Assembly (NCBI RefSeq): GCF_016894445.1
Contig: NZ_CP056775.1
Location: 1,056,001-1,120,000, forward strand
Direction of reading: 5' to 3'
DNA: 64,000 nucleotides
Source: Dyadobacter sandarakinus
Lineage (GTDB): Bacteria; Bacteroidota; Bacteroidia; Cytophagales; Spirosomataceae
Positions 1 to 64,000 of this stretch are shown one piece after another. The translations under genes and the position numbers were made by a program. How positions within the stretch are numbered: the stretch's first letter is position 1; the number at the start of each line of letters is the position of its first letter. The notes below the pieces were generated by a model. The model was not told where the DNA came from. It did no database searches and was given only the letters and a program-made list of their open reading frames with translations.

Positions 1-1385
1 ATGTGCTCAAAGAAGTGCGTGAAGGAGCTTATGATGCCAAAATCAAGGCATTTTGCCTGGCACTGGCCAGGAAATCGGGCACTACCTATTTGCGCTGGAA
101 CCCCGAGATGGAAGTTCCTGTGCAGCTGTATCCCTGGCAATACCAGGCGCCAGTCGACTACATTGAAGCATTCAATCATTTTTGCAAACTGGCTAGGTCT
201 GTTTTTCCCGCAGTGAAAATAGTGTGGGGACCGGCGGGCTATCCTGGTTCAGATGAATATTGGCCCGGGCCTGTTTTTGTGGACTATATCAGTGTGACGA
301 TTGATGGTAAATCTGAACTGGCAGCGACTGCCTTCCCGGCTGTGAAAGACCCTGAGGAAAATGTCAGGCGGAAAATACAGCGTATGCGAATGTTCGGAAA
401 GCCGGTGCTGGTTATGAAAGCGGGAAGCGTCAGTGAGGCTGATCTCAAAGCCGCGCTGGTAAAAGCCGCTGCAAGTACGCGGCTCAATGCCGGCATTCTG
501 TATCAGACACAAGACACGGAAGGCGCTCCAAATGTTACCGAAAAGAGAACACCGCTGATTGGTGTATATGATCCCAAAGCATTGCTGGTTAACTCGGGAC
601 TGATTGATGCGGAGCATATTTTTGTCGATCTGATCGCTGTGCAGAACGGTCAGTTCGAGAGGGATTTCAATGCAATCGTTTCTCGCCGCCACGATGCCAT
701 TGTGAGTATCGAGCCGTGGCATAATGCAGGGGTCAAAAAAGATTCAAATGCACTGGGCAATGTAATTAATGGCATTTATGATGCGGAGTTTGCTGAAATC
801 TACCGTGTACTTGCAACCAGTAAGCAAACCGTTTACCTGCGCTTTGCACACGAAATGGAAATCCCTATCCACCGGTATGCGTGGCAAAGCCAGGATCCTG
901 TACTTTATATCAAAGCCTTCCGGTACTTTATGAACTTTGACGGTTCAAAAAACAAAAGGATTAAAAAGGTATGGGGACCGGCCGGCGACCGGGGTTCGAT
1001 CGAATGGTGGCCGGGCGATGATGTGGTGGATTACATCAGCATAGCCATATACGGGTTGCCCGACAAGAACATTACAGATCCTGAGCAGCAGGAGTCTTTC
1101 GAAACCATTTACAATCGCAAACACTACCGGATGCGGCTGGTAAACAAGCCCATCTTCATCACTGAGTTTGGTGTGAAAGGCCCTGAAAATTTCAAGAAAA
1201 AATGGTTGGAAAAAGCAGCCGAGGTCATCGGTAATCGTCCGGAGATCAGAGGTGTGAGCTATTTCAATTTAGCCGATAATCCCAAAGTGTGGGGCAACAT
1301 TCCACCTCCCGACTGGAGTGTGAGCAAGCCAACCTTTCAGCATTTTGTAAATACCTTATCAATGGCCCGAGTGGGGTTCCGGTAG
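1..1385 (+). CDS. Tandem GH26-like (mannanase-type) glycosidase protein, 5' truncated by window edge
   Basis: The frame is open from base 3 to the TAG at 1383, so the true start lies before the window. Two homologous modules of about 200 residues follow each other. The second has the GH26-type acid/base motif RFAHEMEIP (Glu about 284 of the visible 460 residues) and a nucleophile-like ITEFGV (Glu about 388). The first keeps NPEMEVP (Glu about 35), but its nucleophile segment reads VLVMKAG (about 135-141), so it looks catalytically dead. Both share a WGPAG-x-x-GS motif. Family assignment rests on these motifs only. The gene converges on the GT2 synthase and overlaps it by 27 bp tail to tail, suggesting a role in trimming or releasing the polymer that enzyme makes (inference). 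Confidence 0.75.
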   Translation, partial: VLKEVREGAYDAKIKAFCLALARKSGTTYLRWNPEMEVPVQLYPWQYQAPVDYIEAFNHFCKLARSVFPAVKIVWGPAGYPGSDEYWPGPVFVDYISVTIDGKSELAATAFPAVKDPEENVRRKIQRMRMFGKPVLVMKAGSVSEADLKAALVKAAASTRLNAGILYQTQDTEGAPNVTEKRTPLIGVYDPKALLVNSGLIDAEHIFVDLIAVQNGQFERDFNAIVSRRHDAIVSIEPWHNAGVKKDSNALGNVINGIYDAEFAEIYRVLATSKQTVYLRFAHEMEIPIHRYAWQSQDPVLYIKAFRYFMNFDGSKNKRIKKVWGPAGDRGSIEWWPGDDVVDYISIAIYGLPDKNITDPEQQESFETIYNRKHYRMRLVNKPIFITEFGVKGPENFKKKWLEKAAEVIGNRPEIRGVSYFNLADNPKVWGNIPPPDWSVSKPTFQHFVNTLSMARVGFR

Positions 1386-4289
1386 TAGTGGTGTGTTCAG
1401 GCTGGAATCAATGATGTCGATTACCACATTGCCTTCGAGCACAAACAGGTAAAGCCTGTAAGTTTCGGGATCAGGGGGTATTTGCAGGCTCAGGTCGGTG
1501 CCGGTGCCCACGTCCTTTGAAGAAATGAGGTTGAAATAGTCATCCATCTGCACCAGCTTCCATTCAAATTTGAAGCTCGTTTTCAGGTCTTTTGCCAGTG
1601 ACCAATTCCCGTCCTTCCGGATGACTGCGTGGTAGTCGAGCATCAATCCGGCAACTGTGGCTGCGGCAGGTCTTAAAATTCTGGTTTTGGGTGGTTCCCA
1701 TGTTTTTGCATGCCCATGCCATTTGGCGGCAAGTTGCAGCATTGAAATTTTCCTGCGGCCAGTCCCGTCTTTTAAACCGTCAAAAGTTACCTTTTCGTAA
1801 GCATGCACATCCTGCCAGTTTGAAATAAAAACACCCGCCGAATCACCTGAATGTCTGGTATAGGTGTCATATTCAGCGTAACTGGTAAAATGCGGAAAGT
1901 TTTCCGGCATTTTATGTTGAGCAGCATTACTGTAGTAGACCAATCCATAAGACGCAATTCCCGGAATGGCAGCCCTTATTCTGGCAACAGCAGCATGCAT
2001 TGTTTCAGAAGCTTGGATGTCCAGCGTGATGGGGCGGCTGGGATCCACTTTTTTCATTTGCGAAACCAGCTTTTTCAGCCAAACCAAATACGCATCCTGT
2101 TGATCGGCTAAATCTCGGGGCAAATAATAGAACCGCAGATTCTGGAATACAGCATTTCCAATGTTCCAGGAAAAGATTTTCCGGTTTGCTTTATGGCTGC
2201 CTACCGCCAGCAATATCTTTTGTGAAAGCGCTTCCAGAGTTTGTTTATCTTTTTTGAAATCCAGGCCGGACGGCACCCAGAATCCATAATGAAGGTTCAT
2301 GCCTTGCGCTCCCGCGACACTCAGTATATTTCGATCGTAAATGCCTGGTCCATAAAACTTGACGGTGTTAATCCCAATCCTTTTCATTTCTTTAAAATCA
2401 GAAACAAGCTCTTTTTTCGTAAAAGCCTCATACTCGTTTTTCCAGTCGGAGCCTTTTAAATAATTGACGCCGCGCATTCCTTTAAATGAAATTACAGCTC
2501 CGGATGGATTGGGAGGCAACAGATCGGGCATTGCTGCTTCCCGACCCGATGTTTCTGATGTGATCAGAACATTTCCCGGCCCAAGCGGCCTGCGCATGCC
2601 ATGCCTTTCATGTCTGTGATAATCAGACTCATTTTCCAGGAACTTAAATTTTGCATTGTAGATCCAGACACCGACTAACAGGAACATAACCAGCATGGCT
2701 GTGCTGCGCAGGCCGGTATAAACCCGGTGCCTCAATATCCATAAAACGTCCTTCACTATTTTCAGGCGGCCCATCAGCGCATTCAGCCTGGGATTTTGTG
2801 CGCGCAGGAACCGGAACTGCTGTTGCCGGCTTGCCGCAATGGTAAAGCACATAAAAAGACAGTTCAATCCTGCAAAACCTGCCATGACCAGGTTGTACGG
2901 GTTCCAGTCAGTAAGCAATCCGTAGCCTATTGCAAACGCAGAAATAGCGAATATGAAGAGGTTGGGAATGTTGAGTGGCCAGTTATTGGCTTCATTGCCA
3001 TCCTTGGGCGTTGGAACGTAGGGCACCTTTTTTCCCGCAATCGTATAAACCAGACCAAGGATAAATACCCACCAGGTACCGATCAGGAGCAGTCCCCCGA
3101 CCATGTGGAAACCGCGCTCTTCGTCTTCCATGACCCACCATTGGACAAAATGCCGGATCAGCACGATGGATGCAATCAGGGGAAAAACAGCCAGCCCAAA
3201 CTCCGAAATGTCCATCTGCATGGGACTGGCCCCAAAACAAAGTGCGATGACCGGGATCAGGAAATTGATCAGGAAAATAACGCCCGACAGATAATGCATC
3301 GGGAGCAGCGCATAATGCAGCTTTTGGCGCCAGGTGAAGCGGCTGAACAATTTCGGATAAGCCGTAACCAGCAGATCAAAAACACCTCTTGACCATTTCA
3401 GCTGCTGCCTGTAGTAGGCAGAAAGGGTTGACGGCACAAGCCCGCGTGCCATAATTTCAGGCACATACACCGATTTCCATCCCTGGGCGTGCAGCTGCAT
3501 AGCCGTGTGCAAATCCTCCGCAAGTCCGGCGGCATGCCCACCGATGGAGTCCAGCGCAGTTCGCCGGAACGTGCAGTTGGCGCCTATCGCCAGCACGGTC
3601 CCATACTTGTTCATGGTCATCATGATGGGTCCATAAAACTGGTAGGTCTGCTGGGCAGCACCTTTGGCGATCAGACTTTCATTCCCGTTTTTATAGGCCT
3701 GGACAATCTGCACATATCCGATCTCCGGATTGGCGAAGTGCGGCACAATGGGGTCCAGAAAATCAGGGGCCGGAACATGGTCAGGATCCAGGACGACACA
3801 CAGCTCACCTGCTGACTGTTTCAAAGCATTGTTAATGTTACCGGCTTTTGCATCTGTTCTGTTTGTCCGGGTGATATGATGCACGCCCAGTTCCTGGCAG
3901 ACTTCCTTTAAAAAAGGATCATTTGCTTCGTCACACAGGTATGTTTCATGGGGGTAGGTAATTGCTTTTACAGCTTCAAGCGTTTCAACGATCATTTCGT
4001 AAGGTTCACCCGCACAGAATGTTGTGAAGATATCGACCGTGAAGTGCGTGGTAAGCGGCGGCGTTTTTGGGACGGTAATAAAAAGATAATGGTACCACTC
4101 GTAAAGGAGTTTCAGGCAAGTGAATACGAATGTTACCATCAGCATCCAGTACAGTGGCACATGGCCGCGCACCGCAGGGTTCAGCACATGGCAGAGGAAA
4201 AATACGATTGCAACACATCCAATGAAGATCATCACCCAAAGTGTGACAAGCTCGCGCTTTGTTGGGGGTGTGATCGTTATCCGCTTCAT
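1359..4289 (-). CDS. Cellulose-synthase-like GT2 glycosyltransferase fused to a glycosidase-like barrel
   Basis: This 976-residue membrane protein probably polymerises a beta-linked polysaccharide from nucleotide sugars at the inner membrane. Two N-terminal TM helices (about 17-34 and 45-62) precede a GT2 domain with D86, D120, the LDPDH metal-binding motif (D168, D170), AED (D259) and QQLKW (295-299, a QxxRW variant with Lys). Four or more TM helices follow at about 320-560. The C-terminal 400 residues resemble the TIM barrel of GH2/GH5-like enzymes (KGMRGVNYLKG, VKFYGPG). The usual GNE acid/base motif reads WNIGNA (Ala 713), so this domain is probably a binding or scaffold module. The start overlaps the preceding lipoprotein gene by 4 bp (ATGA), implying translational coupling. 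The polymer is unknown. Confidence 0.85.
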   Translation of the reverse strand: MKRITITPPTKRELVTLWVMIFIGCVAIVFFLCHVLNPAVRGHVPLYWMLMVTFVFTCLKLLYEWYHYLFITVPKTPPLTTHFTVDIFTTFCAGEPYEMIVETLEAVKAITYPHETYLCDEANDPFLKEVCQELGVHHITRTNRTDAKAGNINNALKQSAGELCVVLDPDHVPAPDFLDPIVPHFANPEIGYVQIVQAYKNGNESLIAKGAAQQTYQFYGPIMMTMNKYGTVLAIGANCTFRRTALDSIGGHAAGLAEDLHTAMQLHAQGWKSVYVPEIMARGLVPSTLSAYYRQQLKWSRGVFDLLVTAYPKLFSRFTWRQKLHYALLPMHYLSGVIFLINFLIPVIALCFGASPMQMDISEFGLAVFPLIASIVLIRHFVQWWVMEDEERGFHMVGGLLLIGTWWVFILGLVYTIAGKKVPYVPTPKDGNEANNWPLNIPNLFIFAISAFAIGYGLLTDWNPYNLVMAGFAGLNCLFMCFTIAASRQQQFRFLRAQNPRLNALMGRLKIVKDVLWILRHRVYTGLRSTAMLVMFLLVGVWIYNAKFKFLENESDYHRHERHGMRRPLGPGNVLITSETSGREAAMPDLLPPNPSGAVISFKGMRGVNYLKGSDWKNEYEAFTKKELVSDFKEMKRIGINTVKFYGPGIYDRNILSVAGAQGMNLHYGFWVPSGLDFKKDKQTLEALSQKILLAVGSHKANRKIFSWNIGNAVFQNLRFYYLPRDLADQQDAYLVWLKKLVSQMKKVDPSRPITLDIQASETMHAAVARIRAAIPGIASYGLVYYSNAAQHKMPENFPHFTSYAEYDTYTRHSGDSAGVFISNWQDVHAYEKVTFDGLKDGTGRRKISMLQLAAKWHGHAKTWEPPKTRILRPAAATVAGLMLDYHAVIRKDGNWSLAKDLKTSFKFEWKLVQMDDYFNLISSKDVGTGTDLSLQIPPDPETYRLYLFVLEGNVVIDIIDSSLNTPLLPEPHSGH

Positions 4290-5629
4290 CGGTCACTGAT
4301 CACGTAAAAGGGCGTGTTACAGCTGGCGAAGGTTCCGTTGTGATGGTATATTTTCGCAAAAATACGGTAAGGTCCTTCTTCCGCAGGTGACTTAAACTGA
4401 GCGGTAAGCCTGCCGCCGGATTCAACGCTCGCAGCAAGCGGGCGCGGTTGCTGCGAGCTGTTCTGCCCGTTTTCTTTATACCAATCCTCCGGCACAATTT
4501 CCCAATGCACGGACCTGATGCTGTCTCTCTGATGCAGAACAAGTTCAGGGTGCATCGCTTCTTCCGGGTTTAGCAAAATATCATCGGCAGCCCCTTTGTT
4601 GTTGAGGAGCATATAACGTATCTGCGGAAATTGATCTTTCGGAAGTTGTCCGGTCCATATGTATTGCATTATTGCAACCAGCTCGGACTTTCTGCCGGAT
4701 TCGTCGAACAGGCTAAACCAGGTAGAGGTAGTTTCTTGCTTGCTTCCCCAAAAAAATATAAAGCTCCCTAAAAAGCGTGGGTCTTTCACAGGTATTTCCT
4801 GCTGGTATCGCTTCAATATAACATCAGCCTTTTTTTTGCTCGGATTTTCAATGAAAGCACCCCAGGCTGTACACTGTGTTCCGGTCCATGGGCCGTCTGT
4901 TCCCCATTCCAATAACATATAGGGTCCGTTCCAAAACCATGAAAAGCTTTTCAGATCTTCTTTCAGCAATCGTAAATTGTTGAAAACATTAAACGATATA
5001 AGATCAATGTGGCATCGCAGCTGAATATTGGCGATGTATTTTCTATTGAAATTCAGGACAGTGGTCGTGATTGGATGATCGGGATCAACCCGGCGGATCA
5101 TTTTTGTAATTGCATTGAAGGCACTATAAAAATGGTTGTACGATGGGCTGTAAGGAAAATCCAGCTCGTTGCCCACACACCACATCAAAAGTGCGGGATG
5201 ATCTTTGTGCCTGTCAACAATTGACTGGAATTGAGCTAACTGTTTTGAAGCTTTGATTGGATCGTTGTAAAAGTCCTTTTGATCACTGTTCCGGATCGGA
5301 AGACCGGCGATGATGGCAAGGCCATTTTGCTGTGCACTGTCCAGTACCTGTTGCAATTGCGTAGTGTCCCATATGCGCAGACATGTTCCTCCCGCCTCAC
5401 GCAGCGCCTTGAAATTGGATGTTCCACCGGCACCGTTTATCCCGAATGCTTTTCCATCGCGCAGTACAACATATCCGCTGTCGGACTTCACAATGCGGAC
5501 TTTCGCCCCTGCATTTAATTCTCTCTTGTTACAAGCAAGCAGGGTGACGAAAACATAGAGGCAAGTGGTGCAAATCGTTAAATATGCAGTGTGATTTCTG
5601 AACAATATGGCGGAACTATGAAGCCTCAC
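4286..5629 (-). CDS. Glycoside hydrolase-like lipoprotein (GH2-type TIM barrel)
   Basis: This 447-residue protein has an N-terminal hydrophobic segment ending in a lipobox-like LLAC (Cys33), so it is probably anchored to a membrane lipid. The barrel carries LLMWCVGNELD (Glu155, the acid/base position of clan A glycosidases) and MLLEWGTDGPW (Glu241, candidate nucleophile), so unlike the barrel fused to the downstream synthase it may be active. A beta-sandwich-like C-terminal stretch follows at about 350-447. It is the first gene of a two-gene minus-strand unit with the GT2 synthase, with a 4 bp overlap. A synthase plus glycosidase pair is common in exopolysaccharide loci, where the hydrolase edits or releases chains. 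Substrate cannot be deduced. Confidence 0.8.
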   Translation of the reverse strand: MRLHSSAILFRNHTAYLTICTTCLYVFVTLLACNKRELNAGAKVRIVKSDSGYVVLRDGKAFGINGAGGTSNFKALREAGGTCLRIWDTTQLQQVLDSAQQNGLAIIAGLPIRNSDQKDFYNDPIKASKQLAQFQSIVDRHKDHPALLMWCVGNELDFPYSPSYNHFYSAFNAITKMIRRVDPDHPITTTVLNFNRKYIANIQLRCHIDLISFNVFNNLRLLKEDLKSFSWFWNGPYMLLEWGTDGPWTGTQCTAWGAFIENPSKKKADVILKRYQQEIPVKDPRFLGSFIFFWGSKQETTSTWFSLFDESGRKSELVAIMQYIWTGQLPKDQFPQIRYMLLNNKGAADDILLNPEEAMHPELVLHQRDSIRSVHWEIVPEDWYKENGQNSSQQPRPLAASVESGGRLTAQFKSPAEEGPYRIFAKIYHHNGTFASCNTPFYVISDR

Positions 5630-5766
5630 ACTCCATAAATAACAAAAATATGGGAGTTTTAAAACTCTTATTTACAACGAATTAGTATGCGGCTAAGCGC
5701 AGGAGCTTTATTTAACAAGCATTGAGTAGGCACCGATCTTTATTGCGCATTGCACGATGCTCCAAC

Positions 5767-5800
5767 AAAAAACCGGTAGCTTGAAAGCTACCGGTTTTTT
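5767..5800. terminator. Intrinsic terminator hairpin
   Basis: A perfect 14 bp stem (5767-5780 with 5787-5800) closes a 6-base TTGAAA loop. The arms start with six A and end with six T, so it could stop transcription on either strand. It lies about 130 bp past the stop of the small membrane protein gene at 5928-6059, so it most likely ends that minus-strand unit. The rest of 5630-5927 shows no gene. Confidence 0.85.
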
Positions 5801-5927
5801 GAAATATGACTGTCAGCACCACACAGTAATCGCTGCCCGGCGGTTTACCCGTTAAGAAATCTGATGATCTGTTCAGTAGCGGTCATGTACTTTTGCCGCT
5901 TCGGAGTGCACAGACTCAACAGACCTG

Positions 5928-6059
5928 TCAAAATCCTAACGTCACCCAAATGAGCTGACCAACAGAAAAAGCAGCAACCAGCGCCATCCAAAGCCAGAGA
6001 AGCCAGTTGTAATTCTGTCCTGATTTTTCATTTTTGTTTGTACCGGAAGGCTCTTGCAT
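5928..6059 (-). CDS. Small single-pass membrane protein, 43 aa
   Basis: A 43-codon frame runs from ATG at 6059 to TGA at 5928. The N-terminus is hydrophilic (MQEPSGTNKNEKSGQNYN) and is followed by one Trp-rich TM segment starting WLLWLWMALVAAF. This clear soluble-tail-then-TM layout, with no other sensible frame across the same bases, argues for a real small protein. A longer overlapping frame gives an unlikely Cys/Arg-rich peptide. It sits 107 bp downstream of the esterase gene on the same strand and before a strong terminator, so it is probably the last gene of that transcript. The function is unknown. Confidence 0.5.
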   Translation of the reverse strand: MQEPSGTNKNEKSGQNYNWLLWLWMALVAAFSVGQLIWVTLGF

Positions 6060-6166
6060 AGATCTGATCTTTTTGGATAGTCGACGTTAAAAGATTTGAA
6101 GACGACGGCGCACAACCGGAAGCACACCGGAAACCGAATTTACCCATTGTACTCAGATTGTGGCAA

Positions 6167-7093
6167 TCAATTAAGGCGGCTGAGTATATCTTCAAAGGCA
6201 TTTTTCTGGTTGTCACGGTCTTTCGGCATCAGATTGGGCCGTAAGTCAAGGCGGGTAAAAACGTGCAGTTCCGAATCGATCATCTCTACTTCAACGGGCT
6301 GTGCATCTGCCGATTTCAGACCTTTGTAAATCAGTACCGCGCTGACCGGATCGGCTGTGGTATCTTTTTTGGACTTGTAAACTTTCAGCTGGGTTCCCGC
6401 GGGTAATCTGAACCCTTTTTGCAGATCATGACGGACCAGCCCGGTCAGTTCTTTTAACTCTTTGAGCGTTTCATATGGCCGGTAATGATACCAGTGTTTG
6501 TCTTCTTCGGCGGTATTATCAGCCTCTGTATAGCCGATGATCGGACCAGCAATGCCTATCAGGCTCAGGGATTTGTCGGCCGGAATAACAATCGGGTCAA
6601 TGAGGAAGATTTGCCGGGGTTTTGTGTGTTCGATAAAAAAACCGTCTGCCAGCATATTCAGGATCACCGCCGAACCGGTGGAAGAACCCGCCAGGCTGAT
6701 GTTGGTATAGCCTGCTTTTTCCAGGCGCATGTATTCTTCAAGTACGGGCTGCTTCCAGTCCTGCCACGATGCATTCTTGAAATCTGCATAGCTGACACCA
6801 TGTCCGCCCATCAAAACCTGGGAAATCAATACGTTGGACCGGCCGGAAGCAAAGCTTCGGAATTCGTCCCACTCGAACGTGGAGGCGCTGTAACCGTGAA
6901 CCGTAATGATGACAGGTGTGCTCGCCTCTGATGGCGTGGGATTGGGCTTTGCGAGTGAAACCAGGTACTTGCCGGGATCATACACGGACGGATCAAAGAT
7001 GGTTTCCCCTCCCAGCATGGCATCTGTCAATACAGGATCCTTTTTACAGCCAGCCAGAAAAAAGAAACACGCCAGCATGATTGTAACTCTCAT
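6167..7093 (-). CDS. Alpha/beta-hydrolase lipoprotein (carboxylesterase/lipase-like)
   Basis: This 308-residue protein starts with a short signal peptide and the lipobox FLAGC (Cys16). It shows the hallmarks of a serine hydrolase: HGYSAST (His66-Gly67, oxyanion loop), the nucleophile elbow GSSTG (Ser138), a candidate acid in LIDPIV, and a late histidine in DSELHVF. It probably cleaves an ester at the cell envelope; the substrate is unknown. Its start overlaps the stop of the upstream outer-membrane protein gene by 4 bp, so the two are translationally coupled. Confidence 0.8.
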   Translation of the reverse strand: MRVTIMLACFFFLAGCKKDPVLTDAMLGGETIFDPSVYDPGKYLVSLAKPNPTPSEASTPVIITVHGYSASTFEWDEFRSFASGRSNVLISQVLMGGHGVSYADFKNASWQDWKQPVLEEYMRLEKAGYTNISLAGSSTGSAVILNMLADGFFIEHTKPRQIFLIDPIVIPADKSLSLIGIAGPIIGYTEADNTAEEDKHWYHYRPYETLKELKELTGLVRHDLQKGFRLPAGTQLKVYKSKKDTTADPVSAVLIYKGLKSADAQPVEVEMIDSELHVFTRLDLRPNLMPKDRDNQKNAFEDILSRLN

Positions 7094-7656
7094 TTTGCAC
7101 GGGTTTTGAAGATGTTATAGGTAATATTCAACTGAACATACACCGGGTACAAAGTCCCCGGTCCGCTTGCACCGTCTCCTGTAATGAGGTTGTACCCCAG
7201 GGCTGCTCCAAATCTGAGCGGTGAATTGGTTTTAACAGAAACCCCCGCCTCCAAAGCAACAGTTGCCGATGACTGGGGGAGATCCTGAAAGATCGGTGAT
7301 TCGTAGTCGGCATGAAACCAGCCTGCATTTACGCTCAACATGGGTCTGAGTACCTTTTCAGGCCGGAAAAGGTAGCTCCCGGTTAAAAACAGATGATCCT
7401 GCTTGATAGCATTTCTCCCGACGGCCGATCCCAGCCTGGTGCTGATGTAGCTGATTCCGGTCTGAAGGTGGTTTTTCATCCATTTCGGATTTGCATATTG
7501 CACGGTGATTCCATTCTCATTATACAAATCAAACGTTTGCTGAAAGCGCAGGCCCACATTCAGGGAAGCGTTTTGCGCATGAACATTCCCTCCGGAAAAC
7601 AGCCCGTAAAGTATGAGAATAATGTTTAAGTAATTAGCAATCAGGATGTGTTTCAT
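7090..7656 (-). CDS. Small outer-membrane beta-barrel protein
   Basis: The protein has 188 residues if translation starts at MKHILIANYL (7656), which gives a normal signal peptide ending near VHAQ. An earlier in-frame start at 7716 would put an odd hydrophilic leader in front of it. The mature part alternates polar and hydrophobic residues in strands rich in aromatic and Gly residues (for example LNVGLRFQQTFDLY, FGAALGYNLITG) and ends in a strand-like QLNITYNIF, typical of small porin-like barrels. It is the first gene of a coupled pair with the esterase lipoprotein. No specific family is recognised. Confidence 0.7.
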   Translation of the reverse strand: MKHILIANYLNIILILYGLFSGGNVHAQNASLNVGLRFQQTFDLYNENGITVQYANPKWMKNHLQTGISYISTRLGSAVGRNAIKQDHLFLTGSYLFRPEKVLRPMLSVNAGWFHADYESPIFQDLPQSSATVALEAGVSVKTNSPLRFGAALGYNLITGDGASGPGTLYPVYVQLNITYNIFKTRAK

Positions 7657-7788
7657 CAGCCGGCCTTTTAGTTGACGGAAGTAAATGTAGCTGTCAAATA
7701 CCACATTTCTACTCATATATTTATCCGGTACAGTAGTATAACCGGTGATGGTATTTTTGCAATATTACACCATCAAATATCTGGCAGC

Positions 7789-7956
7789 ATGGTACGGGTA
7801 AGCATTTATGAAGACAATCACTCACTCCGCAAAATGGCTTGCGCTGGTCCTGGAATCTACGTTTAAGCTGGGGGTTGCCGGAATGCATGGGCATGTGGTG
7901 AAAGTACCGGATGATGTTGCCGGAAGATGCCCGATGTCATGTTGATGGACATTGAT
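7789..7956 (+). pseudogene. Relic of a NarL-type response regulator receiver domain
   Basis: Three pieces of a receiver domain remain in two frames: MVRVSIYEDNHSLR at 7789 (start strand and acidic pocket), ALVLESTFKLGVAGMHGHVV from 7841 (helix 1 and strand 2) in another frame, and MPDVMLMDID at 7927 (phospho-acceptor Asp segment) back in the first frame. This is the order expected of a LuxR/NarL-type regulator, interrupted by at least two frameshifts and then lost. The following bases to 8120 hold another open stretch (DADDIAAIKKVISDET, resembling the start of NTF2/DUF4440-type proteins) that leads nowhere. The 7657-8165 gap is therefore gene debris. Confidence 0.5.
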
Positions 7957-8165
7957 ACGGCGAGGCTACCATCGCTGCCTCGGCGCAAACCGCGCCAGGA
8001 GATGCTGACGACATTGCAGCTATCAAAAAGGTCATTTCTGATGAGACAGATGTCGCGGGAAGTACGCGTTATGGAAACGAAAAACGGGGTGTGGAAGCTG
8101 GGTTATGTCAATTCGAGAAACATCTGAGTCAGGGAATATTCAAGTGATCATCAATGTTCTTAGCC

Positions 8166-9590
8166 ATGAATTATCGCTGTGCATCCTTAATACTGGCCCT
8201 TTTTTTTATAGGTAATACGGTCTTTTCCCAGGTCTTAAATCTAAAAGGACAAGGCATTATCAAAATTGAAGGTATAGAATCCGATACATCTATACCTGTC
8301 TCGGTGGAAGTTCTGCATTCATTTCCGGCTTATGGCTCATTTGAGCAGCAGGATACGATATCAACAATGCATCATACGGTGCAGTTTACATGCCCGGTGT
8401 ACACAATCCAGCAGGTATCTGTTACGATTGCAGATAAAAAACTATCTGTGATCCTGGAACCCTCAGATACTGTGTTTGTCAGAATGAAAGGTTCAATTAA
8501 TGACGTTGCCTTTGAAATTGATGGGAAAAATAAAGCGATACAAGACTATTACCTGGCAAAAGCCAAACAATATCCGGTTTCGGTGGGTCAGCAGGTCATG
8601 AATGCAGGAGTAGGCGATCTAAGCCTCGATGCATTTATGCACCTTGCCGATAGTCTTTTTATGTCAGAAAGTGCATTCTTAAACAGCAATTCTCAGGCGC
8701 TTCCGCAATGGTTCTTACGCTACGAAAAAGACGCAATCAGATATTCTGACGCGTACCTGCGGCTGTACATTTATCAGTATCGAAAAGCAGTCAAGCATGC
8801 AGCTGCCAATACCCCGGCTAATTACTTTGATTTCCTGAAAAAGTTGGAGATTCGAAATTTGTCAGCGCTATATAATTATGCTTATTTATTCTTCCTTCGG
8901 GAATATGTGAGCTACAAGTCAGCCGCCAACACACAAAGTAGCGCGCCCGGCAAGAAGAACAATTCTGTTTACAAACAAAATGTAGGTTTATTGGGCCAAC
9001 AAACAGGCGAATTCTTTACATTATTTACGATCAGTGAATCACTGAATGATAACCCCCGGCAGGTCGAAAAAAGCCTGGCAGAAATACCAGTTCCGCATTT
9101 CTATCCTGCGCTTGTCCCGTATTTAAAAGAAAGTGCTTCACAACGGATCGGTGTGCTGCGCTCAGGAAAGCCCAGCCCCAATTTTGTATTGACTGATGAG
9201 CAGGATTCACTGGTTTCCCTGAAAGATTTTAGAGGCCAGATTGTTTACCTCAGCTTTTGGTTTGCCGGTTGCAAAGGTTGCATTCAAGAATTTCCGTTCG
9301 AAAAAGAACTGGTTGCTCAATTCAAGAATGAACCCGTGAAAATTATCAGCATCTGCACGCGAACTACCCGGGAAAAGTGGCTAGAAAAAATCAATCAATT
9401 TGGTTTAAATACGATAAACCTTTATGCAAATGCTACATGGGGAAACACGCTGGAAGAGCAGTTTGCAATTCATGTATATCCTCAGTATGTACTAATAGGA
9501 CGGGACGGATCCGTGATAGAAAATTTCACTGCCCGTCCGAGTAATGGAGCTTCTGAAAAAATAGCGAAAGCACTTTTAAATAATCGTTAA
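8166..9590 (+). CDS. TlpA-like thiol-disulfide oxidoreductase, secreted
   Basis: A 474-residue protein starting at MNYRCASLIL (8166), which gives a signal peptide ending NTVFSQ; an in-frame ATG four codons earlier is possible. The N-terminal 330 residues match the general pattern of Bacteroidota TlpA-like proteins with a DUF4369-type start. The C-terminal thioredoxin fold (about 335-474) carries SFWFAGCKGC (Cys369, Cys372), a CxxC active site, and the cis-Pro region HVYPQYVLIG. It is likely a periplasmic thiol reductase. It stands alone between gene debris and a convergent AraC gene. Confidence 0.8.
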   Translation: MNYRCASLILALFFIGNTVFSQVLNLKGQGIIKIEGIESDTSIPVSVEVLHSFPAYGSFEQQDTISTMHHTVQFTCPVYTIQQVSVTIADKKLSVILEPSDTVFVRMKGSINDVAFEIDGKNKAIQDYYLAKAKQYPVSVGQQVMNAGVGDLSLDAFMHLADSLFMSESAFLNSNSQALPQWFLRYEKDAIRYSDAYLRLYIYQYRKAVKHAAANTPANYFDFLKKLEIRNLSALYNYAYLFFLREYVSYKSAANTQSSAPGKKNNSVYKQNVGLLGQQTGEFFTLFTISESLNDNPRQVEKSLAEIPVPHFYPALVPYLKESASQRIGVLRSGKPSPNFVLTDEQDSLVSLKDFRGQIVYLSFWFAGCKGCIQEFPFEKELVAQFKNEPVKIISICTRTTREKWLEKINQFGLNTINLYANATWGNTLEEQFAIHVYPQYVLIGRDGSVIENFTARPSNGASEKIAKALLNNR

Positions 9591-9628
9591 AAACGAGAGC
9601 ATTTACCTGCATGTTCTCATTGAAAAAA

Positions 9629-9660
9629 ATGATGGTGCCTTTTGTGAAAGACACCATCAT
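9629..9660. terminator. Terminator-like hairpin between convergent genes
   Basis: A 9 bp perfect stem (ATGATGGTG at 9629-9637 with CACCATCAT at 9652-9660) extends inward by four more pairs after one mismatch. It lies between the TlpA-like gene and the convergent AraC gene and may serve both. There is no strong T-run after it, so it is a weaker terminator than others in this window. Confidence 0.5.
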
Positions 9661-9722
9661 GCATTAGCCATTTCTCAATTAGCGAAGAAGCCGGAAAAGG
9701 TGACGAAAAGCCATCATTATCA

Positions 9723-10634
9723 CTAATTAAATGACCGCCTGAATTCCAGCGGCGACACATTCATTTTCCGCTTAAACAGTTTGTTAAAAGACTGTGCATA
9801 CTCGAAGCCCAATTGGTAAGCAATTTCGGCGACGGATAGATTGGTGGTACTCAGGTATTGTTTGGCTTTTTCGATGAGCTTTTCGTGGATGTGCTGCTGC
9901 GCGCTCTGGCCGGTGAGCGAGCGCAGCATGTCGCTCAGGTAATGCGGCGACAAATGCAGCTGGTCGGCCAGGTATTCTACCGTCGGAAGTGCATTCTTTG
10001 ACGGGGCCAGGTCCTGAAAATAGGCATTCAGCACATTTTCCAGTTTAGTCAGCAGGTCGTGGTTTGCGATTTTTCTGGTGATAAACTGCCGCTCGTAAAA
10101 CCGGGTGCTGTAATTCAAAAGCAGATCAATCTGAGAGAGCACAATTTCCTGCGTATGCCGGTCAATGTGAACCAGTTCCTCGGTTATTTTCTGGAAAATG
10201 GCATTGATATTCTCCTCCTCTTTCCCGGACAAATGCAGCGCTTCGGTCAGGGAGTAGGAGAAAAAGCCAAGATTCCTGATTGACGTCGCGAGCGGATGTT
10301 TGTACAAAAAATCGGGATGAAAAAGCAGCGCCTGCCCGCTTCCGAAATCCGGATCCAGGATCGCGTCCTCGGCCGTTTCCAGCGCTTGCACCTGTCCGGC
10401 AGCCACGAAAGTCATCAGACCTTTGTCAAAATCAAAGTACTGCTGACCGTACCGGATTTTGCCGGTAATGCCCTTTTTCAGCGACACGCAGTAAAATTGG
10501 AGTACAAACTGCCGCCAAAGTTCCCGATCCGCAAACCGCATATCCGCCACATTGATCACGCTGATCAGCGGATGCTGCGGCTCGGGGAGCCGGTGCAGGC
10601 GATGAAATTCGGTAATCGAGTGAATCGTTCTCAT
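9723..10634 (-). CDS. AraC-family transcriptional regulator
   Basis: A 303-residue regulator. The N-terminal about 180 residues form a cupin-like sensing domain typical of Bacteroidota AraC proteins (PQHPLISVINVADM near the start, then FDKGLMTFVAAGQ). The C-terminal about 100 residues hold two helix-turn-helix motifs: VEYLADQLHLSPHYLSDML and LSVAEIAYQLGFEYAQSF, followed by the conserved FKRKMNVSPLEFRRS end. It begins 6 bp after the stop of the SDR gene on the same strand, so the pair is one operon, and the regulator probably controls that operon. It is a paralogue of the AraC genes at 11539 and 56436. Confidence 0.92.
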   Translation of the reverse strand: MRTIHSITEFHRLHRLPEPQHPLISVINVADMRFADRELWRQFVLQFYCVSLKKGITGKIRYGQQYFDFDKGLMTFVAAGQVQALETAEDAILDPDFGSGQALLFHPDFLYKHPLATSIRNLGFFSYSLTEALHLSGKEEENINAIFQKITEELVHIDRHTQEIVLSQIDLLLNYSTRFYERQFITRKIANHDLLTKLENVLNAYFQDLAPSKNALPTVEYLADQLHLSPHYLSDMLRSLTGQSAQQHIHEKLIEKAKQYLSTTNLSVAEIAYQLGFEYAQSFNKLFKRKMNVSPLEFRRSFN

Positions 10635-10640
10635 ATGTAA

Positions 10641-11444
10641 TTAACCAAAGAACTGGTCGCGGATTTCCTGTCTGAAAGTTTCGCTTCCGATTTGCAGGCG
10701 CCTGGCATACAATGCATTGGCATCTGCGCCCGCCACATACCGCACCTGGTCTTTACCGTCGGTGGCGGCCTCGAAAACGATGGCGGCGATCTGATCCGGT
10801 GTGGAGGCTGCCTCCATCATATTGTCAATATTAGCGAACAATTTATTTTCCAGTTCAATGTACGCAGGATGCGAGGCCTTATCCAGCGACCGGCCCAGAA
10901 ATTCCGTCGTAAACCCCCCCGGCGCGATGGTCTTAATACCAATATGATGTGGCCCGAGTTCAAACGACATACTTTCCGCCCAGCCTTCGACGCCGAATTT
11001 GGTAGCATGGTAAATCGAATGCAGCGGAAAACCGAAAAGCCCGCCCATCGACGTGGTATTGATGAACAGCCCGCCTTTATTTTCCCTGAAATGCGGGATA
11101 AAGGCCTGTGTCACGCGGATGACACCCAGCAGATTGGTATTGATTTCTTTCAAAATCTGCTCGTCCGTCAATGCTTCCAGTGCGCCCATCAAGCCATAAC
11201 CTGCATTATTGAACACAACATCGATCTTCCGGAGTGCCGTAGCTTCTGCCACCGTGGATTGTATCTGCTGAGGATCAGTCACATCCAGCGGAAGGAGGGT
11301 CACATTTTTGAGTGCCGATAATTCCGTTTCTCTGTCCGGGTTCCGCATTGTTGCGATCACATGCCAGCCTTCACTCTGAAATAATTTTGCGGTTGCTTTT
11401 CCAAGTCCGGAAGAGGCTCCGGTGATAAAAATGGTCTTTTGCAT
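10641..11444 (-). CDS. Short-chain dehydrogenase/reductase (classical SDR)
   Basis: This 267-residue NAD(P)-dependent oxidoreductase has the Rossmann motif TGASSGLG (8-15), NNAG (79-82), catalytic Ser at about 132 and the YHATK active site (Tyr145, Lys149). An Arg at 34 in ATMRNP after strand 2 suggests NADP preference (inference). It is encoded directly before an AraC regulator. Its closest match in this window is the SDR at 55575, with the catalytic residues at identical positions and the same SDR-then-AraC order. The substrate is unknown; such SDRs often act on small aldehydes, ketones or lipophilic alcohols. Confidence 0.9.
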   Translation of the reverse strand: MQKTIFITGASSGLGKATAKLFQSEGWHVIATMRNPDRETELSALKNVTLLPLDVTDPQQIQSTVAEATALRKIDVVFNNAGYGLMGALEALTDEQILKEINTNLLGVIRVTQAFIPHFRENKGGLFINTTSMGGLFGFPLHSIYHATKFGVEGWAESMSFELGPHHIGIKTIAPGGFTTEFLGRSLDKASHPAYIELENKLFANIDNMMEAASTPDQIAAIVFEAATDGKDQVRYVAGADANALYARRLQIGSETFRQEIRDQFFG

Positions 11445-11538
11445 TGTATCTGATTTCTTTAGTCCGATGCAAAAGTCGGGGTGCAGCAGCGGGAAAATGT
11501 TTCCAAATCGTTTGAAGATGTGTCCAAAATGCAGATGC

Positions 11539-12438
11539 TCAGTTGAAAGATTGCCTGAAATCCAGGGGGCTCTGTCTTGTCTTCATTTTAAACAGCTTGC
11601 TAAACGATTGCGGATGTTCGAATGCCAACGCATACGCAATTTCACTGACCGACAACTCCGAAGTGGATAGCTTTTCCTTCGCTTTTTCGATTAGCTTTTC
11701 ATGAATGTGTTGCTGGGTAGTTTGTCCGGTCAGTTGTTTTAGTAAACTGCCCAGGTATTTAGGTGAAATATTCAGTGAATCGGCAACAAACCTGACCGTA
11801 GGCAACCCTTTTTCAATTAAATCTGCTTCCTTGAAATACGTTGAAAGTACCACTTCCATACGTTCCAGGATCTTACTGTTTGTGATTTTTCTGGTAATAA
11901 ATTGTCGCTCGTAAAAACGCTGTGCATAGGTAAACATTAATTCCAGCTGGGCGATAATCACATCCTGACTAAACTTATCGATATTCGATTTATATTCTCT
12001 TTGAATGTTTTCGATAATGCTATTGATCAGAATTTCTTCATCGCCGGAAAGGAATAGTGCTTCATTATTGGAATAGCTGAAATAATCGTATTGTTTGATT
12101 TTTCTAGCAAGAGAAGTATTCCATAAAAAATCAGGATGAATAAAAAGCATCCAGCCTTCCAGCCGGGAAGGTACGCCGCCGCCTTCGCCCCGCAGAATTT
12201 GTCCGGGCGACATAAACGCCATTAATCCTTCGTCAAAGTCATACTTTTGCTGGCCGTAGATCAGCTTGTCACAGCCTCGTTTCAGGGAAATTACATACAA
12301 ATCGAACACAACTGCATTGATATCGGGATGATTTTTAAGTCCGGATAAGTTGACCAGACCAATAAGCGGATGGTGGGGTTTGGGAAGGTCCATTAACCGG
12401 TGTATCTCAGTGATAGATTGTATTTTATATGGCTTCAT
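11539..12438 (-). CDS. AraC-family transcriptional regulator
   Basis: A 299-residue paralogue of the regulators at 9723 and 56436, with the same layout: PHHPLIGLVNLSGL sensing domain start, FDEGLMAFMSPGQ, then helix-turn-helix motifs VRFVADSLNISPKYLGSLL and LSVSEIAYALAFEHPQSF and the end MKTRQSPLDFRQS. It follows the broken DoxX-like gene by 13 bp on the same strand, and an SDR gene lies upstream of that. It likely regulates that small group. Confidence 0.9.
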   Translation of the reverse strand: MKPYKIQSITEIHRLMDLPKPHHPLIGLVNLSGLKNHPDINAVVFDLYVISLKRGCDKLIYGQQKYDFDEGLMAFMSPGQILRGEGGGVPSRLEGWMLFIHPDFLWNTSLARKIKQYDYFSYSNNEALFLSGDEEILINSIIENIQREYKSNIDKFSQDVIIAQLELMFTYAQRFYERQFITRKITNSKILERMEVVLSTYFKEADLIEKGLPTVRFVADSLNISPKYLGSLLKQLTGQTTQQHIHEKLIEKAKEKLSTSELSVSEIAYALAFEHPQSFSKLFKMKTRQSPLDFRQSFN

Positions 12439-12451
12439 GACGGTCAGTTTG

Positions 12452-12805
12452 TCAATTTTTGAAAGGATATTTCAGCCAGATCATCACCAGTGGCATTGCC
12501 AGGAACGGGATTTCCATAAGTGCCATTTTATAGTTTCCGGCTCGCAGCGAAAATGCCATAATAAGAAGTATAATCATAGCATTCAGCAAATTACCGAGGA
12601 AAAAAGTGCGGGGTATTATTAATAATATACCTACTATGATTGTCAATGCAGCGACAAATGGAATCGCGGGCTGACTGAAGCCCAGGTCATTCATCATTTT
12701 GATGGATGCAGGATTGTCTTTGTAATTGAAAGTATCCTAGCCCTGTTTAAAATTAAGCGCCACTGAGATGAGCAGCAAGGCGAGTGAAATGATATTCTTG
12801 ATCAT
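12452..12805 (-). pseudogene. DoxX-like four-TM membrane protein with an in-frame amber codon
   Basis: From ATG at 12805 the frame reads MIKNIISLALLLISVALNFK-QG, then TAG at 12739-12737, then continues without any shift through DTFNYKDNPASIKM and four TM segments to the stop at 12452 (117 codons in all). The position of the TAG is best explained as a TGG (Trp) codon changed by one base. The rest of the frame shows no decay, so the lesion is recent, a base-call error, or a read-through site. Restarting at MMNDLGFSQP (12697) would give an 81-residue remnant without the first helix. It sits between an SDR and an AraC gene on the same strand. The DoxX-like label rests on size and helix layout only. 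Confidence 0.7.
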
Positions 12806-12861
12806 AAAAATTAAGGTTTAATGGATCGGGCAAATGTTATGTTGGCCGCAGGTTTACCTTT

Positions 12862-13650
12862 TTAATTTATCAATTGTTTCTTGGCCTCCTTAAATCTTTT
12901 GAATTCCCGGTGTCCGAAATTGATCAGCAGACCAGGAACCAGTCTCGCGGCAAATTGAATCACGCCGATCATCGCAGGTCTGAGCTCCGGTTTGTCCTTC
13001 CTGAGTCCACTGATGACCACTTCCACCATCTTGTCCGCATTCATCATCATGGCCGGGTTTGGCTTGATAACCCAGTCGTTCTGCAGGTTGGTATTGACGC
13101 CCGGTGGTATCAGCTCGAAAACCTTCACATTCGTATCTTCCAGTTGCAGCCGCAGGGCCTGGGTGTAAGCTCTGACGCCCGCTTTGGTGGCGCTGTAAAC
13201 CGGGGCGGAGGAGTAGGGCATGAATGCAATGCCCGAGGACACATTGACGATCGCAGCCGACGGCCTCGTCAGCAAATGCGGTAAAAACTGATGCACCATC
13301 TGAACAGTTCCGGTAAGATTGGTCGCGATTTCGCTATTTATATCGATGAGGTCCGGGGACGCATCCTGCAAATCGATGAGCCGCATCAGGCCTGCATTAT
13401 TGATAAGGATGTTGAGCTGCGGAAATCGGGCAATCACATCGTTATAAAGCTGCGCAATATCCTGGGGATCACTCACATCGCTTTGAAAAATGTGAACTCC
13501 CGGAAATTTCATCTTCGTTTCCTCCAGGGCATTGAGGCTGCGGCCGGTCACGATGATGTTAGCGCCTTGTTCGGTCAGCTGTTTGACAAGCTCCAACCCG
13601 ATTCCGCTGGTGCCGCCTGTAATTAAGATTGTGCTATTTTTCAGGTCCAT
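12862..13650 (-). CDS. Short-chain dehydrogenase/reductase (DltE-like SDR)
   Basis: A 262-residue SDR with TGGTSGIG (11-18), NNAG (84-87), VNVSSG (Ser138/139) and the active site VYSATK (Tyr152, Lys156). The PPGVNT segment after the active site and the basic tail FKRFKEAKKQ fit the DltE-like branch of classical SDRs. It heads the minus-strand run that continues through the broken DoxX-like gene and the AraC gene. It is only distantly related to the other two SDRs here. Confidence 0.88.
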   Translation of the reverse strand: MDLKNSTILITGGTSGIGLELVKQLTEQGANIIVTGRSLNALEETKMKFPGVHIFQSDVSDPQDIAQLYNDVIARFPQLNILINNAGLMRLIDLQDASPDLIDINSEIATNLTGTVQMVHQFLPHLLTRPSAAIVNVSSGIAFMPYSSAPVYSATKAGVRAYTQALRLQLEDTNVKVFELIPPGVNTNLQNDWVIKPNPAMMMNADKMVEVVISGLRKDKPELRPAMIGVIQFAARLVPGLLINFGHREFKRFKEAKKQLIN

Positions 13651-14070
13651 TTTTTTCTTGTTTTGTTAGCACAAAGTTCAGCAGACATAACAAGACGGAC
13701 TTAGCCGTAAGTCCCGATTCCGTAGCCAAAAGGGAAGGTGCGGGTGGGCCTCACGCTGAAAGTTAAGGAACATAGTAGCGGGTGGGCGAGCAGCAGCAAA
13801 TTTGTTACCCGTTATTTGCAAGCTTCACGCGATTAGCTATCGTTCTGTTTACTTATCACCTCAAGATTCCGGAACTCAATGCGTTGCCGGGGTTTCACAA
13901 AGGACAACGATCCATTGGTATGTACAAGAGTAATAAGATCAATGGCATTAATGAAGATTAGGAACTGAATAGGTATTAATAATATTTATTGCTTCCTTAA
14001 AGAAATCTTTACTCTGATATTTTCGTGTTCGGTGTATAAGAATATTGATTGACTAAAATCAGGTAATACT
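13651..14070. other. Intergenic region between divergent genes, no gene seen
   Basis: This gap separates the divergent SDR and OmpA-like genes and must hold promoters for both. A frame without stops and without a start codon ends at about 13960 (…FHKGQRSIGMYKSN), but I could not assign it. AT content rises sharply after 13920. No hairpin or RNA gene was recognised. Confidence 0.4.
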
Positions 14071-15054
14071 ATGCTTGCAGCACTATTTGTTTCGCTCCTT
14101 TCACTTGCCTCAGATTCAATCCGGATCACGGGAAATTGTTATAATGTGGCTGACCAAACCAGGTTAAGTTGCAGTACCACATTGGTTTATGGCTCAACTT
14201 CACAGGTGATCAGTGCAGACAGGTCGGGAAATTTTGCTTTTACAATCCCGGATTCCACCCACCATCTGACTTTCCAGTCGGCCGGCTTTGAAGAGAGGAT
14301 AATTAGCGTAAATCAAGTTGGAAGTAACCGTGGAAATGCCACGTTTGCAATCAAAGTGCCGATGCTCAAAAATGGCATGGATCCGGCAATTAAGGAAGAC
14401 GAAACCATGTTTCCCAAAAGCCAGCTTTTCATCAAGGTAGACGCACCTGATAGTCTGAGCATGCATATGGTCTTGACGGATCATTCCAAGCGCAAAATTC
14501 AGGAGAACAGGCCAATCATCAGTTCACCGCAAAACAGAATTCTAACAATTAACTATATCCTGCCCGGACCTTATTCTCTTTCGGTAGGTTTATTCGATTT
14601 AAATGAGAAAAACAGGGTTAATATCACCTCACAGGAATCAGTGGTTTTAAATGAAGGATTCAATTTTCTTTATGTTAAATATTCGAATGCGAAGAAATCA
14701 CCTGATGTCGTTTTACTAACGCCCAGAACGCTGTATTTTGATCAGAGTAGCTATAATCTCAGAAAGGACAGCAAGCTTGTATTAGATTCAGTTTGTGCAG
14801 TTTTGGTTCGGCGGCATAGTTTAATTGCATTGGTGAAAGGCCACACGGATAATGTCGGCAAAGCGAATTTGAATCTTATTCTTTCCGAATACCGTGCGCG
14901 TGTGGTGCAGACTTACATGAACCAACACGGCGTGCATCCCGGACAAACCAAAATCAGCTGGAAAGGTTCTGGTGATCCGGTTGCTGCAAATGATACAGAA
15001 GAAAATAAAAGCAGAAATCGCAGGGTGGAAATCCAACTGGTACAAAAGCAGTAA
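14071..15054 (+). CDS. OmpA-family C-terminal domain protein, exported
   Basis: A 327-residue protein with a short signal peptide (MLAALFVSLLSLAS). Residues 20-100 look like a carboxypeptidase-regulatory-type beta-sandwich (SADRSGNFAFTIPDSTHHLTFQSAGFEE, written here in part). The C-terminal 110 residues are an OmpA/MotB peptidoglycan-binding fold: LYFDQSSYNLRKDS, KGHTDNVGKANLN, and SRNRRVEIQLV. It probably anchors an envelope structure to peptidoglycan. The SdpI-family gene starts 42 bp downstream on the same strand. Confidence 0.85.
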   Translation: MLAALFVSLLSLASDSIRITGNCYNVADQTRLSCSTTLVYGSTSQVISADRSGNFAFTIPDSTHHLTFQSAGFEERIISVNQVGSNRGNATFAIKVPMLKNGMDPAIKEDETMFPKSQLFIKVDAPDSLSMHMVLTDHSKRKIQENRPIISSPQNRILTINYILPGPYSLSVGLFDLNEKNRVNITSQESVVLNEGFNFLYVKYSNAKKSPDVVLLTPRTLYFDQSSYNLRKDSKLVLDSVCAVLVRRHSLIALVKGHTDNVGKANLNLILSEYRARVVQTYMNQHGVHPGQTKISWKGSGDPVAANDTEENKSRNRRVEIQLVQKQ

Positions 15055-15096
15055 AGTTTCTTTACCATCGACAAATCATTAACGTTTGACTTCAAT

Positions 15097-15450
15097 ATGG
15101 ATATTATATTGTTAGGTCATGCAGGATTTATGCTTTGCAGCTTTGTCGTGGCTATGGCTGTGCGGTTTTTTAAACCGGGTAAGATTAATCCATTGCTGGG
15201 ATATCGCACACCTTTGGCGATGAAAAGTGAAGAAGCATGGAGGGAAGCAAACCGTTATAGTACCAGAATTCAGGTTTGGTTATCCCTCAGTTTTTGCATG
15301 CTCGCTGCCGCTTCTTATTTATTGATTGGCGGCATCACTTCATTTTATCTGTGCAGTTTCTTACTTGCTGTTACCTCTATTTCAGTCATCCCGATCACCG
15401 AGTATCATCTTCGGCAAGAATTCGATTCAAATGGTAAGCGCCTAAGCTAA
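15097..15450 (+). CDS. SdpI/YhfL-family membrane protein
   Basis: A 117-residue protein with three TM helices. It carries the family signature KINPLLGYRTPLAMKSEEAW followed by AN..S, the loop that typifies SdpI-type immunity and envelope proteins (PF13630). In Bacillus, SdpI gives immunity to the SdpC toxin and controls its own repressor; most homologues have no known role. No SdpC-like toxin is seen nearby. The next frame downstream is a broken two-TM protein, which may have been its partner. Confidence 0.8.
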   Translation: MDIILLGHAGFMLCSFVVAMAVRFFKPGKINPLLGYRTPLAMKSEEAWREANRYSTRIQVWLSLSFCMLAAASYLLIGGITSFYLCSFLLAVTSISVIPITEYHLRQEFDSNGKRLS

Positions 15451-15486
15451 ATTTTGGCTTTGTATCAATTATAATGAAATAGCATC

Positions 15487-15715
15487 ATGGACTGGCTCTT
15501 ATTCTCAATCGGCATATTGATCATCGGGTTTGGAAGTTATATATGGAAAAATATCCGCTTGTTAAACAATATCCCTGGCGGGGCACGTATCTTTTGATAA
15601 AGACGAGGCGGCTCGTCTCGGCGGCAGCTATCTGATTTTAATTGGAATCTGTTTCGTATTATTCGGATATGTGGTCGCCAATCTTTCAAACCGGGTGATG
15701 ATCATCCTATTGTGA
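15487..15715 (+). pseudogene. Frameshifted small two-TM membrane protein
   Basis: From ATG at 15487 the frame gives a TM helix (MDWLLFSIGILIIGFGSYIW) then NIRLLNNIPGG, and stops at 15595. In the +1 frame the same protein goes on: HVSFDKDEAARLGGSYLI, then a second TM helix (LIGICFVLFGYVV) to the TGA at 15713. Removing one G from the GGGG run at 15580-15583 restores a 75-residue protein with two helices joined by a charged loop. This is a one-base insertion or a sequencing error in a homopolymer. It lies 36 bp after the SdpI-family gene. Confidence 0.55.
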
Positions 15716-15867
15716 ATGGCTCAAAGTTACCTGGTTCTGCAACACTCACGCGCGTTTCCTGCAACTGTTCCGGACCACGGTTACACCAGGCTGTTAAAAA
15801 CTTGTGATCGTACTTTCAGGCTTGGGCATTATCTTGCGGCAATTCACCAGTTTAAATAACCTGCATC

Positions 15868-16359
15868 ATGAAAGCAAAGAGCATCCGGTTTTTCTCACCC
15901 CAGGAAAATCAGGCACAACAAGAATCACCCGCTAAAACGAAGTCACTCCCAACCGGCCGCATTTCACCTGCAGGAAAGGTACTATTTCCAGCAGCCACCT
16001 TGGAGGAGCTGGGCATTGAAGCAGAGAATGCATGGTTCCAGGTGGGCACCGACCAGGGTAAACGCAAAATCAAGAACCTGTACCTGGTTCCCAATGACCA
16101 GCAGCAGGGATTTCAGCTCGTCCGTACGGGCAGGGCTTATTCGCTTCCATTGGAGCTGATCCTTTCCAAAGGCGGCATTGATTATAAGAAGCAGAGCTAC
16201 GTTTTTGAAGCTTCCATCTTTGACCATGACGGTACCCCTGCATACCAGCTCGCCCTGGCAACGGAAACACCGGTAGAAAAGCAGCCTTATACAGGTAAGC
16301 CGCGTGGAAGAAAGCCCAAAAACCAGCAATCAGCCGTGGATAAACAAGCAGGGGAGTAG
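15868..16359 (+). CDS. Small protein with AbrB-like N-terminal motif and AT-hook-like tail
   Basis: This 163-residue protein is not recognised as a named family. Residues 28-52 (TGRISPAGKVLFPAATLEEL then GI) resemble the swapped-hairpin AbrB/SpoVT DNA-binding fold, where a G-x-hydrophobic strand is followed by P-x-x-hydrophobic-x-x-LGI. The middle is beta-rich (KNLYLVPNDQQQGFQLV). The tail has GKPRGRKPKNQ (about 143-153), an AT-hook-like basic motif. Together these suggest a DNA-binding regulator (inference). It lies 65 bp upstream of a DUF3800-like gene on the same strand, and the two probably form one unit. Confidence 0.55.
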   Translation: MKAKSIRFFSPQENQAQQESPAKTKSLPTGRISPAGKVLFPAATLEELGIEAENAWFQVGTDQGKRKIKNLYLVPNDQQQGFQLVRTGRAYSLPLELILSKGGIDYKKQSYVFEASIFDHDGTPAYQLALATETPVEKQPYTGKPRGRKPKNQQSAVDKQAGE

Positions 16360-16424
16360 AGCGCGGGCACCTTCGGTTTTTGACATCAACTAAACAAACT
16401 ACTGACTAGCTGAACCTGATAAAT

Positions 16425-17582
16425 ATGCATGATCAGATTGCTTTCCTGAGCGAGTGGGGCGACAATGCGCTGGACTTTTCTAAAAAGCTGCCCGGCAAAC
16501 CGTTTGCATCTACCCATTTCATTGTAACAGCGCTGATCATGCAGCAGGGACAGCTGGCCGAAGTGACCCAAATCTTGGAAGCCGTCAGCCGGAGGCACTT
16601 TAATGGTGGCGCAATCAATTCTGAGGTGATCGGCAATGATCACGCCAAAAGAAAGGAGATCCTGGAAGACCTGGATGAAGCACCGTTCAAGGTGTTTGCG
16701 GTGGTAGTGGACAAAAGACAAGTGATCGGGGAGGGGCTGCGCTACAAAGGCTCCTTTTATAAGTTTATGCACGGGCTGGCAGATCGCGAGCTTTTCCGGA
16801 TTTATCCCAACTTGCAGCTCGTGGCCGGCCAGGTAGGCGACGATACGTTCATGAAAGGTTTTGTAAGCTATGTAAGCCAGAACCACATCTCCAACCTGTT
16901 CAATGAGGCTGCCTTCGGCTTTGTAGGCGCAAAAGACAGTCTGGAAGTACAAGCCGCAAGTTTTATGGCCGGTACGCTGGCGTACTGCTACGATCAGAAC
17001 CTGATCACCGACCAGCGTGGCACTTTTGTGGAAGTGCTGCAAAAGAAGCTGCTCTCGATCCGCTTCTGGCCCGAGCCCTTTGGCGAAAGCCAGGTCGTGC
17101 CCCAGCAGACCGGTGCCGTATACGACCATACGTTGGGTGAACTTAGCGTTAAATTATCCAATGACTTTCTGCAAAGAAAATCTTCAAACCCCACCCCGCA
17201 GGTCATAGACCAGGTGACCTGCCTGGGCTACTTGCTCTTCCATTTTCAACACATCAATGCCGCGCGATACATTACCAGCTTTGAGCTCATGGAGCAGATC
17301 CGTGCCAGGCGGGGTGCTGCTGTTAACTTGCACTATTTTCAAACCAAAGTGATCGCCCCGCTCCGGGATGCGGGCGTGCTGATCGCCAGCAGCTCGCGAG
17401 GTTACAAGTTGCCGGCTAGTGAGCAGGACCTGTATGATTTTGTCAGTCACAGCAACACGATCATTGAGCCCATGCTTTCCCGGGTGAAACGTTTTCGTGA
17501 CCAGGTGCATATGGCAACAAATGGAAAGATCGATGTGCTGGCGGCAGATGAATACAGGCTGATCCGGAAAACGCTGGACTGA
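16425..17582 (+). CDS. DUF3800-like putative nuclease-fold protein with C-terminal winged helix
   Basis: A 385-residue protein. The N-terminal 190 residues follow the DUF3800 pattern: an early strand with an acidic motif, FIVTALIMQQGQ (the 'FVLGALIV' strand), then KVFAVVVDKRQV. DUF3800 proteins normally begin with an IDESGD-type motif thought to be part of an RNase H-like active site; here it reads LSEWGD (8-13), so the first Asp is lost but Glu and the last Asp remain. Residues about 290-385 look like a winged helix (YFQTKVIAPLRDAGVLIASS, GYKLPASEQDLYDFV) plus a helical tail. Function is unknown. The small AbrB-like gene lies just upstream. Confidence 0.6.
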   Translation: MHDQIAFLSEWGDNALDFSKKLPGKPFASTHFIVTALIMQQGQLAEVTQILEAVSRRHFNGGAINSEVIGNDHAKRKEILEDLDEAPFKVFAVVVDKRQVIGEGLRYKGSFYKFMHGLADRELFRIYPNLQLVAGQVGDDTFMKGFVSYVSQNHISNLFNEAAFGFVGAKDSLEVQAASFMAGTLAYCYDQNLITDQRGTFVEVLQKKLLSIRFWPEPFGESQVVPQQTGAVYDHTLGELSVKLSNDFLQRKSSNPTPQVIDQVTCLGYLLFHFQHINAARYITSFELMEQIRARRGAAVNLHYFQTKVIAPLRDAGVLIASSSRGYKLPASEQDLYDFVSHSNTIIEPMLSRVKRFRDQVHMATNGKIDVLAADEYRLIRKTLD

Positions 17583-17825
17583 TCAGACAGGATTATTGGT
17601 CGGCTATTCTCGCACAATCAACATATATGAAAGCGGTTTTGGGGTGATCGGCAGACCGGTACTCATCCGGACTTAGCTCTCTTCGTTCCGGTTTATAAAT
17701 TATAAGAACTGGTGACGGGAATGTGGTAAATAATCATCCCGCAAAAAAAACTTCAGGAATTTCCTTTGTGCATTAGGGTAAAGCGGCTTTTAGGTATCTG
17801 TACCTTGACGCAACTTGATCTGGCT

Positions 17826-18443
17826 ATGATTTCCCCGAGTTCTGACGAAGATGACAAACAAGCACATCCATCCGTTTCGCTGGATCATGACGGCGTGCTG
17901 CGACCGGATGATGAAATCCTGATCCGCAGGGCTTTTGCCGCGGATGCGTACCAAGGGTGCGATCTGCTCTTTCGCCGGTACTATCAGCCACTTTGCAGTC
18001 AGGCTGCGCGGTTCGTGTATGACAAAGCGATTGCGGAAGATATCGTCGCCGATTTGTTCAAAACCTTCTGGCAAAAAAGGATTTTTGAGCGCATTACCTG
18101 TTCCTACCGCGCATACCTGTACCGGGCAGTTCGCCACAATTGCCTGCTGTATCTGCAACGAGAGGCCAAAATAACCATTTCGGTAGACCAATACCGATCC
18201 GAAGAAATGCTCGCCCACGCGTCGCCTCCTGCTGACCAGATCCAGTTTGATGAACTTGCCGAGCGCATTGATCGGGTAATCCGCGCGCTGAGTCCGTCAG
18301 TGCGCCGGGTCTTTCTGTTAAGCCGGTTTGAAGGACGCAAGAATCAGGAAATAGCAAACGAACTACACATTTCACTAAAAACCGTAGAGGCGCACCTGAC
18401 AAAAGCCCTCCACGTTTTTCGCAATGCATTAAGTCATGAATGA
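17826..18443 (+). CDS. ECF-type RNA polymerase sigma factor (FecI-like)
   Basis: A 205-residue sigma-70 factor from MISPSSDEDD (17826); an in-frame start at 17766 would add 20 residues unlike other sigma factors. Region 2 is at about 45-110 (LFRRYYQPLCSQAARFVYDK, AEDIVADLFKTFW) and region 4 at about 140-200 (LSPSVRRVFLLSRFEGRKNQ, EIANELHISLKTVEAHLTKA). It overlaps the FecR gene by 8 bp. Order ECF-FecR-SusC-SusD is the standard arrangement by which Bacteroidota switch on a nutrient uptake locus when the substrate binds the outer-membrane receptor. It presumably drives transcription of the 19663-26964 genes. Confidence 0.92.
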   Translation: MISPSSDEDDKQAHPSVSLDHDGVLRPDDEILIRRAFAADAYQGCDLLFRRYYQPLCSQAARFVYDKAIAEDIVADLFKTFWQKRIFERITCSYRAYLYRAVRHNCLLYLQREAKITISVDQYRSEEMLAHASPPADQIQFDELAERIDRVIRALSPSVRRVFLLSRFEGRKNQEIANELHISLKTVEAHLTKALHVFRNALSHE

Positions 18444-19473
18444 ATCTAAGCCTCAGATCACCAGAGAAATTGTCTTTGCATACTTCGCGCATCTGGCGAC
18501 ACCTATCGAGCGACAACAAATTGAAAGCTGGCTTAAAACCAGGGAAGGTTCCGAAACCTACTATACCTACCTGGACGAGTGGGAGCGGCAATTTCCTCAG
18601 TTTCAGCCCAACCTGGAAGATGCCCGTGCCAGTTTCAACCTGTTTATGCGGGGGGACGGTTCTGCTGTTTCTTCTGATGCAGCGGATGAACCATTGCCGA
18701 TGGTCATTCCGGTTTCTGAAATCCGGCGTCCGGTTTGGCAGCGGGCAGGCATTTTCCTCTCGGCGGTGGCAGCGTCCGCAGTATTGGTGGCCGGGATGTG
18801 GCTGTCGAAAGACCTTTGGTACTATCAACGAATGACCAGCCGCCATGGACAAACCCTGTCCATTCGCTTGCATGACGGTTCGGAGGTACAGCTTGGGGCG
18901 CATTCTTCTTTGAAGTACCCCCGGTTTTGGTTTGGTAAAAATACACGCTACGTGTGGCTAGAGGGAGATGCGGAGTTCAAAGTCGCTCACCTTCCGGACG
19001 CGCAGCGCTTCATTGTTTATACGCCCGATCAGACTGCGATCGAGGTACTCGGAACCGAGTTCCTGGTAAACTGCCGGCTGAAATCCACCAAAGTGCTGCT
19101 CCGCACGGGCAGTATCAGGCTGACCAATCCGATGGCCGCACAACCGCTGCTGCTGAAACCGGGGGATCTGGTGACCGTTTCTGACGAAAAAAAGATACAG
19201 AAAGAGCACCGCGTCGTGCAAGCGGCTGAGCAGAAAGGAGAGGTCAGGAAATTCCTTTTTAAAAATACCTCTCTGAAGGAAATAGCAGACCAGCTTAACG
19301 ACGTATACGGAGTGAACGTTCGCATTGCCGAACCTGCCTTGTTGACCCGCACGGTGTCCGGCACTTTTCAGGCCGAAACCGCGGCAGATTTGCTGGAAGC
19401 TTTGTCTGAGATGATGACGCTGGATTTGAAGCAGACTACCGACGGCTATACGCTTCAACAGCGTAGCGAGTGA
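18436..19473 (+). CDS. FecR-family anti-sigma factor
   Basis: A 345-residue inner-membrane protein. A cytoplasmic N-terminus (about 1-100) would bind the ECF factor. One TM helix lies at about 108-126 (AGIFLSAVAASAVLVAGMW). The periplasmic FecR domain follows (RLHDGSEVQLGAHSSLKYP, WLEGDAEFKVAH), with a C-terminal DUF4974-like part (FKNTSLKEIADQLNDVYGVN). It should receive the signal from the STN domain of the downstream SusC. Overlap of 8 bp with the sigma gene couples their translation. Confidence 0.92.
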   Translation: MNESKPQITREIVFAYFAHLATPIERQQIESWLKTREGSETYYTYLDEWERQFPQFQPNLEDARASFNLFMRGDGSAVSSDAADEPLPMVIPVSEIRRPVWQRAGIFLSAVAASAVLVAGMWLSKDLWYYQRMTSRHGQTLSIRLHDGSEVQLGAHSSLKYPRFWFGKNTRYVWLEGDAEFKVAHLPDAQRFIVYTPDQTAIEVLGTEFLVNCRLKSTKVLLRTGSIRLTNPMAAQPLLLKPGDLVTVSDEKKIQKEHRVVQAAEQKGEVRKFLFKNTSLKEIADQLNDVYGVNVRIAEPALLTRTVSGTFQAETAADLLEALSEMMTLDLKQTTDGYTLQQRSE

Positions 19474-19573
19474 CGTTTATAGTGAGTAGGCGTTGAGGCA
19501 GTTTGATGAGTACGCCTCTTTTAGTCGGCACTACTTGCATTTTTTTGTGAAAAATTAGCTCAATTCAGTTAGG

Positions 19574-19611
19574 GTATCTCCGGGTTTTTGTATCTGTTGA
19601 ATTAAAGATAC
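19574..19611. promoter_or_regulatory. Regularly spaced GTATCT repeats upstream of the susC-like gene
   Basis: GTATCT occurs at 19574-19579 and 19590-19595, and its inverse AGATAC at 19606-19611, each 16 bp apart, 52 bp before the STN-SusC start. The second and third copies form a 6 bp inverted repeat with a 10 bp spacer. Position and spacing suit an operator or part of an ECF-dependent promoter, but the units are short and may be chance. Confidence 0.3.
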
Positions 19612-19662
19612 GCAGATAAGTACCCTGTTCCGCTTTCATGACCCAACCTAAACCTGTTTACG

Positions 19663-20073
19663 ATGACGCATATTTTACCTGAAAAATCCCGTAGTCAGTG
19701 CCGGGCCGCATGCCTGATGCTTTTGCTGCTGGTCATGCAACTGCCTGTCACTGCACAAATGATGGCGCAATCGGAAGTGCGGCCGCCGCGACCTGTTCAA
19801 GTCCCGATGCTGAGCCTGATCAATGCGCTGGACAGGCTGAAAGAACAGTTTCATACGGATATTCTTTTTGAAGAGAAAAACCTGGAAAGCCTGATGGTAC
19901 CCGCCAGTGCTTTGCGGCCTCAAAAGACCATTGAAGCCAGCCTGACCGAACTGTTAACGCCACTCGGTCTTCGCTACGCAAAGAAAAAGAACAACTACAT
20001 CATCCTGTCCGGGAAAATTCACCACCGATCCAAACCGAAACCCCGAAGCCGGAGGCGCCACAGATTAAGGTAA
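19663..20073 (+). CDS. STN signalling domain of SusC-like receptor, split off by a frameshift
   Basis: A 136-codon frame with a signal peptide (CLMLLLLVMQLPVTAQ) and a complete STN domain (VPMLSLINALDRLKEQFHTD … LTELLTPLGLRYAKKKNNYI). STN domains at the N-terminus of TonB-dependent receptors contact FecR. After ILSGK (about 20010) the frame turns into a basic nonsense tail (HHRSKPKPRSRRRHRLR). In the -1 frame the expected linker (ENSPPIQTETPKPEAPQIKV) leads straight into the SusC carboxypeptidase-like domain. One missing G in the GGG at 20011-20013 explains the break. The intact gene would span 19663-23198, about 1178 residues. Confidence 0.85.
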   Translation: MTHILPEKSRSQCRAACLMLLLLVMQLPVTAQMMAQSEVRPPRPVQVPMLSLINALDRLKEQFHTDILFEEKNLESLMVPASALRPQKTIEASLTELLTPLGLRYAKKKNNYIILSGKIHHRSKPKPRSRRRHRLR

Positions 20074-20090
20074 GGAATGTAACCGGGAAA

Positions 20091-23000
20091 GTGACCGACA
20101 AAAGCGGGGAGGGTTTGCCGGGTGTGAACATCATTGTCAAGGGCACCCAGCAAGGAATGTCCACAGATGCAAAAGGTGCGTTTTCGATCGACGTCGCGGA
20201 TGATGAAACTACGCTGATCTTTTCGTTTGTCGGCTATATAAGCCAGGAAGTTGTAATTGGAAACCGGAGTGCCATAGACGTGGTGCTTGCAGTGGATGAA
20301 AAGAGCTTGCAGGAAGTGGTCGTGGTAGGTTACGGTAGCCGCCAGAAAAAGGACGTTACTACCTCCATTTCCACGATTGCATCCGAGGAAATTACCAAAA
20401 GTGTTTCAATGTCGCCTGAACTCGCCATGCAGGGCCGCATGACGGGCGTGCATATTTCCGGTAACTCGGGCAGCCCCATGACCAGGCCCAAAGTAAGGAT
20501 CCGGGGCGTGGGTACCTGGGGAGTGGCCGATCCGCTCTATGTAGTCGACGGCATCCCCATTACGGAGCTTGGAGGCGGAATTGAGGGCCAGGATGCGCGC
20601 GTCGGCGATGTGCGTGGTCCGATCAACATCATGACCATGATTGATCCCAATGATATTGAATCAATTTCAGTACTGAAAGATGCATCCGCCGCTGCGATCT
20701 ATGGTGTGCGCGCAGCCAATGGTGTTATCCTTATTACCACCAAACGCGGCCAGACAGAAAAGCCCGTCATCGAGCTCAACACCCGGTACGGGATCCAGAA
20801 CGTGGTGAAGAAATGGGATGTGATGGATACACAGTCGTACACAGACTTTTACCGAAAATCCTACGCCGCAAACCCCAGCTTTGCGCTCGACCCCGTGTTT
20901 GATCCCGCGAATCCCGGTTACCTGGGCAATACCCGGAACACCTACGACTGGCAGACGCCGACCATCAACAGAAATGCGGTCAATCAGGATTACTCCGTCA
21001 GGATTTCGGGTAAAACGCAGTCGACCAACTATTATGCGTCCGCCGGGTACACCTCAGCAGAAGGTACCCTCATTGCTGAAAAACTAGACCGTTATTCTTT
21101 TAACATCAAGCTCGACACGCGGATCAATGATTGGCTGAAGACGGGTATCAACTACCGGCTGGCCTATGTTGACGGGTATGACAATATGCAGGCCGGCCTG
21201 ACCAGCGCCGCCGAGACCCCGCCCTGGCAGCCCGTTTATGATCCCAATGGTCTGCCTATTCTGAGAGGTTTTGCGCCGGTGGTGAAAGGTTATAATACGC
21301 AGGGAGTCTGGTCTACGGATAAATTATATGGGGAAGGCACCCGCGCCAATACCATCGCGCAAACGCAGTTCAACACCCAGGACTACAATTCGATCCGGAA
21401 TCTCGGCAATACATTCGTGGAAATCACCCCGATCGAGGGCCTGTCAGTTAAAGGTTCGGTCAGCATCGACTGGTACAAACACGACCGGTTTTCTTTTAAC
21501 AACTACACAGGTCAGTACTTTACCTACTCCGGCAGTCCGACCGACAAGGGCGGCGGCAAGTCGCTCGGGTCGTACGAAGAGCGGTACACGACCAATTTTA
21601 ACCTGATCAAAGAACTGACGATCAACTACCACAGAGCATTCGGGTTGCACAATTTTGACCTGCTGCTGAATGGCATGGACCAGCGGTACTCGGCCAAATA
21701 CGTGACCGCCTCCACCGAATCCATGTCTACCATTGAAAAGCATCTGTTCAAGCTGGGAGGTGAAAACCAGTACACAATGGTGGAATCGGAGCTGTTCCGG
21801 TGGGCGCTGCAGGGTTTGCTGGGCAGGCTGAGCTATAATTTCAAGAACAAATATTATGTGGATGCTACCATGCGCAGGGACGGGAGCAACCGGTTTGCAC
21901 CGCAGAACCGCTGGGGTACCTTCCCGTCAGCCTCCGTGGCCTGGCGCCTGACCTCCGAGCCGTTTCTTCAGAATAACAAATGGCTCACCGACCTGAAATT
22001 CCGCGCGGGGTGGGGCAAGCTGGGTAACCAGGAAGTACGTCCACTGGCTTATCTGTCACCGGTGGAAAAAAGACCAACGTACGCATTCGGCTCCAATCCG
22101 GGAGGTAACGGACTCGGTAACTATGGGGTAGGCGCGGCCATGTTTTCTTTCCCGAATGCAGAACTCGGATGGGAGAAAATCACCACCACCAACATCGGAT
22201 TTGACGGACAGCTGCTGGGCAACCTTTCCTTTTCAGCCGAATATTACCACAAGCGGACAGACGGTATTTTGCAGGAAACAAAGATCCCGCCCAGCGTGGG
22301 AAGCAAGGAAAACCCGGTTGATAACATTGCTTCGGTCAAAAACTCCGGTTTTGAAATCTCGGCCAATTATGGCGGGTCGGTGGGCAATCTGGGTTATAGT
22401 ATTGGCGCGAACCTGACTACTGTCAAAAACCGGGTACTCAGTACATTCAGGGGCATTCCTCTGAACAGTGGCGACATGAGGATTGAGCCGGGCTACTCGA
22501 TGAACTACCTGTATGGTTATCAGGCAGCGGGCATTTTCCAGAACCAGGGTGAAATTGACCGGTATACCGGAAACACCAAAGACATTACCATTACGCAGAC
22601 CTTTCAGCCCGGCGACCGGTATTTCACAGACCTGAATGGCGCGCCGGATGTTGCCAGGGGCTACGAATTTTACACACCGGGTGCAGACGGGACGGTGAAT
22701 CAATACGACCGCACCAATCTGGGCAAAACGATCCCGGGCTACTATTACGGCTTCAATGTGGGGTTGAATTACAAGGGATTTGATCTTTCGGTGTTTTTCC
22801 TGGGCGTGGGGGATGTGAAAAAGTATAACTATGCGAGAGCGACCATGGAAAGTACCGCAACCCGCGGCAACAACCGGAGCGTGGCCGTACTCCATGCCTG
22901 GACGCCGGAAAATCCGAACACGGACATCGCCCGGGCGGTTGTCAACGATCCGAACGGCAGCCTGCGCGCTTCATCGTACTATGTCGAGAGCGCCGCGTAT

Positions 23001-23198
23001 TTCAAGCTCGGCAATGCCCAGCTGGGTTATTCTTTCCCGAAAACATTGCTGGCTCCATTGAAAAGCGTGAGCGCATTGCGGCTGTATGTGAGCGTCAACA
23101 ATGGTTTTATCCTGACCAAATGGAGCGGGCTGGATCCCGAGAATGACGACAACCCCGAGCCGCGTGTGTTCAACTTCGGCCTGAGTGCAAAATTTTAA
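20091..23198 (+). CDS. SusC/RagA-family TonB-dependent outer-membrane receptor
   Basis: The frame from 20091 encodes 1035 residues: a carboxypeptidase-D-like domain (VTDKSGEGLPGVNIIVKGT), the TonB-linked SusC signature (LQEVVVVGYG), a plug domain (VRIRGVG, PLYVVDGIPI, SISVLKDASAAAIYGVRAAN), and a long beta-barrel ending in RVFNFGLSAKF. This is the outer-membrane importer of oligosaccharides, working with SusD. The GTG at 20091 is not a convincing start: it lies inside the domain and has no signal peptide. The signal peptide and STN domain are in another frame just upstream, separated by an apparent one-base deletion near 20011. As read, the receptor could not be exported. Confidence 0.93.
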   Translation: MTDKSGEGLPGVNIIVKGTQQGMSTDAKGAFSIDVADDETTLIFSFVGYISQEVVIGNRSAIDVVLAVDEKSLQEVVVVGYGSRQKKDVTTSISTIASEEITKSVSMSPELAMQGRMTGVHISGNSGSPMTRPKVRIRGVGTWGVADPLYVVDGIPITELGGGIEGQDARVGDVRGPINIMTMIDPNDIESISVLKDASAAAIYGVRAANGVILITTKRGQTEKPVIELNTRYGIQNVVKKWDVMDTQSYTDFYRKSYAANPSFALDPVFDPANPGYLGNTRNTYDWQTPTINRNAVNQDYSVRISGKTQSTNYYASAGYTSAEGTLIAEKLDRYSFNIKLDTRINDWLKTGINYRLAYVDGYDNMQAGLTSAAETPPWQPVYDPNGLPILRGFAPVVKGYNTQGVWSTDKLYGEGTRANTIAQTQFNTQDYNSIRNLGNTFVEITPIEGLSVKGSVSIDWYKHDRFSFNNYTGQYFTYSGSPTDKGGGKSLGSYEERYTTNFNLIKELTINYHRAFGLHNFDLLLNGMDQRYSAKYVTASTESMSTIEKHLFKLGGENQYTMVESELFRWALQGLLGRLSYNFKNKYYVDATMRRDGSNRFAPQNRWGTFPSASVAWRLTSEPFLQNNKWLTDLKFRAGWGKLGNQEVRPLAYLSPVEKRPTYAFGSNPGGNGLGNYGVGAAMFSFPNAELGWEKITTTNIGFDGQLLGNLSFSAEYYHKRTDGILQETKIPPSVGSKENPVDNIASVKNSGFEISANYGGSVGNLGYSIGANLTTVKNRVLSTFRGIPLNSGDMRIEPGYSMNYLYGYQAAGIFQNQGEIDRYTGNTKDITITQTFQPGDRYFTDLNGAPDVARGYEFYTPGADGTVNQYDRTNLGKTIPGYYYGFNVGLNYKGFDLSVFFLGVGDVKKYNYARATMESTATRGNNRSVAVLHAWTPENPNTDIARAVVNDPNGSLRASSYYVESAAYFKLGNAQLGYSFPKTLLAPLKSVSALRLYVSVNNGFILTKWSGLDPENDDNPEPRVFNFGLSAKF

Positions 23199-23216
23199 TC
23201 TCAAATCGACCGGTAT

Positions 23217-24761
23217 ATGAAACCCTTTGGATTGATATGGTCTGTGCTGATGGTGCTTGTGGTATGCAGCGCCTGCGACCGGAATTTAGATGTGAAACCT
23301 ACAAGAGAACTGGAATCGGAGTACTTCTCCGACGAGGAACGTATGCAGCGGGGCGTGCTGGGTGTGTATGCGAAAATTACGGACCTCTACGGGTACAATG
23401 CCAATGCGCCCAGCCACAAGCTCTGGCTGCTGCCCGGCGACGACCTGATGGCGAACAATCCCCGGCAGATCGACAATTTCAAAGGTTTGAATGGTTCGGA
23501 TCCGGATATAAACTTCATCTGGAATCGTCTTTACCAGCTGAACAGTCGCGCCAATACCATGCTGGAAGTCATCGACGGGAATATGGGTGTTTACAACAAC
23601 AAAACCCTGGCCGATCAGAATAAGGGCGAAATGCTGTTTCTCCGGTCATGGAGTTTTTATAAGCTATGGAGCTGGTGGGGCAAAGCGCCCGTGGTCACAG
23701 AGCGGATCCGAAGCTTGTCCGATATTTATCACGGCCCTTCCCAAAGTACTGAGATGCTGGACAAAGCAATTGAAGACCTGGAAGCTGCGGCTGAGTTGCT
23801 CCCGGCAACATGGCCGCTCAGCGAATCGGGTCGGGTGACGAAGGATGCGGCCAATGGATTACTCGTCAAATGCTATGTTACCCGGGCGTGTTTTAATGGA
23901 AAAAATGCGCAGGACTACCAGAAGGCGATCACGGCTTTCACCCGCATTTCGGCCACGCGCAAACTCACCAATCATTTCGGGGAGAATTTTGATTACCGTT
24001 TTGAAAACAATGAGGAGTCTTTGTTCGAATTCCAGGCCAGCCTGAAAACGGCGGAGAACCCGTGGCTGGACAATGATTTTACCGATGCCGTGGGTACGAT
24101 GGGTGCTTTTTACAAACATTTTGAAAACAACTTTACCAATCAGGGTACAATCGTAGGACCTACTTTTAAAATGGTCAATGCATTCGAGGTGGGCGACCCC
24201 AGGATTGCAGAAACCTTTGTAAAAGAATCCAGCGGAGCCTTTGCATTCAATGGAGGCTATCAGATGGTGAAGTACATCAATGGAAAAAGAGGTAAGTATG
24301 CAGGGATCGCCAATATCAATTCCATTAATAATACACGGATTCTTCGCCTGGCCGATGTTAAATTACTCGCGGCCGAGGCTTATCTACAAACAAACCAGCC
24401 GGCGAAGGCGCTTGAACAGGTGAACGACATCCGGCTGCGGGCAAGAAGGTCGACCTCCACGGGTACTCCGGCCGCGGTTCCGGCGAATCTGACTACCGTG
24501 AGCATGCAGCATATCATGGATGAACGCATGCGCGAGCTGGTGGGTGAAGAAGGTATCCGGTGGGACGATCTGAAACGCTGGCACAAGGCAGGATTCATTA
24601 ATCTGGGAACCTGGAAAAAAACGGATTTCGGCATGGGACCGCAATACGACGAAATGCTTTGGGGGTTTGATGTAACCGCACACTTGCTGATGCCGATCCC
24701 GATCACTGAAATGGACAGTAACCCTGAAATGCTGAAAAGCGGTCAGAATCCAGGATACTAG
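23217..24761 (+). CDS. SusD/RagB-family nutrient-binding outer-membrane lipoprotein
   Basis: A 514-residue lipoprotein with lipobox VCSAC (Cys20). The SusD fold is seen in LDVKPTRELESEYFSDEERM near the start, the TPR-like helices (EMLFLRSWSFYKLWSWWG, DKAIEDLEAAAELLP) and the conserved C-terminus (RMRELVGEEGIRWDDLKRW, LLMPIPITEMDSNPEM). It forms the lid over the SusC pore and binds the glycan at the cell surface. It starts 18 bp after the susC-like stop, in the same transcript. Confidence 0.93.
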   Translation: MKPFGLIWSVLMVLVVCSACDRNLDVKPTRELESEYFSDEERMQRGVLGVYAKITDLYGYNANAPSHKLWLLPGDDLMANNPRQIDNFKGLNGSDPDINFIWNRLYQLNSRANTMLEVIDGNMGVYNNKTLADQNKGEMLFLRSWSFYKLWSWWGKAPVVTERIRSLSDIYHGPSQSTEMLDKAIEDLEAAAELLPATWPLSESGRVTKDAANGLLVKCYVTRACFNGKNAQDYQKAITAFTRISATRKLTNHFGENFDYRFENNEESLFEFQASLKTAENPWLDNDFTDAVGTMGAFYKHFENNFTNQGTIVGPTFKMVNAFEVGDPRIAETFVKESSGAFAFNGGYQMVKYINGKRGKYAGIANINSINNTRILRLADVKLLAAEAYLQTNQPAKALEQVNDIRLRARRSTSTGTPAAVPANLTTVSMQHIMDERMRELVGEEGIRWDDLKRWHKAGFINLGTWKKTDFGMGPQYDEMLWGFDVTAHLLMPIPITEMDSNPEMLKSGQNPGY

Positions 24762-24801
24762 CCGTTTTCACCACATTGCAATACCCTGATCCGACTAATA
24801 C

Positions 24802-26178
24802 ATGAATATGAAAAGAAGAGCTTTTATCAGAAATACGGCTGGCGCTACTGCCTCCGCAATCGCATTTCCTACTTTAATCCCGGCGTCGGCACTTGGGAAA
24901 AACGGGTTTGTCAGTCCGTCGGACCGCATCAACCTGGCCTTCATCGGCGCAGGTAACCAGGCCGAAAACGACGTGAATGGCTTCCTGCCCGACAAGCGTG
25001 TGCAGGTGACTACCATTTGTGACGTCAATAAGAAAAGTACCGGGTACTGGGACGGAAAGATGGGCGGCAGAGAGTACCTCACGGAGCTCGTCGATAATTT
25101 TTACACCAAGGAAAACGGCAAAACGTACAAAGCGACCAAAGGATCGGTTGATTTCAGGGAAGTGATCGACCGCAAGGATATTGATGCCGTGGCAGTGCTG
25201 ACGCCCGACCACTGGCATTCGATACCCGTGCTGATGGCTGCCAAGGCCGGTAAACATATGTACTGCCAGAAACCCCTGTCGCTGACCATTTCGGAGGGGC
25301 GGGCGATGAGCAATGCAGTGAAGAAATCCGGCGTAGTATTTCAGACAGGCAGCCAGCAAAGATCCGCGCCGGAATTCCTGCGGGTGTGCGAGCTGGTCAG
25401 AAACGGCCGGATCGGCAAGCTGGAAAAGGTCGTTTGCGGATTGCCCGGTGGTACGCCGGATTTTGGAAAAACGGGACAATTAACAGCTCCGACTCCGGTG
25501 CCCAAAGATTTTGACTACCAAACCTGGCTGGGTCCTGCTCCCGAGGCTCCGTACTGCCCGGCGCGCACGCATGTCAATTTTCGTTGGAACCTGGATTATT
25601 CGGGTGGTATGGTGACCGACTGGGGCGCGCACCACCTCGACATTGCGCAGTGGGGGATCGGCACGGACCATACCGGGCCGGTGGAGATCCGGAATCCCAA
25701 AGCAAAGTGGTCGAACGATCCGGTCTGGAACACCGCGGTGGAATTCTACTTTGAGGGTATTTATGAAAATGGCGTAAAACTGATCGTCGGCTCGGATGCA
25801 TCCGTGGCACCGCGCGGCATTACGTTTCATGGTTCGGAGGGACAGATCTGGGTATCGAGAGGCAGCTATAAAGTAACTCCTGAAAAAATCGACACGACCG
25901 TTATCGGTGACCAGGAAACGCGTCTGTACAAAAGTGAAAACCACTACCGCAACTTTATAGACTGCGTAATCTCGAAAAAACTGACCGCTGCACCCGCGGA
26001 AATCGGCCACCGCTCGGTGACTGTGGCACATCTGGGGAACATTGCTCTGCTGCTTAACCAGAACTTGAAATGGAATCCGGAGAAAGAGGAATTCGTCGAA
26101 AACTTTGCAGCCAATCAGCTGCGTGCACGCGTGATGCGCGAGCCCTGGGGAGAGCTTTACAGAAAATATAAGGTGTAA
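24802..26178 (+). CDS. Gfo/Idh/MocA-family oxidoreductase with Tat signal
   Basis: A 458-residue NAD(P)-dependent sugar oxidoreductase. The N-terminus MNMKRRAFIRNTAGATASA is a twin-arginine signal (Arg5-Arg6), so the folded protein with its cofactor is probably moved to the periplasm. Rossmann motif AFIGAGNQAEND (about 50-61), VLTPDHWHSIPV, the YCQKPLS motif (the family's EKP with Gln), and DWGAHHLDIAQWG with the likely catalytic His. Members in SusCD loci oxidise sugars at C3. With the DUF1080 gene 54 bp downstream it would make and then cleave a 3-keto glycoside. Substrate unknown. Confidence 0.9.
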   Translation: MNMKRRAFIRNTAGATASAIAFPTLIPASALGKNGFVSPSDRINLAFIGAGNQAENDVNGFLPDKRVQVTTICDVNKKSTGYWDGKMGGREYLTELVDNFYTKENGKTYKATKGSVDFREVIDRKDIDAVAVLTPDHWHSIPVLMAAKAGKHMYCQKPLSLTISEGRAMSNAVKKSGVVFQTGSQQRSAPEFLRVCELVRNGRIGKLEKVVCGLPGGTPDFGKTGQLTAPTPVPKDFDYQTWLGPAPEAPYCPARTHVNFRWNLDYSGGMVTDWGAHHLDIAQWGIGTDHTGPVEIRNPKAKWSNDPVWNTAVEFYFEGIYENGVKLIVGSDASVAPRGITFHGSEGQIWVSRGSYKVTPEKIDTTVIGDQETRLYKSENHYRNFIDCVISKKLTAAPAEIGHRSVTVAHLGNIALLLNQNLKWNPEKEEFVENFAANQLRARVMREPWGELYRKYKV

Positions 26179-26232
26179 GTTTCTCACCAGCAGCATACTA
26201 AAAAATCAACCTGAACCCATTTTCCCGCACAA

Positions 26233-26964
26233 ATGAAGATTGCTATCATTGGTCTGTTTTGCATGGGACTTTTCTGCTCGCTGGAAAGTGCGGCGCAGAA
26301 AAAGGCGGCGCCGCATGCAGTTTCCCTGGATAACCTGAGCGAATTCGAGCCCACCACCAGCAACTGGAAACTGGTCAAAAGTGTGAGTTTCAGTCCCACT
26401 ACCGACGAGAAAAGCTTTGAGCCGGGTACGGGGATCGTTCTCGCGCTGCCTGTCAAGCCCGATACCGGACATTTATTTACCAAAATGCAGCATGGCGACA
26501 TTGAGCTGGAATTTGACTTCGCCGTAGCCAGCAAGTCCAACTCGGGTGTGTACCTGCAGGGCCGCTACGAGGCGCAGATTTTCGATAGCTGGGGAGTCAA
26601 AAAGCCTGATTTTTATGATTGCGGGGGAATTTACCAGCGCTGGGATGAAGGCAGGACTCCCAAAAAAGGATTTGAAGGCACGCCGCCTGCTCAAAATGCC
26701 TGCAAAGCGGCAGGGGAGTGGCAGCATTTCAGGATCGTGTTCCAGGCTCCCCGCTTTGACCGCAATGGCAAAAAAACCGTTAATGCTAAATTCCTCAAGG
26801 TGGAGCTCAACGGTGTGCTGGTTCACGAAAATATCGAAGTAACCGGACCCACGCGCTCCGCCGCATTTGAAGACGAGCGTGCCTCGGGTCCCCTGATGTT
26901 TCAGGGTGATCACGGGCCTGTGGCGCTCCGGAATATCAGGTATACTTTGTTGAAAGAAATGTAA
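26233..26964 (+). CDS. DUF1080 (3-keto-disaccharide hydrolase family) secreted protein
   Basis: A 243-residue protein with a signal peptide ending LESAAQ. Residues about 35-243 form a concanavalin-like jelly roll of the DUF1080 family (PF06439): DIELEFDFAVASKSNSGVYL, GRYEAQIFDSWG, AGEWQHFRIVFQAPRFD, and the end PLMFQGDHGPVALRNIRY. Family members include 3-keto-glycoside hydrolases. It is the last gene of the glycan locus, directly after the Gfo/Idh/MocA gene. Confidence 0.9.
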   Translation: MKIAIIGLFCMGLFCSLESAAQKKAAPHAVSLDNLSEFEPTTSNWKLVKSVSFSPTTDEKSFEPGTGIVLALPVKPDTGHLFTKMQHGDIELEFDFAVASKSNSGVYLQGRYEAQIFDSWGVKKPDFYDCGGIYQRWDEGRTPKKGFEGTPPAQNACKAAGEWQHFRIVFQAPRFDRNGKKTVNAKFLKVELNGVLVHENIEVTGPTRSAAFEDERASGPLMFQGDHGPVALRNIRYTLLKEM

Positions 26965-27045
26965 TGGTCGGAGGTACGTGATCTATCAGCCATCAACCAA
27001 AGCGATTTTCTGATCATCCTTTATTGTCGGATCTTAAATGCGTTG

Positions 27046-27081
27046 AAAAAGCTGCCCGTTTGAATTGACAGGCAGCTTCTT
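27046..27081 (-). terminator. Terminator hairpin of a minus-strand relic gene
   Basis: AAGCTGCC (27049-27056) pairs with GGCAGCTT (27071-27078), extended by a few inner pairs. On the minus strand the stem is followed by a T-run, so it reads best as the terminator of the T9SS relic that stops at 27105. It may also end the glycan locus on the plus strand. Confidence 0.65.
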
Positions 27082-27104
27082 CATGTGTGACTTTTGTAAA
27101 AAGA

Positions 27105-27236
27105 TTATGCTGTTACAAGCATTCTGACTACCCCGTTACATGTATTCAATCTGATTTTCAGCAAGTGAATGCCCGTATGAAGCGGTAAATTAATGATGTA
27201 AAATGCCCGTTCTGCAATCAACTGGTCATTAGTGTA
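27105..27236 (-). pseudogene. C-terminal relic of a T9SS cargo protein
   Basis: A 43-codon minus-strand frame contains FYIINLPLHTGIHLLKIRL then NTCNGVVRMLVTA and a stop at 27105. It aligns with the sorting-domain ends of the neighbours (for example GQSFDAGIYLLKIKSDAFTE, then VVRVLVAE). The frame is closed by a stop at 27237, so only the last strands of the sorting domain remain. A terminator hairpin in the matching orientation follows within 30 bp. This is the tail of a deleted paralogue that pointed away from its neighbours. The rest of 26965-27394 holds nothing I recognise. Confidence 0.6.
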
Positions 27237-27394
27237 CTAAGCTGCATTATTCGAATAATCTCCTAATCTCCGATTTAACTGCAACATATTAATGCACGAA
27301 TTGCCGACATTATTTTCCTGCGAGGCAGTATCGGGGCCAACCTTTTGTCTAAGGTAAACTGACGTTCATTTTAATATTCAACAACTTTCTACCG

Positions 27395-30013
27395 ATGAGA
27401 CAATCTCTGCTTCGCTTACAATTTTTAATGCTTTGTCTTGGCTTGTCAGCTAGCCTGCTTGCACAGCCGGCTATTCAATGGGACAAAACCATTGGTGGAA
27501 ACAATGAAGACCGCCTGAATTCAGTCCAGCAAACCCTTGACGGCGGATACATTCTTGGAGGAACTTCTTATAGCGGCGTTTCAGGTGAAAAGTCGGATTC
27601 AGCACGCGGAAATGGAGACTATTGGATTGTTAAGCTAGCTGCCGACGGGACCAAACAGTGGGACCGGACACTGGGTGGAACCGGACACGAAACTTTTTCC
27701 ACGATCCGCCAAGCGAAAGACGGGAGTTATTTTGTCGCCGGGTCTTCGAGCTCCGGGGTCAGTGGAGACAAGACGGATGCCGTTCATGGCGAATACGATG
27801 ATCTCTGGGTCTTGAATCTGGCGGCTGATGGAACAATCAACTGGCAGAAAACGATCGGGACGGCAAATAATGAATTTTTGAATGACATGGAGGTTGCTCC
27901 CGACGGAGGGCTGGCAATCGCCGGAAGTTCTTCTCCAATCAGCTCTACGGGCTCCGGCAATAACCACGGCTGGTTTGTGAAACTGAGCGCCTCCGGAGAA
28001 CTGCAATGGAGCAGAGACTACTATACTAATTTTAACACCATGCGCCTGGCATCTATTACGCTTGTCCCCGGTGGTGGCTACCTGCTTGGTGCGGATACGA
28101 GCGGTGGAGAAGCAAGGGGCGGCGCATATTATGTAATCAGGGTATCCGCCGATGGCACTACGCTTTGGACCAAAGAGATAAGGGGGGCAAGTAGTGAGAG
28201 TTCTCGCAACAGCGCTCTCCGATCTGTTATTGATACACCAGACGGAGGGTTTTTGATTGGCGGAGTTTCAGATAACCCTGCGATCGGAGATAAATCGGAA
28301 GATAGTTTTTATGATGATTTTTGGATCGTTAAGCTGTCTGCAACTGGGGTCATCGAATGGGAGAATACTATTCAGGCAAATGATTTCGAAAAACTGGCAG
28401 GTATGCAGTCTACAAATGATGGCGGCTATCTCATTTTTGGCGACACGCAGTCCTTGGTAGATCTTGATAAAACGGATGCCAATTCTGGGGTGCAAAATTG
28501 GTGGCTTGTAAAGTTATCTGCAAATGGAACGCTGCTTTGGGATAAAGTTATTGGGGGCATTTATTCAAATTATTCATTGGACGAAGCCAGGGATATCATA
28601 GCGACGAGTGACGGTGGTTTCCTCCTTGCCGGATATTCAGGTTCTCCGGCGGCAGCTGACAAAACCGAACCCTCCCGCGGCGGAAACGACTACTGGATTG
28701 TCAAACTCGCCCCCGAAAACCCGCCTCTCCCACAAACCACCATTCGCATCAATGCCGGCGGACCGGATTTTACGACGGCCACCAAAAAGCTCTTCATCGC
28801 CGACAAGTATTACGCCGGCATCGACCGCACCAGCTCCATCGCGTCGGGTGATATTTTGAATACCACCAATGATGTACTATACCGCTCCGGCCGGTGTTCG
28901 CCTGCTTTCAGCTACAATATTCCGGTGCAAAACGGACAGGTGAATGTGACTTTGCACTTTGCCGAAACGTACTTCGGAGCGCCGGGCAAAAAGGGAGGCG
29001 CGGGCAGCCGCCAGTTCCACGTCAACATGGAAGGAAGCCGCAAGCTGACCAACTACGACATCTTTGCTCAGGCAGGCGGCGCATTGCGTGCCGTGCAGCT
29101 GACTATCCCGGTAATGGTCACCGATGGCGTGCTCAATATTGATTTTCTGAGTGGAGCAGCAGATCTACCCAGGGTTTCGGCGATCGAAGTGGTGGCGACG
29201 AGCCTGACCCTGGCGCCGATTGCAGACACTTATATACAGGCCGGACAGTTTCTCAACACCAATTTTGGAACAAACTCAACTTTCGAGGTCAAATACTCGT
29301 CCAGCGACGTTACAAAAAGAAGGGCGTCTTACCTCAAATTTCAGCTTCCTGCACAAACGCCTGTCATTTCGGCCAAACTGCGCGTGTACGGCCATAACCA
29401 TGAAAATACAAAACCTATTTTCCTCCACGCTTACGGGGTCAATATGGATACCTGGTCTGAAAGCGGCATTACCCAATCCAATGCCCCTGCCGCATCGACC
29501 GGATCGCTTGGCTTTGCAACAGTCACTGATGTTTACGCATACTATGAAATTGATGTGACCAGCTACGTCAAAGCCCAGCAGCAAGCCGGTGAAACTTTGG
29601 TCAGCCTGCTTCTGCACGATCCCAATAACCGGAATACCCGGCTTATTTTCAACAGCAAGGAAGCAGGCTCAAACCCGCCGCAGCTGGTGATCCAGACTAC
29701 GAACAGTAGTGCACGTCTGGGAGAGGAAGCAGTTTTGTCAGCAGCAACAGAAAAGCAGCCTTCCACCGTTTTCCCAAATCCAATCAAAGAGCACTTTACC
29801 GTTTCACTTTCGCCGGAACATGTGGGGATCATAACATTTGAAATGATCAACGCAGCTGGTAAAAGCCGCACGATTTCGGCAGTTCAAAATGCTAAAACGG
29901 GTGAAAACACAGAAATGAACACGGCAGGACAATCATTCGATGCAGGCATTTATTTGCTGAAAATAAAGTCGGATGCATTTACAGAGGTGGTCAGGGTGCT
30001 TGTAGCAGAATAA
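27395..30013 (+). CDS. T9SS cargo: seven-repeat propeller, malectin, DNRLRE and sorting domains (paralogue 1)
   Basis: An 872-residue secreted protein with a signal peptide ending in LLAQ. Residues about 25-440 hold seven repeats built around TxDGGYxLGG followed by DYWIVKLxADGxxQWD, which suits a seven-bladed beta-propeller. A malectin-like carbohydrate-binding domain follows (about 448-605, RINAGGPDF, LHFAETYFGAPG, FHVNMEG), then a DNRLRE/CBM96-like domain (about 608-770, RASYLKFQLP, LRVYGHN) and a T9SS type A sorting domain (about 795-872, VFPNPIKEHFTVSL). It is exported through the outer membrane and likely stays on or near the surface. It probably binds sugars; no catalytic residues are apparent. 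Confidence 0.88.
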   Translation: MRQSLLRLQFLMLCLGLSASLLAQPAIQWDKTIGGNNEDRLNSVQQTLDGGYILGGTSYSGVSGEKSDSARGNGDYWIVKLAADGTKQWDRTLGGTGHETFSTIRQAKDGSYFVAGSSSSGVSGDKTDAVHGEYDDLWVLNLAADGTINWQKTIGTANNEFLNDMEVAPDGGLAIAGSSSPISSTGSGNNHGWFVKLSASGELQWSRDYYTNFNTMRLASITLVPGGGYLLGADTSGGEARGGAYYVIRVSADGTTLWTKEIRGASSESSRNSALRSVIDTPDGGFLIGGVSDNPAIGDKSEDSFYDDFWIVKLSATGVIEWENTIQANDFEKLAGMQSTNDGGYLIFGDTQSLVDLDKTDANSGVQNWWLVKLSANGTLLWDKVIGGIYSNYSLDEARDIIATSDGGFLLAGYSGSPAAADKTEPSRGGNDYWIVKLAPENPPLPQTTIRINAGGPDFTTATKKLFIADKYYAGIDRTSSIASGDILNTTNDVLYRSGRCSPAFSYNIPVQNGQVNVTLHFAETYFGAPGKKGGAGSRQFHVNMEGSRKLTNYDIFAQAGGALRAVQLTIPVMVTDGVLNIDFLSGAADLPRVSAIEVVATSLTLAPIADTYIQAGQFLNTNFGTNSTFEVKYSSSDVTKRRASYLKFQLPAQTPVISAKLRVYGHNHENTKPIFLHAYGVNMDTWSESGITQSNAPAASTGSLGFATVTDVYAYYEIDVTSYVKAQQQAGETLVSLLLHDPNNRNTRLIFNSKEAGSNPPQLVIQTTNSSARLGEEAVLSAATEKQPSTVFPNPIKEHFTVSLSPEHVGIITFEMINAAGKSRTISAVQNAKTGENTEMNTAGQSFDAGIYLLKIKSDAFTEVVRVLVAE

Positions 30014-30037
30014 TCATTTTATATGAATATCGTGAAT

Positions 30038-30066
30038 AGGAAAGCCGCTTATCCAGCGGCTTTCCT
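30038..30066 (+). terminator. Hairpin after paralogue 1
   Basis: A perfect 12 bp stem (AGGAAAGCCGCT at 30038-30049 with AGCGGCTTTCCT at 30055-30066) around a 5-base loop, 25 bp past the stop of paralogue 1. The T-run is weak. Its position argues against starting the next gene at 30023. Confidence 0.6.
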
Positions 30067-30178
30067 GGTTATCAGTCGACCATTGTATGCTGCGGTAAAA
30101 TATAATTCCTGTCCAGGCAGTATCCGGTATGATGGATTGACTAGTAGTCATAAAATGTTACTCACAAACAATTCACCT

Positions 30179-32806
30179 ATGAAACGATTTTTGCTTCACT
30201 TACAATGTTTACTGCTTTGCCTTGGCTTGTCTGCAAGTCTCTGTGCTCAGCCTGCTATCCAGTGGGAGAAAACCATTGGTACCACGCTTGACGAATTTCC
30301 CATTTATAAGATTACCCCAACACCTGATGGCGGCTATATCCTTGCAGCTTCTGCAAGAGCAGGCATAGGCGGAGACAAGTCGGAAGCTTCAAGAGGTTAT
30401 TATGACTTTTGGATTGTCAAGCTAAAGAAAGACGGTCAGAAAGAATGGGACAAAACGATTGGCGGCAATGGTTTGGACGATCTGAGGGCTCTCCTGGTTA
30501 CGAACGATGGGGGATACCTTCTTGGAGGAGGTTCATCCTCAGACATCAGTGGTGAAAAAACATCCGGAGTTCTGGGAAATACCGAGGATACCGGAGATTT
30601 CTGGATTGTGAAGTTGGATAAAAACGGAAACAAACAATGGGACAAGGCAATAGGCGGTCAGTATACTGACGTAATCACCAGCATGGACAATACGTCTGAC
30701 GGCGGATACATACTTGGCGGATTTTCGGATTCCGATGCGAGCTTTAACAAGTCTCAGCCGAGCCGGGGGATTGATTACTGGATTGTAAAAATAACGGCGA
30801 ATGGAGCGATTCAATGGGACAAAACCATCGGGAGCATTTTTACAGACCGGTTGTTTTCGGTCAGACAAACGGCGGATGGTGGATACATACTGGGCGGTAA
30901 CTCTGAAACCTACACTAAACCCACCGGCGACAAAACCAGTGCCGGGAATGGCGACTTTGATTACTGGATTGTAAAGCTTGACAATGCCGGAAACAAACAA
31001 TGGGATCGGGTGTTAGGTGGCAATTGGGAAGAGCATTTTGGATCCGTTGAACAAACCTCAGACGGCGGTTATGTTGTTGGAGGTTATTCTTCTTCTGCAA
31101 TAAGCGGGGATAAAACCGAAGACCGTCCTGCTGACGATTACTGGATTGTAAAACTTTCAGCAGATGGAGCAAAGGAATGGGACAGGGCAAGGGGAGGCGA
31201 AAGTGATCTGAGCTGGTGCACGAATGTGATTCAAACCCGTGATGGTAATTACATCGCATTTGGGATCACGCGATCGTCAGCCGGAGGTGACAAATCGGAA
31301 GAAAATGAGGGGATCTGGCTGATCAAGTTCAATGCAGCCGGTACTAAAATATGGGACAAAGTTTGGGATGGATTCACCTATGGCAACCTGGTAGAGGCCG
31401 CCGACGGAACACTCGCCTTCGTTGGGGAAGTTTTTAACAGCATTGATCAGACCGAACCTTCGCGAGGTGAGGGTGACTACTGGATCGTTAAATTAGCCCC
31501 CGAAAAGCCGCCGGTTCCGCAAGCCACCCTCCGCATCAATGCCGGCGGGCCGGACTTTACCACCGCTACCAAGAAGCTTTTCATTGCGGATAAATATTAC
31601 GCCGGCATCGACCGCACCAGCTCCATCGCCTCGGGTGATATTTTGAACACGAGCAATGATGTACTTTATCGCTCGGGCCGGAGTTCACCTTCTTTCAGCT
31701 ACAATATTCCGGTACAGATTGGACTGGTAAATGTCACCCTGCACTTTGCCGAGACGTACTTTGGTGCGCCGGGCAAAAAGGGAGGTGCGGGCAGCCGCCA
31801 GTTCCACGTCAACATGGAAGGCAGCCGCAAGCTGACCAACTACGACATCTTCGCTCAGGCAGGAGGAGCCCTGCGTGCCAATCAGATTACTTTTCCGGTG
31901 ATCGTCACAGACGGCGTGCTCAACATCGACTTCCTCACAGGAGCGGCTGACCAGCCCAGGGTTTCCGCCATTGAAATCGAATCGGATAACAATATGGGAG
32001 TAGCAACGCTGCTGGAAGATGCATCCGTACGGGGAGGGGTGTATAGTCCGGTGATGTATGGAGCAGACGCTACGCTGAATGTCAAAGACGGCCTTAATGA
32101 CGCCAATAACAGCCGCGCTTCGTACCTGAAATTCAAGTTACCGGCAGGTGTGCCCGTGGGTTCTGCAAAGCTGCGCGTTTACGGGCACAATCATGAAAAC
32201 AATAATAACATTTCACTGCATGCCTATGGTGTCGACAATGTTAGTTGGGAGGAACGTAGCATTACGAAACTGAACGCCCCGGCCGCATCTACGCCATCGC
32301 TGGGATTTGTGGCTGTCAATGCTGATTACAAGTATTATGAAATTGATGTAACCAGCTATGTTAGTGCGGCGCAGCAATCCGGTAAACCAATTATAAGTTT
32401 CGTTCTGAAAGATCCCTACAACCGTAATACCAGGCTGACCTTCAACAGCAGAGAAACAGGCAGCAATCCCGCTCAGCTGGTGATTCAGGCTGTCAACCCC
32501 GGTGCACGATTGGGCGGGGGAGCTGTATTCCCGGAAGTAGCGGAAAAGCAGCCATCAACTGTTTTTCCCAATCCGGTAAAAGACGGGTTCACTGTTTCAC
32601 TTTCGCCGGAACATGCCGGAACAGTTACCTTTGAAATGATCAATGCAGCAGGAAAAGGTCACATCCTTCTGGCGCCGGAAAATGTCAGGCCAGGCGAAAA
32701 GGTGCCCCTGAACATTGCCGGACAATCGTTCAGGACAGGCATTTATTTATTGAAAATAAAATCGGATGCATGTACTGAGGTGCTCAAAATGGTTGTAGCC
32801 GAGTGA
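30179..32806 (+). CDS. T9SS cargo: seven-repeat propeller, malectin, DNRLRE and sorting domains (paralogue 2)
   Basis: An 875-residue paralogue of the previous gene. The start at 30179 is chosen because MKRFLLHLQCLLLCLGLSAS aligns with the signal peptide of paralogue 1; the longer frame from 30023 would run through a hairpin. It has seven DGGY-type repeats (the last two degenerate: TRDGNYIAFG, AADGTLAFVG), a malectin-like domain (about 449-600), a DNRLRE-like domain (about 610-770) and a T9SS sorting domain (VFPNPVKDGFTVSL … GIYLLKIKSDACTE). The malectin segment is much closer to paralogue 1 than the propeller parts are, suggesting gene conversion. Confidence 0.88.
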   Translation: MKRFLLHLQCLLLCLGLSASLCAQPAIQWEKTIGTTLDEFPIYKITPTPDGGYILAASARAGIGGDKSEASRGYYDFWIVKLKKDGQKEWDKTIGGNGLDDLRALLVTNDGGYLLGGGSSSDISGEKTSGVLGNTEDTGDFWIVKLDKNGNKQWDKAIGGQYTDVITSMDNTSDGGYILGGFSDSDASFNKSQPSRGIDYWIVKITANGAIQWDKTIGSIFTDRLFSVRQTADGGYILGGNSETYTKPTGDKTSAGNGDFDYWIVKLDNAGNKQWDRVLGGNWEEHFGSVEQTSDGGYVVGGYSSSAISGDKTEDRPADDYWIVKLSADGAKEWDRARGGESDLSWCTNVIQTRDGNYIAFGITRSSAGGDKSEENEGIWLIKFNAAGTKIWDKVWDGFTYGNLVEAADGTLAFVGEVFNSIDQTEPSRGEGDYWIVKLAPEKPPVPQATLRINAGGPDFTTATKKLFIADKYYAGIDRTSSIASGDILNTSNDVLYRSGRSSPSFSYNIPVQIGLVNVTLHFAETYFGAPGKKGGAGSRQFHVNMEGSRKLTNYDIFAQAGGALRANQITFPVIVTDGVLNIDFLTGAADQPRVSAIEIESDNNMGVATLLEDASVRGGVYSPVMYGADATLNVKDGLNDANNSRASYLKFKLPAGVPVGSAKLRVYGHNHENNNNISLHAYGVDNVSWEERSITKLNAPAASTPSLGFVAVNADYKYYEIDVTSYVSAAQQSGKPIISFVLKDPYNRNTRLTFNSRETGSNPAQLVIQAVNPGARLGGGAVFPEVAEKQPSTVFPNPVKDGFTVSLSPEHAGTVTFEMINAAGKGHILLAPENVRPGEKVPLNIAGQSFRTGIYLLKIKSDACTEVLKMVVAE

Positions 32807-32833
32807 CAGGCTAGGTATGTAGAACAATCAATG

Positions 32834-32868
32834 CAAAAAAGCCGCCTGTCGGGTTTAGACAGGCGGCT
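32834..32868 (-). terminator. Intrinsic terminator of the minus-strand T9SS gene
   Basis: An 11 bp stem (32840-32850 with 32858-32868) around GGGTTTA, preceded on the plus strand by A6. On the minus strand it is a GC-rich stem followed by T6, a classic terminator for the gene ending at 32885. It lies between two convergent paralogues. Confidence 0.85.
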
Positions 32869-32884
32869 GCATCCTCTGCAACGC

Positions 32885-35800
32885 TTACGGGACGATTACC
32901 AGCTTGTGCGATTCTGTGAAAGCATTCGACCATACATGGATCAGGTAAATGCCGGGCTTTACCGGAAGTGTTGTCAGCTCGATCTCGGTTTTGGATCCGG
33001 GTTTGGTATCCTTCGGAAGATTAAGCTTCACACTGTTACCGGCCAGGTCTGTGAGCTCGGCCCATATATTGGCATCGTGCCTGCCGGAAACTTCCAGCAT
33101 GAAGCTCTGCCGGGCCGGGTTAGGGTATACCAGAGTTTTTTGTACGTCAGATTCAGGGGATGGCGTAAAAACCTCCTGACCGGTGCGGGCAGCCGATGCA
33201 TAAACGGTACTGGTATAGATCAGCAATGCGGGGCGTGGGCTGCCTTCTCTGCTGCTAAATGAAAGCTTTTGGTTTGTACCTTTTACATCCCTGAGCAGGA
33301 AAGTGGCTACTCTATCACCGGCCAGTTCAGCACGCACAAAGTCAGTAACGTCGATTTGGTAATAATTGCTGGGACCAATATCCGATAAGATTTTAGTGGA
33401 ACCAACCGGCACGCCTGATTGGGCTGGGGCATTATTCCAGGTAATTCCTTTTTCCGTCCAGTCATCATTGGATAAGCCGAAAACAGTGAGCGGGACGAAA
33501 TCCACCTTTCCGGGTTCCACATTTTCACCATTGATGACGATGATGGCTTTGGTAATCTCAGTCAATTCCGCCAGACCAAATTTGAGATACGCATTTCTCG
33601 AAATTTCATTACCAGTTCCCGTTTTGACAATCAAAGTCGGATCACTTCCGAAATTGGTATCGGCAAAGATACCATCGTTCACATAAGCATCGGCAATCAG
33701 CTGCTGTAATACGGTAGCCAGCCGCTCGACCATGATCACCTCAATCGCTGCAATCCTGGGCATATCAGCTGCCCCGGTTAGGAATTCGATGTTCATAAAA
33801 TTATCAGTGACGGCCACGGGAATCGTATCCTGAATGGCGCGCATGGCGCCGCCCGCTTCGGCAAAAATATCATAGTTGGTCAGCTTGCGCTCACCTTCGA
33901 TATCGACATGAAAACGCCGCTTGCCGACGCCCGCCGGCCCTCTTCCAGGCGCTCCGAACCATGTTTCTGCAAAATGCAGCACGACATTGTAATGACCATT
34001 CCGGACAGGTATGTTATAATTGAACCGGGGCGAGCAGCGGCCTGTGCGGTAAAGGTCGTCGTCCGTGGTATTGGCAATATCACCCTGCGGTTCGGTACTG
34101 ACACGATCAACGCCGCTGAAATAAGCATCAGCCTTGAAGTTGCGTCCGTTGGAAGCGCTGAAATAAGGTCCGCCCGCATTGATCCTGAATGTCCCGGAAG
34201 CAATACTTTCAGTGACCGTGATGGAAACAGACGCTTCTTTGGATAACGCAGGAGGACCATTGGTCGTGGCTTTTACAGAAAAATTGTATACGCCCGGCAG
34301 GTTCGGAATCCATTCGACAATTCCGGTTACAGGATCGATGAAGGCACCGAAAGGGGCATTGACGAGCGAGTAGGTCACAGTTTGGCCGGGATCCGCGCTT
34401 GCGAAAACCTGGAATCCCCCATCCTGGCCAGTTTTAACCATCCGATTTCCAATATTTCTAATTTCCAATCTGGCAGTTGCCGGCCGTGCATTCAGGTTTA
34501 CGTTCAAAACAGCCCGCGCATACCCGGGAGCCACAGCGACAACAAATGTTTGTTGCTCATATCCCCAGTCGATTTCAGCCTCGTTCAGTCCGAATGAAAG
34601 CTGACCAGCTGCGGGAGGCGGCAAGGCAAGCCACTGCCCGGAGCGACCTGTTGAGAAGCGAACATTCGGAGTGCCTGCACTGGGCGAGAGTGTAACGGTT
34701 TGCGGAGGAGCAATCGGAGCGCCCTGGATTGTTTCGAAGTAGAGCGAATCAGCTGAAAATGCGAGCTTATTACCATTTTCCGAAGTGCATTTTACAACCC
34801 AGTAACCTGATTTTGATCTTTCACCCAGGTTACTCGTCAGTTTGTCCCCGTCATATAATCCATGAGTCGTATAGCCGGCAAGCAGGTACCCGCCATCGGC
34901 AGCCGTACAAATGCCGGCCAGACCATCGTCTTCCGATGTGCCGATCGTCTTATCCCATATCTTTGCACCAGAGGCGGATAGTTTGACCAGCCAGAAATCG
35001 TTGCTTCCTTTGTTGGCTGTGGTTTTGTCTCCGCTCCTGCCCGATATCGAAGTTCCGCCGAGGATGTAGCCACCATCAGGCGTGGCCAAGAGGGATGTCA
35101 TCTTATCATTTCCGCTGCCACCAATGGTTTGATCCCATTCCTGGGTACCGTTAGCCGAAACTTTTACAACCCAATAATCGCCAGTACCGTTATATTCACG
35201 ACCAACGGTATTTTCAGATTTTTCACCAGATTGGTCTGAGTTGGACGAGCCGCCCAGCAGGTAGCCGCCATCCGGGGCGATCACCAGGGAGGTGCATTCA
35301 TCATTGCGGTTTCCTCCAAACGTTTTATCCCATTCCCTTGCTCCGGAAGCAGAAATTTTGACGAGCCAGTAGTCAAGATTCCCTCTGGCAGGTTCGGTTT
35401 TGTCCCCACCGACGATCGAGGCCGACGACCCGGCGAGTATGTACCCGCCGTCACTGGTTTGTTTTACCGAGGCCAGGTTTTCTGTCTGCGGACCTCCATA
35501 AGCGTTGTCCCACTGGATGGTTCCGTCGGCGGTAATTTTGACAACCCAGTAGTCGTTACCGCCTTTGTTCCGCTGCGACTTGTTGCCACCGATACTGGAT
35601 GGGGAGTTGCCGCCCAGTATGTAGCCTCCGTCAGCGGTCTGGGCCATGGAAGTAAGTTCATCGTTTACCGTTCCCCCGTAACTCTTGTCCCACTGTATAG
35701 TTCCGTCGGCACTTAGTTTAACGATCCAGTAGTCGCCTCTTTTACTTAGTTCGGTAGCGAAGTCATTGGTAGTTTTATTGCCGCCTGCATTGGACTTCGA

Positions 35801-36154
35801 TTTTCCACCTACCAGGTATCCTCCGTCAGAAGTAGCGATTACACTGGCAACATCATCTGTTCTGTTGCTGCCAAGGGTCCGGTCCCATTGTTTGGTGCCG
35901 TCAGCCGCAATTTTGACGATCCAATAATCGCCTTGTCCTATTGCTGGTTCGGTTTGATCTACGGATCCGGTGGTAGAGCCAGCCAGAATATACCCACCGT
36001 CGGGTGTGGCTTGCGCTGCCCGAATACTACCTGAACCATAACATTGGTCCCATTCAATGCCCGGCTGGGCATGCAGCAGGGCGCCGGGGCCTAAAAACAA
36101 CAGAAAAAAGTACAGCACAGTACTTTGAAACGCTTGTAGAGCATGTATTTTCAT
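32885..36154 (-). CDS. T9SS cargo: seven-repeat propeller with extra Ig-like domains, malectin, DNRLRE (paralogue 3)
   Basis: A 1089-residue secreted protein, convergent with paralogue 2. The signal peptide ends GALLHAQ. Seven DGGY repeats fill about 30-455. Unlike its paralogues, it then has a BACON/Ig-like section (about 465-555) and a cadherin/putative-Ig domain (about 560-650, GPPALSKEASVSITVTES). Malectin-like (about 655-805, LHFAETWFGAPG), DNRLRE-like (about 810-975) and T9SS sorting domains (about 1005-1089, VYPNPARQSFMLEV … GIYLIHVWSNAFTE) follow. Probably a surface adhesin or glycan-binding protein. Confidence 0.87.
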   Translation of the reverse strand: MKIHALQAFQSTVLYFFLLFLGPGALLHAQPGIEWDQCYGSGSIRAAQATPDGGYILAGSTTGSVDQTEPAIGQGDYWIVKIAADGTKQWDRTLGSNRTDDVASVIATSDGGYLVGGKSKSNAGGNKTTNDFATELSKRGDYWIVKLSADGTIQWDKSYGGTVNDELTSMAQTADGGYILGGNSPSSIGGNKSQRNKGGNDYWVVKITADGTIQWDNAYGGPQTENLASVKQTSDGGYILAGSSASIVGGDKTEPARGNLDYWLVKISASGAREWDKTFGGNRNDECTSLVIAPDGGYLLGGSSNSDQSGEKSENTVGREYNGTGDYWVVKVSANGTQEWDQTIGGSGNDKMTSLLATPDGGYILGGTSISGRSGDKTTANKGSNDFWLVKLSASGAKIWDKTIGTSEDDGLAGICTAADGGYLLAGYTTHGLYDGDKLTSNLGERSKSGYWVVKCTSENGNKLAFSADSLYFETIQGAPIAPPQTVTLSPSAGTPNVRFSTGRSGQWLALPPPAAGQLSFGLNEAEIDWGYEQQTFVVAVAPGYARAVLNVNLNARPATARLEIRNIGNRMVKTGQDGGFQVFASADPGQTVTYSLVNAPFGAFIDPVTGIVEWIPNLPGVYNFSVKATTNGPPALSKEASVSITVTESIASGTFRINAGGPYFSASNGRNFKADAYFSGVDRVSTEPQGDIANTTDDDLYRTGRCSPRFNYNIPVRNGHYNVVLHFAETWFGAPGRGPAGVGKRRFHVDIEGERKLTNYDIFAEAGGAMRAIQDTIPVAVTDNFMNIEFLTGAADMPRIAAIEVIMVERLATVLQQLIADAYVNDGIFADTNFGSDPTLIVKTGTGNEISRNAYLKFGLAELTEITKAIIVINGENVEPGKVDFVPLTVFGLSNDDWTEKGITWNNAPAQSGVPVGSTKILSDIGPSNYYQIDVTDFVRAELAGDRVATFLLRDVKGTNQKLSFSSREGSPRPALLIYTSTVYASAARTGQEVFTPSPESDVQKTLVYPNPARQSFMLEVSGRHDANIWAELTDLAGNSVKLNLPKDTKPGSKTEIELTTLPVKPGIYLIHVWSNAFTESHKLVIVP

Positions 36155-36438
36155 AAACGGGAAATAAAGATATCAGGTAGATTTTTGATTGTTTCACTGG
36201 TAAGTATTAGACATAATGGAAGGGCAGATACTGCCGGCAGCAAGAATAATTTTTAATCCTGGCAGACTTGATCCTGCGTTGCGGCCAAAGTGAATGGAAA
36301 AATGACCAAGGAATTGTGCACTGACCAAATACATCAACCCACAAGTAAGCAATGCTGGTCACTGATACCGGCCATGATATATTGCTTTTTAACAGATCAT
36401 TTTCAAATGTAAACCTGCGCCAGTCCGGGATAAAACGC

Positions 36439-36469
36439 AAAAAAGGAACGTAGTACACGTTCCTTTTTT
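36439..36469. terminator. Bidirectional intrinsic terminator
   Basis: A perfect 13 bp stem (AAAAAAGGAACGT at 36439-36451 with ACGTTCCTTTTTT at 36457-36469) around a 5-base loop, with A-run and T-run on the outer arms. It lies just past the stop of the 1328-residue T9SS gene. The remainder of 36155-36491 shows no gene; it should hold the promoter of paralogue 3. Confidence 0.85.
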
Positions 36470-36491
36470 ACAGATACTGCAATTCAGTACA

Positions 36492-39400
36492 TCACTCCAT
36501 GATGAATTTGGATTGCTCGATACCGGTGGCAGTATGCGCTTTGATAATGTAAATACCCGGTTTCATAGCCCTGGTAATCGGCAGCTCCACAGAAGTGCCT
36601 CCCTGCGCGTCAGTGTTCACTGTTTTCGCCTGATACAGCTGTCCGTAGCGATCATGCATGGTGATCGTTACGGGCTCACGGCCAGCAAAGTCACTCAGGT
36701 CGATGGAGATCTTTTCGCGGTTCTGGATTGGATTGGGATAAATTTTAAGCCCGGGTACTTTCGCTGTTGTCTGACCGGCTATCCTCGTATTAACCTGCTC
36801 TTCGGTATCTGCAGGCGGTCCGCTGATCGCGGAAGAATCGTCTTCGTAGGAAATACCTATGCCGGACAGCTCGACGGATACCACCTGATCATTTTTCTTT
36901 TTCTTGCCGACAGCTTCCAGCTTTGCCTTTTTCTCCCCCTTGGATGTGGGGAAAAAAGCAATGTTAAAAGTCACCGAACTGTTCTTCCGGATTTTCACGG
37001 GTTTGTTGGGGTTAACACCCGGGTCACCAAACATTTTGAATTCGCCGGCATCTGCCCCGGTGATACCGAGTCCCTTTAAAACCAAGTTACCCCGGCCGGT
37101 GTTGGAGATCGTCACGGTGTGCAGCGCTACTTCAGAGTAATCACGTACGCCGTCATCATATTGATCATCTTTTTTACCCTTACCCTTACCTTTGCCACGA
37201 CTATCATCTTCCGCTTTACCCAGGCCGGCACTCTGAGACGTACCGCCGGCGAAGTTAACCGTAGAACCGGTGGTGGTGAGCGTACCGGCAGTCGCTGTGA
37301 CTCCAACTACTTCCACTGCCGAGATTTTACTTGGAAAAGCAGTAGCAAATCCTTCGGTATCCGATAAGCTGCTCACCTGCAGCAAGGTAATCTGGGAAGT
37401 TTTATCGGGTATGTTATTCCAGTTGAACTCAATCACGTACAAGTTTCCTGTTTTCACATCTTCCACAATATCCAGCGGATTAATGAAACCGGACATACCC
37501 ACCAATCCGTTGGTGCCGGCACCGGTGTAGGATTTTTTAATATCGTAAAGGTTATCGGCACTGCCTTTTACCAGCGACCCTGGTTCCAAAACAATGATAT
37601 CACCCCCGCCGCTGAAACGGCACACCAGTAATTTGCCCTTCAATGCGCCGTTGAATGCATTGCTCTTGTACTCAATTACACCATTGGGCGACCGGTTTAG
37701 TTCAAAGTCAAAGGCTGCACCCCGGTAATTGGCGTCAGCGGTTACGGTAGCAGGATATTCAATATTGTCTTTGCTTCCGCGGTTGGAAACGTATTCTCCG
37801 CGGAAAGGATTGGGGTGGCCATAGTAGCCATTCGGCTTGATACGGAACAGCCAGTCATTCTGGACCTGCACCCCGGAAGTAGCCGGGATGGCCGGACCAT
37901 TGTACAGGGTGCCATCCAACCGACGGGTTCCTGGCACGGAAGCCGGTGTGTTACCCCCGGCCGCAGAACCGTTAGCCGGCGCATACAACTGACCATTGGA
38001 GTGCCATACCAGGTCGTAAGCATTCCGGATGCCGGAAGCGTAGATTTTAAGCGGGGCATTCGTAGCATACGGGTTGTAAGTATTATCGGAAAGACGCAGC
38101 TGGTCGGCACCGGCCTGATTGATCAGCGCCTGGTTCGTCGTGGTTTTCACATCCAGTGTGGTACCATTCAGTTTTGTCAGATCCAGACGCAGGACTGAGC
38201 TGGAAAGCAGGCTCTCGGTACGCTGCCAGGAACCATCATAGGCACCCATGGAACTGTTGCTGCCCAGATTGAAATATAAAGCTTTATCAGGACCGAAGGC
38301 CAAACTGTTCACGAGGTGATCTTTGGTCGAGCGGGGCAGATTGGTTACCAGGAGCTGCTCGGTAGCCAGACCTGCTCCCGTCAGTTTAGATACCTTACCG
38401 TCAAACTCAGGCGCACCTTTCAGGCCGGAGGAGCAATGAGAAACGTAGGCGATCAGGTTGGTGGCAGTAGAGGCAGGATCAAAGACCAATCCGATTGCCG
38501 AACGTGCCCCGTATTTGGTCATCAGGGTCGCAATGGACTGCGGATTGCTGAGTGTTCCGGCCGGCCGGGTAATGGTGTACCTTTCAATCACACCATCCAG
38601 CCGTAAGGCATAAAGCTTGTCGTCCGGACCAATCACCAAAGAAGAATAGGCTTTATGCTGGGTCTCGGCAATGGTCACTTTGGTAAATTCAACCGATAAA
38701 GGATCCGTTGATTCAATGGCGTCACCCGTAGTAAATGTAGCCGTATAAGGTAGAAATGAAGCTTTACTGTACGATTTCACCCCATCTGTCACTACAAACT
38801 TGTACGTTGTATTAGCTTCCAGCGCAAATGTCGGCGAAAAGCTGATCGCATCGCCGCCACCGGTTCCCTGCACCACGCCCTGGATCTGGGTGGTCGTGTT
38901 GCCGACTACCTTTAACAGTTTTACCGTGCTGCTTGTAATTGTGCTGTTGTCTACGCCGCCGGTATATCCGTCTACTTCCGGCACATAAATGTTATTGGCT
39001 GCAATGCTGGCCGTGTTGACGCTCACATTGGTAGCGGCATTTACCGGCGTGGAAGAAACTACGTAGGGGTGGGGGGCACTTACTTTTACCTGTACAACAA
39101 AGCTTCCGCCGCTGAAACCGGGAGCCACAGCTTTGACCGTGGCTTTATACGTGCCTACCGGCAACTTTTCGGCAGCAGCATAATTGAAAGTCACATTGGG
39201 CTCCGTGCCATCATGGGTGGCATTGAAGCTCAGCCAGCCGCTCCCGCCTGCATCGTATACTGCCGATAATGTATATTGAACGTTTTTGTCGCCCGAATTA
39301 CCGAGTTCCAGGGAAAAGGTCTTGTTGACGGTAGATGCGCCTTTCTCAATGGTCAGCTGCTGCTCATTCACAGACCAGTAGGCATAAGGCCCACTCGCAA

Positions 39401-40478
39401 CCGGTACAATGCGGACAGAGTTGATTTTCGTATTAAAACCACCGTCCGCATCAATGGTCAGGTTACCATCCGAAACCATAACCCGCACAGTCGCTGACTG
39501 GACGCGGGAGGCAGTGTTTACCGGTCCGGTAGGCACGAAGTTACTGATCGCCTCGGCGCCCTCTACATTCAGGCTATGGCTTTCGGGAAAAGGATAAACA
39601 TTGGCGTCGCCTGCTGAAACCGTTACATCGTAGAAGCCGACAGGTACTTCCATTTCCCAGTAACCTTCTGCTTTGGTACCGTTAAAGTCGCCCACAATAT
39701 CATCAGACTGCATATGTATCAGCGTGCCTTGCACTACGTTGGCCGCCCAGTTCCGGTTGCGACCATTGCCGGGCGTGTCGCCACCGATAGCCATGTTCAG
39801 CAAGCTGCCGTCCAGGCGCTTTTTCCAGCCGTAGCGAAGGTTTTTTCCCTGGTAAGTCTCCGTTCTAAAACCGAAAGCCTGCCCATAATCCCGCACCCAG
39901 CCTGCGGGAGGAACTGTGGCCGGATCCTGAAAATTGACCTGAACCGTCTGCGGACTGACAACCTTGAAAGTGATGGAGCTGGATGTTCCGGCTGTACCTG
40001 CGCCTTTCGCCTCCGAGTAGGGCGTGGCTTTTAAGGTGTAACTTCCTGCGTCCGGTGTCCAGTCAAGGCCATCCCCGAACAGATCGTAGGGACCCTGCGA
40101 CTCAATTTGTGTCCGGGTTAGTGTACCGCTCAGATTGAATATGACACTTCCGACAGTACCAGGGTTGGTATTGGCCCTGATGTTAAGATTTTTGGTGGGC
40201 AAGGTAGCTAAATTGAGTGTGCTGCCGTTGGTAAGTGTCTGAATGGTTTCCTTTGTGGCGGAGTTAATTAAAGTAAAGCTCGTGATCTGCTCGCCGGCAC
40301 GAAGATGACGCAGGCGGGTTGTGGATACATGCTTTTCGCTGGCAGCTTTGCTGACATCCGGACCCGGACTGGAAGCTTGTCCGTGACTGCTGATGAGCAA
40401 ACTGCTGATCAGCATGACCCACCATTTAAAAGGTGATGGCTTTCCTTGTTTTCGCAGGGCAGTAAACATTCTTTTCAT
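36492..40478 (-). CDS. Giant T9SS cargo with sugar-dehydrogenase-like propeller and binding domains
   Basis: A 1328-residue exported protein. After the signal region (about 1-36) come an Ig-like section (about 60-170), a malectin-like domain (about 175-360, NFQDPATVPPAGW, GYWEMEVPVGFYDVTVSAGD), a BACON-like Ig domain (about 365-470, WSVNEQQLTIEKG), an SbsA-type Ig domain (about 472-590), and a glucose/sorbosone-dehydrogenase-like propeller (about 600-1055, SLVIGPDDKLYALRLDG, YASGIRNAYDLVWH, FRIKPNGYYGHPNPF). A basic RGKGKGKGKK linker precedes a choice-of-anchor-D-type domain and a T9SS sorting domain (KIYPNPIQNREKISIDL). It may oxidise or bind sugars at the surface; PQQ use is unproven. Confidence 0.85.
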   Translation of the reverse strand: MKRMFTALRKQGKPSPFKWWVMLISSLLISSHGQASSPGPDVSKAASEKHVSTTRLRHLRAGEQITSFTLINSATKETIQTLTNGSTLNLATLPTKNLNIRANTNPGTVGSVIFNLSGTLTRTQIESQGPYDLFGDGLDWTPDAGSYTLKATPYSEAKGAGTAGTSSSITFKVVSPQTVQVNFQDPATVPPAGWVRDYGQAFGFRTETYQGKNLRYGWKKRLDGSLLNMAIGGDTPGNGRNRNWAANVVQGTLIHMQSDDIVGDFNGTKAEGYWEMEVPVGFYDVTVSAGDANVYPFPESHSLNVEGAEAISNFVPTGPVNTASRVQSATVRVMVSDGNLTIDADGGFNTKINSVRIVPVASGPYAYWSVNEQQLTIEKGASTVNKTFSLELGNSGDKNVQYTLSAVYDAGGSGWLSFNATHDGTEPNVTFNYAAAEKLPVGTYKATVKAVAPGFSGGSFVVQVKVSAPHPYVVSSTPVNAATNVSVNTASIAANNIYVPEVDGYTGGVDNSTITSSTVKLLKVVGNTTTQIQGVVQGTGGGDAISFSPTFALEANTTYKFVVTDGVKSYSKASFLPYTATFTTGDAIESTDPLSVEFTKVTIAETQHKAYSSLVIGPDDKLYALRLDGVIERYTITRPAGTLSNPQSIATLMTKYGARSAIGLVFDPASTATNLIAYVSHCSSGLKGAPEFDGKVSKLTGAGLATEQLLVTNLPRSTKDHLVNSLAFGPDKALYFNLGSNSSMGAYDGSWQRTESLLSSSVLRLDLTKLNGTTLDVKTTTNQALINQAGADQLRLSDNTYNPYATNAPLKIYASGIRNAYDLVWHSNGQLYAPANGSAAGGNTPASVPGTRRLDGTLYNGPAIPATSGVQVQNDWLFRIKPNGYYGHPNPFRGEYVSNRGSKDNIEYPATVTADANYRGAAFDFELNRSPNGVIEYKSNAFNGALKGKLLVCRFSGGGDIIVLEPGSLVKGSADNLYDIKKSYTGAGTNGLVGMSGFINPLDIVEDVKTGNLYVIEFNWNNIPDKTSQITLLQVSSLSDTEGFATAFPSKISAVEVVGVTATAGTLTTTGSTVNFAGGTSQSAGLGKAEDDSRGKGKGKGKKDDQYDDGVRDYSEVALHTVTISNTGRGNLVLKGLGITGADAGEFKMFGDPGVNPNKPVKIRKNSSVTFNIAFFPTSKGEKKAKLEAVGKKKKNDQVVSVELSGIGISYEDDSSAISGPPADTEEQVNTRIAGQTTAKVPGLKIYPNPIQNREKISIDLSDFAGREPVTITMHDRYGQLYQAKTVNTDAQGGTSVELPITRAMKPGIYIIKAHTATGIEQSKFIME

Positions 40479-40529
40479 GATTCAATCAGTTTAAGGTGTA
40501 TGAGATTTGAGGCTGTAACTGGCGTTAAG

Positions 40530-40537
40530 CAAATGTA
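40530..40537 (-). promoter_or_regulatory. Candidate Bacteroidota -7 box (TACATTTG)
   Basis: The minus strand reads TACATTTG, a match to the Bacteroidota -7 consensus TAnnTTTG, 52 bp upstream of the ATG at 40478. No clear -33 TTTG box is seen at the right distance. The rest of the 40479-41077 gap is AT-rich and lacks a convincing gene. Confidence 0.35.
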
Positions 40538-41077
40538 AGTTTATGCAAGGGTAAATGATCGGAAGTGCAGTGTAGCGTATTAGTTTAATATCTGAAATCA
40601 GCGGACTGACCTCATTTGCGGTCGAATTATGATACCTGCCTCGTATACCTGGCCCAGGATGTGCAGTGTAGTAGGAGAGGGCTGTAATTTAGATTTTTCC
40701 TTCCAGATCGTTGTTGCTTATCGTGTAAAATTTTGGTTATTGTTGTAATAAAAAAGATGTTATGACAACCAACCAGGCCTGTTTTTCCAAATTTGCTGTT
40801 GCAAAAAGTTTGGGGCTTGTGCTAAGTGTGGGAAGCTGAACAAGGCCTTGCCCGTAGTGCCGGACTGTTTTTCAGGTATTTTCACCATTTTTATAATTAT
40901 ACCCGTAATATATCATCACTTTTCCTGGTATTTCCAGCTACTTATTGGCAGTATTTTATTGAAACTGTTCCGATAATAATCGTACCAGTCGAAAAAAATA
41001 GAAGGCATTTAACTCCACAAAACAGATCCGGGCGGCGTAAATAAATATAAGCTAATTTTTACTTTAAATAAAGCCGG

Positions 41078-42595
41078 ATGCGCGATTGTTTTTATTGTTT
41101 CCTGCTCTTTTCTGCAATGCTTACCGGATTAACAAGTTGTAAAAATAAGCTGGAAAAATCTGCTAGAATATTTATTCATTTTCCGGAGGCAGCCGGAGAT
41201 ACAGTGATCATTGGAAGCACAAATATGATCAGTCTGGAAGGGACCGAACTGGCGAAAGTGCGGTTGGATAGTGCAGGAAAAGGAGTGCTGGAAGTAGAGG
41301 TGAACGAGCCTGTCTTTACCTATATTAACAATGGCAAAAACATGGCCGCAAGCCTGTTGATCGCACCGGGCGATGACTGTGAGATCCTCGCTGCGGAGCC
41401 CGGTGCAGGGTTTCCCCTGCATTTTGCGGGCGATGGAGCAGCCGTCAATCAGGCACTCAATGAATGTCAGCAATTAAGGTCTGCGTTTGACAAATGGAAT
41501 GGGACTTATTCTTTCCAGCTGGAAGGCAATGTTTTTCTGCAGGCAAGAGATTCATTGCAGAAAAGTTATGATCAATTAATCGGCAAATTGAAAGTCAGTA
41601 ATGACGTGACTGCCGAAAAGCTGGATCTGCTGAAACGTCATGCTGCTATGCACATAATCTTTTATCAATATAATTTTGCCCTAGGAAAAGATTCATCAGA
41701 AATTCCGCAGTCGGTATGGCACGTAGTCAATCAATTTCCGGTGGATACCATTGCGCTGAAAGCCGGGATATTTGACTATGGTATGATTGCTTCTTTTTAT
41801 TACAATAATAAAATCAATAATGCTATTTATGAAGAGAATAATGGATTGGACGAAGATACATTGCAGGCAAACTTTCCATTATTGGTAGAAGAAAAGATCA
41901 AAGCGGCACATTATCCGAAAATCATTGAAAATTTTCTTCGTGTAAAAAGTGCGCATATTCAGATTGGATGGAGTGGTCTTACACCCGAACTTCGCAAACT
42001 CACCAAAAAACTCGAACAGGAAATTTCTTCCGCGGGTGCTAAAAGTGTGATCCGCGAAGATGTAGCACGCTGGGAAAAACTAGGTCCGGGCAAACCCGCT
42101 CCGGACTTCTCGGGTATGACCCCCGACAGCAAGCGGCTGGCGCTGTCCGACCTGCGTGGGAAAGTGGTGTATGTCGACGTTTGGGCAACATGGTGCGGGC
42201 CTTGTGTGGGCGCCTTCCCTGATTCCAGGAAATTACAGGCAAAGTTTAAAGGCAACAACCGCATCGCATTTTTGTACGTGTCGATAGACCGCGATACGCT
42301 GGCCTGGCAAAAAATGGTGGTCAGCGGCAAAGTGCCTGCTGGTCACCATATGCTCAATGGTCCCGATGAGGCTGGGTCTGTCTGGAATCTTTACCACCTC
42401 CGGGGCGTTCCGCACTACCTCCTCATCGACGATCTTGGCCGCATGGTAGCCACGCATGCGCCGCATCCATCGGCCAGCCATACCGCGGAAGAACTGCAAA
42501 GCCTGTTGGCAGCAGCAGTCGCCAGGTCCGAAAACCAGCCTCGTATGCGGAGGATTAAGGGAATGCCGGCGACGGCAAAAAATTCAGCATGGTGA
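41078..42595 (+). CDS. TlpA-like thioredoxin-fold lipoprotein
   Basis: A 505-residue lipoprotein with lipobox LTSC (Cys21). The N-terminal 340 residues fit the helical and beta-rich region typical of Bacteroidota TlpA-like proteins. The C-terminal thioredoxin domain has WATWCGPC (Cys373, Cys376), the strand LRGKVVYVDVWATW, and the cis-Pro site RGVPHYLLID. It is probably a periplasmic disulfide reductase used in cytochrome or secreted protein maturation. The last 25 residues are basic and poorly structured. It stands alone. Confidence 0.85.
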   Translation: MRDCFYCFLLFSAMLTGLTSCKNKLEKSARIFIHFPEAAGDTVIIGSTNMISLEGTELAKVRLDSAGKGVLEVEVNEPVFTYINNGKNMAASLLIAPGDDCEILAAEPGAGFPLHFAGDGAAVNQALNECQQLRSAFDKWNGTYSFQLEGNVFLQARDSLQKSYDQLIGKLKVSNDVTAEKLDLLKRHAAMHIIFYQYNFALGKDSSEIPQSVWHVVNQFPVDTIALKAGIFDYGMIASFYYNNKINNAIYEENNGLDEDTLQANFPLLVEEKIKAAHYPKIIENFLRVKSAHIQIGWSGLTPELRKLTKKLEQEISSAGAKSVIREDVARWEKLGPGKPAPDFSGMTPDSKRLALSDLRGKVVYVDVWATWCGPCVGAFPDSRKLQAKFKGNNRIAFLYVSIDRDTLAWQKMVVSGKVPAGHHMLNGPDEAGSVWNLYHLRGVPHYLLIDDLGRMVATHAPHPSASHTAEELQSLLAAAVARSENQPRMRRIKGMPATAKNSAW

Positions 42596-42611
42596 TGTCA
42601 TTTTCACAAGG

Positions 42612-42866
42612 CTAGCGAAGTGGCTCCCAATCTCCTTTTGTAAAAAATACATTGCCAAATTTGGGTGAGTCGAAAACCAGATAAAAGCTCCACGTTTCCC
42701 GGTACGTCGTGGGATTGTCCATGAGGATGTGGTGGGTCGGTGCAGGCATTTTAAGGATGATGATTTTGGAAACGTAAGGCGCAGTGAAAGGATCGTTGGC
42801 AGCCTGTCCGACAAACTCATTTTGGCAATATCTCCCCCCTAATTTGTCGCATTCACACAGGTTCAC
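42612..42866 (-). CDS. Hypothetical short protein or gene remnant
   Basis: An 84-residue frame from a GTG start (MNLCECDKLGGRYCQNEF …) to YRETWSFYLVFDSPKFGNVF, FTKGDWEPLR, stop at 42612. The composition is protein-like with many aromatic residues in the second half, but there is no recognised family, the start is weak, and an upstream stop leaves no room for a signal peptide. It may be the tail of a decayed gene. The region 42596-42976 holds nothing else I can name. Confidence 0.3.
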   Translation of the reverse strand: MNLCECDKLGGRYCQNEFVGQAANDPFTAPYVSKIIILKMPAPTHHILMDNPTTYRETWSFYLVFDSPKFGNVFFTKGDWEPLR

Positions 42867-42976
42867 TTGCCCGACTAAACTTCACCTTTGTATGGTGACA
42901 TCCCTGTTGCCACCGGCACCAGCAGAAATGCACTCATCCGTTTAAACCGAAGACCTAAAATAACGTAAAGGAAATT

Positions 42977-43411
42977 ATGAGAACAATCAATCCGTGGATC
43001 AACTTCAATGGAAATGCAGAAGAAGCATTTACTTTCTACAAATTGGTTTTTGGCGGGGATTTTACGAAAATCGTACGCTTCAGGGAGCTGGCAAGCGACG
43101 ATTTTCCGATACCGGAAGATGAAGCCGACAAAATCATGACCATTGTTTTGCCTATCGGAAAACACAATGTGCTGGTGGCCAATGATGTCCCGGCATTTAT
43201 GGGAAGCGTGAATGAAAATGAAAACAGATCTAAAATTGCAATCAGTGCTGAAAGCCGGGAAGAAGCGGACCAACTTTTTAGCGGATTGTCGGCTGGCGGA
43301 AGCATTGAAGGACCCATGGGCGACAGTCCCTGGGGCACGTACGCCGGTATGTTTCGGGACAAATATGGCATCGAGTGGATCGTGGAATTCGACCCGAACT
43401 TCGGCGCGTAA
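42977..43411 (+). CDS. VOC-superfamily protein (PhnB/YjdN-like glyoxalase fold)
   Basis: A 144-residue protein with the paired beta-alpha-beta-beta-beta units of the VOC fold. MRTINPWINFNGNAEEAFTF YKLVFGG marks the first unit, and a late DSPWGTYAGMFRDKYGIEWI segment marks the second; both are typical of PhnB-like proteins. The reaction is unknown. A strong terminator follows. Confidence 0.85.
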   Translation: MRTINPWINFNGNAEEAFTFYKLVFGGDFTKIVRFRELASDDFPIPEDEADKIMTIVLPIGKHNVLVANDVPAFMGSVNENENRSKIAISAESREEADQLFSGLSAGGSIEGPMGDSPWGTYAGMFRDKYGIEWIVEFDPNFGA

Positions 43412-43469
43412 ATTTCACAGCGCTGAAATGCGGCGGCAGCTCCTACGCTGACCGGCCACCTGTTACAGC

Positions 43470-43500
43470 ATAAAAAAAGCGCCTCAGGCGCTTTTTTTAT
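43470..43500. terminator. Bidirectional intrinsic terminator
   Basis: A perfect 14 bp stem (43470-43483 with 43487-43500) around TCA, with A7 and T7 on the outer arms. It sits between the convergent VOC and RidA genes and serves both; the RidA stop codon lies 2 bp beyond it. Confidence 0.9.
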
Positions 43501-43501
43501 G

Positions 43502-43879
43502 CTAGCTCGCTGGGAGTTCGAGATTGGTCATCGTGGTCAGCTCCACCCGTGCCTGCTTTGGCAAACCGGCTACGGCAATGCATGTGCGGGTCGGAAAACG
43601 ATCACTAAAATAGGTCTGGTACACTGCGTTCAGCTCGTCGAAATACCGCATATCGGTGAGGTATACGGTAACACTGACAATGTGACTAAAAGTCAGACTG
43701 TGCTCATTCAGTATGGCTTCAATGTTTGCAAAAACCTGCCTCACCTCGTCCTGAAAGGATGTGCTCACCAGCTGTCCGCCTGCCGAGCCTATCTGACCCG
43801 AAATAAACAGGAATCCGTTGGAGACCAATGCTTTTGAAATCGGTACTGCCGGTGCAGCTGCATTTTCAATTGTACTCAT
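43502..43879 (-). CDS. RidA-family enamine/imine deaminase
   Basis: A 125-residue protein of the YjgF/YER057c/UK114 family. It hydrolyses reactive enamines and imines made by PLP enzymes. Seen motifs are NGFLFISGQIGSAGG, the helix VRQVFANIEAILNEHSLTF, VTVYLTDMRYFDELN, and RFPTRTCIAV with the key Arg98, followed by ARVELTTM. Full length for the family. Monocistronic, convergent with the VOC gene. Confidence 0.9.
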   Translation of the reverse strand: MSTIENAAAPAVPISKALVSNGFLFISGQIGSAGGQLVSTSFQDEVRQVFANIEAILNEHSLTFSHIVSVTVYLTDMRYFDELNAVYQTYFSDRFPTRTCIAVAGLPKQARVELTTMTNLELPAS

Positions 43880-44155
43880 CTGATAAAATTGTTATTGATT
43901 TGGTTGCATCTCCGCGCCAAGTTATGCCCTTTATGCGAAAGATTGCACCGGATATTGCTTAAACCGGAGGATTGATAACCGGAATGCCCCTACAAATAAG
44001 TAATCGTACAGGCTGGTTTGGTCAATGCGTTTGTATTTTAAAATATGTACCGCGTAACAGCTGTGTGACCTCCGCCAACTTACCCGAAGGTGATCAACAG
44101 AGACGGGCAGGAAGAAAAGCAGGATCACCCAACATGTATACAACCCGGCTCGACT

Positions 44156-44548
44156 TCACGAATTCACAAGCAGCGGCTTGATTTCATCAACCAATGCCTG
44201 GATCGACCCCGTCTTTTTTATAAAAGTATTGACGCCCATCTGCTCATATTTCATATGCACATGGTCCGGGAGGAAGCTGGAATAAATAATGATCGTGGGA
44301 TTGTCAAATTCTTTCAGTCTTGCCAGGTGTTTGAGGCATTGATCGCTATCTACCCTGGGCAGATTCAAATCCAGGAAAACATAGCTGGGCGTAATGGCAG
44401 ATGCCTGATCGAAATAGGCAACCGCGGATTCGCAATCAGGAAAAAAGTTGCAGCTCAGGTCTGGATCCAGTTCCAGCAGGGCAATGCTCAGAATCTCCTG
44501 ATCATCCAGGTCATCATCTATCATAACAAATATTCGTTTATCTCCCAT
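44156..44548 (-). CDS. Single-domain response regulator (receiver only)
   Basis: A 130-residue CheY-like receiver with no output domain. Asp11 and Asp12 form the acidic pocket (IDDDLDDQEIL), Asp60 is the phospho-acceptor (YVFLDLNLPR), Ser at about 90 (IIIYSS) and Lys in FIKKTGS complete the site. Such Rcp1-like regulators are common in Cytophagales and act by protein-protein contact. No kinase is directly adjacent on the same strand; the LytS-like kinase at 44723 is divergent and has its own LytTR regulator. The 43880-44155 gap shows no gene. Confidence 0.88.
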   Translation of the reverse strand: MGDKRIFVMIDDDLDDQEILSIALLELDPDLSCNFFPDCESAVAYFDQASAITPSYVFLDLNLPRVDSDQCLKHLARLKEFDNPTIIIYSSFLPDHVHMKYEQMGVNTFIKKTGSIQALVDEIKPLLVNS

Positions 44549-44722
44549 GTCTCCCGGTTTTCAGTGCCCGTTCAGGCATAAAATGCATGCCAGGTCGGAC
44601 CAGCCGCTCAGCACTCCGAGCCGGTCACGAATGCCAGATTCACAGTCCCTCCTGCATCATTCACAATCGTGCCCGGAAACATGCGTTAAATCAGTTCTTT
44701 TGTTGCTGTAAAACCTGGCAAT

Positions 44723-46358
44723 ATGAGAAACTGGATCTTATTATCCATGGCGGCCTTAACCGGCTTTTCTTCCGTTCATGCCCAAATTAAGTGGGATGCA
44801 TATTCCCACAGTTTTCTTAAAAATCCTGGCGGGACATCAGCGCTAGGTTTACTTGTTGCTGTTAAAAAAGAAAATAATTCTTTCTGGAAAGTACATGATC
44901 AAAGCAGGCATTTTAGGGAACTCCTGAACGATCGGCAATTCCGGCGACAGCGACCTGAGGAAATCATCGCCCGTACTGTGTTTGATACTGCAAGCGTACA
45001 GTTTTTCCTGCCGGGCGTGAATGCGGGGAACGCGAATGCATACCAGTTCAGGGTTACAACGTATCCCGGCAACAAAGTGCTGGTTCCTTGGAAAACAATT
45101 CATTCTTTTACCAGCCCAACCCAGATGCGGCAATCCGGCCTGCCGCAAATGGCCTACCTGGGAGGATACTGCACCGCGCTGGGTACTATGCTGATTATGG
45201 ATGTCAAACATGTAAAAAGTGACAGGATCATTGCAACCGCACTGGTGGCCCGGGAGGTAATAAGGCCCGAAATCATTAGTATTTACACTTCCGAAACACT
45301 CGATGCATTTCTTCAGCACTTACAAGCGCCCTGGATGCCTGACAAACAAGCCGCCAGTAATTTCCGCACAGGATTTACCATGCCTTCCAGCAATACCAAC
45401 CTGGTTTTTGCAATGCAGGATGGTGAATTTAACAGAAAGCAGATCCAGTATAAGCTAAGCCGGAATGGACAGCTGTATACCAACTGGCGGGACAATGACT
45501 ATGATAATTCCTTCATCTGGCTGAAAAACTTCCGTCCCGGAGACTACGTCATCAGCATCCGGTACACTGCCCAGCCGCAGCATGTTACCGAATATTCCTT
45601 CCATATCACACCGCTGTGGTATGAGACGGTATATTTCCGGGTGCTCACCGGTTTTCTGGCAATCATCCTGGCGGGTTTGCTAGTGTTGGCTGCCTGGCAG
45701 CGACGTAAAATCGAGCAGGGCGAAATGAATAGATCCCGTTTATCGCTTGAATTAAAGTCCATCTATGCTCAGCTAAATCCACATTTTGTATTCAATGCAC
45801 TCAGTTCTATTCAGGGGCTGATCAATAAGGAGGATATCCGGGGAGCAAATACCTACCTGACCGACTTCGCGCAATTGACCCGCGATTCACTGGTTCACAG
45901 CCAGAAAGACGAAGTGGCGCTCTGCGAGGAGATCCGGACTCTGGACACTTATCTCAAATTAGAGAAGCTGCGCTTCGGTTTTCATTACCAGGTCAGGGTG
46001 GCACCTGATGTCGATATCTATGACACGGAAATTCCGGCATTGCTGCTTCAACCTTTGGTGGAGAATGCGGTAAAGCATGGCGTGGCTGCGCTCAGGGACA
46101 AAGGAATGATTGAACTGTCCATAATCCGGTCAGGATTTGCAATGATCGTGATCCTGACTGATAACGGAAAAGGGATGTTTCAGGAAAACCCGGCAGGCGG
46201 ATTAGGTTTAAAGCTGACCAGAGACCGGATCAGGCTGCTGAACCAATTGCATCCTCGACCGGCTCATTTCCCTGCATATCGGCAATGCACTTCCGGCTGG
46301 TGCGCTAGTTTCGCTCACTTTTAATCACTGGTTTGATGAAAGCTTTGTTGATAGATGA
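44723..46358 (+). CDS. LytS-type sensor histidine kinase with C-terminal frameshift
   Basis: As read, the frame stops at 46324 (533 residues). It has a signal peptide, a periplasmic beta-rich sensor region (about 20-300), one TM helix (about 308-328, FRVLTGFLAIILAGLLVLAA), a His_kinase domain (LNPHFVFNALSSIQGLI, His354) and a GHKL ATPase domain (LLQPLVENAVKHG, DNGKGM, GGLGLKLTRDRI). After LLNQLHP the sequence becomes unlike the family. Dropping one C near 46256 gives LLNQLHPDRLISLHIGNALP then GALVSLTFNHWF, a normal end, stopping at 46358 and overlapping the regulator gene by 23 bp. The coordinates given include this corrected end. Confidence 0.85.
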
Positions 46359-47079
46359 CGAACGGTCGAACCTTGAAAACCTCCGGATCCTGGTTGAAAC
46401 CTACTGCCCGCAGGTGGGCATCTGTGGTGCTGCCGAAGATGCGCGGTCAGCCAGCAATTTGTTGCATATCCACAAACCCGACCTGGTGTTTCTGGATATA
46501 CAAATGCCGGGACAAAGCGGCTTCGACTGGCTGCGCAGCCTTCCTACCATTGATTTTGAGGTAATTTTTGTCACAGCCTATGATCAGTATGCGATCCAGG
46601 CCATGCGCCTTTCTGCGGTTGACTACCTGCTGAAACCCGTTTGCATTGAAGAACTGCAGGCTGCCGTCCAGCGGGCGTACCGCCAGTACTCCCTGAAAGT
46701 CGAAAACCGCCGGCTTGCGAACCTCGTGCATTATTGGAAGGATGATAAACCGCACAGCCGCCGCATCGCATTGCCCACTTTGAAAGAGACGCACTTTGTA
46801 AAACCAGGTGAGATCATCCGGTGCGAATCCGCTAATAATTACACCACATTTTATCTGGAAAGCGGGGAAAGTATACTTATTTGCAAGCCGATCTTCTTTT
46901 ATGATGATTTATTGAAACCTTACGGATTTGTTCGTTGTCATCAATCCCATTTGGTAAATAAGGCATCGATCAAAAGCTGGAAGCGGGAATCCGGCGATTT
47001 TTTGTTACTTACGGACGGGTCGGAAGTTCCTGTATCCAGAAGTAAAAAGGACGGTATAAAGCAGCTGTTACGAAGCTGA
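46336..47079 (+). CDS. LytTR-family response regulator
   Basis: A 247-residue regulator with a receiver domain (LLIDDE, Asp54 in VFLDIQMPGQ, VTAYDQYA, DYLLKPV) and a C-terminal LytTR DNA-binding domain (about 145-247: GEIIRCESANNYTTFYLESG, FVRCHQSHLVNKASIKSW). A TTG one codon before is also in frame, but ATG at 46336 is preferred. It overlaps the corrected end of the LytS-type kinase gene, its evident partner. Targets are unknown. Confidence 0.92.
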   Translation: MKALLIDDERSNLENLRILVETYCPQVGICGAAEDARSASNLLHIHKPDLVFLDIQMPGQSGFDWLRSLPTIDFEVIFVTAYDQYAIQAMRLSAVDYLLKPVCIEELQAAVQRAYRQYSLKVENRRLANLVHYWKDDKPHSRRIALPTLKETHFVKPGEIIRCESANNYTTFYLESGESILICKPIFFYDDLLKPYGFVRCHQSHLVNKASIKSWKRESGDFLLLTDGSEVPVSRSKKDGIKQLLRS

Positions 47080-47206
47080 GCAATGATTTTTTTGCAAACA
47101 CAAGTTGTATCTGCCGGGATGCGGCGGGTATTTTTTAACGTGCAGTATTACTGTAAACCTGATCATACCATGCGCATAGTCCCCGGCGCTGTTTAGTACG
47201 CATCAA

Positions 47207-47815
47207 ATGAGCATTCAATATATCCTCGAAATAATCGGGACCTTTGCATTTGCAATTTCCGGTGCATTGGCCGTCAATGACCAAAAGCATTCCGACTGGT
47301 TCAGCGCCAGTTTCACCGCATTCATATCTTCGATCGGCGGGGGAACGCTGCGCGACGTGTTGCTCGGCAGCTATCCGCTCGTCTGGATCTCTGACATCAA
47401 TATCATTTACGCGATCATTGCGGGTATCATCACGACATTCATCTTCTACCGGTTTCTGCTGCGGCTGCGGAAAACCCTGTTTTTGTTCGACACTTTCGGA
47501 ATCGCATTGTTTACCATTGTAGGTACCGAAAAGGCATTGCAGCTGGGTGTAAGGCCCGAAATTGCCGTGATCATGGGTGTGTTTTCAGCCACAATGGGCG
47601 GTGTGATCCGCGATATGATGACCAACGAAATCCCGATCATTTACCGCAAGGAAGTATATGCTACTGCCTGCTTTGCGGGTGCCTGTTTTTACCTCTTGAT
47701 GGACAGGCTGGGAGCGGAGCGCATTACGGCTTTTATCAGCGCGTCGGTCGTGATCATTGTGATAAGGCTGCTTGCAGTGCGCTACGGATGGAGCGTGCCT
47801 AAGTTTTTCAGGTAA
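47207..47815 (+). CDS. TRIC-type cation channel family membrane protein (UPF0126, YicG-like)
   Basis: A 202-residue protein with seven predicted helices in two related halves. Each half has the family GGG-x-RD type motif: SSIGGGTLRDVLLG in the first and SATMGGVIRDMMTNEIP in the second. Bacterial TRIC proteins form trimeric monovalent cation channels; others are called YadS or UPF0126. It is transcribed alone after the LytTR regulator, with a 127 bp gap. Confidence 0.9.
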   Translation: MSIQYILEIIGTFAFAISGALAVNDQKHSDWFSASFTAFISSIGGGTLRDVLLGSYPLVWISDINIIYAIIAGIITTFIFYRFLLRLRKTLFLFDTFGIALFTIVGTEKALQLGVRPEIAVIMGVFSATMGGVIRDMMTNEIPIIYRKEVYATACFAGACFYLLMDRLGAERITAFISASVVIIVIRLLAVRYGWSVPKFFR

Positions 47816-47932
47816 AATGCTTTGTGCAGAGTAGCTGGCTTTCGTAGTGATCATCGTCGGGAGCCAGATTCAGTTTTAGGTTTGCATGCTTGCATTGTCA
47901 ACTTACCGAAATAGTAAAATTAGACAATACCA

Positions 47933-48292
47933 TCAGCATGGCTTGCCGGAGTACATCGGCAACACACCTCTCAGTGCAATGCAAAACCTCGTCCTGTGGT
48001 AGGACTGTGTCTGGTCCTGGGACTGGATGTGATCAGATAAACCAAATGGCCCCGAATGCTGACCGGATACTGTGATACATGCCACATGGGATGCCAGCTG
48101 CACAGGCTTGCGGCCCGACAGGTTGGGCAGCGCGAAGGTATACTGTCCGTCCCCACCATAGGTTGTGCCCAGCAGTTCAAACAGTGCAGGATACTCACTG
48201 ATGAGCATTTCGCGCCCGTCACACCAGGCCCAGCCTTCCGGGGCAACGCGGGCAGGAACAAACCGGACCTCTGCTAAAAAGGGTTCTTCCAT
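47933..48292 (-). CDS. Tail-collar domain protein (microcystin-dependent-protein-like)
   Basis: A 119-residue protein with the phage tail collar fold seen in MdpB-like proteins: AEVRFVPARVAPEGWAWCDG, ALFELLGTTYGGDGQYTFAL, PNLSGRKPV, and the closing FCIALRGVLPMYSG. It is paired with a second collar protein 39 bp upstream on the same strand. In Bacteroidota these small proteins occur outside prophages, often two or three in a row, and their role is not established. Confidence 0.82.
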   Translation of the reverse strand: MEEPFLAEVRFVPARVAPEGWAWCDGREMLISEYPALFELLGTTYGGDGQYTFALPNLSGRKPVQLASHVACITVSGQHSGPFGLSDHIQSQDQTQSYHRTRFCIALRGVLPMYSGKPC

Positions 48293-48331
48293 GACAGGAT
48301 AAGTTTTCGTAGGCCGGCATGAAGCGCGGGT

Positions 48332-48634
48332 TCAATCGCGGGGTGAGAATATGCCGTAAAGGGAAATGATGTAATTGACGTACAAGTAGGGTTCACTTTC
48401 GCTGAATGTCCTGGCACCATCCCCCGGACCCTCGTCCTGATGAATGGGCAGGCACTTTCTCAGGTCCGGAAGTCCGAATGTCAGGATTCCGTCGCCTCCG
48501 TAGCTGTTGCCCAGCACCTGAAAAAGAAAGTGGTTTTCGGCAATCGGCAGCAGCCTGCCGTCGCAGAGAGCCCAGCCATCCGGAGCGAATTTCCCGGCGA
48601 ACATTTTGATTTCACCAACGTAAGGGTAAACCAT
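48332..48634 (-). CDS. Tail-collar domain protein (microcystin-dependent-protein-like)
   Basis: A 100-residue protein of the same family as its downstream neighbour: GEIKMFAGKFAPDGWALCDG, LFQVLGNSYGGDGILTFGL, PDLRKCLPIH, and the ending YVNYIISLYGIFSPRD. It begins 8 bp after the stop of the dihaem cytochrome gene, so it is likely in the same transcript. Confidence 0.85.
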   Translation of the reverse strand: MVYPYVGEIKMFAGKFAPDGWALCDGRLLPIAENHFLFQVLGNSYGGDGILTFGLPDLRKCLPIHQDEGPGDGARTFSESEPYLYVNYIISLYGIFSPRD

Positions 48635-48642
48635 AGCCGCGT

Positions 48643-49605
48643 TTAATCAAACTTTACCACCTCGTGATCAATCGGTTTCACGGTATTCAGATAAGCGAAG
48701 ATCGCTGCCAGGTCCTGTTCCTTCATGCCTGAGTACATGGTCCATGGCATCGGTGTGTTTTGTTCGCCGGGTGCAACTTTGGATGAAACATAGCTGCTGT
48801 CTGTATAGGCTTTGAAATGCGCCACAAACGCTTCCTGCGTCCAGTTACCGATCCCCGTTTTTTTATGCATGGTGATGTTCGCCGAGCACAGCACGCCATT
48901 CGGACTTCTGAACTCCATTCCCCCGCCAAATTCTGTCCCGGGGATCACGCTGCCTTTGTCCGTTTTACTGTGACAATCTACGCACCCCGTCGCGGTGATC
49001 AGATATTTTCCATAAGCCACCTGGTCTGTTTCCGGAGGCCGGTTTGTGAAGGAGGCTTCCTGCGGCATCGCATTGATCAGGATGCTGACCGGGAAGTCCG
49101 GCTCAGACTTTGGAACATTCGTCTGCACGGGCGGCAATGTGCGGATGTACGCAATCACCGAATAAATGTCTTCCTTGTCGAGCTGCCCGAACCGGTGGTA
49201 GCCCATGACCGGAAACAATGCTTTTCCACTTTTGTTGACCCCTGTTGTAACCGCGCGGAAGATTTCGCCGTCCGTCCAGCCTGCCAGCGCATAGGGGGTG
49301 ATGTTCGGTGCATAGAACTTGCCCGGAAAGCCCATTTCCTGCGTAAACTCCTCACCTCCGCCACCGAGTGCTCCGGAAACCGGTCCCGCATATTGTGACC
49401 AGTCGCGGGTGCTGTGACAATCCATACATACCGTAACATGGTTTGCGAGGTATTCTCCGCGCTCAATACGTGCCGCAGTCCGGTCGATTTTAAGATCGGG
49501 TGCAGCGCCCGTATTGGGCAGTGCGGTTGTTACATAGGTGATCCCTGCGGCAATCACCACAACCAGAACAGCAAGTATTTTACCGATGATTTTGAGCGCT
49601 TTCAT
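48643..49605 (-). CDS. Dihaem c-type cytochrome, membrane-anchored
   Basis: A 320-residue protein with one N-terminal TM helix (about 7-28) and two cytochrome c domains. Haem sites are CMDCH (Cys60, Cys63, His64) and CVDCH (Cys208, Cys211, His212); candidate Met ligands lie in FPVMGYH and NTPMPWTMYSGM. It resembles the cytochromes that serve periplasmic dehydrogenases. It lies 27 bp downstream of a ScyD-like propeller gene, which might be an electron-donor or sensor partner (inference), and is followed by two collar proteins. Confidence 0.88.
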   Translation of the reverse strand: MKALKIIGKILAVLVVVIAAGITYVTTALPNTGAAPDLKIDRTAARIERGEYLANHVTVCMDCHSTRDWSQYAGPVSGALGGGGEEFTQEMGFPGKFYAPNITPYALAGWTDGEIFRAVTTGVNKSGKALFPVMGYHRFGQLDKEDIYSVIAYIRTLPPVQTNVPKSEPDFPVSILINAMPQEASFTNRPPETDQVAYGKYLITATGCVDCHSKTDKGSVIPGTEFGGGMEFRSPNGVLCSANITMHKKTGIGNWTQEAFVAHFKAYTDSSYVSSKVAPGEQNTPMPWTMYSGMKEQDLAAIFAYLNTVKPIDHEVVKFD

Positions 49606-49632
49606 GGTGTTTCCTGATTGTTATAGTTCCTG

Positions 49633-50616
49633 TTAGTAGCTTAACTTGGTGATCGTACCGTCCGCGTAACTGAGTAAAAAGTAGGTTTTTTCATTGGCAC
49701 GGATGATGTCAGTCGGCCGTGAAATGTCACCCAGCAGCGTTTTTCCATTTTCATCCAGCACCCTGCCCGTCTTTGCCCCAAATCCCTGCGGCCCGAACAC
49801 ACCATGCTGGATCACAATGGGCTTGTTGTTCGCTGAGAGTGTGATGCCCGTGAGCGTGGTAAAACCCGTCTTGTATTCACTGACGGTTCCGTTCTTCTCA
49901 ACCTGAAAAATCTTTGCATTGCCTTCCTGAAATGGAAAGCCCGTCAATGTGCTGACCAGAAACCTGTTTCCGTCATAGGCAATGCCGGTAGGCACGGCTT
50001 CCACATTCTGCGCGACATTGGGGAAGTGCGCAAATAAGGTCAGCGCCCCGGTTCCTTTGTCTCGCTTGATAATCGCATTACTTCCGGCGTCCACAACGTA
50101 CATATGCTCGTCCGGACCAAAGGTGAGATGGTACGTGTTGGAGTTAAGCGGATCGGTTAGGGCCAGACTTCTCACGAAAGTTCCCAGGTCCTGGGACGGG
50201 ATGTCGGAAAGGTTAACCGCAGCATCGCCCGGTTTGAAGCCAGCTACGTCGGCGGTATAAAGCATGCCGTTTGAGCCGTGGAGGAAGTATAGTTTCCCAT
50301 TTTTATAAACCAGGTGACTGATCCCTTCAATGGAACCCTCACGCATGAGCGACTGCAGACCGGTCACAAATGTGGTTTTATGGCCCGATGGCGTGATCAT
50401 GGCTACACTGCCGTCCGTGCCGCTACCTGAACCTGCCTCCGTCACCCAAAGGTTTCCCACGTCGTCCATGGCCATACCAATCGGGTATTTGAGCCCGGTC
50501 ACAAAGGGTTCGGATGAAAAAGAACGCGGTTCGGAAACAGGTTCAAGGTGGTCGGTGCACGCCTGAATGAAGAGGGAGAAAATGACAACGTTGAGCAGTA
50601 AAAATAGCTTTTTCAT
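49633..50616 (-). CDS. ScyD/ScyE-family beta-propeller lipoprotein
   Basis: A 327-residue lipoprotein with lipobox IQAC (Cys20). The rest forms NHL/SMP-30-like propeller blades: GLKYPIGMAMDDVGNLWVTE, GISHLVYKNGKLYFLHGSNG, LTFGPDEHMYVVDAGSNAII, VPTGIAYDGNRFLVST. This pattern is typical of the ScyD/ScyE family, named from scytonemin clusters but widespread with unknown roles. It heads a four-gene minus-strand group with a dihaem cytochrome and two collar proteins. Confidence 0.82.
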   Translation of the reverse strand: MKKLFLLLNVVIFSLFIQACTDHLEPVSEPRSFSSEPFVTGLKYPIGMAMDDVGNLWVTEAGSGSGTDGSVAMITPSGHKTTFVTGLQSLMREGSIEGISHLVYKNGKLYFLHGSNGMLYTADVAGFKPGDAAVNLSDIPSQDLGTFVRSLALTDPLNSNTYHLTFGPDEHMYVVDAGSNAIIKRDKGTGALTLFAHFPNVAQNVEAVPTGIAYDGNRFLVSTLTGFPFQEGNAKIFQVEKNGTVSEYKTGFTTLTGITLSANNKPIVIQHGVFGPQGFGAKTGRVLDENGKTLLGDISRPTDIIRANEKTYFLLSYADGTITKLSY

Positions 50617-51144
50617 TTTTGGATGTTACGGTGTTTGAATAAGGGTTGAGTTGTTTGTCTCGTGGGTTATGCTTGTCCTGTTTTAAATACAGTCTCCTTT
50701 GTTTTTGTAAAAAAAACGAAGGCCGGAAACAGGCTCTCAGCCGGTTGTCAGATCACTGTACGCTGGCGCTCAGGAATGGTTGCGGAGGTCGTTCTGCCGG
50801 CGCCGCTGCCGGCAGAGATGGAGGGGAGTCCGCAGGCATTCGGAGGTAAGTTTCGACATGGAACAGGAGCGTTAAAACATGGAGTAAAACCATAATATTC
50901 AGCAAGCGGCTGATTTTCGGAAGTAACCGCTGGCAGTACCCGGCTTTTAATCGTGCTGAGTATTAAGCCTGACAAAAGAAGAAAATGTAGGTGCGGAGTA
51001 CAATAGCAAATTATTGCTATAAGACACGCTTGCCGGGTTTACCACCAGTAAAAAAAGCCCGCAGCAAACATGATCCGAGCTTGATTTTAGCACCCTCTTC
51101 CCGCATATACACTCAACTCCGCTACCAACGCCGCCCGACCCTGC
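50617..51144. other. Intergenic region between divergent genes, no gene seen
   Basis: This gap separates the divergent ScyD-like lipoprotein and Y_Y_Y kinase genes and should hold both promoters. Open frames in it have improbable compositions and no homologous feel. No strong hairpin or RNA gene was found. Confidence 0.45.
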
Positions 51145-54100
51145 ATGAATTGGAAATTCGCCCTGTGGAAAGTTTTCAGGTTGCCCGTAAAAATCCCGCA
51201 AACGGTGTGGCTTCTTTTTGCCATACAATTTGTCACCAATCACTGCCTTGCTCAGGCACCGGAAACACAGATTAACATCCAGCTGCTGGGACCCGAGCAG
51301 GGGCTGCCGAGCAGGAATACCCGCAGCCTTTCTCAGGACGGACGTGGTTTTATGTGGGTGGGCACAGGTCAGGATCTCTGGCGGTACGACGGTTACAAGT
51401 TTCAGAATTTCACCGGGCTGCTCACGCGCTCCATCGGCAGCAGCACACTGATCAACCAGGTACGCACCGATGGAAGCGGCAACATCTGGGTGGCGCACAA
51501 TAATGGCATCAGCATCATTGATCCGGTCAGTTTTACTTGCAAAACCGTTGATCCATCCCGGTACATCAAAGGGCTGGGCAAGCAAAACCTGGATATATTC
51601 TTTGACAAGGATCAGCATGCGTGGGTGGCGCTGGCGGCAGGCAGGCTGGTGAAGGTTAATAAAGATGCTGTTCCGGTCGGGCTGTACATTCCGCCTGCGG
51701 GTACCGGCAATGCTTTAAAGAATGTGGTCACCAAGCTGTTTTCAGACAGCCGGAAAAAGGTATATGCCTACACGGAGGGCAACACCCTGGATCTGATCAG
51801 CGCGAAGGCGAATTTTGTTCGCCGGATCAGCTTGCTGGGTGGTGATCAGCCTGCCAGCAAATGGAAGGTAGCTGGGGTGGTACAAGCCGGTACCGACGAG
51901 CTGACGATCTACTACATCCAGCAGGAGGGCGAAAAACGCCGCATGCGCAAATATTTCCTTGTTCAGCAATCGTTTGGCCCCCTGCTGGATGGCGACGTGC
52001 CCCTTGTTCCCGACCTGATTTTCCCGGAAACAAATGGATATACATGGTACAAGGCAAGCAAGGAAGTGGGTTTTTTGAATCAGAAAACGGGTGAATTCAC
52101 CTCCTTGACGGCCCGGTTGCAGCAGAAATCAGGCGCAAGTATTTTTTTCTTTGCAGCTTTCCTGAGCACGGATGACAGCTTCTGGATTTCCTGCATTGAT
52201 GGCCTTTTTAAAATAACCCTGACGAAGGAAGTATTCCGGAAATACCTGAGCGTGCCCCTGGAAAAGCCGGGCGACATCGGCAGCAGTATCCGGGGCATTA
52301 CGGAAGACAGTACTGGCATGATATGGGTGTGTTCCTATGGCTACCACGCCGACAGCATGACCTATATGTTTCACCAGATTGATCCTGTAAAGGTCAGGCA
52401 CAGGCACATGGTGCTGCATCGGCCGAGGACGATCCCCGGCGAGCACGTGATCCCGTACAAGGTGCTTTTTGCCAAAGATCAGGTGTATGCCGTCACGGAC
52501 GGTACGCAGTTTATCAGGATCGAACCTGAGACGGAAGAATACTATCCGGTCGAATTTCCGTTTGTCAGCGGTCGTGGGTTTACATCTTTTTACAAACTGA
52601 ACGAGCACACGTTCTGGATGGGAACCTGGGGCGGGATGGCGATGATCGATCTCCGGAACATGAAGCCGGTGTTGTTTAATGACAAACCGGGAAGGTATAT
52701 CAAAAACCAGCGTGTGAACCATTTTACACCCTGGACCCACCACCGCACGCTGGTCAGCACGACAAACGGTTTGTACATCCTGAACCAGGATGCAACCATT
52801 GCAGAACACTACGGGCAGGACTCCACGGACAAGATCAGGCTGCCGGCATTGCAGATTTTTCATAGCGTTTGGTTTAACCATGCGCTGTGGGCCGCATCGG
52901 CTCAGGGGCTGATCCGCATTGATACAGCGGCACGAAAATCGCGCCTTTTTACAATAGAGGATGGTTTGCCGGACAACAACATTTATGCATCCCTGCCCGA
53001 CGAGCGCGGGAACCTCTGGCTGAGTACCAACAAAGGCTTATCCTGCTTCAATACCGATACCGAAAAGTTTTACAACTATGGCGTTTCGGACGGCTTGCCG
53101 CATGAAGAGTTCAACCATGGATCCTACCTGAAAGCAAAAGACGGAACGCTTTATTTTGGTGGCCTGAATGGCATCGTCGCTTTTGATCCGGCACAGCTGC
53201 ATGCCAAGGCGCAGCACAACCGCGGATTGCAGCTCATCGCTTATTCCAAATTCAATGCAGGGCAGAACAAGCCGGATACGGTCACGAACTATCAGCCGGG
53301 AAAGGAGATCGTTTTTAACCCCGGCGACCGCCTTTTTGCATTTTCATTCATGAGCCCTGATTACCATAATACGACCCTCAACCGGTTCCGCTACCGGCTG
53401 GACGGGTGGGACGACGACAACTGGCATATTTTCGAAAATGGAAACAGGCTTGTGCTGAGCAGCCTGCCGCCCGGTACTTATCAGTTGCGGGTGCAGGTTT
53501 CGGTAGCGGGTGCCGACTGGGGCGTACAGGAGTGGCGGGCTCCCGTGAAAGTAATTGCACCCTGGTACCGGTCCCCATGGTTTTTCCTGCTGAGCACACT
53601 GGCGATCGGTCTACTGATCTACTTCTTTTACCGGTACCGGCTCGGACAGATATTGCAGATCCAGCGGATAAGGAACGGCATCAGCGCCGACATGCATGAT
53701 GAAATCGGGAGTACGCTTAGCAGTATTACGTTTTACAGCCAGGCGCTGCTCATGCAGATCGACAAGGTTGAGCACCAGCAGGTGGTCCAGAAAATAAAAG
53801 AAAATGCCCAGCAGGTGCAGGAGGGACTCAGCGATATTGTATGGAGTGTGAAGGCGGACAATGATGAGATCCAGGATGTTTTCGCGCGAATGTTCCATTT
53901 CGGGAGCGGACTTGCGGAGTCCAGGGGCATTGAGTTTCAATTTGAGACTTTTAATCAGATCGAGAAGATAAAGCTGGATATGCAAACCCGCAAAAATTTT
54001 TACCTGATCTTTAAAGAAGCCGTAAACAATGCCGCCAAGTATGCCGAATGCAAAAGTTTACACGTGAAAATCAACTGCGAACACGGCCATGTTGTGATGG

Positions 54101-54252
54101 TGATCAGCGACGACGGCAAAGGGTTTGACCCGGCCAATGCAGGACAGGGAAATGGCCTCACGAACATGCAGCACCGCGCCGCCCAGATGCGCGGCAAGCT
54201 CACGATCCGGTCCCGGAAGATGGAGGGTACAGTGGTTACACTGGCTTTCTAG
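51145..54252 (+). CDS. Sensor histidine kinase with Reg_prop propeller, Y_Y_Y domain and HisKA_3
   Basis: A 1035-residue membrane kinase. After a signal/TM segment (about 15-37) come Reg_prop-type propeller repeats (for example LSQDGRGFMWVGTGQDLWRY, DERGNLWLSTNKGLSCF), a Y_Y_Y domain (about 710-800, FRYRLDGWDDDNWH, LPPGTYQLRVQVS), a TM helix (about 812-830), a HisKA_3 dimerisation domain (ISADMHDEIGSTLSSI, His851) and a HATPase domain (NAAKYAECK, DDGKGFDPAN, GNGLTNMQHRAAQMRG). The layout is that of Bacteroidota glycan or cell-wall sensors. The NarL-type regulator 62 bp downstream is its partner. Confidence 0.92.
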   Translation: MNWKFALWKVFRLPVKIPQTVWLLFAIQFVTNHCLAQAPETQINIQLLGPEQGLPSRNTRSLSQDGRGFMWVGTGQDLWRYDGYKFQNFTGLLTRSIGSSTLINQVRTDGSGNIWVAHNNGISIIDPVSFTCKTVDPSRYIKGLGKQNLDIFFDKDQHAWVALAAGRLVKVNKDAVPVGLYIPPAGTGNALKNVVTKLFSDSRKKVYAYTEGNTLDLISAKANFVRRISLLGGDQPASKWKVAGVVQAGTDELTIYYIQQEGEKRRMRKYFLVQQSFGPLLDGDVPLVPDLIFPETNGYTWYKASKEVGFLNQKTGEFTSLTARLQQKSGASIFFFAAFLSTDDSFWISCIDGLFKITLTKEVFRKYLSVPLEKPGDIGSSIRGITEDSTGMIWVCSYGYHADSMTYMFHQIDPVKVRHRHMVLHRPRTIPGEHVIPYKVLFAKDQVYAVTDGTQFIRIEPETEEYYPVEFPFVSGRGFTSFYKLNEHTFWMGTWGGMAMIDLRNMKPVLFNDKPGRYIKNQRVNHFTPWTHHRTLVSTTNGLYILNQDATIAEHYGQDSTDKIRLPALQIFHSVWFNHALWAASAQGLIRIDTAARKSRLFTIEDGLPDNNIYASLPDERGNLWLSTNKGLSCFNTDTEKFYNYGVSDGLPHEEFNHGSYLKAKDGTLYFGGLNGIVAFDPAQLHAKAQHNRGLQLIAYSKFNAGQNKPDTVTNYQPGKEIVFNPGDRLFAFSFMSPDYHNTTLNRFRYRLDGWDDDNWHIFENGNRLVLSSLPPGTYQLRVQVSVAGADWGVQEWRAPVKVIAPWYRSPWFFLLSTLAIGLLIYFFYRYRLGQILQIQRIRNGISADMHDEIGSTLSSITFYSQALLMQIDKVEHQQVVQKIKENAQQVQEGLSDIVWSVKADNDEIQDVFARMFHFGSGLAESRGIEFQFETFNQIEKIKLDMQTRKNFYLIFKEAVNNAAKYAECKSLHVKINCEHGHVVMVISDDGKGFDPANAGQGNGLTNMQHRAAQMRGKLTIRSRKMEGTVVTLAF

Positions 54253-54314
54253 CTGCGTTTGCATGGCAAATATTTGCTATCTGATACCAACTGATTAGTT
54301 ATTAATCTTGTACA

Positions 54315-54947
54315 ATGAGTTCAAGGATCATCATTTTCGACGACAACCAGGAAAGGCTCAGCAGCGTGGCCATGCTGCTGAACCTTTCCGGTGAGTTCAC
54401 TTGTACAGGGACGTTTCACAATGCCGCCAACCTGGTAGCCGACATCATCGGTTCCAGGCCCGATCTGGTGCTCATGGATATCGACATGCCCGGAATAGAC
54501 GGCATTGAAGCCACCCGCCTTATCAGGAAGCATTTCAATGCATTGCCCGTGCTGATCCAGACGAACTTTGAAGAAGATGAGCGAATTTTCGGGAGTCTGA
54601 GGGCGGGAGCAAACGGTTACCTGCTGAAAAAAACAAGTCCGGAGCGCTTCCTGGAAAGTCTGAGGGAAGTGCTGGAAGGAGGCGCCCCCATGACCGGCAG
54701 CGTCGCTGCGAAGGTGCTGCGGCACTTTTCAGGTGAAACGCCGATGGAAAAAGACTACCATCTGACGGAGCGCGAAAAGGAGATCCTGGGATTACTGGTT
54801 AAAGGTTACAGCTATAAACTCATTGCGGCAGCGTGCAGCATATCTTACAATACCGTCAACAATCACATCCGGAACATTTACGACAAGCTGTACGTAAACA
54901 GCGCCACCGAAGCGGTCAGTCTGGCTATCAGGCAGAGGCTGGTGTAA
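54315..54947 (+). CDS. NarL/LuxR-type response regulator
   Basis: A 210-residue regulator: receiver domain with Asp55 (LVLMDIDMPGIDG), Thr in IQTNFEEDE, Lys in YLLKKTSPER, then a LuxR-type helix-turn-helix (LTEREKEILGLLVKGYSYKL, NTVNNHIRNIYDKLYVNS). Partner of the preceding HisKA_3 kinase. Targets are not evident from the sequence. Confidence 0.93.
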   Translation: MSSRIIIFDDNQERLSSVAMLLNLSGEFTCTGTFHNAANLVADIIGSRPDLVLMDIDMPGIDGIEATRLIRKHFNALPVLIQTNFEEDERIFGSLRAGANGYLLKKTSPERFLESLREVLEGGAPMTGSVAAKVLRHFSGETPMEKDYHLTEREKEILGLLVKGYSYKLIAAACSISYNTVNNHIRNIYDKLYVNSATEAVSLAIRQRLV

Positions 54948-54992
54948 TGTAAAATCAGCGCGGCTCGTGCCACGATGCAGCATGCAGCTTTG

Positions 54993-55385
54993 CTAGCCGG
55001 CTCTCAATGCAATGTTCGGATGTTCGGCAATTATGGACAGTACCAGGTCAAAATACGTTTCACCTTGCCCGGCTTCAAGGGCGGCCAGTTTTTCATAAAA
55101 TAGCGCTTTGTTGTAGGGTGAGCCCGGTGCAAGCTTTTCCATATAGTACGCCCTGGTTGCCGCATGTCCGAGTACCTGCCTGCTTTTATCCAGATTAGTC
55201 CAATGCAGCTCCATCGGTTCCGAATTTACCAGTTCACCGTAGCCACCATAAAGCAGGTCATGGAACGCATCCAGGCTCTGACCGATCTTCCACGTTTCTG
55301 AATGCATAAAAACACGATTGATTTCATCGTAGAATGATGATATATCTTCAATCCGGTTTCCATCTAGGGTGATCTGCTTTTTCAT
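54993..55385 (-). CDS. Barstar-like protein (RNase inhibitor family)
   Basis: A 130-residue protein whose first 90 residues fit the barstar fold: a first strand with KKQITLDGNRIEDISSFYDE, a helix INRVF, and the signature GQSLDAFHDLLYGGYG, which corresponds to the barstar 'LDALWD.L' inhibitory helix. Barstars bind and block secreted or intracellular RNases. No barnase-like gene or polymorphic toxin is adjacent, so it is an orphan here. The C-terminal 40 residues (LAPGSPYNKALFYEKLAALE …) are helical and go beyond the barstar core. Confidence 0.7.
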   Translation of the reverse strand: MKKQITLDGNRIEDISSFYDEINRVFMHSETWKIGQSLDAFHDLLYGGYGELVNSEPMELHWTNLDKSRQVLGHAATRAYYMEKLAPGSPYNKALFYEKLAALEAGQGETYFDLVLSIIAEHPNIALRAG

Positions 55386-55574
55386 TTTTTCTTTTACAAA
55401 AGTTTACATGTTTGCCGGAAATGCCTGTTGACTTTCCAGCCGGGTAAAACTGATAAAAACCTTTGCTAAGCCGGGCGGTCGCCAACCATTTTGGCTACAA
55501 TATTTTCCACATCCGCTACAAGCCAAAGCCAGGTACAGCTGAAATTTGTCCTGTGAAAATAATACATGAGACAA

Positions 55575-56375
55575 ATGAAAAAGACGATTTTTATTACCGG
55601 TGCATCCACCGGAATCGGTAGGGCCACGGCCGAACTATTTGCAGCCAGGGGCTGGCGTGTGATTGCCACCATGCGCAAACCCGAAAATGAAACCGCACTC
55701 AACCTGCTCGAAAATGTGACGGTGTTGCCGCTTGATGTTACCAATCCGGCGCAAATCCGCGAAACAACCCGGCAGGCGCTGGCCCTGGGTGATATTGATG
55801 TGGTGTTCAACAATGCAGGCTATGCTTTGCTGGGTGCATTGGAGGCTATCAGTGACGAGCAGCTGGTACAGCAAATGGACACAAACTTCTTTGGTGTAGT
55901 GCGGGTGACGCAGGCTTTTATTCCCTATTTCCGTGAGCGGAAGGCCGGCCTTTTTATTACCACCGGTTCGTCGGCGGGGCTCATGGGCTTTCCGGTGAGT
56001 TCCATGTACGATGCCAGCAAATTCGCAATCGAAGGATGGGCCGAAAGCTTGTCGTATGAGCTGAATGCTTTGGGAATCGGAATCAAAACCATTGAGCCGG
56101 GGCTTGTCGCCACGGAAATCAGCTCCAAATCCACATTCGCCACGCACCCGGCATACGAAGATCTGACCAGCAAATTTATGGCAGTGATTGCCCCCGAGCA
56201 GGTGCATACTACATCCGCGGAAATCGCCGAGGTGGTTTACGGAGCCGCCACGGACGGTACAAATACCCTGCGCTACGTATGCGGTGAGGATGCGAAGCAG
56301 CTGTATGCACAGCGCCTTGCCGTAGGCGACGAGGCTTTCAGGGAGGGAATTAAACAAATGCTGGCTGCTGTTTAA
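55575..56375 (+). CDS. Short-chain dehydrogenase/reductase (classical SDR)
   Basis: A 266-residue SDR from MKKTIFITGASTGIG (55575; an ATG three codons earlier is also possible). TGASTGIG (8-15), NNAG (79-82), Tyr145 and Lys149 in MYDASKF occupy the same positions as in the SDR at 10641, and the two proteins share long stretches such as DVVFNNAGY and RVTQAFIP. It is followed by an AraC gene, the same order as at 10641-9723. NADP preference is suggested by ATMRKP after strand 2. Confidence 0.9.
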   Translation: MKKTIFITGASTGIGRATAELFAARGWRVIATMRKPENETALNLLENVTVLPLDVTNPAQIRETTRQALALGDIDVVFNNAGYALLGALEAISDEQLVQQMDTNFFGVVRVTQAFIPYFRERKAGLFITTGSSAGLMGFPVSSMYDASKFAIEGWAESLSYELNALGIGIKTIEPGLVATEISSKSTFATHPAYEDLTSKFMAVIAPEQVHTTSAEIAEVVYGAATDGTNTLRYVCGEDAKQLYAQRLAVGDEAFREGIKQMLAAV

Positions 56376-56435
56376 ACAAGTGCATTGCCGGCGCGGATGG
56401 GAACAATTTTCGCCGGCAATAACTTATCAGATCCT

Positions 56436-57353
56436 ATGAAAGGAGAACACCTCAAACCACGCGTTTACCACTCCATCGCCGAAATGCAGCGCGCATTTGG
56501 CCTGCCACAGCCGCTGCATCCGCTGATCAGCCTGCTGGATTACAGCAAGGTGCAGATCACGGCTGAAATGCTCGCCGAAACCTTCGCCATGGATTTTTAC
56601 AATATCACCTACAACGAATCGGCGGGTTGCAGGATGCGGTATGGACAAACTACCTATGATTTTCAGGAGGGTGGATTGTTCTTTACATCTCCGGGACAGC
56701 CGCTGACCGGCGTGCAAACGGGTGAATCGACCCGGGGTTTTACACTTCTGGTTCATCCCGATTTTCTGAGAAATTATCCGCTGGATTCCAAAATGAAGCA
56801 ATACGGGTTTTTCTCGTACACAGTCGCCGAATCGCTGCATTTGTCCGACAAGGAAAAATCAGTGATCACGGGCATCGCCAGGAATATCGGTGACGAGCTC
56901 GAAACTGCCATCGATGACCTGAGCCAGGATGTGCTGATCTCACAGCTGGAATTAATGCTGAATTACAGTCAGCGGTTTTACAAGCGCCAGTTTATCACCC
57001 GCAAGCCCATCCATAATGCATTGCTCGAAAAGCTGGACCTGCTGTTGCACAACTACTTCAATGATGAAACGGCTTTGCTGAAAGGATTGCCCAGCGTGCA
57101 GTATCTTTCCGATGAGCTCCATGTTTCACCCCGCTACCTGGGTGATATGTTACGCGCGCTGACCGGCCAGAATACCCAGCAGCATATCCATAACAAGCTC
57201 ATTGAAAAAGCCAAAGAAATACTGACGTTCAGTGACCTGACTGTGGGGGAGATTGCTTACCAGCTGGGTTTTGAGCATCCGCAGTCATTTAGTAAATTGT
57301 TTAAATCAAAAACCAACTTCTCTCCCCTCGAATTTCGCGCAAGCTTCAACTAG
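56436..57353 (+). CDS. AraC-family transcriptional regulator
   Basis: A 305-residue regulator; start at MKGEHLKPRVYHS (56436) matches the paralogues, while the longer frame from 56385 adds an unrelated leader. Sensing domain: PLHPLISLLDYSKV, FQEGGLFFTSPGQ; DNA-binding part: VQYLSDELHVSPRYLGDML, LTVGEIAYQLGFEHPQSF, and the end KTNFSPLEFRAS. It forms an operon with the SDR gene just upstream. Confidence 0.92.
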   Translation: MKGEHLKPRVYHSIAEMQRAFGLPQPLHPLISLLDYSKVQITAEMLAETFAMDFYNITYNESAGCRMRYGQTTYDFQEGGLFFTSPGQPLTGVQTGESTRGFTLLVHPDFLRNYPLDSKMKQYGFFSYTVAESLHLSDKEKSVITGIARNIGDELETAIDDLSQDVLISQLELMLNYSQRFYKRQFITRKPIHNALLEKLDLLLHNYFNDETALLKGLPSVQYLSDELHVSPRYLGDMLRALTGQNTQQHIHNKLIEKAKEILTFSDLTVGEIAYQLGFEHPQSFSKLFKSKTNFSPLEFRASFN

Positions 57354-57714
57354 CACGGGTTCCACGGTGATATTGGATGGAAATGATCCTGCTAAATCTG
57401 ACATTGTCAGATCAGAATCCCAGGCTGACTGGATACGGTATCAGGCGCAGGTTCAGCTGCCGTATCAATCCGACCTGAAAAACGCTGCTGACGGAGAAAA
57501 CCGGGTGCGGGCTGCCAGTGATGCCGACAGCCTGCAGTTCTGGTTACAGACACAGCGCGGTGCCCGGCGAAAATGGCAGGATCATACGCGAAAGCATTGG
57601 TGACGGCATTCCGGATACGCTGAGCGATCTTGAATCGCCGGTTAAGTAACAGCGGTTAAAATCATTACCAGTCCCTGAGTTCGGTTTTAAATCAACTTTA
57701 CAGCAATCCATTAT
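57354..57714. other. Intergenic region with possible gene debris
   Basis: Two overlapping frames without convincing starts end at 57603 and about 57648 (the latter finishing GRIIRESIGDGIPDTLSD LESPVK). They look protein-like but match nothing I know and may be debris. The convergent AraC and permease genes end on either side; no clear terminator was found. Confidence 0.35.
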
Positions 57715-60342
57715 TTACTCAGAGCGTAAGCTGGTGACGGGGTTTACCCACGCAGCTTTGATTGCCTGGAAGCTCACGGTCAGCAGCGCAATGGAGGTTG
57801 CGACCACGCCCGATACTGCAAATATCCACCAGCTCAATCCCGTACGATACGCAAAAGTGTCCAGCCAGGTGCTCAGCGCCCACCATGCAAGCGGCGAAGC
57901 CAGTACGAGTGCAATCACCACAAGTTTCATGAAGTCGGAAGACAAAAGCCCGACAATGTTGGATGCGCTGGCGCCAAGTACTTTGCGTACCCCGATCTCC
58001 TTCGTGCGCTGCTCGGCGGTGAATGCCGCAAGTCCGAACAAGCCCAGGCACGAAATCAGGATTGCGAGGATGCCAAAGTAGTTGACGAGCGTATTCACCT
58101 GCTGCTCGCTCCGGTACAAGCTTTCGTATTCTTCATCCAGGAAATGGTAGGTGAACGGATAATCCGGATTGAAGTCCCGGGTCACTTTTTTGAGCGCGGC
58201 CAAGGCCTCTTCTGTTTTACCTTGACGCGTTTTGATGAGCAGGTACGACGAGTTTTCGGGAATGTAGGTGACGACAAGGGGCGTGATGGCCTGGTGCAGC
58301 GAGCTCATGTGGAAGTCCTTCATAACCCCGATCACCCTGCCATTTCCTTTCCAGAATTTGATTTCCTTGCCCACCGGATTGCTGACGCCCATCAGCCGGG
58401 CTGTGGCCTCATTGATCAGGTAAGCCGACGAATCAGCCAGGCTCCCCGCCCGGAAATCCCGTCCGTCCACGAGCCGGATGTTCATGGTACGTATAAAGTC
58501 GGGACCGACCGTCATGGCTGTCACCGTGGTTTCCAGGTTAGGATCTTTGCCCGGCCAGGACAGGTCTCCCGAAGTCGCCTGAATATTGATAGGCAGCATG
58601 CCGGTCACGGTGGCGGACACCACTGCGGGTTGCCGCATGATCTCCTGCCGGAAAGCTTCCATCTTTGGCCCGCTGGCGACATTGCCTTCCAGCGGCACAT
58701 ACACTACATTGTCGCGGTCGAGCCCGAGATGCTTGGTACGCAGGTACTGCATTTGTTTACCCACGGTAAGCATCCCTACGATCAGGAAAATGGACAAACA
58801 GAATTGAAAAGTCACCAGCGTGCGGCGGAAAAGTGCCGGTCCGCTTCCAAATTGCAACCTGCCTTTCAGGATTTTGATGGGTTTCAATGAGGACAGGAAG
58901 AGGGCAGGGTAGCTCCCGGCCAGCAGTCCGGTAATCAGCGTCAGGATCAGGGTAGCTGCCCAGAGCGCCGGATCACTCAGGTCGAGTGCCAGTTTTTTAG
59001 CAAACAATTCATTGAAGACAGGCAAGGTAATCCAGACGGTACCCACAGCCAGCACCACTGCCAGCATGCTGGTAAGAATGGATTCGCACAGAAATTGCCC
59101 GATCAGTGCCGAGCGGAATGCGCCAACTACCTTTCTGACGCCAACCTCTTTGGCCCGTGTAGCCGAGCGGGCAGTCGCCAGGTTCATAAAGTTGATGCAG
59201 GCAATCAATAGTATAAAACCTGCTACCAGTGAAAATACGCGTACATATTCAATGCGGCCGCCCACGGGCTTTCCCATTTTGTAATCCGCATAAAGGTACA
59301 CGTCCGTAATTGGCTGAAGGATGGGAACACTGGTGTTTTCCTTATCAGTATAACGTGGGAAAATGCCCTTCATGGTGGCCTCGGCCCTGGCTGCGGAAGT
59401 GTTTGGGCGAAGGCGTACATAAGTAAGGAAGGAGCTGTTGCCCCAGGTTTTCTGCCAGGGCTGCTCCTGTTCCTTCCAGTTGACGATCCAGTCAAAACGG
59501 AGTGTAGAGGCGGCGGGCAGATCTTTCAGGACCGCGCCCACTACGTAGAACTTCTCATTGTTCAACTGAATGGTTTTGCCGAGCGCTTCCGTGTTCGGGA
59601 AGTACTTGTCGGCCATTTTCCCGGTGATGATAATCTGGTTGGTTTGGGAAAGCGCAGCCCGCGGGTTGCCATGTAAAGCAGGCAGGTCAAACACGTCGAA
59701 GAAAGCGTCCGATGCATAGTACCCTTTTTCCTTGGCTCCTTTTTCACCCACTTTCACCAGCAGCTCCATCCACGGATTGATTTTGGTTGCGGCTGCTACC
59801 TCGGGCACATCCTTGGAAATGGCCTCCTGCAAGGGTGCGGGTGTGATCTCGGCTGTGCCGATTTCTCCTGTATTGCGGTTGGTTCCATTGATCCGGACGA
59901 GATAAACATCCGCTGCGCCCGCAAGAAAACGGTTGTAGCTTAGTTCGTCTGCTACCCACATGCCAATCAGCAGCGTACAGGCCATGCCCAATGCCAGACC
60001 GAATACGTTGATGCTTGTATACAATTTGTTTTTGGCAAGATTACGCCGGGCGGTGGTCAAGTAGGATTGCAGCATAGCAGTCATGGATGGTCTGGGATAG
60101 GTGGTAAAAGGTTTTCGTTTGTAAAAAAATGGGGTCAGGCAATGCATTACCTCCCACAGGTATTCACGCCGGGCTGCCTGCACGCCTGCCGATGCAGCGG
60201 TATGATAAAAAGCTTCGTGCAAATCGCCTTGTATAAATTCCAGTAAATGCGGCGCTATAAACCATTCAAGCAGCCGGTCAGCCCAACGGGGTGGCTGTAT
60301 GTGGATTTTGGGGTCAGAACCTTCCGGGTTTTGGTTTTCCAT
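57715..60342 (-). CDS. ABC transporter permease, MacB/FtsX type, with N-terminal permease prefix domain
   Basis: An 875-residue permease from MENQNPEGSD (60342), chosen because it starts 2 bp past the PadR stop; an earlier in-frame start would overlap PadR. Residues about 15-80 are a permease prefix domain 2 (PPRWADRLLEWFIAPHLLEF). Then two MacB_PCD/FtsX repeats, each with a large periplasmic domain and TM helices, with the motif AKEVGVRKVVGA in the first half and TKEIGVRKVLGAS in the second. No ATPase gene is adjacent. Such PadR-linked permeases are thought to act in envelope stress or peptide efflux. Confidence 0.9.
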   Translation of the reverse strand: MENQNPEGSDPKIHIQPPRWADRLLEWFIAPHLLEFIQGDLHEAFYHTAASAGVQAARREYLWEVMHCLTPFFYKRKPFTTYPRPSMTAMLQSYLTTARRNLAKNKLYTSINVFGLALGMACTLLIGMWVADELSYNRFLAGAADVYLVRINGTNRNTGEIGTAEITPAPLQEAISKDVPEVAAATKINPWMELLVKVGEKGAKEKGYYASDAFFDVFDLPALHGNPRAALSQTNQIIITGKMADKYFPNTEALGKTIQLNNEKFYVVGAVLKDLPAASTLRFDWIVNWKEQEQPWQKTWGNSSFLTYVRLRPNTSAARAEATMKGIFPRYTDKENTSVPILQPITDVYLYADYKMGKPVGGRIEYVRVFSLVAGFILLIACINFMNLATARSATRAKEVGVRKVVGAFRSALIGQFLCESILTSMLAVVLAVGTVWITLPVFNELFAKKLALDLSDPALWAATLILTLITGLLAGSYPALFLSSLKPIKILKGRLQFGSGPALFRRTLVTFQFCLSIFLIVGMLTVGKQMQYLRTKHLGLDRDNVVYVPLEGNVASGPKMEAFRQEIMRQPAVVSATVTGMLPINIQATSGDLSWPGKDPNLETTVTAMTVGPDFIRTMNIRLVDGRDFRAGSLADSSAYLINEATARLMGVSNPVGKEIKFWKGNGRVIGVMKDFHMSSLHQAITPLVVTYIPENSSYLLIKTRQGKTEEALAALKKVTRDFNPDYPFTYHFLDEEYESLYRSEQQVNTLVNYFGILAILISCLGLFGLAAFTAEQRTKEIGVRKVLGASASNIVGLLSSDFMKLVVIALVLASPLAWWALSTWLDTFAYRTGLSWWIFAVSGVVATSIALLTVSFQAIKAAWVNPVTSLRSE

Positions 60343-60344
60343 TT

Positions 60345-60683
60345 TCACAGGCCTAGTAATTTCAATTTTTCTGCCGGAATTTCCTGCCATAGTCCTTCTC
60401 GCATTCCCCTGATCTCTGCCAGTGCCTGCGCGCCAGCCGCCGTAATTGCAAACAGGCGTTTGCGCCTGCCGCCCCGCTCACTGGTTGCTCCGCCGACGGA
60501 CGAGGAAAGAAATCCTTTTTCTTCCAGCCTGTACAACGTGGTGTGCACAGCGCCGATCGAAAAGTCGCGACCGGTATGGACTTTCAGTTGTTGCATCACA
60601 GGTACTCCATAAACCTGCTCAGTGCTGGCCGCTACCACAAGGAGTACAAGCTCCTCCAACTCTCCGAGCACCGTTCTTTTCAT
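60345..60683 (-). CDS. PadR-family transcriptional regulator
   Basis: A 112-residue winged-helix protein: LGELEELVLLVVAAS, VYGVPVMQQLKVHTGRDFSI, GAVHTTLYRLEEKGFLSS, and RKRLFAITAAGAQAL. This is the PadR N-terminal fold without a long C-terminal dimer helix. It lies 2 bp before the permease gene and presumably represses that operon. Confidence 0.92.
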   Translation of the reverse strand: MKRTVLGELEELVLLVVAASTEQVYGVPVMQQLKVHTGRDFSIGAVHTTLYRLEEKGFLSSSVGGATSERGGRRKRLFAITAAGAQALAEIRGMREGLWQEIPAEKLKLLGL

Positions 60684-60933
60684 CTTTTTGGGCGAAGTAT
60701 ATTAGATACTATAAGTTAAATCAAATGGCATGCCGGATGCGTGTACGGAATCTATTTGCCTGATTATCAGTGTTTGGTTAGATAAACCTTGTTCAGAAAC
60801 GAACAACCGGGCGTTCAGCACTGGACATGGGAAAAGATTGTTAGCCGTGACATTTGTAGTAACTGCACAAAGCAGGGGATGGACTGATTAACTGGTGAGG
60901 TAAACCATTTGATAGGCTTTTTTGACAAAAAAA

Positions 60934-60959
60934 AGAGCCTCAGTACAAACCGAGGCTCT
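60934..60959 (-). terminator. Intrinsic terminator of the YflT/DUF2382 gene
   Basis: AGAGCCTC (60934-60941) pairs with GAGGCTCT (60952-60959) around a 10-base loop. On the minus strand the stem is followed by a run of T (plus-strand A at 60927-60933), 20 bp after the stop of the gene ending at 60980. The rest of 60684-60979 shows no gene. Confidence 0.8.
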
Positions 60960-60979
60960 CTTCTTAATTAATAATTATG

Positions 60980-61789
60980 TTACAGGTCAAGACCTGAACG
61001 TCTTAGTTTTTCCTCATCGGTAAGGTCTTCAACGTCCACTTCGGTATGGCGGACGGTATCATTGATGACCTCATCATGCTCCTCAACAGTTTTGCTCAGG
61101 CTTACTTCCTGGATCACACGTGCTTCTTTACTTACAACAGGCACTTCGGCATGCTCCCGCACTTCGATTGTTCCTTCCTTGAAAGTATCGAAATCTGATT
61201 CGGATGCAACGCGGTCAACAGGTGTGCGGTTGATCGTTACGCGTTCCTGACGAAGGCGAATGCTTTCCTGAACCGGCCGCTCCACGATACGGCTCCGCAG
61301 GCGTACGCCGCCTGTTTCCACCTCACGTTTTCCAACCAGCAATTCTTCTTCAATCACAGGCAGGGAAGTAGTAGCATCATCCGAAACGAGCGAAGTGTCC
61401 GTTACCGGAGTCGTATAAGCCTGATTGGCCGAGTACGTATCATCGCCTTCATTTACATCGGCAGCTCCATATTGATCCAGGATCGCTGCTGCCGCCTGCG
61501 CCTCCGTTACAGTAGCCGCATGTACGGTAACGATTGTACTGCGACGGCCTGCTTCTGTATACCTTCTGGTTTCATCCTCGTCTCCGTCGAAAAGATCTTT
61601 AAAGAAGTTACCCACGCGATCGCCCAGGTCTTCATCCCGGTTGCTGGTTAAAGTTTCGGAAGCATCTGCCTGGTATGATGCCGTTTTCACATCTACATCT
61701 GCATCGGAAAAACCATTTGCCAGCAAATAAGCCTGCGCTTTCTGCGCGTCGCTCTCATACTCGAAAATTCCTACTACGGTGTTTGACAT
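60980..61789 (-). CDS. YflT-like and DUF2382 (YsnF/AvaK) stress protein
   Basis: A 269-residue acidic soluble protein. Residues 1-110 resemble the heat-induced YflT / general stress 17M fold (TVVGIFEYESDAQKAQAYLL … STIVTVHAATVTEAQAAAAI). Residues about 145-265 are a DUF2382 domain, with the family hallmark of paired strands: RLRSRIVERPVQESIRLRQE, VTINRTPVDR, VREHAEVPVVSKEARV. Proteins of this type are induced by general stress; the biochemical role is unknown. It is transcribed alone, with a terminator. Confidence 0.88.
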   Translation of the reverse strand: MSNTVVGIFEYESDAQKAQAYLLANGFSDADVDVKTASYQADASETLTSNRDEDLGDRVGNFFKDLFDGDEDETRRYTEAGRRSTIVTVHAATVTEAQAAAAILDQYGAADVNEGDDTYSANQAYTTPVTDTSLVSDDATTSLPVIEEELLVGKREVETGGVRLRSRIVERPVQESIRLRQERVTINRTPVDRVASESDFDTFKEGTIEVREHAEVPVVSKEARVIQEVSLSKTVEEHDEVINDTVRHTEVDVEDLTDEEKLRRSGLDL

Positions 61790-62089
61790 GGTTCAGTTTG
61801 TTTGTTGATTGGCCTCTCACGTGTAAAGATCCGTGCCTGAGGGCATCATCAAAAAGAACTTTCTCCAATCAACCTATGGAAATAATAGATTGATTTTGCA
61901 ACGATCCGCCAGCCCTGCGTGCAGGCGGCGAATAACCCGTAGACGAGCTTTATTGATGAAATTGTTTCTTAACGAATTCATAACATTCCGGCAGAGCCAT
62001 AAGGCACAGAAATTGCTCCTGAATGCGATTTTGTTACCAGGTACCTCAATCATTCCAGCATTGCCTAACATTCAAATGATCATTCATCC
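61790..62089. other. Intergenic region, no gene seen
   Basis: The upstream region of the YflT/DUF2382 gene. AT-rich; the short frames within it have unlikely compositions. I see no hairpin followed by a T-run and no RNA gene. It should hold the stress gene's promoter. Confidence 0.4.
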
Positions 62090-62332
62090 ATGGAAAATAC
62101 ACGCGTTGAACCTGCCGCCGGTTCGGTAAACCCGGCTGCTGACGTCGCAAATGCCGGTAGTGCACGCCAGAGAATATCCCTCGGGGTTGTCAATAAAACG
62201 GCTGTGTTACTGGTGAGAAAAGTTATCAAAAACCGGTCAGAAAAGCGGAGAAAAGCGCCTATTCCGGATACTTCCCTGCCGAAAAGCCTCTTGCTGCTCG
62301 TCACGCCCGAGCGCGAGGACCTTTCGCTCTGA
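62090..62332 (+). CDS. Possible small basic protein, 80 aa
   Basis: A frame from ATG 62090 (MENTRVEPAAGSVNPAADVA …) to a stop at 62332, with a basic second half (KVIKNRSEKRRKAPIPD). It ends 8 bp before the convergent 304-residue gene. There is no family match, and an equally long frame runs on the other strand, so the call is weak. Confidence 0.25.
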   Translation: MENTRVEPAAGSVNPAADVANAGSARQRISLGVVNKTAVLLVRKVIKNRSEKRRKAPIPDTSLPKSLLLLVTPEREDLSL

Positions 62333-62339
62333 TACGGCA

Positions 62340-63254
62340 TCAGGATGCTGCAAACGGAACAATCTCGACCGTCACTTTGAAGAGATCGACCTTGAAAAAG
62401 CATTGGTAGTCGCCCTCATTTTCCCGGCCTGCATTTAAAACAAGGTTATATTCATTGTTGCCATGCTTTCCGATGATGGCGGGCGCCTTCCATTCTTTCA
62501 GGTCGGCCTTGTTATCAAAAAGTACCGTCGCCGTTTTCTCAATTTCGTCATCACCCATACCGAACAGGGCAGCGGCTCCCTCGGGAATCCACCCCAGGAG
62601 GATATCCCGGGACCATTCGGGTAAAACATGGCTTCCCGTGTCAGTGCCGGTAAGCTCGCCGGCTACCGCATCGAATTTTTCCTCGATACTTTCAAATACC
62701 TTCCGGACCTTCGCTTCGGCCTCTTCGGGACTTCCCTGATCCTGCTCCATGGCCACGATCCCCAGTACCACGGGCGGGGTCACCATATCTCCCACAGAAA
62801 TGATATTTACCGCTTCAAACCGGTGTTCACCTTCGTTTACTTTGCTGTAAGGCCCCATTCTGATCGTATTTGAACCATTTGCACCTGCAACGCTCAGGAT
62901 GAAATATGGCTCATCCGAGCCCGACCATTCATCGGATTCTTCATTGCAGTGGAAGCCGACGAACCGGACCTGGGCAACCGTCACCTCCTCGCTTCCCTGG
63001 GGTGTATCCGAAGTAAAATACAACTGTCCGCCGGCATAATCGCGGTAGGCCTTTTGCCCCTCGAAAATCACGTCGCTGATTGGGAATCCGAGCGGTCCGC
63101 GGAATGATTTATTATTGTTGTAAAGAATGTTGATCGCTGCAATCTGGGATTGTTTTCGCAGGGATTGTTCCGGCGAGCCTGTTTTTTCAAACATCTTTCG
63201 CGTGGACGATATACCCAGCTTGTCCAGAACACTGGACACTGCAATAGTTGCCAT
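62340..63254 (-). CDS. Unrecognised 304-residue protein
   Basis: Start is taken at MATIAVSSVLDKLGISS (63254); further upstream the same frame is a Ser/Arg-rich shadow of the neighbouring gene. No signal peptide or TM helix. An N-terminal helical part (about 1-60) contains LGFPISDVIFEGQKAYRDYA; a beta-rich middle follows (VTVAQVRFVGFHCNEESDEW, SGSDEPYFILSVAGANGSNT), with an acidic loop that could bind metal. A helical stretch (EEAEAKVRKVFESIEEKF) and WIPEGAAALFGMGDDEIEKT come next, then a C-terminal beta region ending in VDLFKVTVEIVPFA. I do not recognise the family. Confidence 0.7.
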   Translation of the reverse strand: MATIAVSSVLDKLGISSTRKMFEKTGSPEQSLRKQSQIAAINILYNNNKSFRGPLGFPISDVIFEGQKAYRDYAGGQLYFTSDTPQGSEEVTVAQVRFVGFHCNEESDEWSGSDEPYFILSVAGANGSNTIRMGPYSKVNEGEHRFEAVNIISVGDMVTPPVVLGIVAMEQDQGSPEEAEAKVRKVFESIEEKFDAVAGELTGTDTGSHVLPEWSRDILLGWIPEGAAALFGMGDDEIEKTATVLFDNKADLKEWKAPAIIGKHGNNEYNLVLNAGRENEGDYQCFFKVDLFKVTVEIVPFAAS

Positions 63255-63393
63255 AGCTGATTCATTTAGATGATGATGATCAATTGTACCGGTATTGGCC
63301 GCTGACTTGCTCCGGCTTATTGGCGCGCTGCTGTCACTTTCGCATTGAATAAGAATGCGCGACAATATTGGTGGGATGTTAAGAATGAATGGT

Positions 63394-64000
63394 TTAGATA
63401 AACTCCGGCTGGTCCGCTGTGAAGGACTTGATGTAAATGTCGTCCTTCGCGACGGGTTCGTTTTCCAGCAGCACGGCATGGATCTGAACCCTTTTGCCGC
63501 CCCTTGTCACATCGGCATAGCAACATCCTTCGAGTTCCTGCCTTCCTTCCAGCGTGGTTACGGGTATGGTGTTCAGCAGCTTTCCATTGAGCGGTGAATA
63601 CGAATAGATGTACTGGTGTCCCTTCGCCTGGTCCAGAATTCCACCCTGGCCCGACGAAATGTAAAGGTGATTGTTGGGAGACCAGAATCCGCCTTGTGCA
63701 TAGCAGCCATCCTGGATCGGCGGGTCCAGCAGTAACGTCTTGCCTTCTAAGTACATGCCAGTTTCGAGGGAATGTAAATACACTTTGGAAATGTCTTTTT
63801 CGCCTCCGGAAGTCACAACCACCTGTTGTTCAAAATCAATGGCCAGCATGCCCACTCTTCCATGAACCAGGCCAAGCGGGATCCACCTTACGAAACTCAG
63901 ATTGGACAATCCGTCGCCACGAAATTCCATAATATGTCCACCCGTAGTTCCATCCCAATGGTCAATATAAATGCTTTGCCCATTGATGAGTATGGATCCA
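63394..64000 (-). CDS. Propeller-like protein, 5' truncated by window edge
   Basis: The frame is open from the stop at 63394 to the window end, about 202 visible residues; the internal ATG at 63930 is not the start because the frame goes on upstream (GSILINGQSIYIDHWDGTTG). Blade-like repeats recur: INGQSIYIDHWDG, MLAIDFEQQVVVTSGGEKDI, FWSPNNHLYISSGQGG, KGHQYIYSYSPLNGKLL. This suggests a WD40/NHL-like propeller. It lies 139 bp upstream of the 304-residue gene on the same strand and may share its transcript. Confidence 0.6.
   Translation of the reverse strand, partial: GSILINGQSIYIDHWDGTTGGHIMEFRGDGLSNLSFVRWIPLGLVHGRVGMLAIDFEQQVVVTSGGEKDISKVYLHSLETGMYLEGKTLLLDPPIQDGCYAQGGFWSPNNHLYISSGQGGILDQAKGHQYIYSYSPLNGKLLNTIPVTTLEGRQELEGCCYADVTRGGKRVQIHAVLLENEPVAKDDIYIKSFTADQPEFI

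Follow-up and report, generated by a model that had tools for sequence, protein, structure and literature searches.

What does a membrane polysaccharide synthase gain from a glycosidase-type barrel that has lost its catalytic glutamates, when an intact barrel of the same kind is encoded directly beside it? This question is raised by a locus at the start of a 64,000-nucleotide stretch of DNA (the window) from Dyadobacter sandarakinus, a soil bacterium whose 6.07-Mb genome is assembled in a single contig. The original prediction for this locus held that a GT2 polymerase tethered to an inactive, probably sugar-binding barrel and paired with an active paralogue could guide and cut the nascent chain, and that a convergent GH26-like protein completed the set. 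Our analysis confirmed what had been observed and partly supported how it had been interpreted. We judge it somewhat more probable than the contrary that the synthase makes a β-1,3- or mixed β-1,3/1,4-glucan, that its C-terminal pseudo-GH158 domain holds the chain and that trimming or transglycosylation falls to the GH158 and GH26 partners. The features are as follows, in window coordinates:

1..1385, plus strand: 3′ part of the tandem GH26-like gene (whole open reading frame, L002:9553-11385)
1359..4289, minus strand: GT2 synthase with C-terminal pseudo-GH158 domain, 976 aa (P0001)
2810..4289, minus strand: GT2 core with membrane helices, residues ~1–493
2636..2723, minus strand: extra hydrophobic segment after the synthase core, residues ~523–551
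1389..2504, minus strand: pseudo-GH158 domain, residues 596–967, barrel plus Ig-like domain
4286..5629, minus strand: GH158 lipoprotein, 447 aa (P0002)

The lipoprotein gene lies upstream of the GT2 gene and overlaps its start by 4 bp, and the GH26-like gene is convergent with the GT2 gene, their 3′ ends overlapping by 27 bp. Residues ~80–490 of the synthase are recognized as GT2 by Pfam and NCBIfam, with cellulose synthase as the nearest match, and residues 10–495 match the BcsA fold (Z 27) in an AlphaFold model with a mean pLDDT of 81.5. D120, DPD (168–170), ED (258–259) and QQLKW (295–299) are invariant in an alignment of 33 relatives, as is the gating-loop-like stretch P423–K429 except for V425. 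Sequence and model together place the GT2 among the BcsA-like synthases with all catalytic motifs. Its score of 172.7 bits misses the TIGR03030 (BcsA/CelA) cut-off of 699.1 bits, and neither a PilZ nor a GH17 domain occurs among its Pfam matches up to E 1; in a tblastn search against plasmids, identity was 26–28% in the best 30 of 843 matches. Hydropathy segments were located at residues ~14–32, 44–62, 334–352, 360–382, 396–414, 441–459, 467–485 and 523–551. Because we take segment 396–414 to be an interface helix, by analogy with the BcsA layout, the synthase would have seven membrane helices, a cytoplasmic glycosyltransferase and a periplasmic C-terminus, with segment ~523–551 as the probable extra helix that places the C-terminal domain in the periplasm.

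That C-terminal domain, residues 596–967, matches GH158 structures over both barrel and Ig-like domain (Z 26.1 for 9p2f, 24.3 for 6pal), and its nearest structures include GH158(Pro) and BuGH158 at Z 24–26. A GT2 enzyme with a glycosidase-like barrel at its C-terminus had been predicted correctly; the generic barrel proposed at the time proved, by structure match, to be of the GH158 type, and it did not align with an active family that uses other residues. GH2 was rejected as the barrel family, its Pfam match being sub-threshold (14.2 vs 21 bits) and outranked by GH158 chains in Z. At the acid/base position GNE has become GNA, as originally read (A713, codon 2151–2153), and the nucleophile has gone as well, its position being taken by Y804 (codon 1878–1880), while N712, W708 and W825 are kept. 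A bridging alignment joined 19 of the 36 dead-type fused barrels with five live fused barrels from distant Bacteroidota relatives (L077–L080 and L084) and seven lipoproteins; both catalytic Glu are retained in 0/19 dead-type barrels, yet in 5/5 live fused barrels and in 7/7 lipoproteins. Among the 19, the acid/base Glu alone persists in one (L031), a Glu stands in the nucleophile column in two (L008, L016) and the Asn preceding the acid/base position is retained in 18; Y610, W616, W708 and W825 are present in all 19 and in all five live fused rows. Since both catalytic Glu are missing, in the window (A713, Y804) as in the dead-type rows, none of which keeps the pair, the domain is best filed, by sequence and model, as a putative GH158-derived pseudoenzyme rather than a GH158 enzyme, in line with the inactivity first suspected. 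The one exception at the acid/base position, L031:1489-4428, is the sole dead-type barrel examined that keeps GNE there; it has Tyr at the nucleophile position and is either a late survivor or a reversion.

Could such a barrel still be catalytic through other residues, such as the conserved W825-Q826-D827 segment? W825 and Q826 are kept in 19/19 dead-type rows and D827 in 18/19; however, W825 and D827 also occur in 5/5 live fused domains and hence need no new role, and there is no conserved Glu at either catalytic position, so that we consider this highly improbable. Purifying selection still acts on the dead barrel, whose pairwise (NG86) dN/dS is 0.07–0.22 in 12 pairs vs 0.016–0.10 for the GT2 part, although some of these values are rough because dS exceeds 1 in several pairs. 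Its faster evolution compared with the GT2 part and the shortened loop following the nucleophile strand would suit a scaffold that is off the sugar and either docks the lipoprotein and GH26 partners or stabilizes the synthase. Against such a purely structural role, which we think rather unlikely, N712 and the aromatic residues common to the live fused GH158 domains are kept, though some of these may themselves be structural. For the chain-holding function that we prefer, the pattern of substitutions suggests that the barrel gave up catalysis but kept residues capable of holding sugar.

The upstream lipoprotein retains what the fused barrel lacks. It carries its lipobox Cys33 at window 5533 and the two catalytic candidates, E155 at 5167 and E241 at 4909, so that the coupling of the synthase gene to a gene for an intact barrel was rightly anticipated. 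Sequence matches over the barrel and Ig-like domain were found to 9oro (E 7.9e-54, residues 43–441) and 6pal (E 8.3e-44), with N154-E155 and E241 aligned to the GNE and E-G segments of both; these residues are invariant in 19 aligned members, and Cys33, E155 and E241 fall in columns conserved in 95% or more of 30 lipoprotein rows. A simple lipobox pattern matches 16 of the 30 rows, and in several of the remaining 14 a hydrophobic stretch is followed by a Cys that escaped the pattern or its search range. By sequence, the lipoprotein belongs to GH158 and would, going by its family, have β-1,3 specificity; as both barrels match GH158, it is a paralogue of the fused domain, as had been supposed.

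The convergent GH26-like protein is present as predicted, but its gene starts outside the window and encodes two GH26-like barrels in tandem. The open reading frame spans 610 aa, of which window positions 3–1385 cover the last 460 aa only; Met46, conserved in the family and located at window −312, is the likelier start, and the N-terminus is hydrophobic after it, which may be read as a membrane anchor. Repeat 1 keeps E185 (window 105), but has K289 (window 417) at the nucleophile position; among the 19 rows listed, this position holds Glu in none, and the acid/base position holds Glu or Asp in those rows for which it was listed. In repeat 2 both Glu are kept (E434, window 852; E538, window 1164), and H433, E434 and E538 are invariant in 24 aligned tandem GH26 proteins. 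A Pfam scan of the 460-aa window part gave no GH26 family, the Glyco_hydro_cc match reaching 13.1 vs 21 bits. In a structure model, repeat 2 matches the lichenase CtLic26 best (Z 24), with E434 and E538 aligned to its HE and AEF segments, which presumably supply the catalytic Glu. Other GH26 matches include a β-1,3-xylanase and a mixed-linkage xylanase (Z 21–22) and mannanases (Z 18–19), which would agree with another β-linked glycan such as xylan or mannan as the polymer; we hold this to be improbable, as the lichenase is the best match and the nearest structures of the lipoprotein are GH158. A glucan is itself only a tentative product, proposed from the hydrolase families, namely the GH158 and CtLic26 relatives.

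Conserved linkage of the three genes, another expectation of the original prediction, was found: loci of Dyadobacter, Larkinella and Pedobacter share this gene arrangement. Within the genus, all three genes are present in the same 20 of 48 genomes and none of them in the other 28, a coincidence with a chance of 6e-14 if genomes were independent, a figure that overstates the case because the genomes share ancestry. A search of 99 relatives (E up to 1e-60 for the GT2, up to 1e-30 for the lipoprotein) placed the GT2 in 28 genomes, and the lipoprotein in 29 (one more, owing to G088); the tandem GH26 turned up in 21, every one of which also holds the GT2. In a first set comprising the window and 24 loci, the lipoprotein gene adjoins the GT2 gene in 25/25 and the tandem GH26 gene does so in 19/25; the misses are L003, L011, L013, L020, L021 and L026, and the loci L003 and L020 end near the GH26 gene. 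In 20 further loci, chosen for holding the GT2, the lipoprotein gene is adjacent in 18 and the tandem GH26 gene in four. The order lipoprotein, GT2 and tandem GH26 forms a same-strand operon in L072, L075 and L088, and in L085 the neighbour of the GT2 gene is a separate gene for a single GH26 that retains both Glu. The tandem GH26 is present but unlinked to the synthase in G001, G006 and G240; G336 and G176 have the synthase with no tandem GH26, linked or unlinked, and G060 (82% complete) has neither a fused nor a separate GH26. Across a class-wide sample of 295 genomes, the GT2 occurs in 14 and GH158 relatives in 41, and because 28 of these 41 lack this GT2, GH158 as such is not synthase-specific.

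At G006:C22:566692-569965 a second GH158 lipoprotein gene lies beside a tandem GH26 gene with no GT2 match there, the GT2 and the other lipoprotein of this genome being on C1. The synthase and the lipoprotein of L087 (G064) are split over several ORFs, reflecting either a decayed copy or sequencing errors. Elsewhere in the window, positions 27395–36154 encode large secreted proteins, three in number, all of which combine Malectin and CBM96 with a Por secretion tail, and a SusC/SusD-type pair at 20091–24761 is preceded by a FecR-type protein at 18436–19473.

Beyond the synthase and lipoprotein clusters, no neighbouring family was found in more than 9 of 25 loci viewed over ~8 kb on each side of the genes. 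The tandem GH26 was counted separately because the neighbourhood clustering gave it no entry of its own, the fused GH26 having apparently drawn it into the synthase cluster. In these 25 loci the genes are not accompanied by any conserved outer-membrane exporter, as might be expected if the product were a short or cyclic periplasmic β-glucan and the GH158 and GH26 partners acted as transglycosylases. GT2-GH17 proteins offer a precedent, having been proposed as makers of cyclic β-1,3-glucan (PMC10237404). However, an exporter may be encoded beyond the ~8 kb viewed on each side, BuGH158 is described as a hydrolase (PMC7157763), and the usual mechanism is closed to pseudo-GH158; we consider this outcome conceivable, though on balance doubtful.

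How the fused barrel lost its activity can be approached through its relatives. The 47 synthases compared include 36 with a dead-type GH158 barrel, five with a live one and six without such a domain; the acid/base Glu is missing in 35 of the 36, among them L086, which aligns poorly. Many relatives carry an additional fused GH26 domain that the window’s lineage is without: three-domain long forms of more than 1200 residues occur in the Pedobacter and Larkinella loci, and the five distant Bacteroidota relatives have a GT2-GH26-GH158 order with both GH158 Glu kept. Since these five retain both residues, the inactivity of the fused barrel looks derived. In the GT2 tree (47 rows), one group of 35 with support 100/100 contains dead-type barrels throughout, its sister is the live pair L077/L080 (support 96/85), and the remaining live rows, L078, L079 and L084, branch off at a greater distance; the placement of L085 and L086 is unsure because long branches meet. 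The live fused GH158 would thus be the older state on the midpoint rooting, which was used for drawing only.

Within the 47 synthases, the fused GH26 has both Glu and the HE motif in 14, an altered motif with both Glu in three (L008, L012, L073) and is degenerate in 12; in 17 it is absent, and in one (L085) it is a separate gene with both Glu present. The tandem GH26 gene is adjacent in 16 of the 17 synthases without a fused GH26, the exception being L003. A rule by which the separate GH26 occurs only where the fused one is dead was rejected, as 6 of the 14 loci with both fused Glu have an adjacent separate gene. Five GT2-GH26 proteins whose GH26 is degenerate lack both a GH158 domain and a tandem GH26 next to them, and in L084 (G230), in which both fused domains are live, a separate GH158 gene is missing at E up to 1e-30. 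The dN/dS of the fused GH26 is 0.34–0.43 in Larkinella (two pairs) vs 0.09–0.12 in Pedobacter (three pairs); in L008, L010 and L012 of Larkinella, HE has changed to PE or PG with the nucleophile Glu still in place and dN/dS raised, and the domain looks as if caught in decay. From the GT2 tree we infer a sequence in which the ancestor would have been a GT2-GH26-GH158 protein with a live GH158, the GH158 would have decayed in the Spirosomataceae/Sphingobacteriaceae group (Dyadobacter/Larkinella/Pedobacter), and the fused GH26 would have been lost in lineages holding the separate GH26 protein.

In the mechanism that we favour, the three genes would act as a single unit for the synthesis and processing of a β-glucan. 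The extra membrane helix would set the pseudo-GH158 in the periplasm, right where the chain leaves its channel, and there the domain may hold the nascent glucan and hand it on without cutting, and the tethered GH158 lipoprotein and the lichenase-like GH26 protein would trim, release or transglycosylate the chain. More tentatively, and as a proposal to which we attach limited confidence, the locus may represent an undescribed β-glucan pathway of Bacteroidota that had one polymerase with two glycosidase domains at its origin, in which, within one lineage, the fused GH158 became a chain-holder that does not cut, and the cutting by GH26 passed to an anchored protein of its own that has one degenerate barrel and one intact one. 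Dead barrels would then stand beside intact ones throughout the unit, and the product would be a glucan of defined size that has been processed and may be periplasmic. For the question of how membrane polysaccharide synthases govern the length and release of their chains, the natural relatives provide a test series in which the same synthase occurs with GH158 live, decayed or missing and with GH26 live, decayed, lost or split off. Such a series would test the role of a glycosidase domain at the synthase exit and would give a candidate route to β-1,3- or mixed-linkage glucan in Bacteroidota.

The fusion of a synthase with a glycosidase barrel is known in kind from the GT2-GH17 ‘Orphan’/NdvB proteins of pseudomonads, proposed cyclic-β-glucan synthases (PMC10237404). 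Like these, the synthase described here combines a BcsA-like GT2 and membrane helices with a β-1,3-glucan glycosidase-type barrel that is probably periplasmic; unlike in these, the barrel is GH158-type and C-terminal with no GH17 match, both Glu are lost in the window’s group, and the synthase is accompanied by GH26 domains and by an intact GH158 partner encoded separately. A literature search, which had most subscription journals and bioRxiv preprints outside its scope, found no description of a GT2-GH158 or GT2-GH26 synthase; nor did it list the combination of GH26 with GH158, the pseudoenzyme or its paralogous partners. With BcsA/CelA the synthase shares the GT2 fold, the D-D-D motifs and a gating-loop-like segment, but it has QQLKW instead of QxxRW, no PilZ match, an extra helix and a C-terminal glycosidase-type domain. 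The mixed-linkage glucan synthases BgsA and RiGT2, compared by description, are likewise single GT2 proteins without PilZ, and the polymer they make is cut by lichenase, whereas no glycosidase-type fusion is mentioned for them in the accessible parts of PMC9495663 and PMC10374906. The lipoprotein matches the family of the endo-β-1,3-glucanases BuGH158 (6pal) and GH158(Pro) (9oro) with both Glu and the Asn, and the fused domain has the same fold; in contrast to those enzymes, the present ones are tied to a synthase rather than to a utilisation locus, and the fused copy has lost catalysis. Finally, the hydrolases and lyases of exopolysaccharide operons, such as AlgL, which clears polymer from the periplasm (PMC8829089), are polymer-degrading enzymes encoded with a synthase in the same way, but AlgL is a separate periplasmic lyase, whereas here a paralogue of the degrading enzyme is also fused to the synthase.
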